Positions 1 through 64,000 of a stretch of 64,000 nucleotides of DNA are shown one piece after another. The DNA comes from Hemileia vastatrix (Eukaryota > Basidiomycota > Pucciniomycetes > Pucciniales > Zaghouaniaceae). The position numbers were made by a program, and so were the translations under genes. Below the pieces are notes generated by a model that did no database searches, had not been told where the DNA came from, and worked only from the letters and a program-made list of their open reading frames with translations. Every line of letters starts with the position of its first letter. Positions within the stretch are counted from its first letter, which is position 1. The stretch spans positions 8,295,501-8,359,500 of the forward strand of contig JASXTE010000019.1 of the NCBI GenBank assembly GCA_030280995.1, written 5' to 3'.

Positions 1-9
1 GTTAGATCT

Positions 10-181
10 TACTGCATCAAATGTTTGTTTTGTCTTGGGGCACAACAATAGCGCAACAATTACAAAACAGTTAATTAACAATTGTTTTTAGCACTTAAAG
101 GTCTTAAATGGGTCTTGAGTGCATAAAACATTTGTTTCTTAATTTTTTCTACCCATGGCAAAACAAACATGTGCTGTAGTG
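10..181. mobile_element. MITE A1, CACTA-like inverted-repeat element
   Basis: The ends are inverted repeats of about 30 bp: ACTGCATCAAATGTTTGTTT on the left, and CAAACATGTGCTGTAGTG closing the right. The same family recurs at 55928-56110 with better preserved CACT ends. There is no coding capacity. The left end has T where the other copy has C, and no target duplication is visible. It is probably a non-autonomous CACTA-type element; the assignment rests on the CACT terminus and on the 3-bp duplication of the second copy. Confidence 0.55.
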
Positions 182-407
182 TTTCCATGCTTGTGTAGTG
201 CTTTCTAATGGTGAGAAATTTAATAAATCAGGGGAAATAATATACAGATGATGCAAAGATTCTACTGGAAAAGTTTTATTTGATCAAATTTCATTGAATT
301 GAAAACATTAGATAATCTATAAAGAGAAGAGTGATACTTTCTAGCTGTAGCATGACTCTCTTGTTAAGGTAAGAAGGACATATATTTTTGCTTTGGACCT
401 GTAGAGC

Positions 408-606
408 TGAGTGTAATGTAACAGACTTGGTTAGTTAAAGGAAAAGAGTAATCGCACAATGGCTAGGACAGAGGACAGATGGACAGTGGACAGATGGAAA
501 GATGGAAAATGGACAAAATAAAATTACCTGAGTGTAATTTAACAGACTTGGTTAGTTAAAGGACAAGAGTAATAGCACAATGGCTAGGACAGTGGACAGA
601 TGGAAA
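408..606. repeat. Two-copy tandem repeat, about 120-bp period
   Basis: The segment at 408-497 recurs at 528-606 with few differences; both contain GTAACAGACTTGGTTAGTTA or a close variant and run into GGACAGATGG repeats. The rest of 182-788 is AT-rich with no gene seen. It is the flank into which the Harbinger-like element at 789 inserted. Confidence 0.6.
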
Positions 607-1205
607 ATTGACAAAATAACTGATGGAAATTTGAGTAGATAATTGGGACAAAGGATTAGTTAAAATTAAAGAGAAGATATAAAATGGATGTGGAATGGTT
701 AGAGAGGAGCATTTATCTTTTATAATCATCAATAGGCAATCTAGGTTTAAGTGGGAGATTTAATATGGTAACATAGATAGGGATATTATGGGGTATCAAA
801 GTTGACCGATCCGCAATTAGAGATCAAGAATTTTTTTCCCGGGATCAGACATTATTAATTGCGGAAGACTCTTATCCACTATCCCCAGGGCTAGTGGATA
901 AGGATTCCACGATAATGCATTATCCCGCCTCTTATACCCCAATTTCCATTCCTTATTACTGATCCCAAACTCATCACATTCATGATGGATTTTTAAGAAA
1001 GTCACATGACTTATAATTGCTGATGCCATCCTTAAGTCTTTCCTCACTCTATGCTACTTAATTTTGGTGGAGAACACTTCAATGTTTTTTCTATCTACAC
1101 ACCCCAACTGCACATTTGGTGGTGAATTCCCACTTCCCTCATCACATAAGCCTTCCACCAACAACTATAAAACACCTTTCTACTAGGCAGCTACTTCACT
1201 CAACT

Positions 1206-2429
1206 ATGAATGCTATTGCTTTACTTTTAGTTCTTTACTATAAAACAGACTCTGATTAGTAAGATGCTTTAGCCTATTTGTCTTTTCTTTCCAAAAAGCA
1301 TTACATTAACCCAAGGGGCCAAAATCTTCATCATGATCCCAGATATGATCTCCACTCTATTCTCAACATTCCTCAACTAAAATTCACTCAACTATTTTGA
1401 ACTTCTCCTGATTCTTTCTTCAAAATTTATCAAATTATCTGCAAACATCCTATATTTCATGACAATTCTCAAAATGAACAGTGTGATCCTGCTATTCAAC
1501 TTGCTGTTGCACTATGTTGCTTTGGCTTAAATGGAAATGGTGCTGCTGTAAGATGTTTGGAAAATCTCTTTACCATAGGATATGGGATGGTGATATTATA
1601 CACCAAGCACTGTATGATTTCCATCCTTTCCCTCAAGTCTCAAACACTTTCTTGACCAACTCCACAACAGCAACTTGAATCCTCTCAAGTAATGCAAGCT
1701 GAAGTTTTCCCTGGATGTGTAGGATTTGTTGATGGTACAACTATACCTTTGAGTCAAAAGACTGCTTATGATGGAAACCATTATTTTGATCTCAAAAAAA
1801 GGTTTCTTCAAAATGTTCTCCAACTTCTCATCTTTCATAAACTGAATTTTTACCTTCTTTCTAGATACTCTATTGCTGTTCAACTTGTGTGCAATGTCAA
1901 TAAAAAATCTATTGCTTTTCATAGTGGCTTCCCTGGCTCATGTAATGACTCTTTGGTCTTCCAAAGAATGAGAATTTCTCAAACTCCTGACTCATACTTT
2001 GACGAATCTCAGTACCTCCTTGCAGACTCAGCATATGCAAGTGGAAATTACATTATACCTGCTTTCTGTGGTGCAACTATAGAAAGTGACCCCAAAAACA
2101 CCTTTAATTATCACCTTTCTCAATCAAGAGTACAGATTAAACATTTTATTTTGATTTTAAAGGGAAGATTTTCTAGTCTCCAGGAGCTCAGAATCCAATT
2201 TCATAAAGAATTGGAAATCAAAACTGTAAATCATTGGATAATGACTTGCTTTATACTCCACAATATCCTAGCTGATTTAAAGGATTATGGGAATGATCTT
2301 TATGAAGAAGAGGATCCTGAACCAGAACCGGCTCTCCCCTCCCTTGAGTCACAAAACATTCATTCAACCAGAATATGCTCTGTCATTATGCCTATTACTC
2401 TCCAACAATTCTCTTCACCACCCTTTTAA
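1206..2429 (+). pseudogene. PIF/Harbinger DDE_Tnp_4 transposase (H1), inactive
   Basis: This is the cut-and-paste transposase of H1. The first motif FVDGTTIPL carries the first catalytic Asp. The second Asp is in GSCNDSLVF, followed by YLLADSAYASGNYI. In the last motif the expected catalytic Glu (RVxIEH) is Lys: RVQIKHF. A 63-nt intron at 1802-1864 (GTTTCT...TTCTAG) removes an in-frame insert and restores the family junction LKKR-YSIAVQ. The upstream part, from the ATG at 1206, contains in-frame stops but aligns by eye with the intact N-terminus of the H2 copy (39962 downwards), sharing the HDNSQ/HNNSQ and CCFG/CCLG blocks. Stops and the Glu-to-Lys change make it non-functional. Confidence 0.85.
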
Positions 2430-2884
2430 ATTATTTTTTTGTACTCTCCCAATTTTCAACTTCCTTGTTTTTTTAACTTGGGTTATTTTCATGTTCCATG
2501 TTTTATTCACTTGTGTTGGTTATTTTTTTTGCATAACTAAAATTTTGAATTTTCTGTCGATTCTCTTTTTTGGATGTCTTATTGATTCATTTCATCAGGT
2601 CAACATGTAATCACATATTTTCTGCAATTGCATAATTTTTCACTGTTTCATTTTTTCATTCATCCCTCATATCCATTTCCTCAAATCCTTAAACATCTGT
2701 CAAATATTTTCAATTCCTCTTTTTTCTCATTTCATCTCTCCAGGTAAGTCTTTTTTTTTCTTATTTTTGATTTTTTTTACTTGCTAATAAGTTATTTTTT
2801 CTCTTTTTTTTTGTCCTGTAAGTGCTTTTTTTTGGTTTTCAAGGCTAGACTATTTTTTTTTATTTTTTATCGTTTTTTTCACCC

Positions 2885-3345
2885 TCTATCATCCCCCTTT
2901 CCCCCCTTCTTGTCTGCCTCCATACCCCCCTTTCTCCCCTTCTTGGCCACCTCAACTCCCCCCTTTAATCCCTCCTTTCCCACCTCAATCCCCCCCCCTT
3001 ACCCCCTCCTTTACTGCCTCAAACCCCCCTTTACCCCCTCCTTTCCCACCTCAACCCCCCCCCCTTTACCCCCTCAATCCCCCCTCAAACCCCTCCCCAC
3101 ACCCCCCAGTACCTACTTAGCAAATATTAATCGATAAGTGGGTACTGGGGGGTGTGTGCAGGGGTTTGAGGTGGGATTGAGGGGGTAAAGGAGGGGTGAA
3201 GGGAGGGTAAAGGGGAACTAAAGGGGGGGTTTTGAGGTGGGCAAGTAGGGGTTAAAGGGGGGGTTGAGGCAGGCAAGGAAAGTTTAAAGGGGGATTGAGA
3301 AGGTAAAGAGGGGGGACTTTTGGGGGGGCATTTTGAAGCAAGGAA
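2885..3345. repeat. C-rich/G-rich palindrome inside H1
   Basis: The left arm (about 2885-3122) is built of CCCCCTTTACCCCCTC-like units, and the right arm (3135-3345) is its approximate reverse complement. The centre is a short AT-rich loop with arms ending ACCCCCCAGTACC and GGTACTGGGGGGT. Pro- and Ser-rich open frames here are by-products of the repeat. H2 has an equivalent C-then-G block at 37600-38160 at the same relative place, between the transposase and the dioxygenase gene. The G-rich strand has many runs of three or more G and could form quadruplexes or a cruciform. Confidence 0.75.
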
Positions 3346-3851
3346 AAAAAGACTAATCTCTGCTTTTTAATTTGTTTTTACAGAATTTTTTCTTCTTTCC
3401 CTTAGTTTCTGGGCATTTCCCCCTGTTTCCAAAATAAATTAGGTAATTTATTTTTTTTATTTGTGTTTGTTTTTGCATATAATTAATTATTCTGAAATTT
3501 ACTGAATTCAAAGGGGTAAAGGGAGGGTATAGGGGGACTAAAGAAGGGGTTAAAGGGGGGGTAAAGGGGGGTTTTGAGGTGGGAAAGGAGGGGTTAAAGG
3601 GGGTTTTGAGGCAGGAAAGGATGGGTTAAAGGGGGGATTGAAGGGGTAAAGAGGGGGACTTTTTGGGAGGCATTTTGATGAAAGAAAAAAAAAGACGAAT
3701 CTCGTCTTTTTAATTTTTTTTTACAGAATTTTTTTTCCTTCCCTTAGTTTCTGGACATTTCCCCCTGTTTCCAAAATAAATCAGGTAATTTATTTTTTTT
3801 ATTTGTGATTGTTTTTGAAAATAATTAATTTTTCTGAAATTTACTGAATTC
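3178..3851. repeat. Direct tandem duplication of about 330 bp
   Basis: The unit at 3178-3510 is repeated at 3511-3851. Both run through G-rich sequence, a GACTTTT(T)GGG block, a T-rich stretch with TTTCCCCCTGTTTCCAAA (first copy has the same block after CATTTCC) and end at TGAAATTTACTGAATTCAA. The duplication extends the right arm of the palindrome. The interval 3852-4257 is T-rich with no gene seen. Confidence 0.65.
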
Positions 3852-4257
3852 AATTTTTTTTTCTTAATTTTATTTTAATAAATTGGATTGAATGACATCA
3901 AGTGGTATTTCCAATAGCAGGTAAGTAATTTTTATTTATTTATTTGCAATTAAATTTACTGAATTTATTTTAATATTTTTTTATTTACTCTTTTTTTTTT
4001 TTGGTGAATTTTTTTGTTGTTTAAAGAACTTTATCTGGTATTTCAATCATAATTCAGGTTTTTATTTTGAATTTTTATTTCTTTCAATATTTTTTACTGA
4101 TTTTTTTGAAATTTTTTTTTTGTTTTTTTTTACCCAAATTTTTTTTTTCTTTTCAATTATTTTACTGATAATTTTTTATTGTTAGGTTTTTTTTTAATAT
4201 ATATATTTTTTATTTTTTATTTTTTTTGTTTTATAATTTTTTTTCCAGGATGTTACT

Positions 4258-5523
4258 ATGGAAAATTAAACTCACTCATCTTCATTATCATCAATTTCTT
4301 CTGAATCATCTTTATCCTTTCTTTTTTCCTTTTCTTCAAATCTTGAAAGCTCCAAGAATACCCATCAAATATATTCAACTTCTTATTCTTTATCTTTACT
4401 TTCTTTTACCTCTTCAATCTCCTTCAATTCTATTCCTTCTCCCAATCAATCTGAGCCTTCCTTACCAGAAAATAAAAAGCAGAAAATCATGGAACCAGCT
4501 AAAGAATCAAGAAATTCAAAGAAGAAATTTTATCAAAATAGAAAATTGATTAGGATGAAGATATTTTGCAAAACATTCTTTGGACATTTGGACAATCTCA
4601 AATTTTATAAGACTTCAATATCAAATCTTAAGAAAAAATTTTTTTACAAAAACATCAAAAACCTTACAGAAGGCAGTATAGATCTCATTTTTGCAGTTGT
4701 CAATAACAGATAAAAACCTCAATTTATCTTAGAATTTCATTCATTTTATGGGAAAAAGGATGAAGTATTTTGCCAGAGTTCTGATTTAATTTCAACTCTC
4801 TATCAAATGGCTTTGGTTTGACAACCCTTATCAAGTAAAAATCTGATTTCTGGTGTCATGAAATGTTTTGGTTGGCAACCAGGATATGATCAAGGAGTTT
4901 CTTTTGGTATGTAAAAAAATTTTTTATTATAAGAAATTTTTAATTTTGTCATATATTTCAGGAATTTATTCTTTATTGAAAAATTTGAAACCAGAGCAAA
5001 TGGAAGAAGATCTGAAATGATGGAAAACTATAGGATCATTTAATATTTTCTTGGCAAATTGATTTAAAAAATTATTTATTCAAGCCTTTCAAAAAAACCA
5101 TCAACTTGCTTTAGAATCTGGTTTACCAAATCGGTCTGATCCTGAATGGGACGAAGCAATAAATGCTTATGTTTTTTGTTCTAATGTTTTCATCACTTAT
5201 AAAGGATTCTACAAAAATTTTCATCTAGATAAAAATGATAAGAATTGTCTAACGTTTGGAATTTTCTCTTATATTAATCCAGAGACTGGTGTTTCTATTC
5301 CATCACCCTCTTCTGATGAGTGACATGGCCTTTATTTTCCTGGCCATAAATTTATCATTGATTTTGGTAGTGCCAATGGAATAGTTGAGGCTATATGGAA
5401 TTCTTCTAAAAATTGGCATCAAACAACTAAAGCACCTCCAACTTTAATTTCTTGTCAAGAATTTACCCATTTTGGCTGTTCATTCCCAATAAATGAAGGT
5501 CTCATTCATCATATTAATAATTA
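4258..5523 (+). pseudogene. TET/JBP-like 2OG-Fe(II) dioxygenase gene (H1 copy)
   Basis: Family role: TET/JBP enzymes oxidise 5-methylcytosine or thymine in DNA using Fe(II) and 2-oxoglutarate. Reading through stops, a Ser-rich start (ATG 4258) is followed by a basic segment, then a core with KNFHLDKNDKN (the HxD iron ligands), FGIFSYINPETG, GLYFPGHKFIIDFG, NGIVEAIW and WHQTTKAP (the distal His), ending EFTHFGCSFPINEG. This order matches my recollection of the fungal TET-like domain. In-frame stops occur after MEN, before KPQF, in the E-rich segment near 5018, near 5060 and before HGLYFPG. An intron is likely at about 4909-4960 (GTATGT...TTTCAG). A diverged homologue sits in H2 (36038-37314), so the gene belongs to the transposon. 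Identity is from motif recall, not a search. Confidence 0.7.
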
Positions 5524-5939
5524 AAAAAAATTTAGATAAAAAAATTGCTCTTAGTAGATCTGTCAAGTATGGTAACTAAAATATTATAAAAAATTTTCTA
5601 TCATTAAATATTTTCATCCATTTTTTTTCTTTTTTTTTCTCATTTATTAAATTTTTTTTTATTTTATTTTTTATCTTTTTAATTTTTTAAATTTTCCTTT
5701 TTATTTTCCTTTTTTTCAATTTTTTTTTTCCTTTTTAATTTTTTTCATTTAATTTTGGATTTGTCTCTTCCAATTTTTTTTTAAAGTTACATCAAGATAG
5801 ATTACTATTTTTATATAATGGTGCATCTGGCCTTAGGTTGTTCTACTGGATATTATATAAAATAGGAAAACTTGATTGGGACTGGTGAAAATAATTGGTG
5901 GTAGAAATTTCATTTTTAAATTTTTTTTCCATTTGATTT

Positions 5940-6175
5940 CTTTGATTCAATAAATTTCAGGGCGGGGTATTGCCAAATTTTCATATCAGACTTTAAAAAA
6001 GATTTTGAGTTTAAAATTTGGTGATGCCCTTCCCTTAATTCAATAAAATACACGGAGGGTCTTGCCAAATTTTCATATGAGACTTGCAAAAAAAAATTGA
6101 CTTGAAATTTTAGGTGATTCATGCCCCTTAGTTCAATCAAATGCAGGGGTGGGATTGGGAAATTTTCAAATGTGA
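5940..6175. repeat. Non-coding tandem repeat, about 3 units of 80-95 bp (H1)
   Basis: The units share TTGCCAAATTTTCATAT(C/G)A, a T-rich middle and AATTCAATAAA(A)T. Two related units stand at 35690-35855 in H2, again between the dioxygenase gene and the convergent accessory gene. The flanking interval 5524-5939 is T-rich with no gene seen. Confidence 0.6.
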
Positions 6176-6388
6176 CTTGAAAATTTTAGCTAATAAAAAA
6201 TTTTTAACATTAAAAATTCTTGAAAATTTTATTTAAAAAAGAATTTTGAACATTAAAATATGAAAATTTAACTAATGATGGATAGAGTAAAGAAATACAG
6301 GAAATTAAGATAAAATTTCATGTACAATTAATTATGAACAGTTGAAGCGTGAGAGAAATAAAACAAACTAGTCATCAAAAAATTTCTT

Positions 6389-7757
6389 TTAACATTCAAT
6401 TTCCTCAACAGATTTATTTGCTTTAACACATTCTATCAAGAAATCTTTCTTTTTGGAATTTTCCTCACAATCAAGCTTATATTTCATCTGTTACATGAGG
6501 TTTTGATGCTCAAGTGTTTTCTCCTCTTTCTTTGATTTTTCAATACTTGGAGCTAACTCAAATTTCTTCTCCTCCAAGTCTTGTACCCTATCATCCTTCC
6601 GTAAAGAGAGTTTGTACTTCCTCTCCTCCAAGACATTTGTCCTATCATCCTTCCATAAAGAGAGTTCCAACTTCTTCTCTTAAAAATCATGTACCCTGTT
6701 ATCCCTCCTTAAAGAGAGCTTGTATTTTTCTTTTCAAACTTTAGAGTCTCTTTAGAAACTTCCAATTGTTCCAGAGTGATAAGAAATATTAACAAAAATT
6801 AGAAGAAAAGAAGAGTAAAGTATTAAGAGTTTTGGTATCACTTACCAGCATCACATTTCTCCAAAAATTCTTTGATAGAAGAAAAAGGGGTTTGAGATGA
6901 AGTATCACTTTTTCTTCTTCTTTGAGAGTGGAAATTTAAACTACTTGAATCCCTTCGCTTTTTGTTCAAGGTCACATTTTCCTCCTCATCATTGTCACTG
7001 GCTTCTGACTCAGTTGATTGTGGCTCCTGTGTTTGTTCTTCAGCCTATTTAGAAATAAGTAAATGTAAATAAAAAAAGATTTGGTAAGATAAAAGAAAAA
7101 AACATACTTGAGTTAGATCAGGTTAGTTTATATCACCATAAGGATCTATTGAAAAGATATCTTGATTTGTGGAAGTTAAATGAGGGGAGGCTTGAGTAGA
7201 AGAAGAAGGAAAAAGATTTCTTTTGACATCATTTTTGGAGATAGCATCTTCACCATCCAATATGTTTGCAGGATTAACATTAGCTCACTCTCCAAAAATA
7301 GCATCCATCTCTTTAAAGTAAGGACATAAAGAATCAAGTTTATTGTCTATGGATTTGATGCCCTTACTGATATTGAGGTCAGTAATACCAAAACCAGTAG
7401 AAGATGAAAGAGTTTTTGCCTTCTTGTATTTGGCTCAATAATGCTTGAAGAATTCAGAAATCATTTTAGGTAAAAGATCTATACTTCCCTTGGTCTTATT
7501 CCATAATTCATTGGCCATTAGAAGATAACCATTAACTTTTGATGCTGGGGGCTGTCCTACTTTAGTTGCATTTTTGGTACCAAAACAAGAATCATAGTTA
7601 GATTTTGTTTTAAGCCAGTTGATAAGAATGAGATGATCATCTTTTTTAATTGAATGGTCTTTGATTTCTTTGCTGAGCGGGGGATAGAGGGAGTAGTGCA
7701 ATTTGAAGAACAACTGGGGGAAAGCTGCCTTTTAGAAGATCTATGATGATGGGGCAT
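6389..7757 (-). pseudogene. Harbinger accessory protein with coiled coil (H1), broken
   Basis: This is the second protein typical of PIF/Harbinger elements; such proteins often have a Myb/SANT-like DNA-binding region that helps the transposase. It starts as MPHHHRSSKRQLSP (ATG at 7757), then after a frameshift reads INWLKTKSNYDSCFG, PASKVNGYLLMANEL and SSSTGFGITDLN. An acidic/Ser region with KKRRDSSS follows, then a donor GTAAGT (near 6848). The last exon (6389-6770) encodes charged 18-residue repeats such as RKYKLSLRKDDRVQDLEEKK, matching a 54-bp DNA tandem repeat. In-frame stops are present. The H2 homologue lies at 31300-33908. The SANT assignment is a guess; homology between the two copies is clear. 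Confidence 0.6.
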
Positions 7758-8379
7758 GTTAAGATAATTGAAGATGAAAAGGAGAAAAAAGAAGCAGATG
7801 AGATAGCAAGGTGTTCTGAATGGAGAGAATAGACAGGATGAGATGAGAATGGGAGTGCGCAGCAAGGTAGAAGGCATATCCAGAGAGTAGTCAAAGATGT
7901 GGTTATGAATGAAAGTAGGCCAAGATGTGGTTATGAAAAATTGAGTAGGAAAATGTCGGATAAGAGGTCAACTTTGACACTTAAAATGTCTAATAACCCA
8001 ATTATTAGAAAAAATAATTGTGGAATATAATTGGGGTATAAGGATTTTTATCCACAATTAATTTAATTGCAGATTGGTCAACTTTGTTACCCCCTATTAG
8101 TACGGAAGTTTAGATAGGGGACTTAGTATGAGGAGATATATATGCAGATAGATGTAATCAAGTATTTTAAAGATTATACAGAAAAAACATGGAGGAAGTT
8201 AGAAATGAGATGTTAGGGATAGATGACATTAAAATACTAGTTTCTCAATAGGACCAACTCTTGGCACAGAGTTGTTAGAATTTGTGTCTTTGGAGAGGTC
8301 CTTCTCAAATTTTTTTCTGCCAGGCCAAGGGTGGATACCTAGCCAGGTGAATTCCAAAAGGGGAAAAAGTAAAGAAGGA

Positions 8380-8874
8380 AGTTTTATCTCAGAAAACTGA
8401 CAGAGTAGTGTAATTTAAAATCAGGAGCACTTTTCTGCCCAGATTTAGATCCTAACTTTTTCTGTTGTTGATATTCATCATCCTCATCTGATATGAGTTC
8501 CTCAAAAATAAAAATAAAAATAAAAAAATTAATAATTAGCAAACAAAAAAAACAAAAAAAGGGAAAAAATGACTTACCTTGAGAGATGAGGTTAGGAACA
8601 GACAGAAAGACTAGACAGGATCAGACAAGGATGGGAGTGTGCAGCAAGGTAGGGAGGCTGGAATATCTAGAAAGTTGTCCAACATGTGGTTATGAAAAAT
8701 TGAGAAGAAAGATGTGAGATAAGAGGTGAACTTTGACAAGTAAAATGTCTAAAAACCCAGATATTTTCAAAAAAAAAATGCAGAAGATAATTGGAGTATA
8801 AGGATTTTTATCCTCAGTTAATTTAATTGTGGATCCGCTAACATTGATGCCCCCTATTATGTAGAGAAGATTAA
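8380..8874 (-). mobile_element. Truncated Harbinger-family terminus
   Basis: Positions 8580-8874 repeat the last 300 bp of H1 in the same orientation: both carry GCAGCAAGGTAG, ATGTGGTTATGAAAAATTGA and a CCCCC end followed by TATTA. On the minus strand a donor GTAAGT follows the terminal region, and further in is an acidic peptide (EELISDEDDEYQQQKK). No matching left end is visible. The interval 8100-8379 is unassigned, with no gene seen. Confidence 0.6.
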
Positions 8875-9369
8875 TTATTTATAATATTTGATGATTCATG
8901 TTATGAATGATGATTGTTGAATTTTAATTAAAATTATTATATGAAATCATTATAATTTTTTTCTTTTGACATCCCCTAATGAGAATGGTGGAAGGGGAAG
9001 ACGCGTATATTTCTGTAAAGTGTGCATACCGAAGAGGTTTACAAAAACGGTGGTGGATGCCCTGAGTAGCTAATATTGGCAGTAATATGCAAGTAAATGT
9101 TGAATATTTGCTGCAACGGCCTAGAGTGAGGACAGCATGTATAGATAATAGCAGAAACTAATAATGAAAAGATAGGTAGTGTTTAATATAGTATCAAGAA
9201 GTTTATATTAACCACTTGTAAATACATCTTTTTTGCACAACAAATTTATTTTAATGTGTATTTGTTTTTTGAATATTTATTCGACATATGGGTTTAAGTA
9301 TTATTTGTTGCCAATGAAATATGTTAAATGATGATCCCCTCGATTCTGTTGAGTGAAAGGCATCGATTT

Positions 9370-10092
9370 CTAAGAAAAGTAGTGCTTGAAATGAACTAGT
9401 GCACTCAGAAAAGGCGCAAGAAACAGAGAAAGTCCAGGGAGTAATGTCGTAGTGCTTGATTTCCGGCGTCCGCCTCCAGCATTTGCTGCAGTTGTAGTAC
9501 CCGCAGCTCCACCTCTAACTCCACTTCCTACTCCACCTTCACCTTCAGCTGCACCATGACCTCCACCTCCACCATGACCTCCACCTCCACCATGACCTCC
9601 ACCTCCACCATGACCTCCACCTCCACCATGACCTCCACCTCCACCATGACCTCCACCTCCACTTATAAGATTCACTACGTTCACCTTTGTTTCCTTACTT
9701 CCATTGCTGTAATCAATTGCGCTTGAAGGGGTAGAGGTACTGGAGAGACGATATTGTTTCTTTTTTAAACGCTTAGGAGATTTTCTTCGGGAATCGCTAA
9801 TCTCTCCAGCCTTACGTTTTTCGCCTTTATTATCACCTTTGGTCAGTGGAATATTAGCAGGCTTTCCAAAATTAGGACCTCTGGTATCTACACTGCGAAA
9901 AGAGTCTTGAAATTTTATCAAAGTCCCTGGATAGAAATGGCTATCTCCAACTGCCAGTGAAGTAGACTGTGGCACCAAATTGATATCAGCAAATAAAGGA
10001 GCGACGGCTGCTGCTCTGCACAACTTTGAAATGCCAGGAAAACAAATCACTCCAACGATGAGTAGAAAGCTATCACAGTTCACGGCAACCAT
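9370..10092 (-). CDS. Predicted secreted Gly/His-repeat protein with basic patch
   Basis: I do not recognise a family. The 240-residue intronless frame has a plausible signal peptide (residues 1-27, hydrophobic core FLLIVGVICF), a basic region with a bipartite-NLS look around residues 93-113 (KRKAGE...KSPKRLKKK), and a low-complexity block at about 145-180 made of six HGGGGG units. The C-terminal 25 residues are hydrophobic (LLPGLSLFLAPFLSAL) with a short polar tail, so a GPI or membrane anchor is possible. Base composition and codon use look balanced compared with the AT-rich transposons around it. A possible TATA element lies at about 10418-10424 on the minus strand. A secreted protein with an NLS would be an effector-like candidate in a pathogen, but that is speculation. 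The ATG at 10092 is the first in the frame. Confidence 0.6.
   Translation of the reverse strand: MVAVNCDSFLLIVGVICFPGISKLCRAAAVAPLFADINLVPQSTSLAVGDSHFYPGTLIKFQDSFRSVDTRGPNFGKPANIPLTKGDNKGEKRKAGEISDSRRKSPKRLKKKQYRLSSTSTPSSAIDYSNGSKETKVNVVNLISGGGGHGGGGGHGGGGGHGGGGGHGGGGGHGGGGGHGAAEGEGGVGSGVRGGAAGTTTAANAGGGRRKSSTTTLLPGLSLFLAPFLSALVHFKHYFS
9553..9660. repeat. 18-bp minisatellite, six identical units
   Basis: Six perfect copies of ACCATGACCTCCACCTCC lie inside the secreted-protein gene; on the coding strand each gives HGGGGG or its rotation. Six identical units suggest recent expansion or homogenisation, and the copy number is likely polymorphic. Confidence 0.95.
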
Positions 10093-11074
10093 CTAGACAG
10101 AATCAATACAGAACAAATCGATCAATTAACTAACAGCTCATGATATGGCTGACATGATGCATACAGAAAACACACCGAAGCGATGAGGACAAGATATTCA
10201 AATCACAGAGACTCCACTGTTTTGTGCACTAAAAATTTTTGAGTTACTTTGTGCAGGACTTTTTAAAAATTTGAAAGGGTATCAAGAACTTCAAGGAAAA
10301 AATTGTGCCAAAAATCAAAATAAAATAATATTATAGGAGATTAATTTTTAGTGGCTCAAAACTTACTTTTAAAATGTACGGAGTGAGTAAAGTTGAAGAT
10401 CACTCTTCTTTTAAAGCATATATAGTAAAATTTGGGGGCAGAATACAATTTTTTTATTCATGGAATATGAACCAGTCGTCTAGAAATTATACTATCCTCT
10501 GACAAACTTTCTGCGCCGGAGGCTGAAACAAATTTCGTGGTTCAATACACATTGAGTAGAATCGCTATGCCTGTCATCACCGGTAACAAAGAAAATATAA
10601 AATATAAAAATAAAGAAATACTGGCAACTGGTGTTCCCCCCTAATTTGACTATCATAGTTCAGTAAGAAATTGAAACTTGTTATCAAGTGGCAGCTTTTT
10701 TGATTCAGGTACGGTGTTTCTTCTTTACTGATTGTCATTCTCTTACAATACTGCACATGTAATTTCAGAGTCATCGTGGTGGTTCAAAGTATGAATCAAT
10801 CAAGTATAATAAAATGTAATGTAAGATATAAGAATTTTTATAAAAAGCAAGATACAAAAAAAGTTGGCTCACCAGATGAAACTTTTATGTAAGTTGGTCT
10901 GTACTAAACAAAAGCTCACAATTTAAGTGACTTCGCTGTTTCTTGCCATAAAAAGACTACTTTGTTGTTCATTTAAATCTGAACTTGAAGCAATCGAAAT
11001 TTTATGGTATCCAAGGCTTAAGTTCAAAAATATTTGACATAAATGTGAATTTTGTGAGGACCATACACCTGAAA

Positions 11075-11165
11075 AAAAAAGCTGGCAAATGCTAGCAGGT
11101 TCTCATCCCTCACTGAGCTATGGCAGTTCAATTGGGGGGAGGCACCTGTTAGCAGGTGCCGACAT
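11075..11165. mobile_element. Small MITE D1 with palindromic ends
   Basis: It is bounded by AAATGCTAGCAGGTTCTCATCC on the left and GGCACCTGTTAGCAGGTGCC on the right. The right end is itself a near-perfect palindrome. Related copies are at 12835-13012 and 44028-44212. The stretch 10093-11074 shows no convincing gene, and 11166-11609 is A/T-rich with none either. Confidence 0.5.
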
Positions 11166-11609
11166 TTTTTCCCTAGTGATAGTGGTATCAAAACCCTCAA
11201 TGATTTACACCCATGTTCTCCCTCCACTTAAACAGAATCTTACACTACACCCAAAGTGAAATATACCCAATAGGTATATTCTTGGTTGAGTTGGGTATAT
11301 TTTTGATTTTTTTTTTTTTCAATACCTTTTTTGGTGGTGTGGGAAGAAAAAGTTCTCATAAGAAAAAAGATCTCACCCAAAAAAATAAAAATAAAAAACT
11401 GCAATTTTTTTTTCACCTATAAACAAAAATCTCCATTTTTTTTCATGTAGAAACAAAAAAATTGCAATTTTTCTACCTAGAAGTAAAATTGAAAAAAAAA
11501 AATCAACAGAAGTAAAAATCAGCCTTAAAAAAATCTTAATTCAAACCCAAACTGTTTACCCTATGTCCTTTGGCTTACAATTCAGCATCCCCATCTTCCA
11601 CTCAATAAC

Positions 11610-12660
11610 TGTCAGCCAGGCTATCTCAGGAGTCCAGTAATTTATACAATAAATTACTGTAATTATATAGAGGAATAAATTTATGTAATTACAAAAAATT
11701 ATTTAAATAAAATTATAAATATTTTGTGAATAAATAAAATAAACATTATACTTAATTTTATTATTAAATAAATTGTATTACATAAACAAATATAATATCC
11801 ATCAATATTTGGCGCTTCCTTGACCCTTAATTGTGTCACTAATATTACTAAATTAATTTAATATGATTAAATTTAATTGCTCATGTTAAAAAAAAAAAAA
11901 TTCCTGTATTAATTTAATAAGTTGTTCAATTAATTTAATAGTTAATTTACTTGAAATAGTTAACTTACCATTGCTTATACTGAGTGAAGATTATTTAAAA
12001 GCATAAAAATAATTCCTTTTATTTTAATTATACCTTTTTAGCTATTTGTATTCCCTCTTTAGAATTCTTTCTCATAGTTCTTATTTTCCATACTCACATA
12101 GTTATTTGTTATATTAATTTTATTCTTTTTTTAGAAATATCTGATGGAAACAAATATTTGCTTAATCACGGATCCATTTTAATTGTTTTTAATTAAATTT
12201 TTAATTATTTCTTTCACTTTATTTTACTTTTTGTAATTATATTTGGAATGCTCTAGAGGGTCCTTTTGCCTATAAAAGGGCTTTAGAAATCTCTCTGGTT
12301 GCTCATCACTTACTATACACTCACTTAACATATTTTAAATATATCTCTTTTATTTATTAGTTTTATTAGTTCAATATATCTAATTTAAATACTACATAAA
12401 TAACTATAGGTTGCTTTAAGATTTATAATACTATCATTGAACTATTGCGCATTGAACAATAACTATTAATTATAATATTTTATAATTTGAATAAATCCTT
12501 ACAATTTTGTCAATTCTCAAAACTCTTGTCGTCTTATATTTCTAAATTACAAATATTATTTTATTTTTAGTATACACCATTATATTATATATTGTAGTTC
12601 CTCTCTTCCTATCCATTTCTCCCTCTTCTTTCCCCCATCCTTCTAGACGACCGGCTGATA
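11610..12660 (+). mobile_element. Solo LTR with 5-bp duplication ATAAC
   Basis: It begins TGTCAGCCAGG and ends CCGGCTGATA, where the canonical final CA has become TA. ATAAC lies directly before (11605-11609) and after (12661-12665). A TATA-like TATAAAAGGG is at about 12273, as in LTR promoters. The interior is very AT-rich and has no open frame. It is probably a solo LTR of a Ty3-type family different from the 14467 element. Orientation is inferred from the TATA motif. Confidence 0.75.
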
Positions 12661-12834
12661 ATAACACAACATACCAGGCAACACATCCCTGATGGGTACT
12701 TTCATGTGTGTGTTAGAGATATTCTAGAGAGGGACATAAAGACAGATAAATAACCATAAGAAAAATAAGAAGAGAAAAATAAGTGTGATGAAAAAAACAA
12801 GTGTAAGAAAAATAACACCAGACAAAAACTGTGG

Positions 12835-13012
12835 GAAACTGATAGTAGGTTCCAATCCCTATCTTTAATTTAATTCAGTTCTAGCTCAGCTGTAATTCTT
12901 CTGAGAAGACTGTGCACTGAACATTAGCCATGCCATCTCATGTGGCATCAAATCTCATTTATTCATGAATCACAAATGGATTGAGAGAATGGCACCTGCT
13001 AGCAGGTTCCAG
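12835..13012. mobile_element. MITE D2 with palindromic ends
   Basis: The left end has CTGATAGTAGGTTCCAATCC and the right end GGCACCTGCTAGCAGGTTCC. The interior (CTCAGCTGTAATTCTTCTG, TGTGCACTGAAC) matches the reverse complement of the copy at 44028-44212. There is no coding capacity. Confidence 0.6.
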
Positions 13013-13081
13013 GGGTTTTTTATGGTGTATGTGTAAGAAACATATTTTGAAACCATGAATTTAATTGTTATATAATATAAG

Positions 13082-13965
13082 TTTCTTAAAAGAATTTTCT
13101 TTTTTTTTCTTTTTTTTCTTTTTTCTTATATTTTTTTCTTGCTTTTTTCTTTCTTTTTCTTAATTTTTTTCTTTATTTTATTTTTTATTTTTATTTTTTT
13201 TCTTTCATTTTCATTTTTTTTCATTTTCTTCATTTTTTTTATTTCTTTTTCACTTTCTTTTTCATTTTCATTTTTCATTTCTTTATTATTCTTTATTTTT
13301 CATTGTTTTTTTCATTTTTTCATTTTTCATTTTCATTCATTTCATTCATTTTTATTCATTGTTTTTTTTCATTTTTCCATTTTTTTTCATTTTTTTCATT
13401 TTTTTTCCATTTTTTTTCCTTATTTTCATTCTTTTACCTTTTTTTCATTTTTTCATTTTTTTCTTTCTTCTTCCTTTTTTTTCATTCTTTTTCATTCTTT
13501 TTTTTCATTTTCTTCTTCTTTTCTCATTTTTTCCTTGTTTTTTCCTTGTTTTTCTATTTTTTTCCATTTTTCATTTTTTTCATTATTTTCATGTTTATTC
13601 TTTTTTTTCATTTTTAATTCTTTTTCTTCTTCATTTTTCATATTTTTTCTTTTTTATTCTTTATTTTTCATTCTTTTTTTCATTTTCTTCTTCTTTTTTC
13701 ATTTTTTTCATTTTTTTCCTTGTTTTTTCCTTATTTTTCGATCTTTTTTTCATTTTTTTCATTTTTTTTTCATTTATTCATTCTTTTTCATCTTCATTTT
13801 TCATTTGTCATATTTTTTCTTTGTTAATCTTTATTTTTCATTCTTCTCATTTTTTTCATTTTCATTTTATTTATTTATTTATTTTTCCTTTTTTTTCTTT
13901 TTTGTCATTTTTTAATTTTAATTTTACTCTATTTATTGTTATTTTTCTTTTTAAATCTTTTCCTT
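13082..13965. repeat. T-rich low-complexity tract, (CATTTTTT)n-like
   Basis: About 880 bp consist almost wholly of T runs separated by CA, CTT or CTTC. Long Phe-rich frames on the plus strand are artefacts. No gene is seen here or in 13966-14466. Confidence 0.9.
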
Positions 13966-14466
13966 TTACATGGTGAGAAGTAAGGACACAGAGTAATCAT
14001 TATTATTATGGTTTGGGCAAAGACTTGTGCACATTTATCAATTCAATTTTTTTTGAACTGCAACATCTGTACTATCTCCCAGATTTCTATCAAATTCTGG
14101 TACCTAAGTTATCAACTTTTCAGCAGAGCTTTTAATCTCCAAATTCAAATGTTAATTCCACATTCTTTCCTTACACAAGCTGATGTGCAAAGGTGTTTAT
14201 TAAGGGAGGCCTTAAAGGGACCACCTTTTTAGCAGTTATGGAGACTTTCTTTTTTTTTATGTCTCATCTGGACATTTCACCTTAAAAGACTATTAGATTT
14301 ATAATTCTTACTTCAAAGATAATCTAAAATCATTTTAGCCTAACTCTAACCTCTAAGAAATGAGATGGTGAAAGTAATCTAACACTAACTGAAGCTCTGC
14401 TGCAAAATTGACCACTTGGTTACCCAAATTTGATGGGAATATGGGAGGTAGTACAGAGGTTGTAAT

Positions 14467-15968
14467 TGTCAGCCTGTATATTCCCAGGATTGAGTAAAAA
14501 GTGCTTATAAGTTATTTTAACCACATTAACTATACTGGGGAACAATAATTGAGAGGACACAAACAGTATACATAAGTAAAATTATGATAATATACAAAAG
14601 ATGCCATTATAACACCTTATATACACGCATATATCCACCTTTTATAGGTCTTATGTACTTAATATTAAGTTGGAATATGTTAGGGTAATCTTAAGAACCT
14701 TAAGTATAAGGCTACATAATTTTTAAGTACACTTAAAGCTGTTATATTCATTGTATTGAGCAAAAAACAAGAAATGCGCTTTATTTCACGTAAAAGTTGA
14801 CTATATGCGCTATAAAATTGAGAATATCAAAATTGCGCTTTGACAGATCAATTGGGCTCATTTAGGACTATTGATTTGGCTATTTAAATGCATAAAAATA
14901 ACACTTTTCAAAATTGGTGTTTTTTATGCCAGAAATGGCTTCTGTGTACTGGCCACATACTGCCTGCTTTTTTCCCATGTGAATAGCTTCATTTTTAGCA
15001 AAGTTAGCTTTTTCACACTATAACTACCCCAAATTCTACGCCCACTGTGGGGAAACACGCTAAAATAGGCAACAGGCGCTTATTTAGTGTCCTAGCTTAA
15101 TTAATAATGCATTGACCTTGTTTATATGCACTAATTTCATTAATAAACTCACTCTTGGCATCTTATTTCATCACCACGCTTAAATTCGCCTAATTTTAGT
15201 CAAGGATTTACCTGTGCAAACGCCTGCCAAGGACTGCATGTAGTTACCCCACATCTCACACTCTTTTTTGAGTTTTTGGGTGGTTTCTCAGTCAATATTG
15301 GTTATTTTGGGATGGGAATTTCACGTAGTATAATGTCAGGATTAGCCCCTCCATTTCTACAGTAAGTCCCCCTTATTATTTAGCTATTATTAACCTTAAA
15401 AAGTTTCCTTTAGTCTTTTATATTATTGTTTTATACGCATATACTCTCTTTTTGTCTTTTTCGTTAATTTTGATGGATTTCCCTTATTATTACAGGATTT
15501 TGACGGTTTTTACTTGTCTAACTATGTCATGGGCTACTAGGGACGTTGATGAGAATTTCTATTAGTTGTTTTGAGGCGTCATTAACTGTGTATTGGATGG
15601 TACATCAAGGGAATCATTGGGGAACTCAGTGTGTATAAAAGGAGGAGGTTTTTTGGGTCTTATTTCTACATTCTTTATCATTACATTTTAACCAATATAG
15701 CCAAATAAATTACAATACATATCAATAATTACTTTTATAAGACTTTTGAATAGTATCTGAATTATTAAAATCTATTTTTCTACCAACTAAAAAGATTGTA
15801 AGCCACATATAAAAATAGTGAGAATTATATTACTGAAGCCTTTATTCTGAATTATATCTTACTGTTTGTTGGATTTATACTACAGTATTCATATAGGACC
15901 ATTTAAATCTTCTAGACAAAGAATTATCAAGCTAGTTTCACGTCCTTTAAGTTGATCTTAGCCTGACA
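14467..15968 (+). repeat. 5' LTR of the Gypsy chromovirus
   Basis: It starts TGTCAGCCTG and ends CTTAGCCTGACA. A TATA-like TGTATAAAAGGAGG lies near 15634, marking the likely promoter. It differs from the 3' LTR at scattered positions (for example GGATTGAG against GGAATGAG near the start), so the insertion is not very recent. Confidence 0.92.
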
Positions 15969-16561
15969 ATTGGGGGTCTTTCCGGGAAGAATTCTGTTAT
16001 AATCCAGTAAGTAGAAATTTTCAAAGAAGGTACACGTAAATAATATCCCTATAGAAATATTTGGATAATGACAACAGGTTGGGGTCACTTATATTGTGAT
16101 TTCAGAAAAAGAAGCCCTGTTATATAATAAAATTGTGATATTGAATCAACAATTTTTACCACTAAATTAACATAAAATTGTTATTAGTGGGAGTCTGTCA
16201 ATAGACCAATTAAATTTGTGATCTTTGCAGATAATAAACCAATTAAACTGATTAATTGATTTCTTTTAACAGGACTCTTAATATTTTCTTTTTATTGGTT
16301 TGTAAAATTCATTAAATATTTAGAAAGAATCTTACTGACAATTGTTTTCTTTCTTAAATATAAAAACACAGCTACATATTGTAGACCAGTTAAATCAAGT
16401 GACCACATAAAAGCATATTTGACTTTTGGCACTTATAAATTCACTTAATACCAATAAGTAAGCAATAAAATTGCCTTAAGTGGTATTGATAAATACTGAT
16501 AAAACTCCTTTTTTGAAGTTTTTATATCTAAAACTTTCAATTCTTTAAATTCCGTGTAAAA

Positions 16562-17096
16562 ATGTGTGACAACAATGACATTGTGAGTAACAAGGCAAAA
16601 CCTTATAATTTAAGACCTAGAGCTGAAAGACCTGTTACAGGACATTCAAATGGAGGGTCAAGAATCACCAATAATAAACAACACCCCACCAATGTCCATG
16701 GAGGAAAAGGAAAAGCTCTTAAAACAAATGTCAATAAAGAAGTCCAAAAACACATTGCAAGAGCAAATTCACTCCCTCTCAACCCTACTTAATACACTAA
16801 CAATAAGGGTAAACAATATGGTATACCAGATCAACAATCTGGAGAAAAGGGCGACACAGGGCTTTATAGAAGTCAACCAGGCTCTAGTGGATATAAGGTC
16901 TCATCCACAACCAGTGGCACCAAATACCACAGCAACACCTCCAGCCCCAGAAGAGGACCAAAAGATAACAGTCAGCAAATGGAAGTGGGATTGGTATGCC
17001 CAAAACTACAACAGCCCTCCTCAACAGGGATCCAGCAGTCACCCTTACAGGGGAAAGGCAAGGAGAGGCAGGGGAAGTGGGATAAGACCTTGGTAA
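16562..17096 (+). pseudogene. Leader frame between LTR and gag, frameshifted
   Basis: A frame starting MCDNNDIVSNKAKPYNLRPR overlaps a second one containing KKSKNTLQEQIHSLS, a coiled-coil-like stretch, then a Pro/Thr-rich part and a basic Arg/Gly tail (RGKARRGRGSG). Together they look like one protein split by a frameshift, perhaps an N-terminal Gag piece. I do not recognise the family. The interval 15969-16561 is untranslated leader with no gene. Confidence 0.45.
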
Positions 17097-17373
17097 GTCA
17101 TCCAACATCTTATGATAAATTATATCAACCTAAAAATGAATTACTTATAGGTAATGAGATTGATAGGTAATTATTGGATAAAATTGAAGAGGATTTAAAA
17201 AACTATTCATTTGATAATCACATGTTAAACTTGTCTTTAGATGGGGACAATGTAACTAGTTTTATTGATAATCAGGATAATACTATTAATATAAAATTGG
17301 AATCATATGGATCAAATAATGAGTCTTCTGAGTTGGACACAAAAAAATAGAATATTTTTTAAAGGAGAATCCA

Positions 17374-18702
17374 ATGGAATCAAAAATAATAAGTAAATTA
17401 TTATTGAGAATTGAAAAATTGGAAGAGTTCTCAAAAGAGTCAAACAATAATACAGAAAAGGTATTATTACAGCTAACACAATCGTTGAGTACAACAGCCA
17501 ATAGATTAAAACTTATTGAAAATTCAAATAATGAATTAATCAATGAGAATAAAAGATTAAACTCTGAGATTAGAAATTTAGAAAATAAATTAGAACACTC
17601 TCAGAATATTATGGCTACCATTGAGGGAAGTGTTAAATTATCTTTTTCAAATGTAAATGATACTCTAACTCATGTACCTGTAATACAGGATAGGTTACAA
17701 ACAGTAGAAATAGAAGTAGAAAACATGTTGAAAAATACTGAAAAAATAAAAGATAACACTTGTTATGTGGCAAGAGTACCTGTTTTCATGAAACATGCAA
17801 ATGAAACACCAATGATGGAACATGAAAATAGTGTCATGGGCTCTGAGAATAATAAATCAGTAAAAGATGAAATAAATGATCATCTTTCCAAAGTAAGTGA
17901 ATTACTGAATATTCCTCAGGTTAGGGAAGTAAAAACTAACCAAAAGAACTGGCCTAAGTTAGATCAGTACCCTTCTTTTGATGGGGATTCAAAATCTGAT
18001 TGGCAGAAATTCATACAAAGAATTGATAAATTCAAATTTTCATACAAATTACCTGATGAAGAAATTACTTCAAAGTTAATATCTTTATTTACAGATGTGG
18101 CCTTATTATGGTTTGAATCTGTATTGAGTGAGGGAATTAATTACTCCTGAAATGAATGGAAGGCACTAATTGAAAGGCAATTTGGTGGCCCAAAATTTAG
18201 AATCACTCAACAAAGATTGTATGAAAGAACAAGATATAATCCAAATGCTGGAGATAAACCCATGGTCTTCTTAATTAATTTAATAAAGATCATGAAAGCT
18301 ATGGGTCCAAAAATGGATTATGAAGAGTGGAAAGAAAAAATAATATACAAGTTGCCTATATCAGTTAGAGACAGTATTGTAGCTAGAACTGAGACCATCA
18401 GAGATACCTCTGGGTTCATCAATATATGCAATGAGATATTATTAAACCACAAGTATGAAACCAAGTATAGTAATTACAGACAGAGTGTTGAGGTGGTAAA
18501 ACCTACTACAAGTAAATTACCAGCGGAGAAGAAAAAACCTTCAGCTCCCCTTGTCCCTAAGAGACAAGAAAATAACACTTGTTACAAATGTAATGAACCT
18601 TGGGTTAAGGTTCACACATGTAAGAAGAGAATAAATTTTATTGAAACTTCACATAACTCTGAACCAAGTAATCATGAAAATGAGAACGTGGAATCTAGTT
18701 AG
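17374..18702 (+). pseudogene. Gag polyprotein of the chromovirus, one internal stop
   Basis: Gag forms the particle and binds the RNA. The N-terminal third is a coiled coil (KRLNSEIRNLENKLEHSQ). The central capsid-like part has WPKLDQYPSFDGD and DWQKFIQRIDKF. A TGA at 18148-18150 follows EGINYS. The frame resumes with NEWKALIERQFGGPKFRI and TRYNPNAG and reaches a zinc knuckle CYKCNEPWVKVHTC near 18579-18620, typical of Ty3 Gag. It ends at a TAG at 18700-18702, before the protease. Confidence 0.8.
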
Positions 18703-18875
18703 GATTGTAAAAGTAACATATCTTACAGTGATGATGAAAATGAGATATTTGTATTAGAACAGGATATTATGTTCCTGAATGATGCTATACCTCATACAGA
18801 CACATCTTTAACTTCCATTGAGGAAGCTGAAATAATTAAAGATGTATCTCATGATACTTACAAAATAGCACCTGT

Positions 18876-21800
18876 AAGAGGTTATCATAAGTGGAAAAGA
18901 AATGAATGCCATTCTTGACACTGGGGCTGCAGGTAGTGTAGTTTCAATTAATACATTAATGAAAATTTATAGTAAGTAACAGGAAAAACTAGAAACTGTT
19001 CAGACAAAGAACTGGAGGGGTTTGGTTTCAGTATTAAATCAAATTGGCAAGTACAAAACTGCTGTATTCTTTAAATATAATAATGGATATGTTAGAGCAG
19101 TTTGTGAATTTGTAGTAATGGATAATAATAATTGTAGTGATTGGTTTATTATTGGCAATGATTTATTGACAAAATTTGGCATTAAAATAGATCCTGCAAA
19201 CAGTTGTTTCACCATAGGCGTGAATGGTAAGAGAAAATTCAAAATATGTTCTGAAAATTCAGTGTATTCCATTACCCCTAGAGAAGAACAACTGCAAGGT
19301 GGAAGAACCACCACTGAAATGGTTGAATTGGAAAATGAAATCCAAAAGGCCTCTTTCAGTCCTCAACTCTCAAAAATTGAAGAAGAAAATATTTTGAGAT
19401 TGATTGAATCATATCCTATGGCATTTGCTCATGGTTCAAATGAACTAGGATTGGTCAAAGACCATGAGATGAAAATCTCTTTAAGCTGTGATTTTGATAA
19501 TATTCCTGGCAGCCTGAAAAAGAAACCTTACCCAGCATCTCCTTCAAAAAGGAAAGATATTGAAGACAATATAAAAATGTTGTTGGAAATGGGTATTTTT
19601 GAAAAAGTGGACACAACACCTAAGTATTGTTTCATTTCACCAGTATTGATCTCTTATGAAAAAGATAAGGCAAGATTATGCGGTGATTATAGAGCTCTGA
19701 ATACATACACAGTAGATGATATTTACCCTCTACCAAGGATAGCTTCTATCCATGCTAATTTACAAGGAGCAAAATATATTTCCTGTCTGGATGGAAACAA
19801 GGGTTACCACCAGATTCCTGTGGAAAGAAATTCTCAAAATTACTTATTAATAACCACACATATGGGTATATATAAGTATGTGAGAATGCCATTTGGCCCA
19901 AAGAATGCGCCTTCAGTCTTCCAAAAATTGATGGATAGTGTTTTTCATCAGGAACTGGTTGAAGGATGGCTAATGGTCTATATTGATGAAATCATAGTGT
20001 TTTCAAAAACATATGATGAGCATTTAAATCACCTGAAAAGAGTCTTTCAAAGGATGGATGAAATTAATATGACAATTGCATTAAAGAAATGTAAATTTGG
20101 ATTTCAATCCTTGAAAGTACTTGGACATGTTGTACCTGGATTAAAAATTTGTGTTAACCAGAATAAGGTGGAAGCAATTAAAAACATTGGTATACCTAAA
20201 AATGTAAAAGAGGTTCAAAGTTTTTTGGGTATGTGTGGATATTATAGACAATATATTAAAAATTACCAATCCATTGCAGCTCCTTTAACAACATTAATCA
20301 GGAAAAATGAGGCTTTCATTTGTAATAATGAAAGACAACACACCTTTAATGAATTAAAGGAATTTTTAATGTCAGCTCCAATATTATGACTGCCAGATTT
20401 CACCCTACCTTTTATCTTGTACACTGATGAAAGCTTCATAGGTTTAGGTGCTGCTTTACAGTAGAAACAGATAATAAATGGAAAATTATCTGAAGTAGTT
20501 ATCTGCTATATATCCAGAACCTTAAGAAAAACAGAATTAAGGTATGGTGCCACACAGCTAGAATGCTTAGCCGTGGTGTGGGCTTTGGAGAAACTTCATT
20601 ACTATCTGGAAGACCAGAAGTTTGAACTTATAACAGATTGCAGTGCAGTAAAATCATTACTAAACATGAAAACCCCTAATAGGCACATGTTTAGATGGCA
20701 ACTAGCTTTATAAGAGTACAGAGGAAGAATGACAATCACTCATAGAGCAGGAACATTGCATTCTAATGTGGATTTATTATCCAGAATTCCTTTTCCAAAT
20801 GATTCTGACAACCCAGCTTATGTACCTGAAAATGAGGTTATACATATATTTGGGATTTATATAGTGGATTTAGAAGAAGAGTTTATGCAAACTATATTAG
20901 AAAATTATTCATCTGATAAAGATTTGACTAAACTATCTACCATTCTTAATGATCCAACAAATGCCTCCATGAGTGCATTAATTAAAACCTTGCCTCCAAA
21001 GTATAGAAATGCGTTGGAAAAAGGTAAACTATCAATTGAAGATGGATATATATATTACAGGAAAAAGTTAAGTAATGTAATAGTAATACCACTTCTATGA
21101 AAGAGTTAATGTTGAGTACTTGTAATGATGACATCTTAGCTGGTCATTTTGATTTTAACAAAACATTAACCAGAGTTAAAAATACAGCCTGGTGGATAAA
21201 CATGAAAGAAGATGTACAAAAATACATTGAAACATGTGACTCTTGTCAGAAATCTAAAAGATTAACTGGGAAGAGAGCTGGGTTGTTACAACAAATAGAG
21301 CAGCCAAAAGCTCCATGGGAAATTATAAACATGGATTTTGTAACTGGCTTGCCATTAGCAGGAAAAGAAAGTTTCAATTCTTTCTGGGTAATAGTAGATA
21401 GATTAACAAAAATGTGTAAATTTATCCCTACCCATAAATAGGTATCTGCAAAAGACTTGGCATTACTATGGTGGACTCAGATGATGAATACTGCTGGGTT
21501 CCCCAAAGCCATAATCTCTGACAGAGACCCTAAATTTACTTCAGAGTTCTGGACATCTTTGATGGAAGTATCAGGTTGTCAATTGAAATTGTCTACAGCA
21601 CACCATCCACAAACTGATGGGCTGGCTGAGAGAATGATACAAACTCTAGAAGACATGATCAGAAGATATTGTGCCTTTGGTTTAGAATACAAAGACAATG
21701 AGAAATTTACACATGACTGGGTAACATTAATTCCTGGCCTTGAATTTGCTTATAACAGCACAACTCATTCTGTAACAGAGAAGAAAACATTTGAACTCTG

Positions 21801-22440
21801 GCTGGGATACGTACCAAATACCCCAGTAAATCATTTAAATAAATTACCAAGGTTGGATATACACCCTGGTACTAAATCCTTTATTCATATGCAACAAATG
21901 TGTAGAAAGCATGCAGAAGAATGCATCCAAAAGGCATTTGAATATGAAAAGAAAAAGTGGGACAAGTCTCATAAAGAATTTGAATTCAAAAAGGGAGATG
22001 AAGTCCTCATATCAACACTACATTTTAACTTACAAGGTAATGTTAAATTAAAGGATCCCTTTGTAGGACCTTTTTTAGTAAGTAAAATGGTTGGTAATAA
22101 TGCAGTGGAAGTCATATTATATGCTCCATATGATAGGAAACATCCAGTTCTCCCTATCTCATTATTGAAGCCTTACCATGCAAATGATCCTGACTTATTT
22201 CCAAAAAGAAGGGGAAGGCCTAAAAATCAACCTGAAGAAATTGTGGAAAAATCAGAGATTGAAAAAATACTCAAGAAAAGAATCCTTACTAAAGAAAAAG
22301 GAACTGAGTATTTACTAAGATTTAAAGGGAAATCAAATGAATTTGATAAATGGATACCTGAAATGAAATTTCTAATTTATTCATCCTTCTTAAAAAATTT
22401 AAACAGAAATAAATTTCTGTTCAACCAGCTGAGGGGTTAA
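18876..22440 (+). pseudogene. Pol polyprotein with chromodomain, several stops
   Basis: Domains in order: aspartic protease (AILDTGAAGSVVS, about 18905); RT (19500-20380, with CGDYRALN and GPKNAPSVFQKLMD), whose catalytic box reads VYIDEII where YxDD is expected; RNase H ([22 protein letters not shown]); integrase zinc region with CDSCQKSK but without the expected first His; DDE core MDFVTGLP, SDRDPKFTS and LAERMIQTLED; then an AT-hook-like KRRGRPKN and a chromodomain (EIEKILKKRI ... EYLLRFKG ... DKWIPE, about 22255-22365). Stops occur near 18977, 20388, 20463, 20713, 21098 and 21439; several are one transition from Gln or Arg codons. It cannot give an active polyprotein. Confidence 0.88.
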
Positions 22441-22590
22441 AAACCAGTACTTGTAATATTTTATTATGTTTTATTTCTTTAAAATATAATCTTTAATGCT
22501 ACAGAATTAATCTGAATACCTGACAATTACAAATAAATAAATAAAATGTATAACTTATCATTTTTTTATTGTTTTTTTTGGGTGGCCGAG

Positions 22591-24092
22591 TGTCAGCCTG
22601 TGTATTCCCAGGAATGAGTAAAAAGTGCTTATAAGTTATGTTAACCACATGAACTATACAGGGGAACAATAATTGAGAGGACACAAACAGTATACATAAG
22701 TAAAATTATGATAATATTCAAAAGATGCCATTATAACACCTTATATACACGCATATATCCACCTTTTATAGGTCTTATGTACTTAATATTAAGTTGGAAT
22801 ATGTTAGGGTAATCTTAAGAACCTTAAGTATAAGGCTAAATAATTTTTAAGTACACTTAAAGCTGTTATATTCATTGTTTTACGCAAAAAACAAGAAATG
22901 CGCTTTATTTCACTTAAAAGTTGACTATATGCGCTATAAAATTGAGAATATCAAAATTGCGCTTTGACAGATCAATTGGGCTCATTTAGGACTATTGATT
23001 TGGCTATTTAAATGCATAAAAATAACACTTTTCAAAATTGGTGTTTTTTATGCTAGAAATGGCTTCTGTGTACTGGCCACATACTGCCTGCTTTTTTCCT
23101 GTGTGAATAGCTTCATTTTTAGCAAAGTTAGCTTTTTCACACTATAATTACCCCACATTCTATGCCCACTGTGGGGAAACACACTAAAATAGGCAACAGG
23201 CACTTATTTAGTGTCCTAGCTTAATTAATAATGCATTGACCTTGTTTATATGCACTAATTTCATTAATAACCTCACTCTTGGCGTCTTATTTCATCACCA
23301 CTCTTAAATTTGCCTAATTTTAGTCAAGGATTTACCCATGAAAGCGCCTTCCAATGACTGCATGTAGTTACCCCACATCTCACACTCTTTTTTGAGTTTT
23401 TGGGTGGTTTCTCAGTCAATATTGGTTATTTTGGGATGGGAATTTCACGTAGTATAATGTCAGGATTAGCCCCTCCATTTCTAAAGTAAATCCCCCTTAT
23501 TGTTAATCTTTTATTAACCTTAAAAAGTCTCCTTTAGTCTTTTACATTATTGTTTTATACGCATATACTCTCTTTTTGTCTTTTTCTTTAATTTTGATGG
23601 ATTTCCCTTATTATTACAGGATTTTGAAGGTTGTTACTTGTCTAACTATGTCATGGGTTACTAGGGACACTGATGGGAATGTCTATTAGTTGTTTTGAGG
23701 CGTAATTAACTGTGTATTGGATGGTACATCAAGGGAATCATTGGGGAACTGAGTGTGTATAAAAGGAGGAGGTTTTTTGGGTATTGTTTCTACATTTTTT
23801 ATCATTACAATTTAACCAATATAGCCAAATAAATTACAATACATATCAATTAGTACTTTTATTAGACTTTTGAATAGTATCTGAATTATTAAAATATATT
23901 TTTCTACCAACTAAAAAGATTGTAAGCCACATATAAAAATAGTGAGAATTATATTACTGAAGCCTTTATTCTGAATTATATTTTACTGTTTGTTGGATTT
24001 ATACTACAGTATTCATATAGGACCATTTAAATCTTCTAGAAAAATACTTATCAAGCTAGTTTCACGTCCTTTAAGTGGATCTTAGCCTGACA
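22591..24092 (+). repeat. 3' LTR of the Gypsy chromovirus
   Basis: It runs from TGTCAGCCTG to GCCTGACA and has exactly the length of the 5' LTR. The 150 bp before it contain T runs and GGGTGGCCGAG but no clear polypurine tract. Confidence 0.92.
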
Positions 24093-24663
24093 AAGGTTCT
24101 AATTTGGGATTAATGATAGGAAATCTTCTCATAGCTCTTGGAGCACTTAGTGTCTTAGGAGGAAGTGTAGATGGATTTGAAGCCATCCTGGATTGAAGAG
24201 AGGTAGTAGAAACATGTGGTGTGAAAGGTTCATGACCCAGATTTTTTGAATCTGTTAGGAGGTTGAGATAGGATGATGGAGTGAAGGTAGATTTATTGGT
24301 AGAAGTAGAAGTTTTTTTTGGTGTTGTAAAATGATGAGAAGTAGGGTTGGAGAAGGAGTGATAGCTAGAAGCAGGAATGGGGAAGGAGAAATATTTGAGG
24401 CCTGTAAAGTTTCTCTTCCTTTCAAAGCAAGTGGTGCAGGCTCTGTTGAAGGTGTGTCTTTTGGAGCTGAAGCTGAAAATAGATTCTTTATGATTGAAGG
24501 CACAGTAGTAGCCAGATTGATCTGGTGCAGCAACAAATTTGAATGGTGACATGGTGATAGTGGTTGTATTTTGGATGAAAATAGATGAAAAGATGAGGAG
24601 AAGGAGAAAGTGTATTGTTGTAAACTTTTTTCTCAAGGTTAACTTTAGGAATTTAGAGATCAA
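24082..24663 (-). pseudogene. Unknown frame truncated by the Gypsy LTR
   Basis: A 193-residue frame has a hydrophobic start (IHFLLLLIFSSIF), a possible internal start at MSPFKFVAAPDQSG, a Cys pair (CTTCFER) and a Ser/Thr/Pro-rich second half. Its last three codons and stop lie in the LTR, so the original C-terminus was cut off by the retrotransposon or lay across it. I do not recognise a family. It may be a host gene or part of an older element. Confidence 0.35.
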
Positions 24664-25289
24664 TGGAATTTCGGTCCTCTATGACCTTAAACTGGAAATT
24701 CAACATTTAAATTTATAACTTTCCACCAAGAATCTAAACTGTATAATCAGTATACATCATCTGATGACACAAGTGTTGGTTCATATTTCCTGATCTCAAA
24801 TCTGAATAAATGAAACTGAAATAACAGTCAAATAATCAGGCTCCTACCAGAAAAGCATCTATAATGGCCATACAAAAGTAAGCCTTAATCTCTAATCATG
24901 TTCTATTTTTCTGAAGGAAATGTATGTGTAAAGTTTTCCATATTATCTGATTTCAAAAAATTATTTCTAGAATCAAAAGTTCTAAATATCTTACAATAAT
25001 ACTCTGACTAAATATATATATATTAAAAACAGTAGCCATGTACTGGGAGCTCAAATGAGAAGTTGACTACCAATAATTTAAGTATTATTTACTAAGATCT
25101 TGTTTAATCAACCAAAAGTTTCAGCATTTATATTAGGTTTTTAGAAGTGGTGTAATTAACTTGGAAGTTACAGCTCACAAAATTTAAAAATGGCACTTTT
25201 AGATATAAAAATTAGGGAGTAATCTTTCTGTAAATCATGTGTGCTATCAAAGTCCTTGAAGTCACCACTAAAAGGAAAATTTAAAAAAC

Positions 25290-25405
25290 TTTCCCAGAGG
25301 AAAAAAGTGGAAACCAGGTGTTAAGTTCAGTTCACATACTGAATTGATTCAATCCAGTATGTGAACTAAACCCAATTCCTAGTTTCCACTTTTTCCCCTT
25401 GTGCT
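25290..25405. repeat. Foldback repeat of about 115 bp
   Basis: The left arm AAAAAAGTGGAAACCAGG ... TAGTTCACATACTG-like and the right arm CAGTATGTGAACTAAAC ... CTAGTTTCCACTTTTT are reverse complements with a few mismatches. It is probably a small MITE. The rest of 24664-25930 is AT-rich with no gene seen; part may be a degraded LTR of the minus-strand Ty3 element. Confidence 0.55.
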
Positions 25406-26269
25406 GAGAATAATTTATAAGTGGTAAATACTGATCTAAGTGTCAAAATGTCACCAAAAACAAAGGATTATTTGAGTACTATATCAAATTAACTGATGTA
25501 TTATCATAACTTAAAGCAATATATTTAATGTAAATAAGCTTTAATCATTGGAATTTTTTAAATAAATTAAAAACCTAGTTAAATATTAAAGTAGAAAAAT
25601 AATAGAAAAACTAAAAGCAAATAAAGGTGAGTACAACTCACAAGTCTACTACAAGATGATTGGATAAAAAATCAAATAACTTCTACTCATAATACAGAAC
25701 AAAACCATGTTTCTGAGAGAGTAAATAAAATAGAAGTGGGAAAAGGGAGAGTGGCACTAAAACATTCAGGATTACCACTTTCTTATTGGTTTGAAGCCAT
25801 AAATACAGCTGTTTATCTCCAAAATATGGCTCTTAGAAAAGCTAAAAGTTTAAGCTTACTGATTTAAATGTGGCCTGGAACCACTATTAAATACAGGCAT
25901 TATTTAATCCTTATTATTGATTTAAGCCTCAGTTCTTCTCATCCCCCCTAGGACAGAGCTGCAAGCTGATCAGCAGCTATCTTCTTCTTCAGTTCCACAC
26001 TGTTGACCCCTTCTAAAATATATAAGCCACCAAATGCCTTAGACTTCACTCTTTTAAGTTCAGTCTATATTTCTGAAAACATTCTTCTCCATTGACATTC
26101 CAGAATCCTATTATACACCAACATCATAGCTCCAGTCCTGAGTGGCTTCATAAGTGTATGAGAAAGCTTCTCATCTTAGTACCTGACTGACTGACCTCTA
26201 ATCTTCATTATCTTAGAGTAAGATTTCTCCAGGAACCCCTCTCCCTTCTTTAGCTGCATCATTCTAACC

Positions 26270-27000
26270 TAGATTGAATTCTCACTAGACAAAACTTCAT
26301 CCCAGTCAGCTCCCAGATATTATTCTACCTTTTATACCACTGGAAAAACCACTCTTTGATAAAAAATAAGTTCATAAGTTGAAAATTTTGTTGTCCTTTT
26401 AGCTGTGAATTTATCTGCAAAAATAAAACAAAGGCAGACAATGTATCCACTTCTCTGGACTGGAACCACACATCTTGACCAAATCATCTTTAATACCTTC
26501 ATGAACCCCTTATATCATTGCTTCAGCTTCAGGATAATAAGGAGTAGCTTCCCACACCTTTTACCCAACTTCTGAAGTGGCTTTCTTTAACTCTGCACAA
26601 AACTCTGCACCACAATTAATAGCCGCAAACTTCATTAAAACATCCCTGTACACCCACTTATTCTTCAAAAACTCTAGTACATTCTCAGCAGTAAAATTAA
26701 CAAGGGGGAATTACTTCACCCATTTAGAAAACTCATTCCTAACCACAATCAAGTACTTTTCCTTCATTATATGATGTGAATCACATCCAAACTAGCTTTT
26801 CCAAAGACTGTATTTTAACCAGTAGCATTTCCAGAAACCTTGAGCTTGAGGTAGGATTTCCTCTGAAACTCTTCACAGAACTGAACCCAATACTTTAGTT
26901 CAAACTTCATAACTGACCACCAAAATATGTCAAAACCTCTTCTACAAGTTTCAGAGATTCCAAAGTTTCCTAAATCCTAGTTGAGAGATTTAGTAACTAA
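26270..27000 (-). pseudogene. Integrase remnant of the second Ty3 element
   Basis: Minus-strand reading gives ATPYYPEAEAMI, the degraded form of the Ty3 integrase block TPYHPQ.NG.IE, then KDDLVKM, SPEKWIHCLP and RTTKFSTYELIFYQR, which match the usual region after the DDE core. Stops and frameshifts are frequent. Regions 27000-28070 on the same strand carry further degraded frames that I cannot assign. Confidence 0.5.
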
Positions 27001-28069
27001 TTCTTGAATCTTCATCTAGTAAAAAACATCCTAAAGGTTTGGGTTTCCTTTTTTCATCAATATTCTTCCAAAAAAAGAAAATCCTGGTGACTTCCTCTTC
27101 ATAGCCACCAATATGTCTTAGCAAAACACTCTTATCTTTTCAGATTTAACATATATTTAACTCCCAAATAATAAAACCCAGATTGGCCCCAAACTTCATC
27201 TTTTTCATCTTCTAGAATTATTTTCACAAGTACTTCTCTATCACCTGGATCACTGCCTGCTGAATGAGAAACTAAACACAGAGATTTTTTTTCCAAAAAT
27301 TGAATAATCAAAGAAAAATTTCCCAATTTTCTCACAAGAATGGTACACAGGGGGAAAAAATGATGAAATAGATGTATAGTTCAGTTTTGTGACTGTATTC
27401 CATTCCAAGGTGCATTTTTGTGACAAACCATTGAATGTCACCTTTTGAGCCCAACTTAGTTGTTGCCTTTGAAAGAGGATTAATGTGGTGTGGTTCAAGG
27501 AGGCTTGTAGTAGAAGAGAATAGGAGGTGCAAGAGGTTTAGGGTGAGGTGAAAAAGTTTAATAAGTGGGTGAGGAGGATGAGTGAGGGGTGAAAAAAAGA
27601 AAGTAATAGAGTTTTTGGATGATTCCATGAAAATGAGATTACATGAGCCAAGGAGATTCTAATGTCAGAAAAGAAAAATAAGAGGGATTCAAACAGGGTA
27701 ACTCCACAAATCAGACCCAGAATCATAACCTGAAGCCAAAAACTGAACTAGACATCTACTTCATGGATTTTTCTGCCTGTGGTAAAAGATAGAACTTTGA
27801 AACAAACTAGAGGTGTAAAAATGGGAATAGTCACATGTTATTCATGTTGCCACCACTTCAAGAATTCTCTTATCATTCAATTTTCCAACAAAAAATCCAT
27901 TAACCAGCTTTCCATAATTTCAAACCACTTCATTATTTTCATCAGTTAAATTTTCCATCTGGGAATCAGAATTTTTCAATTTTAACTCATCCCAGAGGTA
28001 TTCAGCTGTGAAATCCACAGAACCATTCAAACTTATGCCAACCACAGGTACATATTCATCAAACTCACC

Positions 28070-30640
28070 TTAATATATATTTTCATCAGTTTTTGGCTCC
28101 CTAGACAATAAATCTGGTATAGTGAACAATTTACTAGGCTTGTGAGCCATATCAAAATAAAAATTCTGAATGAAAGAAACCCACCTGGTTTTTGTAACAT
28201 TTTGAAGACTAGGAGTATTGATCATTTGAATCAATGACTTAGCATAAAGTTGATTCTTAAAATGCTGACTCAAAAGAACAGTTTGTATTTTCTTCAAAAT
28301 TGTTTCTACTCCAAAAAATTTCAACTTAGGCTAAGAATAAATAAAGTCCACCTCTGTAAGGAAAACAGATTCAAAATGAACTGGCTTGACATAGTCATCA
28401 ACATATTCCTGAGGCAAAATTGATACATCAAAGATATAACTTGAATGAATTTCTAAATAAATATTCCCAACCTGAGGGAAATAATCAAACTTGTGAAGAA
28501 AAATATCTTCACCAGCCACCTGTTTTAACTTAATGAAAGCCTCCTCACAATCTTCATCACACTCCCAATCACTGGGGGATAGTCTGTGTCAAATTTATGT
28601 TTTGGATGTCAATTTCCCACACACAAAATATGACACCAAGTCTCACAATATAATGTGGCATGGGGATCCACATCATGTCATGTTTTATTATGGGACTTGA
28701 TGTCTCCTAGTTGAATGAGACATGGAATCTCACATTATTTCACATGTTAGTGTGGTATATTGACACCCTAAATTGAAATGTGACACAGTTTTTCACACAC
28801 ACCCTAAGGGATCATGGAAAAACTGTGTCACATTTGTGTTTTGGGTGTCAATGTCCAACACACAAAACATGAAATGGGTATCTGCACTATGTCACATTTT
28901 ATTTTTGACCTCATTGACACCTGAAATGCAAATCTGACATGTTTTCCCCCTAGTGAATCAGCATACTTTCTGGTCAACTTTCTGAGAGGAGCAGCTAATA
29001 GAGAAAAATTCTTTACAAAAACCCTGACATGAACACAAACCCCTATGAAACCCCTGACTTCAATAGTATTTCTAGGCCTTGGAAATGAATGGATCTTATT
29101 TAATTTCTTTTTTTACATGATTTTCCCTTCTCAAAACACAAAATGAGCCAAAATATCCAGTCCTGGGACACAAAAACAAAATTTTGAACTGGAAACATTA
29201 AAGCTAACCTCTTTGATCCTAAATAAAATTCTTTCCAGAAGCACTGCATACTCCCAAATAAAACTCCTAATTCTATGATTCTCCCATAAAACCTCTCCAC
29301 CATAATCCATGTCTGGATTCTTATTTCCATCATCATCAATGAAAATAACAGAATACTCAGGAATTTTGTCCTGAACAATCTATTTCATCTGATATTGATA
29401 AACTGAAACAGAATTAGCCTCTCCTTGAGACAATCTAGTTAGCTTAAATTTCTTTAATGGAGTTTCAAAGGTTATAATTTTTTTTTGAATCCAGGTGAAG
29501 TTCCCTTTCACCATATCCATCCATAATATAATCTAAACCATAAAACACTCTTCCAGAATAAGCTTTAAAAAATCTTTCACACTCAGAGGCACACCATTAT
29601 CCTTGATAGTGACCCTATTCAACTCTCTGATATCATGAAAAACTCTGAAACTCTCATTCTTCTTTTTAACCCAGAACTCTAGGCTAGAATAGCTAGACCT
29701 TAACTTTTCATAAAGACTTGTCCTGATTTTTTCCCTTAAAAATTTTAAAATAAAAATTCTTGATAGCTGCCAGAATTGGTATTGGTTTGATCTGTAAAGG
29801 CTTATAACAGATGACTGGAATCAGGTAAGGCTCACCATAAGAGTGCTTCAAAACACCCCTCTCCTCTTCAAAAAATGAAATGGCCTTCATCCTTAGAACC
29901 ATCACCTGTCACAAAAACTTCTTCTCTTCATCAGAAAGCCAGTCCTCAGGGCCAAAATTAACAACACCCAACCTCTTCAAAGTAATTCTCTCAGTATCAA
30001 AAAAATCATGGAGATTTTTTACTTGCAGAGAGTCACAAAGATCTTTGTACAAAACTGGTCTTCTAAAAGGCACATTTAAACCCGAATGCAAAGGCTCATT
30101 GATAGGCCTAGACTTCACCACTACCTTCTTATACTTTCAATAATTGACCACTAGATCTTCAGTTTTGAGAGTATTTTATTCTTCTCCGTAAAAAAAATTA
30201 GGAGCCTTCTCATTTCTCAAATGTGTGGCCAAGGTATTTCTTTTTAAAGGAACAGAAAAAAACCTAGGGGTTCACAATTTGGAAGACTCAATTTTTAGCC
30301 CAATTTGCACGAATACATCACTTTTCCATCCAAAATCTTCTCTGAAGATCTCTTTACCATCAATCATCAATTTTTCTTGCTCACCAAAAAAACTTCTAGA
30401 AATATTGACCAAACCCCCTGGTAAATGTACATCATCACTAGGCTCAGATGAATCCTATAAGAGATTATTAATTTCATCTTCAGAGTGGTTCTGTTTGACA
30501 AAAACCAGCCCTACAGAAGCTAGAGAGTCATGCATTATATCCTCACGCTTGAGGGAAACCTCCTTGTAACTGGCTACAGACACTCAAGTTTCACCAACAA
30601 AACTACTAAACTCATCATCAATCTCATATTCTTTAAAAAA
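28070..30640 (-). pseudogene. RT/RNase H remnant of the second Ty3 element
   Basis: Minus-strand reading, with stops and the MITE at 28572-28955, gives: FFDTERITLKRLG and GPEDWLSDEE upstream; RT blocks EFWVKKKNESFRVFHDIREL, NRVTIKDNGVPL and an active site reading VIFIDDDGN; then RNase H-side MKFFGVETILKKIQ and ending SKLFTIPDLLSREP, the usual VPDALSR-type close. The pattern fits a Ty3 lineage common in basidiomycetes. Plus-strand frames over 29880-30569 are antisense shadows of it. Confidence 0.65.
28572..28955. mobile_element. MITE with about 40-bp inverted ends
   Basis: Left end ACTGGGGGATAGTCTGTGTC and right end (reverse complement) ACTAGGGGGAAAACATGTCA. AATCA lies at 28567-28571 and again at 28956-28960. 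The interior carries repeated TGTCACATTT/GACACC motifs, partly as an internal duplication. It interrupts the degraded Ty3 pol. Confidence 0.6.
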
Positions 30641-31771
30641 AATCATGATTTTCATTACTCAGAAAATTATTCTCCTAATTTTCTTCTGAATCTTAAATAA
30701 ATAAACCCTGAGATGGAGAACAAGACACTTTATAATTCAAAAATACTATTTTTATCTTGATTTCTCTCTATGCTGAATTTTTTTAATTTTATCTTGAAAT
30801 TTCATTTTAGCCTCTTTTGGTAGGTAGTTTTGAGAATATTGTGAGAAAAATGTTTCTGAATCTATTTTACAATTATTAATTTTTTTTTGATTTTTGAAGA
30901 ATCATTTAGAGCCCTTGAAATTAAAACAGGGACACACAATAGGGGGTGTCAGTTCTGGAAAATCTGCACTTACAAATCAGCACTTAAAATTTGCAAAAAA
31001 GTCACTTATTTCAAAAATGGGTGTCAGTTATGACCTCAAATCAGCACTTTTTTCCTGATTTTTTTTTCAAAGCCACATGTTGGCCACATTATCACATTTT
31101 TGTCCCTCTCATCCCTGTCACAAGTGACACCCAGACCTCTATCCTCTCATCAATCCTTGGCACACACTCCTCACTGAGATTTAAAACATTTTATTGCAAC
31201 ATCTTAAACAGGCATATTTTTTTCCTTCTTTTTTTATGTTTTCAACCTCTTAATCTCTTCTCTTGTAACATACCAGCTTCATAATTCCCCCCATAAAATC
31301 CAACACTCCAAAGGCAACTCATAAAAATGCTACATTACAAAGATCTTCCCATAATGCAATCCCCTCACTAGAGAAATCAAAGTCTGGACAGCTAGAAAGG
31401 GAAGATTATCTCTTCATCAACAACTTCCTCAAAATTAAATCAAAATATGATTCATGTTTTGGATGTGAGAAGTCCACCTTCATCAAAGGTCAATGGCTTC
31501 TTGTTGATGGCAAATGAAGTAAAAAGAAAAAAAGTGAGAATTAACATCAATCCTAAGCAAATGAAGAAGAGGTTAAAAATTTATCAATCAAAATATAAAA
31601 AGGCTCATTTTGCTTTCACTTCCACTGGCTTTGATATTGATTATGATGATTTGGAGATTGGAATTACAACTGTTTCCAAAAAGCTAAATTTCATGTGTCC
31701 TTTCTATGAGGAAATGGATAATCTTTTTGGTTCCCAAGTTGATGTCAACCCTTTGTTTAAACATAATAATA

Positions 31772-33053
31772 GGGGGTGTCAGTTCTGGCAAATTGGCACT
31801 TAACTTAAGTGCAGATTTCAAACCAAATCAGCACTTAAATTTTGAAAAGAAGTCACTTACTTCAAAAATGGGTGTCAGTTATGACCTCAAATCAGACCTT
31901 TTCTTGCTCACCTACTTCTCACCACACATTCCCCTTGTTAGTTTGTGCTTCATAGATCAAGTTCTCACTACTTGTTTTCCAATTGAAACATTGTTATCTG
32001 ACCAATGTTAAGTTTTTTTTACTTCTTTTTTTTCAGTATTTTTTCTTTTTCTCTTTTTCTTCTTGATCATTTAGGTATGTTTTTTGTTTTAATTTTGGTA
32101 AATTTTTCCACCTCTCATGCAACGACTCACACCACTGCCACCACCTCCCTGCTCACTACCACTGCCACAACCACCTCCTCCTCCTCACTCACTACCACCA
32201 CTGCCTCCTTGCTCACTACCACCACCTCAACCACCTTGCTCACTACCACTACTCCCACCACCATCACTCACACAGCCATCACCGGCTCACTCACCCCCTC
32301 AACCACCTCACCCACCACCACAACCAGCTTGCTCACCACTACAACCGCCTTTCTCACCACCAGATACAGCATTAAGAAAAAGAGAAATGATAATTTCACT
32401 ATACAACTGTGGAAAAAAGTGCACTAGCCTAATTTACTATCAAAAAATAATAATAATGTCCTTATAGTTAGGAAAATGGCTGTACATGATCTAAAATTGT
32501 AGCTAGGTGAGAGCAAATGAACTTCAGAAGTTTGTGATACTTCTAAAATCCTCTTTTTTGTAATTTGAAATATACTGAAATATTTGAGACATGAGAAAGC
32601 AAATTTGGTGACTTGCTCATTAGTGTTTTGTACATAAGGAGCAAGAAATTTCACTCCTTCATTTTTTATGCAGTTTGTTTTGGGTGTTTGGGATGTTTGG
32701 TTGCTTATAAATCAATCATGAGTGAGGGGAAAGGGCTGTTATGAAGAGAGGGATTGTAGTGAAAGATGGGAGTGAATTAATGAGCAGAGAGTAGTGAGAG
32801 GAAGAGGGGAATTGAAAGGGGAGGGGTGATAGGAGCTGCAAGTGGAGAATGTTACAAAAGAAAAGGAGAGGTAGTGGGAGGTGAGAGAGAGGGAGAGTAG
32901 TGAGAATTTTGAAACCAGAACTTTTGGTTGAGAAAGTGCGGATTTGAGTGAAATGAGTGACTTATTTCATTTTGAAATCCACCAGTGTTGGGGCTAGTGT
33001 GTTTTGGAAATCCGCACATAAATAAATGTGGATTTGCCAGAACTGACACCTTC
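31772..33053 (+). mobile_element. Nested non-autonomous Harbinger relative, TSD TAATA
   Basis: Ends GGGGGTGTCAGTTCTGGCAA and (reverse complement) GAAGGTGTCAGTTCTGGCAA. TAATA stands directly outside both ends (31767-31771 and 33054-33058). About 150 bp at its right end match the right end of H2, so it is a deletion derivative or close cousin. It holds no transposase: a T-rich start, a CAC-rich minisatellite (32112-32360) and a G/A-rich half. Confidence 0.85.
32112..32360. repeat. CAC/CTCACTACCAC minisatellite
   Basis: Imperfect repeats of CTCACTACCAC(C/T)(A/G)CC fill this block. The Thr- and Pro-rich frames it opens are artefacts of the repeat. Confidence 0.8.
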
Positions 33054-34145
33054 TAATACTAAGTAAATAACATCTGGCTCTCAGCCATCCAATAATCCTC
33101 CCAACACACCTGTACTTCAACAAAATCAATCCCCTCCAGCTTCTATCCATAGTTCAGCTGAAGATGATCCCAACTATCAAGCAGAACAATTATTTTGGAG
33201 TAGATCTAAGTCCTCAGAGCCCCAAAATTTTAATTTATGTTTACTTTCTCTTTTTTCTTCAATTCTTTTCTAAATTGCTCATTATTTCTTTTCTAGTCTC
33301 CTCCTACTCAAACTCAAATTTCTAAAAATATTAACAATTCCAGCAATGACAATGCTGCTTTGAAAGCTGCTTTAGATGAACTTCCTGAACCCTCAGCTCA
33401 AAGTCTAAACTAAAGCTTTGGGCCTCAGCTTCAATGGACTTTAACCATCTTTTAAAACATGTTAATACTTCAACCATCTCTTTGTCCTCCCTTGACAATT
33501 ATTTTGAGAAAAAAGATATAAGTAATATTTGGTCATTATATATCTTTTTCAATAACATATTTATTTTTGTTCTATTCAATGTTATCACCAAAATCCTCTA
33601 TTACAAAAAATGCCCTTGACTTTGAGAAGATGAAGTTTGATCATATGCTAATAAAAGATCAATGGGCCTTAGATTTGGAGGAAAAAAAATTGCTTCAATA
33701 AAATTTTGAAAAGGCTTAATTTGAGGCAGAGGAGATGGAAAGAGCTCACCTTTGCTTGGAGAAAACAAAAGACCATGAATTTCAAAGAGAAATGGCAAGT
33801 TGTGAAGTGGAAAAACAAGATTGTTTTTAAACAAATAATTCATTACGGATTGTATAAAAAATGGCCAATCTTATGAGGACATTAAAAAATTACTTGAACT
33901 CTTTAATTGATTATTTGTTTATTTGGTTAATGTTTGGGGAATGACTCTAATAGTTACTTTTAATCTTATCAAAAATAGTTATATCATGAGATTCTGATAA
34001 CACCATTTGTCCTTACTGGAATCTAAAATATTGCACTTTTGGAATTCCAGATGGTAAAATAATACTGAAACCTGTGCAAAAAACCTCATTACCAACATAA
34101 TTTTATCACCTCACCACTAATTTACATTTCTAAATAGAGCTAAGT

Positions 34146-35659
34146 TGTCAGGCTAAGATCCACTTAAAGGATGTGAAACTAGCTTGATAAGTTTTTGTCT
34201 AGAAGATTTAAATGGTCCTATATGAATACTGTAGTATAAATCCAACAAACAGTAAAATATAATTCAGAATAAAGGCTTCAGTAATATAATTCTCACTATT
34301 TTTATATGTGGCTTACAATCTTTTTAGTTGGTAGAAAAATATATTTTAATAATTCAGATACTATTCAAAAGTCTTATAAAAGTACTAATTTATATTTATT
34401 GTAATTTATTTGGCTATATTGGTTAAATTGTAATGATAAAGAATGTAGAAACAAGGCTCAAAAAACCTCCTCCTTTTATACACACTGAGTTCCCCAATGA
34501 TTCCCTTGATGTACCATCCAATACACAGTTAATGACGCCTCAAAAAAACTAAAAGACATTCCCATAAACGTCCCTAGTAACCCATGACATAGTTAGACAA
34601 GTAACAACTGTCAAAATCCTGTAATAATAAGGGAAATCCATCAAAATTAAAGAAAAAGACAAAAAGAGGATATATGCGTATAAAACAATAATATAAAAGA
34701 CTAAAGGAGACTTTTTAAGGTTAATAATAGCTTAATAATAAGGGGGATTTACTGTAGAAATGGAGGAGCTAATTCTGACATTATACTACGTGAAATTCCC
34801 ATCCCAAAATAACCAATATTGACTGAGAAACCACCCAAAAACTCAAAAAAGAGCGTGAGATGTGGGGTAACTACATGCAGTCCTTGGCAGGCGCTTTCAT
34901 GGGTAAATCCTTGACTAAAATTAGGCGAATTTAAGCGTGGTGATAAAATAAGACGCCAAGAGTGAGGTTATTAATGAAATTAGTGCATATAAACAAGGTC
35001 AATGCATTATTAATTAAGCTAGGACACTAAATAAGTGCCTGTTGCCTATTTTAGTGTGTTTCCCCACAGTGGGCATAGAATGTGGGGTAATTATAGTGTG
35101 AAAAAGCTAACTTTGCTAAAAATGAAGCTATTCACACGGGAAAAAAGCAGGCAGTATGTGGCCAGTACACAGAAGCCATTTCTGGCATGAAAAACACCAA
35201 TTTTGAAAAGTGTTATTTTTATGCATTTAAATAGCCAAATCAATAGCCAAATCAATAGTCCTAAATGAGCCCAATTGATCTGTCAAAGCACAATTTTGAT
35301 ATTCTCAATTTTATAGCGCATATAGTCAACTTTTTAGTGAAATAAAGCACATTTCTTGTTTTTTCCGTAAAACAATAAATATAACAGCTTTAAGTGTACT
35401 TAAAAATTATGTGGCCTTATACTTAAGGCTCTTAAGACTACCCTAACATATTCAAACTTAATATTAAGTACATAAGACCTATAAAAGGTGGATATATGCG
35501 TGTATATAAGGTGTTATAATGGCATCTTTTGTATATTATCATAATTTTACTTATGTATACTGTTTGTTTCCTCTCAATTATTGCTCCCCTGTATAATTCA
35601 TGTGGTTAACATAACTAATAAGCACTTTTTACTCAGTCCTGGGAATATACAGGCTGACA
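34146..35659 (-). mobile_element. Solo LTR of the chromovirus family, TSD TAAGT
   Basis: This is the reverse complement of the 1,502-bp LTRs at 14467 and 22591, bounded by TGTCAGGCTAAG and CAGGCTGACA. TAAGT lies immediately before (34141-34145) and after (35660-35664). It is 12 bp longer because ATAGCCAAATCA is duplicated near 35231-35254. No internal sequence remains, as expected after LTR-LTR recombination. It is inserted in H2. Confidence 0.92.
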
Positions 35660-35689
35660 TAAGTCAACAAAATTCTATATCTGAATGGA

Positions 35690-35855
35690 AAATTTGGCAA
35701 TACCCTCCCCTGCATTTTATTGAAGCAAGGGGTGGGTATCACCAAATTTTTCTAAGTCATCAAGTTTCCATGTCAGATTTGAAAATTTGGCTATACCCTC
35801 CCATGAATTTTCTTGAAGTAAGGGGTGAAAATCACCAAAATTTAATATAATTCCA
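35690..35855. repeat. Non-coding tandem repeat, 2 units (H2)
   Basis: Two units share AAAATTTGGC(A/T)ATACCCTCCC, TTTATTGAAG/TTTCTTGAAG and AGGGGTG...ATCACCAAA. They resemble the units at 5940-6175 in H1 and occupy the same relative place, between the ends of the two convergent genes. Confidence 0.55.
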
Positions 35856-36037
35856 TAAATTAATAAATAAATTAATAAGATAAGTTAAATTTACTAGTTT
35901 TAAAGTAATCACAATTCCTCAAGTCAAAATGTAGATCAAGTCTAGAAACTAAGTTTGAGACTTTCCACAGGTATAGGCTAGATGAATACAATGAAACAGT
36001 TTAATTTTTTCATGATTAATATTTATACAACACAAGG

Positions 36038-37314
36038 TCATTGGCTCATTACTTTAGTTTGATAAATTGAAATATCAGATTTATTTAGTAAAAATTTATG
36101 AAAGAATAAAAAATATTCAATGACTTTACAAGTCCCCATACTTTTTGCTCTACCTAAAGTTATATTAAATTTATTACCTTTACCTTCTTTTTTTACCTTG
36201 TTTATCCTTTGGGTTAGCTTTTGACTTATTTGGAAGGAGCAGCCAAAATGAGTAAAGTTGTGACAAGATTCCAAACCTGGAGGAGTGTTTCTTGTCTGGT
36301 GATTATCATGAGAATATTTCCAAACAGATTCTTTTATTAAGTTTCAAAATCCAAAATCTATTATACACCTGTGGTCTGGGAAATATAAACAATGTCCTTT
36401 GATTTTAGCAGGTGAGGGAATAGGTTGTCCAGTAATAGGATTGATATAAGAGAAGATCCCCAAAGTAAGATAATTGGAATCATTCAAATTGGTGTGTATC
36501 TTTTCATGAAATCCTGAATGAGTGATTATAACATTCAAAAACAATAGATACTCATTCCTAATTCCTTCCCATTCAGAATCACACCAATTTGGTATTCCTA
36601 CTTTAGTTGAAAGTTCAAGATTTTTTTGAAAGGCTTTATTACAGTGTTTTTTAAGGAAAAGATTAAGAAAAGAATTAAAGAAAGGTAAAGAGTCCCATTT
36701 TTGAAAATCATTATCTATTTCCACTTTAGATAAATTTTTAAGCAAAGAATAGATGTCTATAGAAAATAAAAATGAGTAAACTACATTAAGAATGAAACAA
36801 TAAAAATTATTAGACTTACCAAGAGAATAAACTTTAATGAATACTGGTCTCCATCCAAAACCAATCATGATACAACCAAACAAATTCTTATTTCTTATTG
36901 TTAAGTGAACCAAATCCATTTGATAGAGTGTCCTAATGAGATTGGATAGTTGAATAAAGGATTCATCTTTTACTCCATTGAATGAATGATTTTTGTAACT
37001 AAATTGAGGTTTAAAAGTATTACTGATTACAGCCTTCACTTTATAGCCTCCTAATTTGGTTATATATTTGATATCTTTGGGTAAATTCTTGGGATATTTA
37101 TTTTTTATTAACTTTAGTTTTATAATACTTGATGTTAGATATGTGTCCAAATAAAATATCCAAGTATATTTTTGATAATTCTTTTATTTTGATAAGTTCA
37201 ATCATCATTTTTTATGTTTGAAGGTTTTGAAGAAGATTGAAATGAAGTAGAAATTGAAGAAGATGATAAATTTGAAGATAAAGGTGTAAGGCTTGAATCA
37301 GAAGAAACAGACAT
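36038..37314 (-). pseudogene. TET/JBP-like 2OG-Fe(II) dioxygenase gene (H2 copy)
   Basis: Homologue of 4258-5523. A Ser-rich start (MSVSSDSSLTPLSS, ATG 37314) is followed by the conserved KPQF, QLSNLIRTLYQM, a GW.P block and IDIYSLLKNL. The core reads SGFHEKIHTNLNDSN, LGIFSYINPITGQPIP, LYFPDHRCIIDFG, then NHQTRNTPP and NFTHFGCSFQIS. The distal His is kept, but the HxD position reads HTN, so an iron ligand is lost. The main frame is open from 37150 to 36344, then a TGA after DFGF and further frames to 36038. Length (about 420 residues with the tail) exceeds H1's. The better preserved frame suggests later decay than H1. Confidence 0.7.
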
Positions 37315-37599
37315 TTCTTTTCTGAAAAATAATTTTACTGGTCAAATAAACATAAAAGTTTTTTAAAAATTAAATGAAAACTCACATAATTTAAATTAAA
37401 AGACCTTAAAAATTTGCTTATTACTTTACTTGAATTTGAGGAATTTTTTTGGTTAATTCTGCACAAAAAAAAAAGATAAAAGAAAGAGAAAAAAAAGATA
37501 AATAATAGAAGAAGTTTTAAAGCTTTTCTGTCAATTTTTCAATGGCTCCCTCATTGTTCCCTGTAAAACTTTTTTTTCAAAATTTTAATTGCTCTCACA

Positions 37600-38160
37600 T
37601 TGGTCCCCTTTCTCCCCTTGTAAAACTTCTCCAAATACCACTTAAAACTGCCTCCAATCCATCAAAATACCCCCAAAGCCTCTCCAAAAGGACCCCAAAC
37701 CATCACCAAAACACCCCAAACCCTCCCATCAAACCCCTTCAAACCCCCTTAAACTTTCCCCCTCAATCCCCCCTACTGGTCCCCCTCATATCCCCTTCCT
37801 GCTATTTGTTTGTTAACAAACAATATTCATCAATCATTAGTTAACTAATTCAATTTTAAGTTATTTGATTAGTTATCAAACAATAAATGAAGATTGTTCA
37901 TTAACTAATAAACAATTGATTTCAATTATTTATTAATGAACCAATAGCTGGGGGGTAAAGTGGAATTAGAGAGGGATAAGATGGGGGCCAGGGGGGATTG
38001 AGGGGGAGATTTTAGGGATTTATAAGGGGAAGAAAAGCGGGATTGGAGAGGGTTAGAGCTGGGGTTAGAGGCAGCCAAAGAGAAAGGAAAGGGGGATATG
38101 TCAATGCCAAGGAGGGGTGAATGTGGGGAAAATGAGCAGACCAAGGGAATGAAAAAAAGA
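37600..38160. repeat. C-rich then G-rich inverted block (H2)
   Basis: 37600-37800 is rich in CCCC(T/A)...CCCAAA, and 37945-38125 is rich in GGGG(A/T)... on the same strand, separated by a TTTGTTTGTTAACAAACA-type AT palindrome. It is the counterpart of 2885-3345 in H1. The interval 38160-38712 shows no gene. Confidence 0.6.
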
Positions 38161-38712
38161 GAGGAAAGAGAGAGAGGAAAAAAAGGTTTATTTTACCTTT
38201 GAAATGAAAAAAACTACATACCAGAAAAATGAGAAAAATGAGAAATAAAAATAACAATTAGTAAAGATAAAAATAAAAATGAAAAAATGACTTGTCTGGA
38301 GAGATGAGATGAGAAAATAAATGAAACCAAAATGTTTGAGAGATGTTTGAGGAGAAGAGGAAAAGGATATAAGTGATGAATAAAAAAAGAATGACTGAGA
38401 AATTATGTAATAGCTGAAAATATGTGATTTCATGTTAAGGTGGTGAACAAAAACAAATGAGACAGGGAAAAGAGACTTTCACTGAAAATTCAAAATAAAA
38501 TTCAATATGCAAAAATAAAATTACAAAAGAAAGAGAATAATACACACAACTCAATCATTTGAAGAGTATGAAAAGAATAAAAAGGGTTTTGTTGAGAAAC
38601 ATTGTAGTATTATTTGCATAATGATGGAGTGCATCCCAAAGGGAAGTAAGATTAATAGTAGATAAAAATGAAATGAAATTTGTAATAATTTAAGAACAAA
38701 TAGCTAAATCTC

Positions 38713-39962
38713 TCAATGTGCTAGTGTTATTGAAAGAAATTTTGCCCTTATGCTAGTGGTTTGAGAAATAGAAGTGTTGGATATAGTGGGAGGTGTTTCA
38801 ACTTTATCATCTTCATACAACTCTAACCATTGATCTTTGAGGTTAGCAAGTAGGTTATGAAGTATAGTGCAACACAGAATCCAGTTGATCACTGCCTCCA
38901 TTTTGGATTTATTTCTAAGGGTACTTCTTAATTCCCTTTAACTAGAAAAAAACCTTTCAAGATTCCAATAGAATGTTCAATGCGGACTCTTGACTTTTCC
39001 AAATGATTGTTGAACTTGGCATTTTGACTGTCCACAGATGCTGCTCCCTGAAAAGCAGGAGGTACGTAATTTCCATTCACATATGCAGAATCTGCCAGAA
39101 GATACTGATCTTCATCAAAGAATTTTTCAGCTTCTTTTGAAATTTCCATTGTTTGAAAGACATAGGAATCATGACATGATCCAGGATAGCCAGAAAAGAA
39201 AGATATAAATTTTTTGTTGATTTCACATATAAGCTGAATGGAATTTGAATCTCTATAGAGAAGATATAGTTGTTTGTTTTAGTTTCAAAAAGAATGAAAG
39301 GAATTAAAAATAATCTAACTCTTTTAACATTCAAAGTAATTGTTTACACCTTGAGCAGGTTTCTGGCTCAAAGGAGTAGTAGTATCATCTACAAAACCAA
39401 TACATCCTGGGAATCCCTCTGCTTGAATAACCTGAGATGATTCAAGTCACTCTTCTTTAGTTGGCCAGGTGAGAAGTTTAGATTCCAAGGAGTTGATAGC
39501 AGTGATGCATCATTTTGTATAAGTTTTAACAGATCCATACCCTAAATCAAAGACATTTTCCAAACATTTCAAGGCAGCTCTGTTACCATTGGAACCCAAA
39601 CAACATAGTGTGATGGCTAATAAAATTGAAGGATCATGTTGTTATTTTTGAGAGTTATTGTGAAATACAGGATGGTCCTGAATAAGCTCAAGCAATTTAA
39701 GGAAAAATTCCTGAGAAGTCCTGAACAACTGTCTAAAACTGGGTACAGAGAGGTTAAGAAGGGTTTGGATGGTGTACTTGGGGGTATGAAGTAATTGAGT
39801 CTTTCTAAGAAGAAGATAACATTTCCTGGCCATTTTTGATAAAAAAAGAAAATATTCTTCAATATCAGAATCAGAATTGCAATCAGAGTCCAAGAGGAGA
39901 TCAAGAGCTACAAAATTCATTGCTTGATGTAGCTTATCGCAATTTGAGAGTGAGGAAGGCAT
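38713..39962 (-). pseudogene. PIF/Harbinger DDE_Tnp_4 transposase (H2), frameshifted
   Basis: The start MPSSLSNCDKLHQAMN (ATG 39962) leads into an acidic stretch and ...DHPVFHNNSQK. After stops come GFPGCIGFVDDTTTPLSQKP (first Asp kept), an intron-like gap near 39230-39310, then PGSCHDSYVF (second Asp), YLLADSAYVNGNY and SRVRIEHSIGILKG, where the catalytic Glu is present, unlike H1. The C-terminal NWILCCTILHNLLANLKD matches the family. At least three frameshifts or stops disable it. Confidence 0.82.
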
Positions 39963-40562
39963 GACTCTTATACAGTATAAAAATGTAAATGATGTACAAT
40001 GTTTTGAGTTATAAAGTGTTATTCTGTGGAGTGCTGTTTATGAATAGGATGATGCTGATAAATCAGTGAAATGGGATGTTATGGTGAAATCAGCACTTTT
40101 GGTTGAGAAAGTGCACATTTGAGTGAAATAAGTGACTTATTTCATTTTGAAATCCACCATTGTTGGGGCTAGTGTGTTTCAGATATCTGCACTTAAATAA
40201 GTACAGATTTTCCAGAACTGGCACCCTTAATTACTCCAAATTTTGACATCTAGTAGAGTTTTAAAAACTCCTTGAAGTGCACAATTGGGAAGAGTTACTT
40301 ATCAGCCCAGTTTCCACTCTTCCAAAAATTTCTCTCTCAACAAAACTTTCTAGCTTGACTCTTGTACTTTAAATAGACTGAATTGTGAAACCAGAAGAAA
40401 AAATACCAGCCCAAAAAGAAAAAACAAATTTAAATTTCAAAGAAACATCTCCTAGAAAAAATTTGGAATCCACTTTTCATATCTTCAAGTCAGCTGACCT
40501 ACTATAATCTGGGACTTTCTCAACCATGGGAGAGATTATAGCATTAGGGAAGTCAGCACTAT

Positions 40563-41162
40563 CTACTCCAAAAAATGACCATCAAACTTTGATAAATCTT
40601 GGGGCTCCCACTCAACAGAAGAAAACCCTCTCTCTGATCTTCTCAATCCAAAATAAGAGCACTGAAAATTTTCTGAAAAACCAGGCCTCTTCTCCCAGGC
40701 CTCATCACCAGGTTGTTCCATCCTCATATAAAATCTTCTATCATCATAACCCATTATATCCAAAATAATCCTAATCTCAGGCTGATAAACTATGCTAGAC
40801 TTGATATCTATGAGAAAGGGAGCATCCAAAACAACCTTATCTGGAATCCCAGACACATAGAAATTCACCTTTTCAGTAGCTCCACCAACCTGAAGCTTCA
40901 AATTATCTGCTGTGTCCACCAGCTCACTAGCACTACCACCAATTCCCCTAAGATTACCACCAATACCAGCCTTAATCGGTAGTTCCAATCTATTTTCTTT
41001 ATCCAATAAAATCAGATTAACCTGACAGCCAGAATCTACCAAATTTCTGACACCAATACCATTCAAATATACCACAAAATAACCCAGTAGAGCTGAAAAA
41101 TGGGTCTCTTCCTCCTCACTGAAATTCTCTGTATTATTATATAAATAACCAACTTCACCCAT
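40563..41162 (-). pseudogene. Protease-region fragment of the second Ty3 element
   Basis: A 199-residue frame with VVYLNGIGVRNLVDSGCQVN, the aspartic protease signature (DSG), then a Gly-rich segment, ATEKVNFYVSG and PFLIDIKSS. The end is Glu/Arg-rich. The DSG box and the LNG start fit the Ty3 lineage whose RT lies at 28070-30640, on the other side of H2. The interval 40227-40562 has only degraded frames. Confidence 0.55.
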
Positions 41163-41243
41163 ATAAACCCTCTTTCTTTTCAGAATCTTTTTCTAGCCTT
41201 CTGATAACCTGGTACTGATAAGAAAGAGCTCTCCAAAATTGAG

Positions 41244-41456
41244 TTATATAGGTGTTTTATTCATCCTATCCAACACTCCACCCATGACATTCTCTATCCC
41301 TAAAACCACAGGCCTTGAATACTTCCCTCTAAACTTCACCATATTGGTCCTTACTGAATCTTGAGAACCATCATCAACAACATCACCAAAACCAGCCTTA
41401 CAACCGGGTTCAGAAGCCAAGCTGGACCCATGACTTGTCTCTCTTTTTTCACTCAT
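41244..41456 (-). pseudogene. Gag/protease-side frame of the second Ty3 element
   Basis: A 70-residue frame (MSEKRETSHGSSLASEPGCK ...) lies on the same strand upstream of the protease fragment. It has no diagnostic motif and is assigned by position only. Confidence 0.3.
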
Positions 41457-41861
41457 GGGACATGAATTTTTTTTTTTTTAATGGCTATGGAAAAAAATAC
41501 ATGAAATGAAACAATTATGTTATATAAAGAAAAATAACAAGCTAAAGAGTCAGTATTTTAACTTTGAGGACAATCCAATCAAAGTACAAGCTAATCAATA
41601 TTGAGCAAATTATTTAAAAAAATGTTTACTATCAGTTATAACATGTCAGGCACTGTTCATGCTCTAGGAAATTAAATAGCAATAGAAATCTAAAACTAAC
41701 CTTGTGCAAGGTTAATCTAAACTATCACTACAAAAATTTTGATTTTGCATCAAGCCTGATGCAACTGTCTATTGCATACATTTGGTGGGGGATGCATGCA
41801 ACTGAAAGTCACAACAGGCATGATGCAACAACAGATTGTTTGTAGTTTATCATCAGTGGGA

Positions 41862-42328
41862 CAAGATGGTCTATGTGGTTAGATTATTGCCTGGATGGCC
41901 ACTAGTTTCTTTGAATTGTGTGTTTCAGGTTTGAATCCCTGTCACCTCACCCCCTTCATCCAGGGTTTGAACACTCATTTACATGCTGGTGTTGATGTCT
42001 AATTCTCCCCATGATATCTCTCTTCTACCTCAGCAACCTGTGGTGGATAGACACATATGTGAAGACTGGAAAACCCACCCCACTTTTCCAACCCCCCATT
42101 ATCTGGACAATCATGCTTGGTTGTTCACCATGGGTCAGCTGTGGAATTTCACTCCCCTTATATTCTTAAAAACCCTTCCCATCAAAAACCACAACCCCTC
42201 AAGGATTAACTTCCCCCCTTAACCCCTATGGAAACCCCATCTGTGTCCTCAAGACACCTGGCTCCCCCCTGTTACACTGATAATTTCTCAGAAAACTTAC
42301 CCACTAAATTCATTATTCCCCACTTGTA
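41862..42328 (+). mobile_element. tRNA-derived SINE-like sequence, 5' part
   Basis: GACAAGATGGTCTATGTGG resembles the start and box A of a tRNA-Ser/Leu, and GGTTTGAATCCCTGTC about 60 bp later resembles box B and the 3' acceptor side. A non-coding body follows. The Tc1/mariner element begins at 42329. Directly beyond that element, 43909-43985 ends TGAGATTGTAAG and an A-rich run, which could be the tail of the same SINE. The tRNA-like head is visible; the joined element is an inference. Confidence 0.4.
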
Positions 42329-43908
42329 CAGTGGGTGGAAATAGGTGATGTTTAGTCTTTAATTTTGGATTACTAGCTCAATTTTTCTTTTTTAAAGTTT
42401 TTATTTTGTTTTCTGACTCAATATTGCATTTATTTTTTGTATGATTGTGGAAAACAGGTTTGGTTTTTATTTCATTTTTAATAATTTTTCACAAGAGAGC
42501 ACCATTTTCAATGTGAAAAACCAGTAGGCTGATGGTATCATCACTTTAAACAAGCAATACACTGGACATAAAAAGATAGATTAGCAAAAAAAAAATTAAT
42601 GTGAAGAATTTTTTTTTTTAAATTGACTTTGGGTAGAGGGTCACCAGCAGGTGGATCCACCACCAGATTTGACAACTGCTTACATTCTTGCAGGCATTGA
42701 AGCAACTAAGTTATCTAATAAGTGTTGGGGAAGATCATCCTAAGCTTGCTGGACTGCTTCTTGCATTTCAGAAAGTGTTTTGGGTTGATAATGTTTTGAT
42801 ATGTTTTTTTTTCATTTCCTGTCATAAGTTCTCAATAGGGTTGATATTGGGATAATGGGGGGCCAATTTTCAATTTTTCACAAAGAAACTAATTTTTGGT
42901 ACTCTTGAGAGACTTTTGCTTTGTGAATTGGTGTGTTATCTTCCATCAAGGTGAGTATTTTGTGCAGGTCAACTTTTTTAAGCCAGAGAAGGAGTTTAGA
43001 ATCATAATCATTTGTGATGAAATCCTTTGCAGTTTGTTGTTTCTGAGAGAGAAAGATAATTGGTGCTTTGATTTTGTCAAAAAATGCACCCCAAACCATG
43101 AGTGATGTTTTTCCACTACAAAAATTGGGTTGCAGACATTATTTTTGAAATTTTTCATTTTTTTGCACCAGACACAAATTTGGCCTGAAATCTTCCCCAC
43201 CTCAAAGGAAGATTCATCTGCCCAGATTATTCTTTGCCAATCTTTAACAGTCCAGTTGAGATGAGCTTTTTCAAATGTGAGTCACTTCTGTTTGTGCACT
43301 TTGCTGAAATATGGTTTTTTACAGCAATTTGATTGTAAAACCCAAGTTTGTGGGCAGGCTTCTGGAGTGTTTGGTGTGAGACAGATGTTGAAAGTAAGTC
43401 CCTCACTTTATTAAGGGTGGCCTTTCTTCTGCTTAAAAGGCTTTGTGAAAGCTGTTGCAGGTCACAGGGAGTCATTTTGTGAAGGCACCCAGTGTGTCAT
43501 CCATTCAAGACAGTCCCCATGGTGCGATACTCCTTGACTAAATTCTAAAAAGTTGAGTAAGGAAGCTTAAAATGACAGGAAACTTGGCTTAAGTTTTTGA
43601 GCCATAAAGCTAGGCAAACTACTTGACTCCTCAATTCAGTTGTGAGAGGTGGTTTTTGTACTGAAGACTTGGTCATATTGAAGCCAAACTAGTAAAAAAG
43701 TAAGAATTTTTTTTATCAGGAAAACAAAATGTCAAATTTTTAAATTTATCTACAATTAAAACTCACTGGAAGGGAGATATAGAGATAAATAAATAAAAAA
43801 ACTTTATATTGAGGCAATATATTTAATGGTTTTTGAAGAAGAAAATATTAAAATTCGAGTAAAATCTAAAACTATGCAAAATATTATCCATGTTGTTTCC
43901 ACCCACCA
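42329..43908 (-). mobile_element. Tc1/mariner element, TA-flanked
   Basis: The left end reads TA-CAGTGGGTGGAAATAG; the right end, reverse complemented, reads TA-TGGTGGGTGGAAACAA. TA lies at 42327-42328 and 43909-43910. Length 1,580 bp is normal for the superfamily. It contains one broken transposase. Confidence 0.75.
42655..43676 (-). pseudogene. Tc1/mariner transposase, broken
   Basis: Minus-strand frames in order: an HTH-like start MTKSSVQKPPLTTELRSQVV; LSSTSVSHQTLQKPAHKLGF (second HTH); then IIWADESSFEVGK with the first catalytic Asp; SWFGVHF and MVWGAFFDKIKAP; KILTLMEDNTPIHKA with the second Asp; and NWPPIIPIS, the degraded NWP..SPDLNP block. At least three frameshifts and a stop near 43560 inactivate it. 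Confidence 0.75.
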
Positions 43909-44027
43909 TACTTAGTCTATTGGTTTAAAATGCCTTCATGCCCCTAGCTGGGTGAGATTGTAAGAAATTAAATATAAAAATAAAAAATAAAAAACCTATT
44001 ATCAGTCATCGCAAAAAATCAAGTGAC

Positions 44028-44212
44028 AACTGCTAGCAGGTGCCTATCCCAGTATTCAGTTTTGATTTAAGAGTAAATTTGATTTGATGTTGCACAAGCT
44101 AGTGTGCTCATTGTTCAGTGCACAATCTTTCCAGAAGAATTACAGCTGAGCTGAAATTGAGTTAAATCAAAGATAGGGATTGGCACCTGCTATCAGATGC
44201 CCATGTTTTTTT
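44028..44212. mobile_element. MITE D3 with palindromic ends
   Basis: Ends CAACTGCTAGCAGGTGCC and GGCACCTGCTATCAGATGCC. Interior matches 12835-13012 in reverse orientation. The remainder of 43986-44388 has no gene. Confidence 0.6.
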
Positions 44213-44334
44213 AAGGTGAGTGGAGGGCAGCTGCAAGCAAGAAATACTGCTAACTTGATAGGCTGAAAGAACTAAAAATAGAAAGGCTGGTTATTTTAAG
44301 GCCTTTGGCAAAGCAACAAAGGATGGTGAAAAAT

Positions 44335-44388
44335 ATTTTATTGAAGGTTGTGTCCATATCAAAATGAGGTTGATTTTGTATAAGCTGC
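44335..44388. repeat. Left-flank copy of the GGTTGT...CTGCC repeat unit
   Basis: GAAGGTTGTGTCCATATCAA ... GTATAAGCTGCC is a diverged copy, in the same orientation, of the units that lie to the right of the MULE at 47646-47806. Confidence 0.5.
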
Positions 44389-47300
44389 CCAAATAAAATC
44401 ATGTACTTACTAATAATCACATATTATATTGTATGCAATAATACATACACTTTTTGAAACTCTGTGCAAGGTATCATTCTTTACTTGCCCTTGCTCTGGT
44501 TTTTGACTTTTTTTTTCTTAGACTGCTCATTTCTTTTTGAGTATCTATATTTTACAAGCTAAAATAAATGTATAGTTTTTGTTTATTCTTAGCTTATAAT
44601 GTAATTTAGCTGATTAATTTTCTATCTTGTAACAAAACAATCAATCTATTGTAATTAAATTGCAATGAGATTTCACAGCAGAAGTATCAGCTGCACTTTC
44701 TACAGGAAACCATAATTTCTGAAAACTACCTATAACTTTACTCCAAGTATTAATAGAAGGACATAAAGTCCTGAAATAGAAAGGTGGAATGGGGGCACCT
44801 TCCCACAATATCCCCTGAAAAAAGTGAGCAGATTGGTGGTCAAAAACCATTACCAGCAGGTTGGTACTTCCTGTAAATGTAATTGGTACAAATGTAAATG
44901 AAAGCTTACAAACATACTCATCACCTTGGAGCACAACTACTGGGAGCTCAAATGTATCAGCAGAAATCTGACTGTGAAAGGGAGACTCAAACCAATTGTG
45001 TTCAGGTGCTGGAGTCTCAAAGCAGCTAATTTGTTGAAGAGACTGGCTTGGCATTTTGTCTCCAAACAACTGAATGTAATCCTCAAATCTTTTTGATAAT
45101 TTTTGAATTGTGGCTTGCTGAACTGAAGCCCATGTCCAATTTATGCCAAGAGATTTTTCAATACAAGAGAAGCCACAGTTGCCATGAGGGGGTACATTGT
45201 GAATTTCAATGAGACAAAATTTAAGTACTTGAGGTATTTTTGAGAGAGAATTTGAAGAAATCAACAAATGAGTATTGAGTGTTGATACCTTTAAATTGCA
45301 AGTCCAACTGTTATGGCCACTCTTTCCCCAGCTTCTGCATTTACAAGTTTTTTCTTCTGTAAGACCCTCTTCCTTAAGAACATGTTCAAACCCAGAAAGA
45401 TCTCATTTTTCCCACTTCATTTTTGCAGGATGGCCTCCGGGATTATGAACATACTTGGGTTCAACAACATCAAGTATTGTTTTTCCTTCAGATATGTTTA
45501 TAAGTTGATTTTCTATTTCTCACTGATCCAGAGGAGGTAGGTTTTGAAAGAAGCTTTCAACTTTAGAAAGAATATCAGCAAGCTTTTTTGGTTTTTGCTC
45601 TAAAATTTTTTTTGGAAGTTTTGTAGGGTGTAACCACAAGTGCTTGTGAAATAAATTGATGTCAAGTTGTGCTTTGGGTTGCTTCAAAATTTCTTTAATT
45701 TGGTGAGAACAAGGCAAGCCCATTGTTGTTTGGAAAACATTTGTACATACAGGTGAAGTAGGAAGCAAGTGAATGGACTTGTAATGTTCCTCCTCAAATT
45801 TTTTCAAGGCTAAATGTGATATTTTATGCTTCACCTATATATAAGTTCTTTGATAAGTCACCAAAAAACATGTATCATAAATACACTTTACTTACCTGCT
45901 CCCAGAACAAAGAATTCAGTGTTTTCAAAGTAGTTGAAGCATTGCATGCTATATCTGTACAAATCTCTTTTTCTTGACATGAAGTTGCCAGGATCAGCCT
46001 CAAAACAACAACTTGTAAATCACCAGTAGACACATGAAGCCAGGCTTTGATAACGCTATGCTGCCCTTCTATGCGTGAAGTTACCAAATGGCCAAAATGT
46101 GGAGCTTTTTTTGTCCATGCAAGTACAAAACCTTTTTTATAAATTAGCCACTGCCTTTCCAAGTAGTCAACAATGTCTTGAGGGTATAGCTCATGTAATT
46201 GACAACAATTTTTCTAAAACTCTGACTCATCAACTGACTCCACAACATTTCTCCAATTCTTGAGAAATGTTTCCCAATCTTCATTAAACTCAAACTTCTT
46301 TTTCAGATTAACAATCAAGCTATTATTTAGATGCCAAGCACACAAAATGTGTTTTGAGTTTTGAAAGTGGGTTGACAATGCCAGTATCAAGGCTTGTTCA
46401 TGATCTGTAACAATCACTCCGGTGAAATCACTTTTGAGAAGATGTTTCTTGAAGTTTTCTAGAGCCCAAGAGTAGTCTTCTTCTTTTTCTTGACTGAGAA
46501 AGATAAAAGCAATTGAAAAAGTTTTACCAGTGCAACTTGATTGGGCTATGTGAAGAAGAGCCATTCTGTACCTAAGTTTCAAATTCAAATGTTTTGTGAG
46601 ACTAAAAAGTTTTATGGTATAAATATTTTCTGCTCACTTGTTAGTTTTGTAAGTAGCATCCATCAATATAACATGGGGAAACTCATGAAACTCGGTGCAA
46701 AAAAAAGGTGCATTATTTGATGAGATTCATTTTGTTTATATTTGTGAATGATTTAATCAGTATGTAAGTAGTCCAGCAATGCCTCAAGCAGGGTTCGGCC
46801 ATCCAATTTTTTGAGACAATTTTTTTGACAGATGTTGTAAATATCTCGTGAAATGGCTTTGAGATTAAGGTACTGTTCTTGCAAAATTGCCAGTATCATG
46901 TTTGGTTTTACTCCACATCCATGTAATTTCTCTACCACCTTGCACTGTACTTCATTAAGTGATCGTTCTCAGGCATAAGCTGTCAGAGTTAAGTCCAGCT
47001 CATGATTATGAGAAACATTCTCATATGTGAGCTCCTACGAGTACTTTTGCACATCAGCACTATCATGATTTTTTTTCACTACTGGATTATCAATTGAGTC
47101 TACACAGAGCTCCTAAAAAATGGCGTAAGAGAGACAAAAATCAGCATTCATAAAATCATGCCAAAAAAAAGTATTCTTACATTGAGGGGAAAGTCTCTTT
47201 CAACACTCACAAAACTTTCTTCAAATACAAGTGATTCATATTTATGTTTCAGTTTTTCAACTGTCCTTTGAATCACATGAGCTTTCCATGGGCAGTCGCA

Positions 47301-47645
47301 GTGAACACATTTTTGGTTTTGTATTTGACTTTCTCTGGTAATAAAAGGCCTTTTGATTTGAGTTTTTCCTGAGTGAACGCAAGTAAGCCAGACACACTCA
47401 GTCTGACCATTAGAGTCTTTGTTGGAACATTGGCAAGAGATACTTGCTCCTTGTCGGGCAGCAAAGATTTTAGCAGCTTCTTTTGCTTCATCTAAGGTGA
47501 GATAAATTGTGGGCTTGGGTATCGTCGCTAGCATTGAGGAAGTCAAAGAGTGGCAATTTTTTTCTCATGGAAGGGGTAAACAAGTGTATGTATTATTGCA
47601 TACAATATAATATGTGATTAGTAGTAAGTACATGATTTCATTTGG
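44389..47645 (-). mobile_element. Mutator-like element (MULE) with 62-bp inverted ends
   Basis: The inverted repeats at 44389-44450 and 47584-47645 are nearly identical (CCAAATAAAATCATGTACTT inward to ATACATACAC). They enclose one minus-strand multi-exon transposase gene with FAR1-like, MULE, SWIM and OTU-like parts. The 9-bp flanks (ATAAGCTGC and TGTCAAACG) do not match. Confidence 0.8.
44641..47546 (-). pseudogene. MULE transposase with C-terminal OTU-like domain
   Basis: N-terminus (from 47546): FAR1-like zinc region with SCQCSNKDS and VHCDCPWKAHVIQR. A donor GTAAGA follows FPLN, the next exon starting after 47117. DDE core: FPHVILMDATYKTNK (first Asp), then a TGA, GVIVTDHEQALILAL (second Asp) and HILCAWHLNNSL (the C..H motif). 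SWIM-like finger: CTNVFQTTMGLPCSHQI (about 45700). C-terminus (45267-44641): PPHGNCGFSCIEKSLG, the Cys box of OTU deubiquitinases (usually DGNC; here PHGNC), and VMVFDHQSAHFF, a candidate His box. Stops at about 46975, 47040 and 46638 imply decay. OTU-bearing MULE proteins are, to my memory, known in rusts. Confidence 0.75.
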
Positions 47646-47806
47646 TGTCAAACGAAAAAAAAAATTGTATTGTAGGTTGTATCCGTATCAAAAATAGGTT
47701 GTGGACGTATAACCTGCCTTTATTTGGCGTCAAACGAAAAAAAAAAATTGTATTGTAGGTTGTATCCGTATCAAAAATAGGTTGTGGAAGTATAACCTGC
47801 CATAAT
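47646..47806. repeat. Two tandem 80-bp units right of the MULE
   Basis: Each unit runs TTTGG(T/C)GTCAAACG, an A run, TTGTATTGTAGGTTGTATCC, CGTATCAAAAATAGGTTG, and ends TATAACCTGCC. Each contains an internal quasi-palindrome AGGTTGTGGACGTATAACCT. A diverged unit in the same orientation lies left of the MULE. Confidence 0.75.
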
Positions 47807-47860
47807 CAAATAAAATCATCTACTTCTGACTTCAATTTAACCAAGACCCCTAAATAAATT

Positions 47861-47886
47861 CAAAATCAAAATCAAAATCAAAATCA
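47861..47886. repeat. (CAAAAT)n microsatellite
   Basis: A little over four copies of CAAAAT. The stretch 47887-48545 is the 3' flank of the RFX gene, with no other gene seen. Confidence 0.9.
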
Positions 47887-48545
47887 GTGCTTGCACTAAA
47901 GTCACAATTTGAAATTTTAATCTACAACTCAGAAGGTGGAAAAAGTTGGTAAGACAAACAAGGCAGTTTGATCATTACCAACCGCACTTCCAATAGTTAC
48001 AATTGAATATCTTTGGAGTTAAATCCACAAAGACAATTAAAACAGCTATATCAAGCATACTACGAATACAATTATCATTTGTCATAGTTCCATCAGTATT
48101 TTTCATTTCTTAATAGAGCTAAGAATAAAAGCAATCGATAGGAGAAAAAGCATATCCGGCTAAACAGTAGCAATCTTCAAGAAGGATGATTAAAAAGTTA
48201 AAAAGAAAGAAGAAAGAAGAAGAAAAAATATTATTAAATAGAAACAATTTTATTTTTATAATTTTCACGTCTGTTTTGAGGGTGGGTCACATCCTTTCTT
48301 GAAAGATTTATTGTTGACTAATTAAGTCTCTTTTGGTTTATGAATTCACAATACAAGAATATTCAAAAAACAACAGCACAAGCAGTCTTAGTTAACCTTT
48401 CAAAATTAATACGAATACCACTGTCCCAAAAGCTTTCAATCCTCACAAAAAAATAACCAAGAAAATATTGTATAAATAAAAGGCTGCTAATGGAGGATGA
48501 CGAGTGCATTTTTGCAATACATTTATTTACAAACTTTCTGAATCC

Positions 48546-51500
48546 TTACTCAAGCTTGATACTGTCCACAAGTGTGCTATCTTGATCTGTCTGAGAACTT
48601 TGATCGCCCATTGCCATGTTATATACTGTGGCGTCCATTAAATCGTTGAATGAATCATCGTCAAACCGGAGATGATTATGAGTTGAACTAGAACCGTTTG
48701 ACTGAAGAGTTTCGCTAGTGGAAGACTGAGAGAAAGGTTCTTCGGAATCATTTTCGGTGGTTAGTTGAGTGTAGCTTTGTGATGTTGAGGGTGTCTTGTC
48801 TGCTGGTTCAGCAGATATTACACCGTTCTGTAGATATTCTCCCGAGTTCCGTTCCAACTGTGCCCCTTGCTGCAAATTGAAGCCTTGAGAAAGATTTGGT
48901 GAAAACATAAACGACTCATTGGCCTTACTAGTATCTTGAGGCTCTAAATGAGGCGTGGAAAACTCTTCATATGTATTATTAGACTGGTTTGAATTTGGGA
49001 GAAAAACTAATTCGGCAGTGGGTTGTCCCAGATTTTGCATAGATTGGGAGGTACTTATAGGTTCATTACTGTCCACTGATGCCGCTACAGCAGCCACATG
49101 AAGCGCAACTTTACGAAGAACTTTGAACCCTAACCACTCGTCAAAGAAGAGGTTGACGATTTGAAACGATCCAAAGCTTGAAGCGCTACGAAGGGTCAAG
49201 TCTCTGATGAGTTGTGAACTTACAAAACACCATCTAACCAAAAGAGATCTTGGACTCAGTGCCCTTTCCCCATCAACCAAAGGTTGTAAACATCTTTCAT
49301 AAGTGGCCTCTACAAAAGATATAAAGGTTTCGATATTGGAGTGAGGATTGGCTAAGACTTGTCTGAATTCGTCAAAGCACTGCCCAAGAATATCATGCTG
49401 ACAATTGGTAACAAGAGCAGCCTGATTTCGTACCGCTTCGAAATCTATTCCATCCCATGATTCTACCATCTCTTTAAGACTTTGAGGATTACTAAAAACG
49501 CCAGAGAGAGCTTGAGCTAGCTGACACAAGCCTAAATGACGAATGATTAAATGCCCAAAACGAGCTCCCAACTCAATTTTGGGGCCGACAAAGCATGAAG
49601 GATAAGACTCAAGAGCAACGATTATTACTTGTTCCATACTCTGAGCAAGTTGCCTTAAAGACGTAAAAGCAGCTTGGGGCATTTGATTTAGGGTTTGTGA
49701 ATGTAGGTAATCGAGAATTTCCTATAAAGAAACGACATGATTAATTAAGGTAAATTTTATTAAGTTGGTTTAAGACACAATTTACATCATAAATTACGGC
49801 ATCAGCACGGTAAATTAAACTCATTAAAGTAGCATGTGCAACGATATCGCGTTTAGCGGTCTCTAAGCCTGCCCAAAATGTCCTAAGATTTAATTCAAAC
49901 TAACAAAAAAAAAATGAGTAAGTTATTAATGCGAGCAAGGTGGCAATGAATTGTAACCAACTTGATCAAACCTGTAATTTCTAACGGCTTCTAACAAACT
50001 TTTGGAGTGTATAGTGTAGGCCTCCCAAAACTCTGTAGCGATGGCATAGTCACAATCTGGTCCGAGTGTCTGAAGAAGCGATTCATCCAGACTAGGGAAA
50101 GGAATGGGCCTGCTATCGGAGGATGATTCAAATTGCTCTGAAGAATCTATGCTATTCGCAAATTTTTCATTTTCCAACCTCCCCAAGGTAGCCATGTTAG
50201 GTCGAGCAGTTCTTGGAGTTTGAGGAGAAGCTTCGGAATCTATCCCTAAAGATCCTATAGGAATGTGAGAGGGAGGAACGCTGAGTCTTCGGCCAGAGCT
50301 TCCGTCTGAATCAACATCATCCTCAGTCAAAGATGGTGTTCGGCTACTGTGTGAAGGTTCTGGTTGCTCATTGCGACTTAGGTTCATCAAGATTTCGGCC
50401 TCTTTGGCAGTGGCAGGCCTGATTCCGCAATCTGTGTATTTTGAGCAATATGAAAAAATAAGACACATTTTCTATGTAGATGCGGAGTGATAAGTTGACG
50501 TACAATGATACTTGGAGTTGCCTCGGACTCCTAGCCTTCTGGTTTTGATATTGGGAAAACATTGTCTAACAGCTTTGCCAAAACTTGCAGAATCTAATCG
50601 AATCTTAGTTAGACAATAGAATCAAAATTCTGGTACATGAAGTTTACTCACTGATAGGCTTGATTTCATATTGCTGACAGATACGAAGATAGGATCCATA
50701 TAGACCTTGTCTGGAAACATTGCCGTCTGTATACGCGATGTAAGATGAGTTAAGCCTGCAATGGGTGAATCAAATTCAAAAATAAATATTAATATATCAA
50801 AATTTAGAAAATATAGATATGGAGACAGGTATAAACTAACCAAGCTTGAACAAATGCCTGGCGGGCTCTATCAGAGGCGGAAGTTGTCACGGCTGTGCGA
50901 ATATGATGGGACAGAGCCTCATACGTCTCAGATGAATCCAAAGTCATTCTGCCCATTTGAAGTCCCATTCCTCCCATAGGAACAGGGCCCATCATGTTGT
51001 TCGATCCATTCATCATTGAGCTACCACCAATACCAACCATTCCCCCAGGCACCACACCGTTGAGAGGAAGTATGTTGGAGCTATATGTACCAGAATGACC
51101 ATGAACATTGGCAACAGCGGCATAAGGATCCATAAATTGTCCTGCCGTACCAATACCAGACTGGTGAGGTGGTGGATTGCAGTGATTTACCTCACTCCAA
51201 TCATTTATAGAGCTATCGTGTGATTGAGAACGAATCAATTCAGCAATTTCATCTTCGGTTGAGGCAGCATCAGACCCAATGCTACTACTGCGGATAATCG
51301 AGGCAGAAGAATTATCAGTATTCCAGCCTAAAGTGTCGTTTCGGAGGGAATAAGGAGACACATGGGTGCGGGCACGACGCATGAGCTGTGAAGTGGACGC
51401 TTTGCGACCTCCAGGAATGCCATTTGAGCGGTCAGGTGATCCATCTTCTGAAATAGTTCCACTTGCATCCTGGAATGGGGAAGAGTTGGACGATGCCGAG

Positions 51501-52018
51501 GAACCCCGGTGGTGAAAAGTGTTAGAAGCGCCATTGGATGGAGGATATTGGTGAAAAGATTCAGCCGAAACTGGAACCCCTCCAAAAGCAGCTGATGCCG
51601 AAATGTCGTTCGCAAATGATGGAGGAACTGAGAATGCTTCATGAGGCGGGTTAGCAGATGAAGAATGATGGTAGGCAGCATCATATGAATGATGGCTGGT
51701 ATGAGATAACGATCCGTTGCCTGCATTACTTATGTGACGATGATGCTGATGAGGTTGCAATAGTTGGTTATCAAAGGAAACACTTGAAAGCATGTTGTCG
51801 CTGGGACCAGACAGCAAATTGTAGAAAGAATTATTGCTAGAGTTACCGGTAGGAGTAGCAGCCGCGTCAAACTGTGAATGGGTGTTGTTGTAACCAGATT
51901 GGTTGGAATGTGGAGATGAATGCTGTTGCTTTGAGGAAAGAGATCCAGGAGGGTAGAGAGGGACCATATTAGTTAGAAGAGTAGTTTTTGAAGCTGTGGT
52001 CGCCATGATAGTAGCCAC
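48546..52018 (-). CDS. RFX-family winged-helix transcription factor
   Basis: RFX proteins bind X-box DNA as dimers in the nucleus; fungal members (Crt1/Rfx1, Sak1) control DNA-damage and cell-cycle genes. I infer six exons: 52018-50841, 50755-50652, 50593-50504, 50431-49962, 49899-49786, 49721-48546. They join in frame to 1,043 residues plus stop. Introns are 60-90 nt with GT-AG ends (donors GTTAGT, GTGAGT, GTACGT, GTTGGT, GTAAAT). Residues 1-375 are Ser/Asn/His/Gly-rich. The DNA-binding domain (about 381-463) spans exons 1-4: [54 protein letters not shown]. The dimerisation region includes [16 protein letters not shown] (about 823-838). The C-terminal 150 residues are Ser/Gln-rich. It looks intact. 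ATG 52018 is first in frame; a second Met is at codon 5. Confidence 0.93.
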
Positions 52019-55000
52019 AGTGTTAATAAGAGAGTACTACGATGGGTGCAAGCAGCTCAGTACTAGCTTATGAGAAATTCAAGAAAAAGATGTAGAAAGG
52101 GGTAACAAGGAGGAAAATATAGACGAATGATCGGTTGACAAAGAGAAAAGGACTTGGATATGAAAGGTGGGCAAGGCGACAGAGAAAGATAATGAGAAAA
52201 AATATATATAAGATAAAAAAGAAAGAAGATAATAGAATTGATGAGAAGATAGAGGATAAAATTAATAGGGTGTAAACCAATGAAAAGGTATTGATGGAAA
52301 CGACGTTGACGTGGCTGAAGAAATGAGTAAAAGAGGAAGGGGGCCTGGATAAAGATATAATTAATGAATTGAACGTGAGCATTATTATCTAACTTATAAA
52401 ACAAGTGGGAAAAGCTTCGAAGATTGAGAAAAAAAAAGATGGAGTTGGTCACACGCCCCAATGAGAAAAAGTGGGTTGGAATAATACTCAAATAATGATA
52501 GCGTACAAAATAACTAGCGTTTACAACTGGATTATTTTTTTGACTTGGGTAGAAGTCTAACATTAATCTACAGTTCTCTTTATTGTCACCATTTTTATTG
52601 CATATTGATGTTTTTGTTACGTCAAGCTGGACAACATGTTTTTTTACCTTTGGTCAAGAATAGTTGCCAAGGGGAAAATATAAATGAAATTAAAAGAAAT
52701 ATCTTACTGACCTCCAAGGGTATGTGAGGTTTTGCTGATGAAAAATCAGGCAGTGGAAACGATGTGATATATTTTTTCGCTTGAAGTAATGACGGTTAAC
52801 AAGGCAACATAGAGCCGAGACAATACGTTTAGTATACGATATAGATAGTGATTCAGTGAACAAGCGATACCAGTAAAATAGATATAAGTAAAGGGGTTTG
52901 CTTACTTTGAAACCAACCAACCTCAAGTATTGGTTACTGCGAGAATAACGGCAGTGAGAAACTTTAGATTTGTGGCTTTGAAAGTCACCCCGCCAGCAGC
53001 GTGGAATCTAAATAAAATCAAAGAAGTTTTTTTTTCTGAAAAAAAAGACAAGATTAAATAAAAACGTTATTCTTAATCTATTGTGTGATGATATGCCACT
53101 CTTCAATAATGACCTCAATTTTAACCATGATTTTCATTATGACTTAAGGCTGATTGCCGCTAACAAGCTGGATATACTGGTGGATTAAACTAGACAATGC
53201 CTCAAGTCAATCCAGATAATGGATCTCCTCAGTTCTCACACTTCCCCGGTTAATTTTCCAATTGGGGCTTTCTCAAAGAATGTCTAGACACGAGTGTAGA
53301 AGCGCCTACCCTCCAAGCAGAAAGACAGTCAAAAGAACGTCTTCTCTTAGGCGCAAAAGAGCTTGCTACTGCGGGAACACAGAGGATGATTAATTTTTTT
53401 AAGGATAAACGCATCAATAAAAAAGGGGAATGACCTCCCCCTTGTACTCACGTTTGGAATCGGCGAACAAATTATTTTTAAAACAAAATAAAAAGGGAAG
53501 TTAAGTGCAGACAAGGAAGAAAATGACTGAAGAAAGTGGTGTGTGAATGCTTTTGTCCTATTAGGTGGCTATATCAATCAACAATGACCACTTTTGTGCA
53601 TACATACAAATTTCTTTTCCTCTGCTGATCAACACCTGATCAATATGCACCGTGAGTGATGTAGAATTCATGTGGCAAATCAAAAAAGAAAAAAGAAGAA
53701 GAATCCCAGGGATAAATGCAGAATATACTGCTCAAAGGGGGAACACTATTAAGATGTTGGAGTTAGTAATTTATATGACGAAAGTGACTTGGACCGTCCG
53801 GTTATTCTCTTGGCCATGTGAAAGTCATAAATTATCCCCTCTACATTCTTGACACGTGCAAAACCTTCTCTTTTTTGTCCGCAGCCACATTTTTACTGGG
53901 CTATTCAGCAAGAAGAAATCCCTATCAGATTGCAGAAACAGTACATCACCTCTGACTTGGCTGGAACATTTTCCAAAACAAATCAAATCATCACATGTAA
54001 GGCAAAAAGCATCGATTAGAATGGCTTATCTAAGTACTCTCAGGCATAAACGAGTCAATTACGATACTTCATCATTCATGTTGGTAGAGATTATTTCTAG
54101 CGAGATACAACAAAGAAGTCGTGCAAGATAATATTTATAGACCCATTGTTTTACAAAAATGCATTTACACTGTCAACAAGAGAGAAGAAGATACATCAAA
54201 GCTATCTGTTTCTTGATCAAAATGAGCAAAAAATCAGAGCAGAGTAAAACTACTGGTATTAGCGCCCGAGCTCTAGCCACTGCAAGCCCACTTCTTGCCG
54301 ATTTTTTTGATGTACAAACTACATACGTTTTTTCCCAGGATTGAACTAGCGACACATGCTCTAACAGGCTTATAATCACACAGTACCATAAAATCAACGG
54401 ATTTACCCATATCCTCCTCCCAGAGTTTTTTAAGCCGTCAAAATTCCGGTTGGATTAAAAAAAACGAAATCATGAAAGATACTTAACTGGATATGCCCAC
54501 TGTGAAACGAAGGATTTCGCTCCCCGTAATATTTTCTTCTTCTCCGAGAGCTTCCCGCAATTATACCTCCGGCTTCAAAAGAAAAAATAATAATTAACCA
54601 CGAGGAGCCTTCTGAACATGCGATTAAGATCTATATCTTGAAAAATTCGAGATCCAGTAAAGCAGCTACAGATAGTACCATTCATTGGTTATCCAGAAGA
54701 AAAAAATGATGAGATCGGGATTTTTTTTTATTAATGCATAAAAGCTGGACCATATATGCAATAAAACAAATCTCGAAATCTCAAGTATCTTGTGCGGCCA
54801 CAAAAGTCTCGCGCCAGATTGGTGAACATTTCCGGTAGTTTGACGAAATCGCCCCAATGAGTACGGTACTGCCTTTCATTAAGCAGCTTAACTATCTCCA
54901 TCACTTGTATATGTTTTTATACCTCTTAATTCTTTCATTATTGTTTATATTTGAATTCATTCAATCTGTTAGAAGGAGCTGGATGAATGAAGGGTGTCAC

Positions 55001-55431
55001 GAGAGATATTACGTGTTAGTGTCATGCTGGAGTGTGTGGACTTGTAGAGGTGATATCGAAAAACTCATGGCCGTAAAACACAAGGTGGCGAGTCAAGTAA
55101 ATATAACTGAATGTGATGAGGAAAAGGGAAGAGGGGATAGAGGGTGTCAAGATTTATGTAAAGAATGATGTCATTGAGCAACATGGCTTGGTCTGATAAG
55201 ACAGGAGTGTTGGACCTGAGTAAATTACCCAGCCTATGAGCAATCGGACATCTGTAGCTGGACAGATCAACAGTCGATATACACCTGATGAAGAAGTCCT
55301 TGAGTCATGGTATATAACGGGGAAAGGAGGAATCCCGTCGTAGGTTGAGATTATCATGCGTAATAATTTTCGCATGCACTGAACCAATAACTTGGCGCTG
55401 GTAGCTGGAATCTCCACCAGCGTCAACAAAT
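52019..55431. other. Intergenic region upstream of the RFX gene, no gene seen
   Basis: Short frames exist on both strands but none shows a domain, splice pattern or codon bias I would defend. The region should contain the RFX promoter and 5' UTR. Pyrimidine-rich tracts occur on the RFX strand at about 52150-52450, and a TATATATAAG-like element near 52202-52211. From 55.4 kb outward the region is occupied by small inverted-repeat elements. Confidence 0.5.
54340..54400 (-). other. tRNA-like fragment
   Basis: On the minus strand, AAGCCTGTTAGAGCATGTG resembles a D-arm with box A, and CGCTAGTTCAATCCTGG resembles a T-arm with box B, but no anticodon arm lies between and no acceptor stem pairs. It is at best a deleted tRNA or SINE head. 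Confidence 0.2.
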
Positions 55432-55550
55432 ATAGTTATTTACAAACGCCCTGCGGTTTTCTTGCCTCTCATCCCCCGCCAAAAGCAATCCAAACTCATA
55501 TTTTTGGTGAGGGATGGGAGAGGAAAAAACCACTACCTTTTTGCAAATAG
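55432..55550. mobile_element. MITE B3, inverted-repeat element
   Basis: The left arm has TGCGGTTTTCTTGCCTCTCA and TCCCCCGCCAAAAG; the right arm has TTTTGGTGAGGGATGGGAGA and AAAAACCACTACC. The inner blocks match the family at 55911-56221 and 56971-57084. Confidence 0.45.
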
Positions 55551-55561
55551 CTGTACAACTG

Positions 55562-55732
55562 ACACCACAAGAAAGTCGACGACGTTTTATGCTATGCACC
55601 ACCCGAACGTTTCATATGTCGGATTTTGGTCATTTTTCATCTTTTTTAGTGAAAAATGAAGGGAATCGCAACCAACAGATGAAACATTCGGGTGACGTGT
55701 AATATAAAACGTCGTCAAATTTCCTGTGGTGT
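55562..55732. mobile_element. MITE C with about 60-bp inverted ends
   Basis: Left arm ACACCACAAGAAAGTCGACG ... CACCCGAACGTTTCATATG; right arm (reverse complement) ACACCACAGGAAATTTGACG ... CACCCGAATGTTTCATCTG. The loop is AT-rich with its own small inverted repeat (CATTTTTCATC / GTGAAAAATGAAG). No coding capacity. Confidence 0.7.
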
Positions 55733-55910
55733 GAATATGCGATCAAATTGCTATACCAGTAAGATGGTTCGTGGGTGCCTCACTAATCAAGTTGTTACTA
55801 TGTAACTTCGAATTGTCCATAAACAAACGAAGGTATTTGACAAGGAGAGTTTTGAATCAAATCAGGATCACCGAAGTTTCTAAAATTTGCATTTACATTC
55901 GATGAATGAT

Positions 55911-56221
55911 GCCGCTAAACCGGAAAACACTACGACACATTTTTGTTTCGCCTTGGGGCGCAACAATTACGCAACAGTTATGAAACAATTGTTTTTTGTA
56001 TTTAAGATCCACTTACAACCTTTAAATGCTAAAAATAATTGTTACATATGTATTGCGTAATCGTTGCGACATTGTTGCGCCCCAAGACGAAACGAACATT
56101 TGCTGCAGTGAAAGCTTGCGGGTCTCTCGCTACTTATTCCCTGTCAAAAGTGACCTAAACTTATGTTTTTAGGGAGGGATCGGAGATGAGAAACCCGCAA
56201 GCTTTTCAGGTTTTGCTGTAT
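55911..56221. mobile_element. MITE B1, split by MITE A2
   Basis: Outer ends CCGCTAAACCGGAAAA and TTTTCAGGTTTTGCTGTA are inverted repeats that match the uninterrupted copy at 56971-57084. Arms continue as GCTTGCGGGTCTCTCGC and GAGAAACCCGCAAGC. The A2 element sits at the GGAAAA/AAAGCTT junction. Confidence 0.65.
55928..56110. mobile_element. MITE A2, CACTA-like, inserted in MITE B1
   Basis: Ends CACTACGACACATTTTTGTT and (reverse complement) CACTGCAGCAAATGTTCGTT; inner parts CTTGGGGCGCAACAAT mirror each other. Comparing with the intact B2 site (GGAAAAGCTT) shows three extra A, so the target duplication is AAA. CACT ends and a 3-bp duplication suggest a CACTA/EnSpm non-autonomous element. Confidence 0.65.
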
Positions 56222-56247
56222 ATTGTCTTGTTATATTAGTAAGTTTC

Positions 56248-56312
56248 ATTAATATATATAGATATATATATATATATACTAGATCTTTTTTATATATAGA
56301 TATATATTTCCA
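56248..56312. repeat. AT/ATAG dinucleotide-rich tract
   Basis: A run of TATATA and GATATATA with a short TACTAGATCTTTTT break. No gene is seen between 56222 and 56704. Confidence 0.85.
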
Positions 56313-56704
56313 TTTTTGCTTATTTCATAGAAAAAGGCAACTTTATCTATTCAACTTGCCAATAAAAATTGAGGCACCAAAACATATTAATCGAAAGACA
56401 ATGCCTGTAGTAGTAATTGAATATTATCTTAATCCAACTCTGGTATCCTAAATTTCCCAGTTCTTTTTCACTAATAAAAACATATTCATTTCTCACTGAC
56501 ATCACCTTCACTCCACCCTTCGTTTTTATCTAGTCTTTCTTTATCGCTAAATCCCTCGGATCTTTGATATCGTAGCCATGGCTATAAAAAGATTAGAATA
56601 TTGAATGAGTTATAGCTAGACTATACCTATTCACGGTTATTGAGCTTGTACTTATTTTTTGAATGGCTGTAACTGGACAGATCAACAGTCAATACACACC
56701 TAAT

Positions 56705-56902
56705 TGGGGTTATCGAAGTTAGAAATTTTCCATTTCAAAATACCTCTTTTTTTCATCAAATCAGCCATGATTATATTTTATAATATGTCATGTTGTGCCC
56801 CCAAAACACCTTTTAACTGGGAATTAATGTCGATTTTGTGGCTTTCTTTTTGTGTTGTGAAATATCTTTTAAATAATTACAAATTTCTGACTTTGTACCC
56901 CC
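56705..56902. mobile_element. Short Harbinger-family MITE
   Basis: Ends TGGGGTTATCGAAGTTAGAA and (reverse complement) GGGGGTACAAAGTCAGAAAT closely resemble the H1 ends. TAAT lies on both sides (56701-56704 and 56903-56906). A paralogous stretch at 55247-55305 lacks the insert: CAGATCAACAGTC, ACACCTGATG and AAGAAGTCCTTG are contiguous there, so it shows the empty site. Confidence 0.75.
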
Positions 56903-56970
56903 TAATAAAGAAGTCCTTGTGTCATTATTCAAGCAATCTGTGTTGATACTTTTGATATACTGATAGATTT

Positions 56971-57084
56971 ACAGTAAAACCTGAAAAGCTCGTGGGTTTC
57001 TCGTCTCCGATCCCCCGCCAAAAGAAGTCGCTTTTGGCAGGGAACAAGCAGCAAGAGAACCGCAAGCTTTTCCGGTTTAGCTGT
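56971..57084. mobile_element. MITE B2, intact copy
   Basis: Ends ACAGTAAAACCTGAAAAGCT and (reverse complement) ACAGCTAAACCGGAAAAGCT, flanked by ATTT on both sides. The centre is a hairpin with GCCAAAAGAAGTC / GCTTTTGGC. Confidence 0.65.
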
Positions 57085-57549
57085 ATTTTATCTTCTCCAA
57101 AAATAATCTTTGCAGCTTGCAACTTTAAAAAATAGTTTTAGGTTTGATGGAGCTAATTTTTCAACAGAACTACAGACAAAACCAAAAAAAATTATTTTAA
57201 CAAAAAAAATGATTTTAACGAAAAAAAAAAAAAGAGAACACAGTGGGGACTGTTACCCAATTAGAGACTTAGACGTGATATTGGAGCTAATCCCTGACTT
57301 GAGCATGGTGTATAGCCCGATAAACTACTATCTATCGGATTCAATCGCACGAGTAGATGAAGTGTTCGAGGTTAGTGTTTAGTGTTAAGTTCACTGACAT
57401 TATTCAAGTGAAATAGCTGCTGTAATAGCTTTCAAGTCCAAAAGTTTGGCATAAAGGTACAAATTATTCCCATCATTTTATTAGCTATAAAACTTTCTGA
57501 ATAAAGACCATTATTATGAGTATTTATGATTAGCATAATTAGATAGAAG

Positions 57550-57626
57550 ATGTATCATAGCCCCTCGTCTCGGCCTTCTCTTATAGCCCTCAATTCAGCG
57601 ATTACGACTTATACCACAGCGTCAGT
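57550..57626 (+). CDS. Possible first exon of a host gene (partial)
   Basis: An ATG opens a Ser/Thr-rich 25-codon frame (MYHSPSSRPSLIALNSAITT...) that ends at a strong donor GTAAGT (57627). No acceptor with a continuing frame is found before the Copia element at 57920, so the rest may lie beyond or be lost. 57085-57549 contains a Lys-rich frame without recognisable features. Confidence 0.2.
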
Positions 57627-57919
57627 GTAAGTATTGATTTATTTTATATTAAGTTATATTTGTGGAATAATCAAAGTTGAATCGCTAAGGAAACTAGTTA
57701 CTATTTACATGCAGATTTTATATTAATGATTGTATACATGTTAAACATGAGTAGTCTGTGAGTAGTCTTTGAGTAGGTAGTGAGTAATGTTTAATAAGGT
57801 GCTTTTTTAATCATGAGAAAGTCTTTAAATATTATACTGTATATGGAAATGTATTACAGTCAGGTCCTCCATAAACCATAAACCATCAACCTTGACCATC
57901 AATAAACACAGCTGCAACG

Positions 57920-58004
57920 TGTGGAGGCAAGAATCAATAATTATATTTCTCTGATGGTATCTAGATTATATACATAGTACTGCGGCGCAGTTGAGTACTT
58001 AACA
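57920..58004 (-). repeat. 3' LTR of the Copia element
   Basis: Plus strand TGTGGAGGCAAGAATCAATA to GTACTTAACA. It differs from 63124-63208 at one position (TGCGGCGC against TGCAGCGC), implying a young insertion despite broken frames. Confidence 0.85.
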
Positions 58005-58322
58005 CCCGCCCCTCAACAAGACGCTGGCGAGTGTTTCACATGCTGTAATTAGTAAAGAAGAAAGAGTTTTTTTGTGGTTTGTTTACGAAAAAGTGATTTT
58101 GGTTGAATTATTATTATCATGTATTTATCTACTTATTATTTAATTTAATTTAATTTATTTATTTCATTTTATTTTATTTATTTTTTTGATTATATATATA
58201 TCATTGTAAAAAATTTACTGGAAGAGAAAGAGAGTGAAATTTGAAGAAAAAATCAGAAAAAAGAAAAGGAGAAAAGAAAAAGAAATGAAGAAGGGAATAA
58301 AGAAGAGAAAAAAGAAAAAAAA

Positions 58323-60011
58323 TTATGGTATTAGGCTTGGCTGAACAAGAGTGTTGCTGTGAGTTAGGGCATTTAGTGGTTTGTTCATGACGTCCGCTAG
58401 TTGTTTGATTGAAGGTACCCATGTCAAAGTCACTTTTCTTTTGTGGAGTTGCTCATTTACATAATAGAAGTCACGTTCTATGTGTTGGGTTTGTTTATTT
58501 GATGATTCGTTGGACGCTGATTTTGTAAAAGATTCATTGTCACAGAATAGATTAAGAGTGCCTTGAAAATCTATTATATCATGAAGGAGATTTTTTATCC
58601 AGATGCCAGTCTTGGTTGCTGAGGCGAGTGCCATCAATTCTGTATGGCAGGTAGCTGTAGCTACGCAGGAAAGGCGACGTGACGGCCAGCTAATTGGACA
58701 ATCATGTAGCAAAATGACACTGCCGCCGGTTGATCTAGAATGCTCCCTGCCCCAGTCCAAGTCACTGTAGCATTTTAGCGAGAGTGATTGAAGAGCGCCT
58801 CTTTTTGGGTGAATGTTTAGCATAAAATGCTTTGTGTTCCTTATGTAGGCCAGGAGGTGATTGAGGGAAGACCAATGATTTTGGGTTGGGCATTTTGAGA
58901 AATGGGCCAAGAAATTGACGCTGAAGGCAATGTTGGGTCGGGTGCCGCTGGCAACATAGCTTAGGGAGCCAATGGTAGATAGGTATTTTGTTGCATTTAC
59001 CGGGACTGAATTTTCAGGGGCAACCGTAAGAGAGCAAGATGATGGTAGTGGTGTTGATTTAAGGTCTAGGTTAGAACTGTACTTTTCTAGTATCTTGTTT
59101 ACTAGAGTTGATTGGCTGAGCGTGAAACCGTTTTTGTCGTGTTTAATTGACAGGCCTACTATTGAGTCAAGGTTTGTTTGCCATTTTATTGTCAGTTTGT
59201 TTTGTAGGAGCCATTGTAGTGACTCTAGTTGTTTGGTGCAGTTGGCAGTTACAAGTCCATCATCAATGTGAATCCAAATAATTGTGTTATCATTTTCTTT
59301 TCTGAGATAGTAAACGCTTGGGTCATAAGTAGAGACAATATAACCCAGGTGAGTTAGTTTTGTTGAAAGGTGTTCCCACCAGCACTGCGCTGCTTGGCAT
59401 GTACCGTAAAGTGCCTTTTTAAGCAGAAGTGCTTTGCCGTCATTCATCTCAAAACCGGGAGGGTCCTTGACGTAGATTTCTTCTTTGATCGGACTGTGGA
59501 GGTATGCTGCTGTTACATCAAAACAATGGACAGGCCAATTATTGTAGGCTGCAAGGGTGAGGATTATTTGTTGAGAAGTGAATGTTGCGGTAGGTGCAAA
59601 AGTTTCGTGGTAGTCAATGCCTTGAATTTGTTTGAATCCCTTGACAACATATCGTGCTTTTAGTTTGATTACTTCACAGTCAGCATTTTGTTTTTCTGTA
59701 AATACCCAATGGGCGTCTCTTATTCTGGCTGATGCTGGTGGTGTTGTTTGTTCCCAAACTTCCATGTGTTCCATGTTTTTCATTTCATCAAGGCATGCCT
59801 GATGCCAAGTGGAAGCGTTTGGTAGTTTCATGGCACCCTTGTAGGATTTAGGAGCATTGGATGCCAGAAATGAAGAGGCACGTTTGATGGAATTTATCAG
59901 TTCTTCTTGATTGTCAAACAACTGTTTGTCATGAAAATTTCCCAAGTTGTGTATACTTAGTTGGTTTGTCATGTTGGCGTTGACTGGATCTACTAGGTTG
60001 TGTATAGACAT
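58323..60011 (-). CDS. Copia RT and RNase H (C-terminal Pol)
   Basis: An open frame of 562 residues with the Copia RT series: WHQACLDEMKNMEHMEVWE, DAHWVFTEKQNADCEVIKLK, KARYVVKGFKQIQGIDYHET, FDVTAAYLHSPIKEEIYVKD, the catalytic box IWIHIDDGLVTA, then RNase H with CYSDLDWGREHSRSTGG and KQTQHIERDFYYV, ending TWVPSIKQLADVMNKPLNAL. All visible active-site Asp residues are present. It is the 3' part of one Pol frame whose upstream portion is broken, so the listed start is the first Met, not a true initiation site. Confidence 0.88.
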   Translation of the reverse strand: MSIHNLVDPVNANMTNQLSIHNLGNFHDKQLFDNQEELINSIKRASSFLASNAPKSYKGAMKLPNASTWHQACLDEMKNMEHMEVWEQTTPPASARIRDAHWVFTEKQNADCEVIKLKARYVVKGFKQIQGIDYHETFAPTATFTSQQIILTLAAYNNWPVHCFDVTAAYLHSPIKEEIYVKDPPGFEMNDGKALLLKKALYGTCQAAQCWWEHLSTKLTHLGYIVSTYDPSVYYLRKENDNTIIWIHIDDGLVTANCTKQLESLQWLLQNKLTIKWQTNLDSIVGLSIKHDKNGFTLSQSTLVNKILEKYSSNLDLKSTPLPSSCSLTVAPENSVPVNATKYLSTIGSLSYVASGTRPNIAFSVNFLAHFSKCPTQNHWSSLNHLLAYIRNTKHFMLNIHPKRGALQSLSLKCYSDLDWGREHSRSTGGSVILLHDCPISWPSRRLSCVATATCHTELMALASATKTGIWIKNLLHDIIDFQGTLNLFCDNESFTKSASNESSNKQTQHIERDFYYVNEQLHKRKVTLTWVPSIKQLADVMNKPLNALTHSNTLVQPSLIP

Positions 60012-60919
60012 TTTTGAAGATGTTGATAGAATGGGTTTGAAAGCTGCCCAGGCAGATGCTATCAGCTTTTTTCAATTAACATTCCAGAAGAGCCAGCCCT
60101 TTGAGGCTTGTGGGAAACCTACCAGTATGCATTTTTCCGCTTGTGGATCTAGTTTCAGTCTGGATTCTTGTGGAACATGGACGTAGGCAGTGGATCCAAA
60201 AGGTCGTATTATGTTAGCAATGGGTGCATGACCAAAAAGTGCTTTGAACGGTGTTTTGTCATGCATGACTGTGTTAGGGAGGCAATTTTGAATGCAGGCT
60301 GCCCATTTATATGCAAAACCCCAAAATTTTTTTGGTAAGCTGCTGTCGAGTAGAATATTTCTCCCCATGTCAGATACTGACCTGTTTTGTCATTCTATTT
60401 TGCCATTTTGTTTATGATTGTATGGCAGGGAGAGTTCATGAATGATACCTTTTGAGATGAGGAATGATGACAGGGTTTTGTTTACAAATTTGCCGCCGTT
60501 GTTGGAGCAAAAGCATTTGACTAATTTGGTTGTTTGATTTTCTAATCGTTTGATTGAGTTGATGATGACTGAGGATGTGTCGCTTTTAGATTTTAAGATA
60601 TGGCATTCAGTGTAAGTTGTAGCACAGTCTTTGATTGTTAGGGCATATAGACCATTCTCAAATGTTGTTTCTTTGAGCGGTCCAATTAGATCAGCGGTGA
60701 GCAGTTCAAGGTTCTCTAGTTGTCAATTGTGTGAGGGTAAATTTGATGCTCTAGTGCTTTTGGAGATTTTTCAGATCTCACAGTGAATTTCTCCATCTGG
60801 GATTTGTAGTGGAAAACCTTTGGCCATTTCTGCAGATACCAGTTTTCTGATTTGTCGAAGGCTTGCATGGCCAAAGAGTCTGTGATAGTAGTAAAGTAAA
60901 TCATTGTTATTGGTGGAGA
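60012..60919 (-). pseudogene. Copia integrase region, broken
   Basis: Minus-strand reading: LLTADLIGPLKETTFENGLY holds the first catalytic Asp; KCFCSNNGGKFVNKTL shows Asn in place of the second Asp (usual SDNGGEF); NHKQNGKIE holds the Glu. Then the frame 60368-60072 gives the integrase C-terminal part, FWGFAYKWAACIQNCLPN and PFGSTAYVHVP. Stops occur near 60395, 60721 and 60770. Confidence 0.75.
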
Positions 60920-62766
60920 CTAGGGCTTGAGGTGGAATTGTGTTATTAGGAATATCAAGAGTATTTTTTGTGTTTCAGGTAGTTTTGTTTGTTGTTGAAG
61001 ACATGGTGTTGCAGGTGAAGGTAAGGAAGTCGAGAAAATTTGCGGTGTTGGAAGTGGTAAAGTGTAATGTGTTTTTTGAATTTTTGGGAACGGAAAAATC
61101 CATTGTCGCGTGGTGAAGAAAGCTTTTAGAACTTTGATTCCTGTCAGTAAAACATGTATATTATTGTTAGAGTCCCATTCTATTGAGGCGCCACCGTGTA
61201 TAGGGGCTGCAGGAGAGATTAGTGTGTGGGATGCATTCTTACAGTAATAGACATTATTAATGTTGATAATCATCCCATCCGGAGCAGTAAAAGGTAGGGT
61301 TCCCTTCCCTGTAATAAAATTTTGAACATTATTAGTTGCCACTTGTAACAGGATTGGTTCAGGGAGAGTAGTAAAGTTAGCTAACTCATTAATGGCACTT
61401 GTTAGGTGATGAGTGGCTCCAGTATCAAAAACAGGTGGGTGTTGTATTGGAGGAGGGGTTGATTCAGAGATGGACAGATTCTGGAAATTGGCTGCAGCTT
61501 CCTCATGTTTGTTACCTATTTCCATGATTCTGGCTTGGCGAGGTTTGGGTTTAGATTTTTGACTAGGATTGGACTGTAGTCTTTTGGGGTAAGTTGGACA
61601 ATATGAATCCATTTGGCCTTGCTGATGCTGGGGGTTAGGTGTGGTGCAGTGGTTTGGAATGGATTGAAGTGACATCTGTCTATGGGGAGGTATGTATGGT
61701 GGGGTGAGGACAGGATAGTTAATGGATGGGTAATGATCTTTAAATTGGGATGGAGCTATAGTTGGAAGAGCAGTTAGGTTGCGGGTTTTTTCAGGATGGG
61801 GAAATTTGCTTTGAAGGTGTCCTGGTTGGTTGCAGTTCCAAGAGTGGTACAAGTTAAAGGCGTCTGCTTGAAAGGTACTGTCAGTGTTTGTGTCCTGTAT
61901 GTCTATATTTGTGACGTTAGCTACAAGTGAGGACGTGGAAGACTTGTGTTCTTGCTCTTGGTGATGCCTGTTCCATACATTTGTGAGGATTTGGGTCATC
62001 ATCCGGGAAGTTGGTGGTGAATTCCTTGTTTGCATCACCTGCTCTGCTTCAGGATTGACCTCAGATTGTATTCCAGAACGGTGGTCTACAGCATATTTTA
62101 GTGCTAAGGAGAACATTGAGTCTTCATCAAAAGTAAAACCCTCTTCTTTGATATTGTCAAACAGGTCGCGTAATTGGGTTGTCAAAGTCAAAGGGTCGGG
62201 GAAATTTCTCAGTTTCAGAGAATGTATTTTATGGTACAAATTAAGTTGTGACGTTCTTGAGTTTGCACTGAAGAGATCTTTGAGGTAGGCAAAAGCTCGA
62301 GTGCTTGGGCGTTTGGAGATAATTTGTCGGAGGAGATCTTTTGAGACTGAATTAAGCAGGATTGATCAGCCGAGAGTTTCTTTCTTCAAAAAAGATGTAG
62401 GACATGAGCAGGTAAAGAAGTTCTCGTCATAAACGTGATCCATAAGGACGAGTTGAGCTCTTGAAACCAGGATTTGTAGTTGCTACCATTGGATTTTAAT
62501 TGGTAGGGCCAGTCCTTCAATTTGGCTTTGATGTGTGCCAGTGATACCGCGGTAGCTTTGCGTTCTTTGTGCACTTCCCTGCCAGGAAGGTCTGTTTGAT
62601 AACTGGCTGCAGTTTCATCATTGTCTGCTTCATTGGGATTGATTGGAATGGTTTGTTGTGGAGTAGTATGTTGTTTGGTTGGTGAGGGTGAAGGCATGTG
62701 AGGGGGCCGTGTGGTTTGTGTCCTTCTTGCACAAGGAGCATTAGGCGGTACTTGAGAGGAAGACAT
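60920..62766 (-). pseudogene. Copia Gag and protease, broken once or twice
   Basis: Gag starts at 62766 (MSSSQVPPNAPCARRT); SNGSNYKSWFQELNSSLW marks the UBN2-type domain. The frame stops at 62386 and resumes in another frame (LRNFPDPLTLTTQLRDLFDN). The zinc knuckle is degenerate (SWNCNQPGHLQSKF; first and last Cys lost). The protease box is VFDTGATHHLTSAI (about 61420-61440), followed by the usual N-terminal integrase side. Ends near 60920. Confidence 0.8.
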
Positions 62767-63123
62767 GTGACTTGCCTCTTTTTTTCATATATAAAGGAAA
62801 ATCTGGACATCTCCGTCAAACCGTGGTAGGTCCTAGTAAGAGGAAAAACCTGGGATTCATAGTATAGATAAAGCAAGGAGGAAAAAGAAAAGGAAAAAAA
62901 AAGAGAAGGAAGAGAGATAAAAAGAAATATAAGAAAGTGAAATGCCTGTATTCGGTGTTCAATTTTGTGAGGCAAAAGGAGACTCCCAGGTAGTTGGCAA
63001 AAGGAAAAAAATTGCTATAATTGCTATATGAAAAGGAGGAAACAGAAAAATAGGTGGCACTGAGACACCAAAGGAGACTGGATGATGTGCACAGTTGGAA
63101 GCGTGGTTTAAGGGACCATAACC

Positions 63124-63208
63124 TGTGGAGGCAAGAATCAATAATTATATTTCTCTGATGGTATCTAGATTATATACATAGTACTGCAGCGCAGTTGAGT
63201 ACTTAACA
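63124..63208 (-). repeat. 5' LTR of the Copia element
   Basis: The 85-bp partner of 57920-58004, differing at one base. Confidence 0.85.
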
Positions 63209-63657
63209 CAACACTCTCCCCAGTCATTACAGCTCCCACAGCTTCTCTTGGTAACTTAGGGAATCCACTTTGAGAGTTATTTCACAGGTATTTGGTTGGC
63301 TTATATAAATGAGACAGACCTACACCCATTGGAAATTGTAGAAACTTAACAGGACTTTTGAAAGTTAAACTAGAAGATTCCCCAATATTATGCTTCCTTA
63401 GTGATCTCTCTGCTTTTGTCATTTTAACTTCCCTGACTTCCATCTACAGCATCATTTAAATCCTTTGTATTGTGGATCAGTATCTCACCACTTAAATAAG
63501 AATGATTGACGGGAAAGAATATATGTATGGTAGAAGTGTCAGCACTTTGTCCAGAGTGAACCGGAGTTAGCCGTGTTGGCTTGACCATAGGTTTTATACC
63601 ACCATAACTAAGTACATAGCACATAATCCATAAGCTAGATAAACCTAACCATAACAC
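63209..63657 (-). mobile_element. Partial LTR of a further retroelement (putative)
   Basis: On the minus strand AAGAGGGGGG, a polypurine-like tract, is followed by TGTTATGGTTAGG, an LTR-like start, and a TATATAAG motif at about 63300. The sequence is cut by the Copia element at 63208; continuation on the other side (below 57920) is possible but unproven. No gene is seen to 63710. Confidence 0.35.
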
Positions 63658-63710
63658 CCCCCTCTTAGTGATTTCTGTACTTATCTCTGTTTTAAAAAAT
63701 GCTTGTAATA

Positions 63711-64000
63711 GGGGGTATCAAAGCTGACCAATCCACAATTAAATTAATTGTGGATAAAAATCCTTATACCCCAATTATCTTCTAAAATTATTTTTGCTAA
63801 TAATTGGGTTATTAGACATTTTACATGTCAAAGTTGGCCTCTTATCCAACATTTTTCTACTCAATTTTTCATAACCACATCTTGGCCTACTTTCATTCAT
63901 AACCACATCATTGACTACTCTCTGGATATGCCTTCTATCTTGATGCGCACTCCCATTCTCATCTCATCCTATCTATTCTCTCCATTCAAAACACCTCACC
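63711..64000 (-). mobile_element. Third Harbinger-family copy (H3), runs off the window
   Basis: It begins GGGGGTATCAAAGCTGACCA, preceded by TAATA, and its 290 bp are the reverse complement of the right end of H1 (about 7800-8094), including the TGCCTTCTATCTTGATGCGC block near the accessory gene start. The left end of a full element may continue beyond base 64000. Confidence 0.8.

Follow-up and report, generated by a model that had tools for sequence, protein, structure and literature searches.

The window analyzed here, a stretch of 64,000 nucleotides from a Hemileia vastatrix contig (JASXTE010000019.1), harbors an element, H1, whose anatomy and kind leave little doubt that it belongs to the PHISTA-type transposons, Harbinger superfamily elements with TA duplications, and that this copy is dead. 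Copies of such elements within this one genome indicate that their TET gene has been constrained and has been exchanged independently of the transposase. Taken as a whole, the locus is quite likely best explained as a dead PHISTA-type copy with a transposase, a dioxygenase, a third protein, and an anti-silencing mechanism.

Structure of the H1 element

H1 is bounded by inverted repeats of about 30 bases, each abutting a TA dinucleotide. The left end reads TA and then TGGGGTATCAAA (787-800), and the right end reads TTTGTTACCCCC and then TA (8083-8096). Between the ends lie, in order, the transposase gene (plus strand), a low-complexity tract, the TET gene (plus strand), a minisatellite-like tract, and the third gene (minus strand). 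H1 is collinear over its full length with the element at locus L014, the main segments being 80-88% identical. The features of H1 are as follows.

787..788: TA target duplication of H1, left
789..8094, plus strand: complete element of PHISTA type (H1), 7.3 kb (inverted ends, each flanked by TA; alignment with L014)
789..819, plus strand: terminal inverted repeat of H1, left
1062..2429, plus strand: DDE_Tnp_4 transposase gene, decayed (455 codons, with 4 in-frame stops)
4258..4906, plus strand: TET-like gene, exon 1, Ser-rich N terminus and start of the domain, decayed, predicted start
4907..4961, plus strand: predicted intron GTATGT..TTTCAG within the TET-like gene (from sequence and alignment rather than from a transcript)
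4962..5521, plus strand: TET-like gene, exon 2, with HLD, FGIFSYINP, IIDFG, and HQTT; 3 in-frame stops; PF20515 in both pieces
6360..7970, minus strand: third gene of H1, decayed, approximate limits; homologues in H2, in L002, and across L007-L014
~7288-7731: possible divergent Myb/SANT-like domain of the third gene, followed by a linker and a charged, helical stretch
8064..8094, minus strand: terminal inverted repeat of H1, right
8095..8096: TA target duplication of H1, right

The initial annotation had placed a TET-like gene between matched inverted ends in the company of a DDE_Tnp_4 transposase, and this arrangement was borne out: Pfam matched DDE_Tnp_4 in the piece at 1656-2429 with 72.5 bits, and the ends are flanked by TA. 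With PF20515 and DDE_Tnp_4 both above their cut-offs inside the H1 ends, the view that a TET/JBP-like gene rides on a Harbinger-like element was also right. Two isolated H1-type right ends occur elsewhere: one at 8623-8860 of the window, without the remainder of the element, and one at 63706-64000, continuing into L001 up to position 662, which is 92.5% identical to the H1 end over 456 bases.

The TET-like gene

The profile matches confirm the region 4258-5521 as a decayed, predicted TET-like 2OG-Fe(II) oxygenase gene. The HMM search proposed in the initial annotation was run, and PF20515 (2OG-FeII_Oxy_6, "Tet-like 2OG-Fe(II) oxygenase superfamily"; curated cut-off, 27 bits) matched twice above its cut-off, at 5063-5323 (46.8 bits; E, 4.5e-12) and at 5324-5524 (32.5 bits; E, 1.1e-07); the N-terminal frame at 4270-4713 gave no PF20515 match. 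A 2OG-Fe(II) fold family, the lack of which the initial annotation had named as evidence against its proposal, is therefore hit. The HLD, FGIFSYINP, FP..IIDFG, GIVEAIW, and HQTT blocks do occur in the order that had been described. The distal Arg of TET/JBP 2OG-Fe(II) dioxygenases binds 2-oxoglutarate, and it had been asked whether copies keep the whole HxD...H...R signature. The first part held in most copies: HxD is kept in 8 of the 12 copies read (H1, L007, L008, L009, both L010 copies, L011, and L012), the variants being HxN in H2 (HTN) and L013 and HxE in L002 and L014. HQT follows in H1, L007-L009, the first L010 copy, and L011-L014, and HQ(T/N) is found wherever the C-terminal part was read; the frame of the second L010 copy stops short of this block. 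The Arg, in contrast, is not evident past HQTT in the aligned copies. The AlphaFold model of the TET protein was unusable (mean pLDDT, 35) and sequence searches with the protein matched no solved structure.

The third gene

The third gene has long open frames in L008 (2268-3026) and L009 (2470-3228) and also in L012 and L013. Myb_DNA-bind_4 matched in five of nine aligned third-protein rows, always below its curated cut-off of 27, the best match being that of L009 (20.4 bits; E, 7e-4); the H1 third-gene piece itself gave no match to this Pfam family. In a shuffle control, Myb_DNA-bind_4 was found in 4/5 real third-protein pieces versus 0/5 shuffles. Because 3/5 shuffles matched other families at E values of 0.037-0.13, only the matches in L009 (7e-4), L008 (0.006), and L013 (0.028) lie below the noise, and in L008 the FUR family matched as well as Myb_DNA-bind_4 (both 0.006). 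The predicted model was weak (pLDDT, 53), and fold searches and comparisons with it gave no clear match. Short of proof, it is possible to probable that the third protein contains a divergent SANT-like domain, and the protein possibly binds DNA.

Related elements in the window and the genome

The window contains a second element of the same type, H2, in the opposite orientation and with the same three genes.

30942..40227, minus strand: second element of PHISTA type (H2), flanked by TA (30940-30941 and 40228-40229)
31272..31767, plus strand: third gene of H2, first part, broken
31772..33053: nested 1.28 kb element in the H2 third gene, H2-like ends, own TA duplications
33067..33870, plus strand: third gene of H2, later part (alignment at 33025-33270; remainder by position and frame)
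36134..37183, minus strand: TET-like gene of H2, broken, iron site HTN (PF20515, 48.4 bits)
38716..39983, minus strand: transposase of H2, broken

The H1 and H2 proteins share 54% identity over the main transposase stretch, 52% in TET, and 45-51% in the third protein, compared in pieces. The initial annotation had the TET gene captured by H1. The gene does lie inside H1, but that statement was too narrow, as the three-gene plan is common to two families in the window that have diverged from each other. The interior of the nested element at 31772-33053 gave no match to the three PHISTA genes apart from some 30 bases of overhang at each end, and this gene-less element is likely a non-autonomous derivative. 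Elsewhere in the window, a host RFX-type gene region occupies 48546-52036 (BCD_RFX, 166 bits in 48546-49721), and a 253-aa frame at 44641-45402 on the minus strand, with no Pfam match, contains a GNCGFSCI motif that we take to recall OTU-like proteases.

Searches of the host genome (748 Mb, 791 contigs) yielded 10849 loose candidates for PF20515, of which all 150 that were scored passed the cut-off, and 15188 candidates for the H1 transposase, of which 148 were scored. The scored transposase matches other than H1 were 81-86% identical, with 455-codon frames in many, and stop-free frames were present among some of the matches for both TET and transposase. The transposase domain of the L012 copy scored 86.2 bits (DDE_Tnp_4, Pfam).

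Eight elements were fetched, L007-L010 on PF20515 score, L011-L013 on H1 transposase score, and L014 on the H1 TET piece. In the first set, a transposase was found within 10 kb at three of four loci (L007 had none within its 10 kb), and the third gene at three of four. The three loci chosen on the transposase alone all carried both TET and the third gene, and L014 carried all three genes. The absence of TET from most intact members of the family, which the initial annotation had named as evidence against its proposal, is not what the three transposase-chosen loci show, few as they are. Across the fetched elements, TET was present in 8/8 and the transposase and the third gene each in 7/8. Of the third gene of the first L010 element, only a tail remains, ending at 7134 where an inverted PHISTA-type element (7135-10000) is nested in the first; this second element carries its own third gene along with a piece of TET (9142-9691), and its transposase would fall outside the stretch examined. 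L002, in the 10 kb to the left of the window, is a further element with TET, a third gene, and a transposase remnant. Of the 12 TET-bearing elements in all (the eight fetched, the nested L010 element, H1, H2, and L002), 11 have the third gene, and a transposase piece is present in 10, a tally that is no census because loci outside the window and its flank were picked on TET or transposase matches. A random 40 kb block of C19 (L003-L006) contained none of the three genes. TA is found on both sides of H1, H2, the nested element at 31772-33053, L008, and L014, and the sole end found for L011 is without TA. In L008, a long simple-repeat tract that is open in several frames (5800-7667) separates TET and transposase.

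Constraint and CpG decay

Between families, dN/dS was 0.07-0.36 for TET, 0.13-0.37 for the transposase, and 0.11-0.24 for the third gene, with dS often saturated and four pairs undefined; for the transposase, H2 was set apart from L008 and L009, and for the third gene, the H1 side was compared with the H2 side. These low values suggest that, in the lineages that spread, each of the three proteins was under selection. Close copies gave higher values, up to 1.24, as expected for drifting dead copies.

Eight PHISTA copies, of which two were partial, had observed-to-expected CpG ratios of 0.09-0.27, compared with 0.67 in the host RFX gene region (48546-52036). The two other transposons in the comparison, named by their reading frames and not matched for age, were a Gypsy-like element (16600-22500; 0.06) and a Copia-like element (58300-62400; 0.44), and the gap between these two probably reflects a difference in age. 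Between related PHISTA copies, transitions had occurred at 30-44% of CpG bases versus 5-14% of other C or G bases. CpG depletion of the PHISTA copies indicates that TET did not keep inserted copies from such decay, which argues against lasting protection. In the rust A. psidii, transposons are described as hypermethylated and CpG depleted in the portion of PMC12774611 available to us.

Exchange of the TET gene between PHISTA families

The genes of these elements do not share one history. In the transposase DNA tree, H1, L010, L011, L012, and L013 are separated from L008, L009, and H2 with support of 100/100. In the TET DNA tree, L007, L008, L009, and H2 are instead joined by L011-L013, and H1, L002, and both L010 copies fall on the other side of the split (100/99.8). 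An AU test rejected a TET clade made up of the H1-transposase group (p, 0.003), that group having been named after the L011 mosaic had been seen. The transposase and third-gene parts of L011 are mostly nearer to H1 (72-94% identical per 200-base chunk outside repeat tracts), whereas at L011 3501-4900, which spans TET and its 3' flank, identity to L008 (65-86%) and mostly to H2 (42-82%) is above that to H1 (at most 68%).

Synonymous divergence gives the same picture. Between H1 and L013, dS is 0.22 for the transposase, 0.31 for the third gene, and 1.79 for TET; by Fisher's test, in which sites within a gene are not fully independent, synonymous change differs between TET and transposase (p, 8e-18) and not between third gene and transposase (p, 0.21). 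L014 is uniformly close to H1 (86.6% identity in the transposase, 86.3% in TET, and 88.3% in the third-gene segment), and against L011 its identity is 85.9%, 68.2%, and 75.0%, respectively. L002 differs from H1 by a dS of 0.35 in the third gene and 1.56 in TET, and in the TET tree it is placed with the second L010 copy (100/100). From these conflicts of trees, identities, and dS, we find that a single background of transposase and third gene carries TET genes from three or more clades, L002 being placed there by its third gene. Because similar transposases (dS, ~0.2) carry diverged TET genes (dS, 1.8), the TET slot appears to have been exchanged between PHISTA families. The dS of about 1.5 between the TET genes of L013 and L008 leaves, at most, some relative of the H2 family as the donor.

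The exchange junctions lie within the low-complexity and minisatellite-like tracts that flank TET on its two sides, and recombination in these flanking repeats presumably effected the exchange. Tandem units of about 190 bases 3' of TET in L010 (5775-6777) match the minisatellite-like tract of H1 at an exchange junction. Tentatively, TET could be viewed as a fast-swapping cassette that is repeatedly replaced while the transposase and the third gene stay, with junctions in the flanking repeat tracts; the swapping is perhaps driven by host countermeasures or substrate changes that favor new TET versions. An account without exchange would hold that the TET clades on one transposase background are paralogues that were lost differentially, and it draws on the fact that the donor and the direction of exchange cannot be fixed. 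We consider it unlikely, as it needs two TET genes to have been long coresident in one 7 kb element, whereas H1, H2, and L011-L014 each have a single TET gene, and the mosaic takes in the 3' flank of TET as well.

Possible role of the dioxygenase

The best reading of the PHISTA TET gene, which we regard as having an even chance of being correct, is an anti-silencing role with a putative catalytic activity, substrate, and effect. The dioxygenase would oxidize 5-methylcytosine on transposon DNA, acting in trans, and this oxidation would relieve methylation-based silencing for long enough to allow transposase expression and transposition. A function of PHISTA TET in escape from methylation-based silencing is also proposed in the available part of PMC12730594. 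The iron site is intact in some copies, but the unrecognized 2OG-binding Arg and the many broken copies weigh against this reading. The CpG decay of inserted copies does not refute such a role, as it is compatible with anti-silencing by live copies; the decay of TET-bearing copies makes a short-lived benefit to active copies more likely than lasting protection. The enzyme may instead modify bases in another way, involving 6mA or a hypermodified pyrimidine like that of base J/CMD1, which would mark DNA rather than demethylate it. This is a minority prospect that gains from the distance of the PU-type proteins from characterized TETs and is left open in the same part of PMC12730594, but Pfam recognized no glycosyltransferase or other modifying partner in the subset of element frames scanned.

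The suggestion that TET is a passive passenger, trapped in the element and maintained by hitchhiking only, is disfavored and seems improbable to us: nonsynonymous change is well below synonymous change between families, and TET was present at all of the loci picked on transposase alone (L011-L013), even though the gene has decayed in many copies (e.g., H1, H2, and L011) and TET transfer between transposon superfamilies is termed passive in the accessible text of PMC12730594. We give very little weight to a dioxygenase that gates transposition at the excision or target step rather than acting on expression, as no feature seen in these elements points to such a role and nothing direct speaks for it, although the TET gene does travel with the transposase. 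For the anti-silencing role, the different TET versions on the same transposase background amount to a natural experiment that makes the idea testable.

Comparison with known systems

The initial annotation named no earlier description of a TET gene paired with a Harbinger element. That has been overtaken, since the pairing is already published: Kojima (2025; PMC12730594), in the part available to us, reports Harbinger transposons of Puccinia species and Austropuccinia psidii that are TET positive, have TA duplications, and encode a third protein, under the name PHISTA. Within the library searched, no second description of PHISTA turned up. H1 and H2 share with PHISTA, as far as that text goes, the Harbinger-type DDE transposase, the TA duplications, the TET/JBP gene, and the third gene. 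They may differ in the third protein, which gives weak Myb/SANT-like matches, as the same text states that the third proteins of PHISTA contain no Myb/SANT domain.

Among more distant relatives, Nuwa and PIF-Harbinger elements have a Harbinger-type DDE transposase like that of H1, but their duplications are 3 bp long, and the part of PMC12730594 at hand gives Nuwa two proteins, the transposase and a Myb/SANT partner protein. According to the same source in part, a TET/JBP gene within a DNA transposon, as in H1, is also found, as PU or AG type, in Dileera, hAT7, IS3EU, EnSpm, ESTA, and Helitron of rusts and in Kyakuja and Zisupton of mushrooms, all with unrelated transposases, and among the other TET-positive transposons for which it gives a duplication length, only ESTA shares the TA duplication with H1. 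HarbingerS of Phytophthora, also named there, is a Harbinger element with an extra chromatin-modifying gene, which, unlike that of H1, encodes a SET histone methyltransferase and no oxygenase. TET exchange between transposon superfamilies is reported in these portions of PMC12730594, which also assign the TET genes of PHISTA to two separate clusters (P2 and P6), so that exchange involving PHISTA is implied. What our analysis adds to that text, where it is not spelled out, is a fine-scale mosaic of TET genes within a single transposase group.
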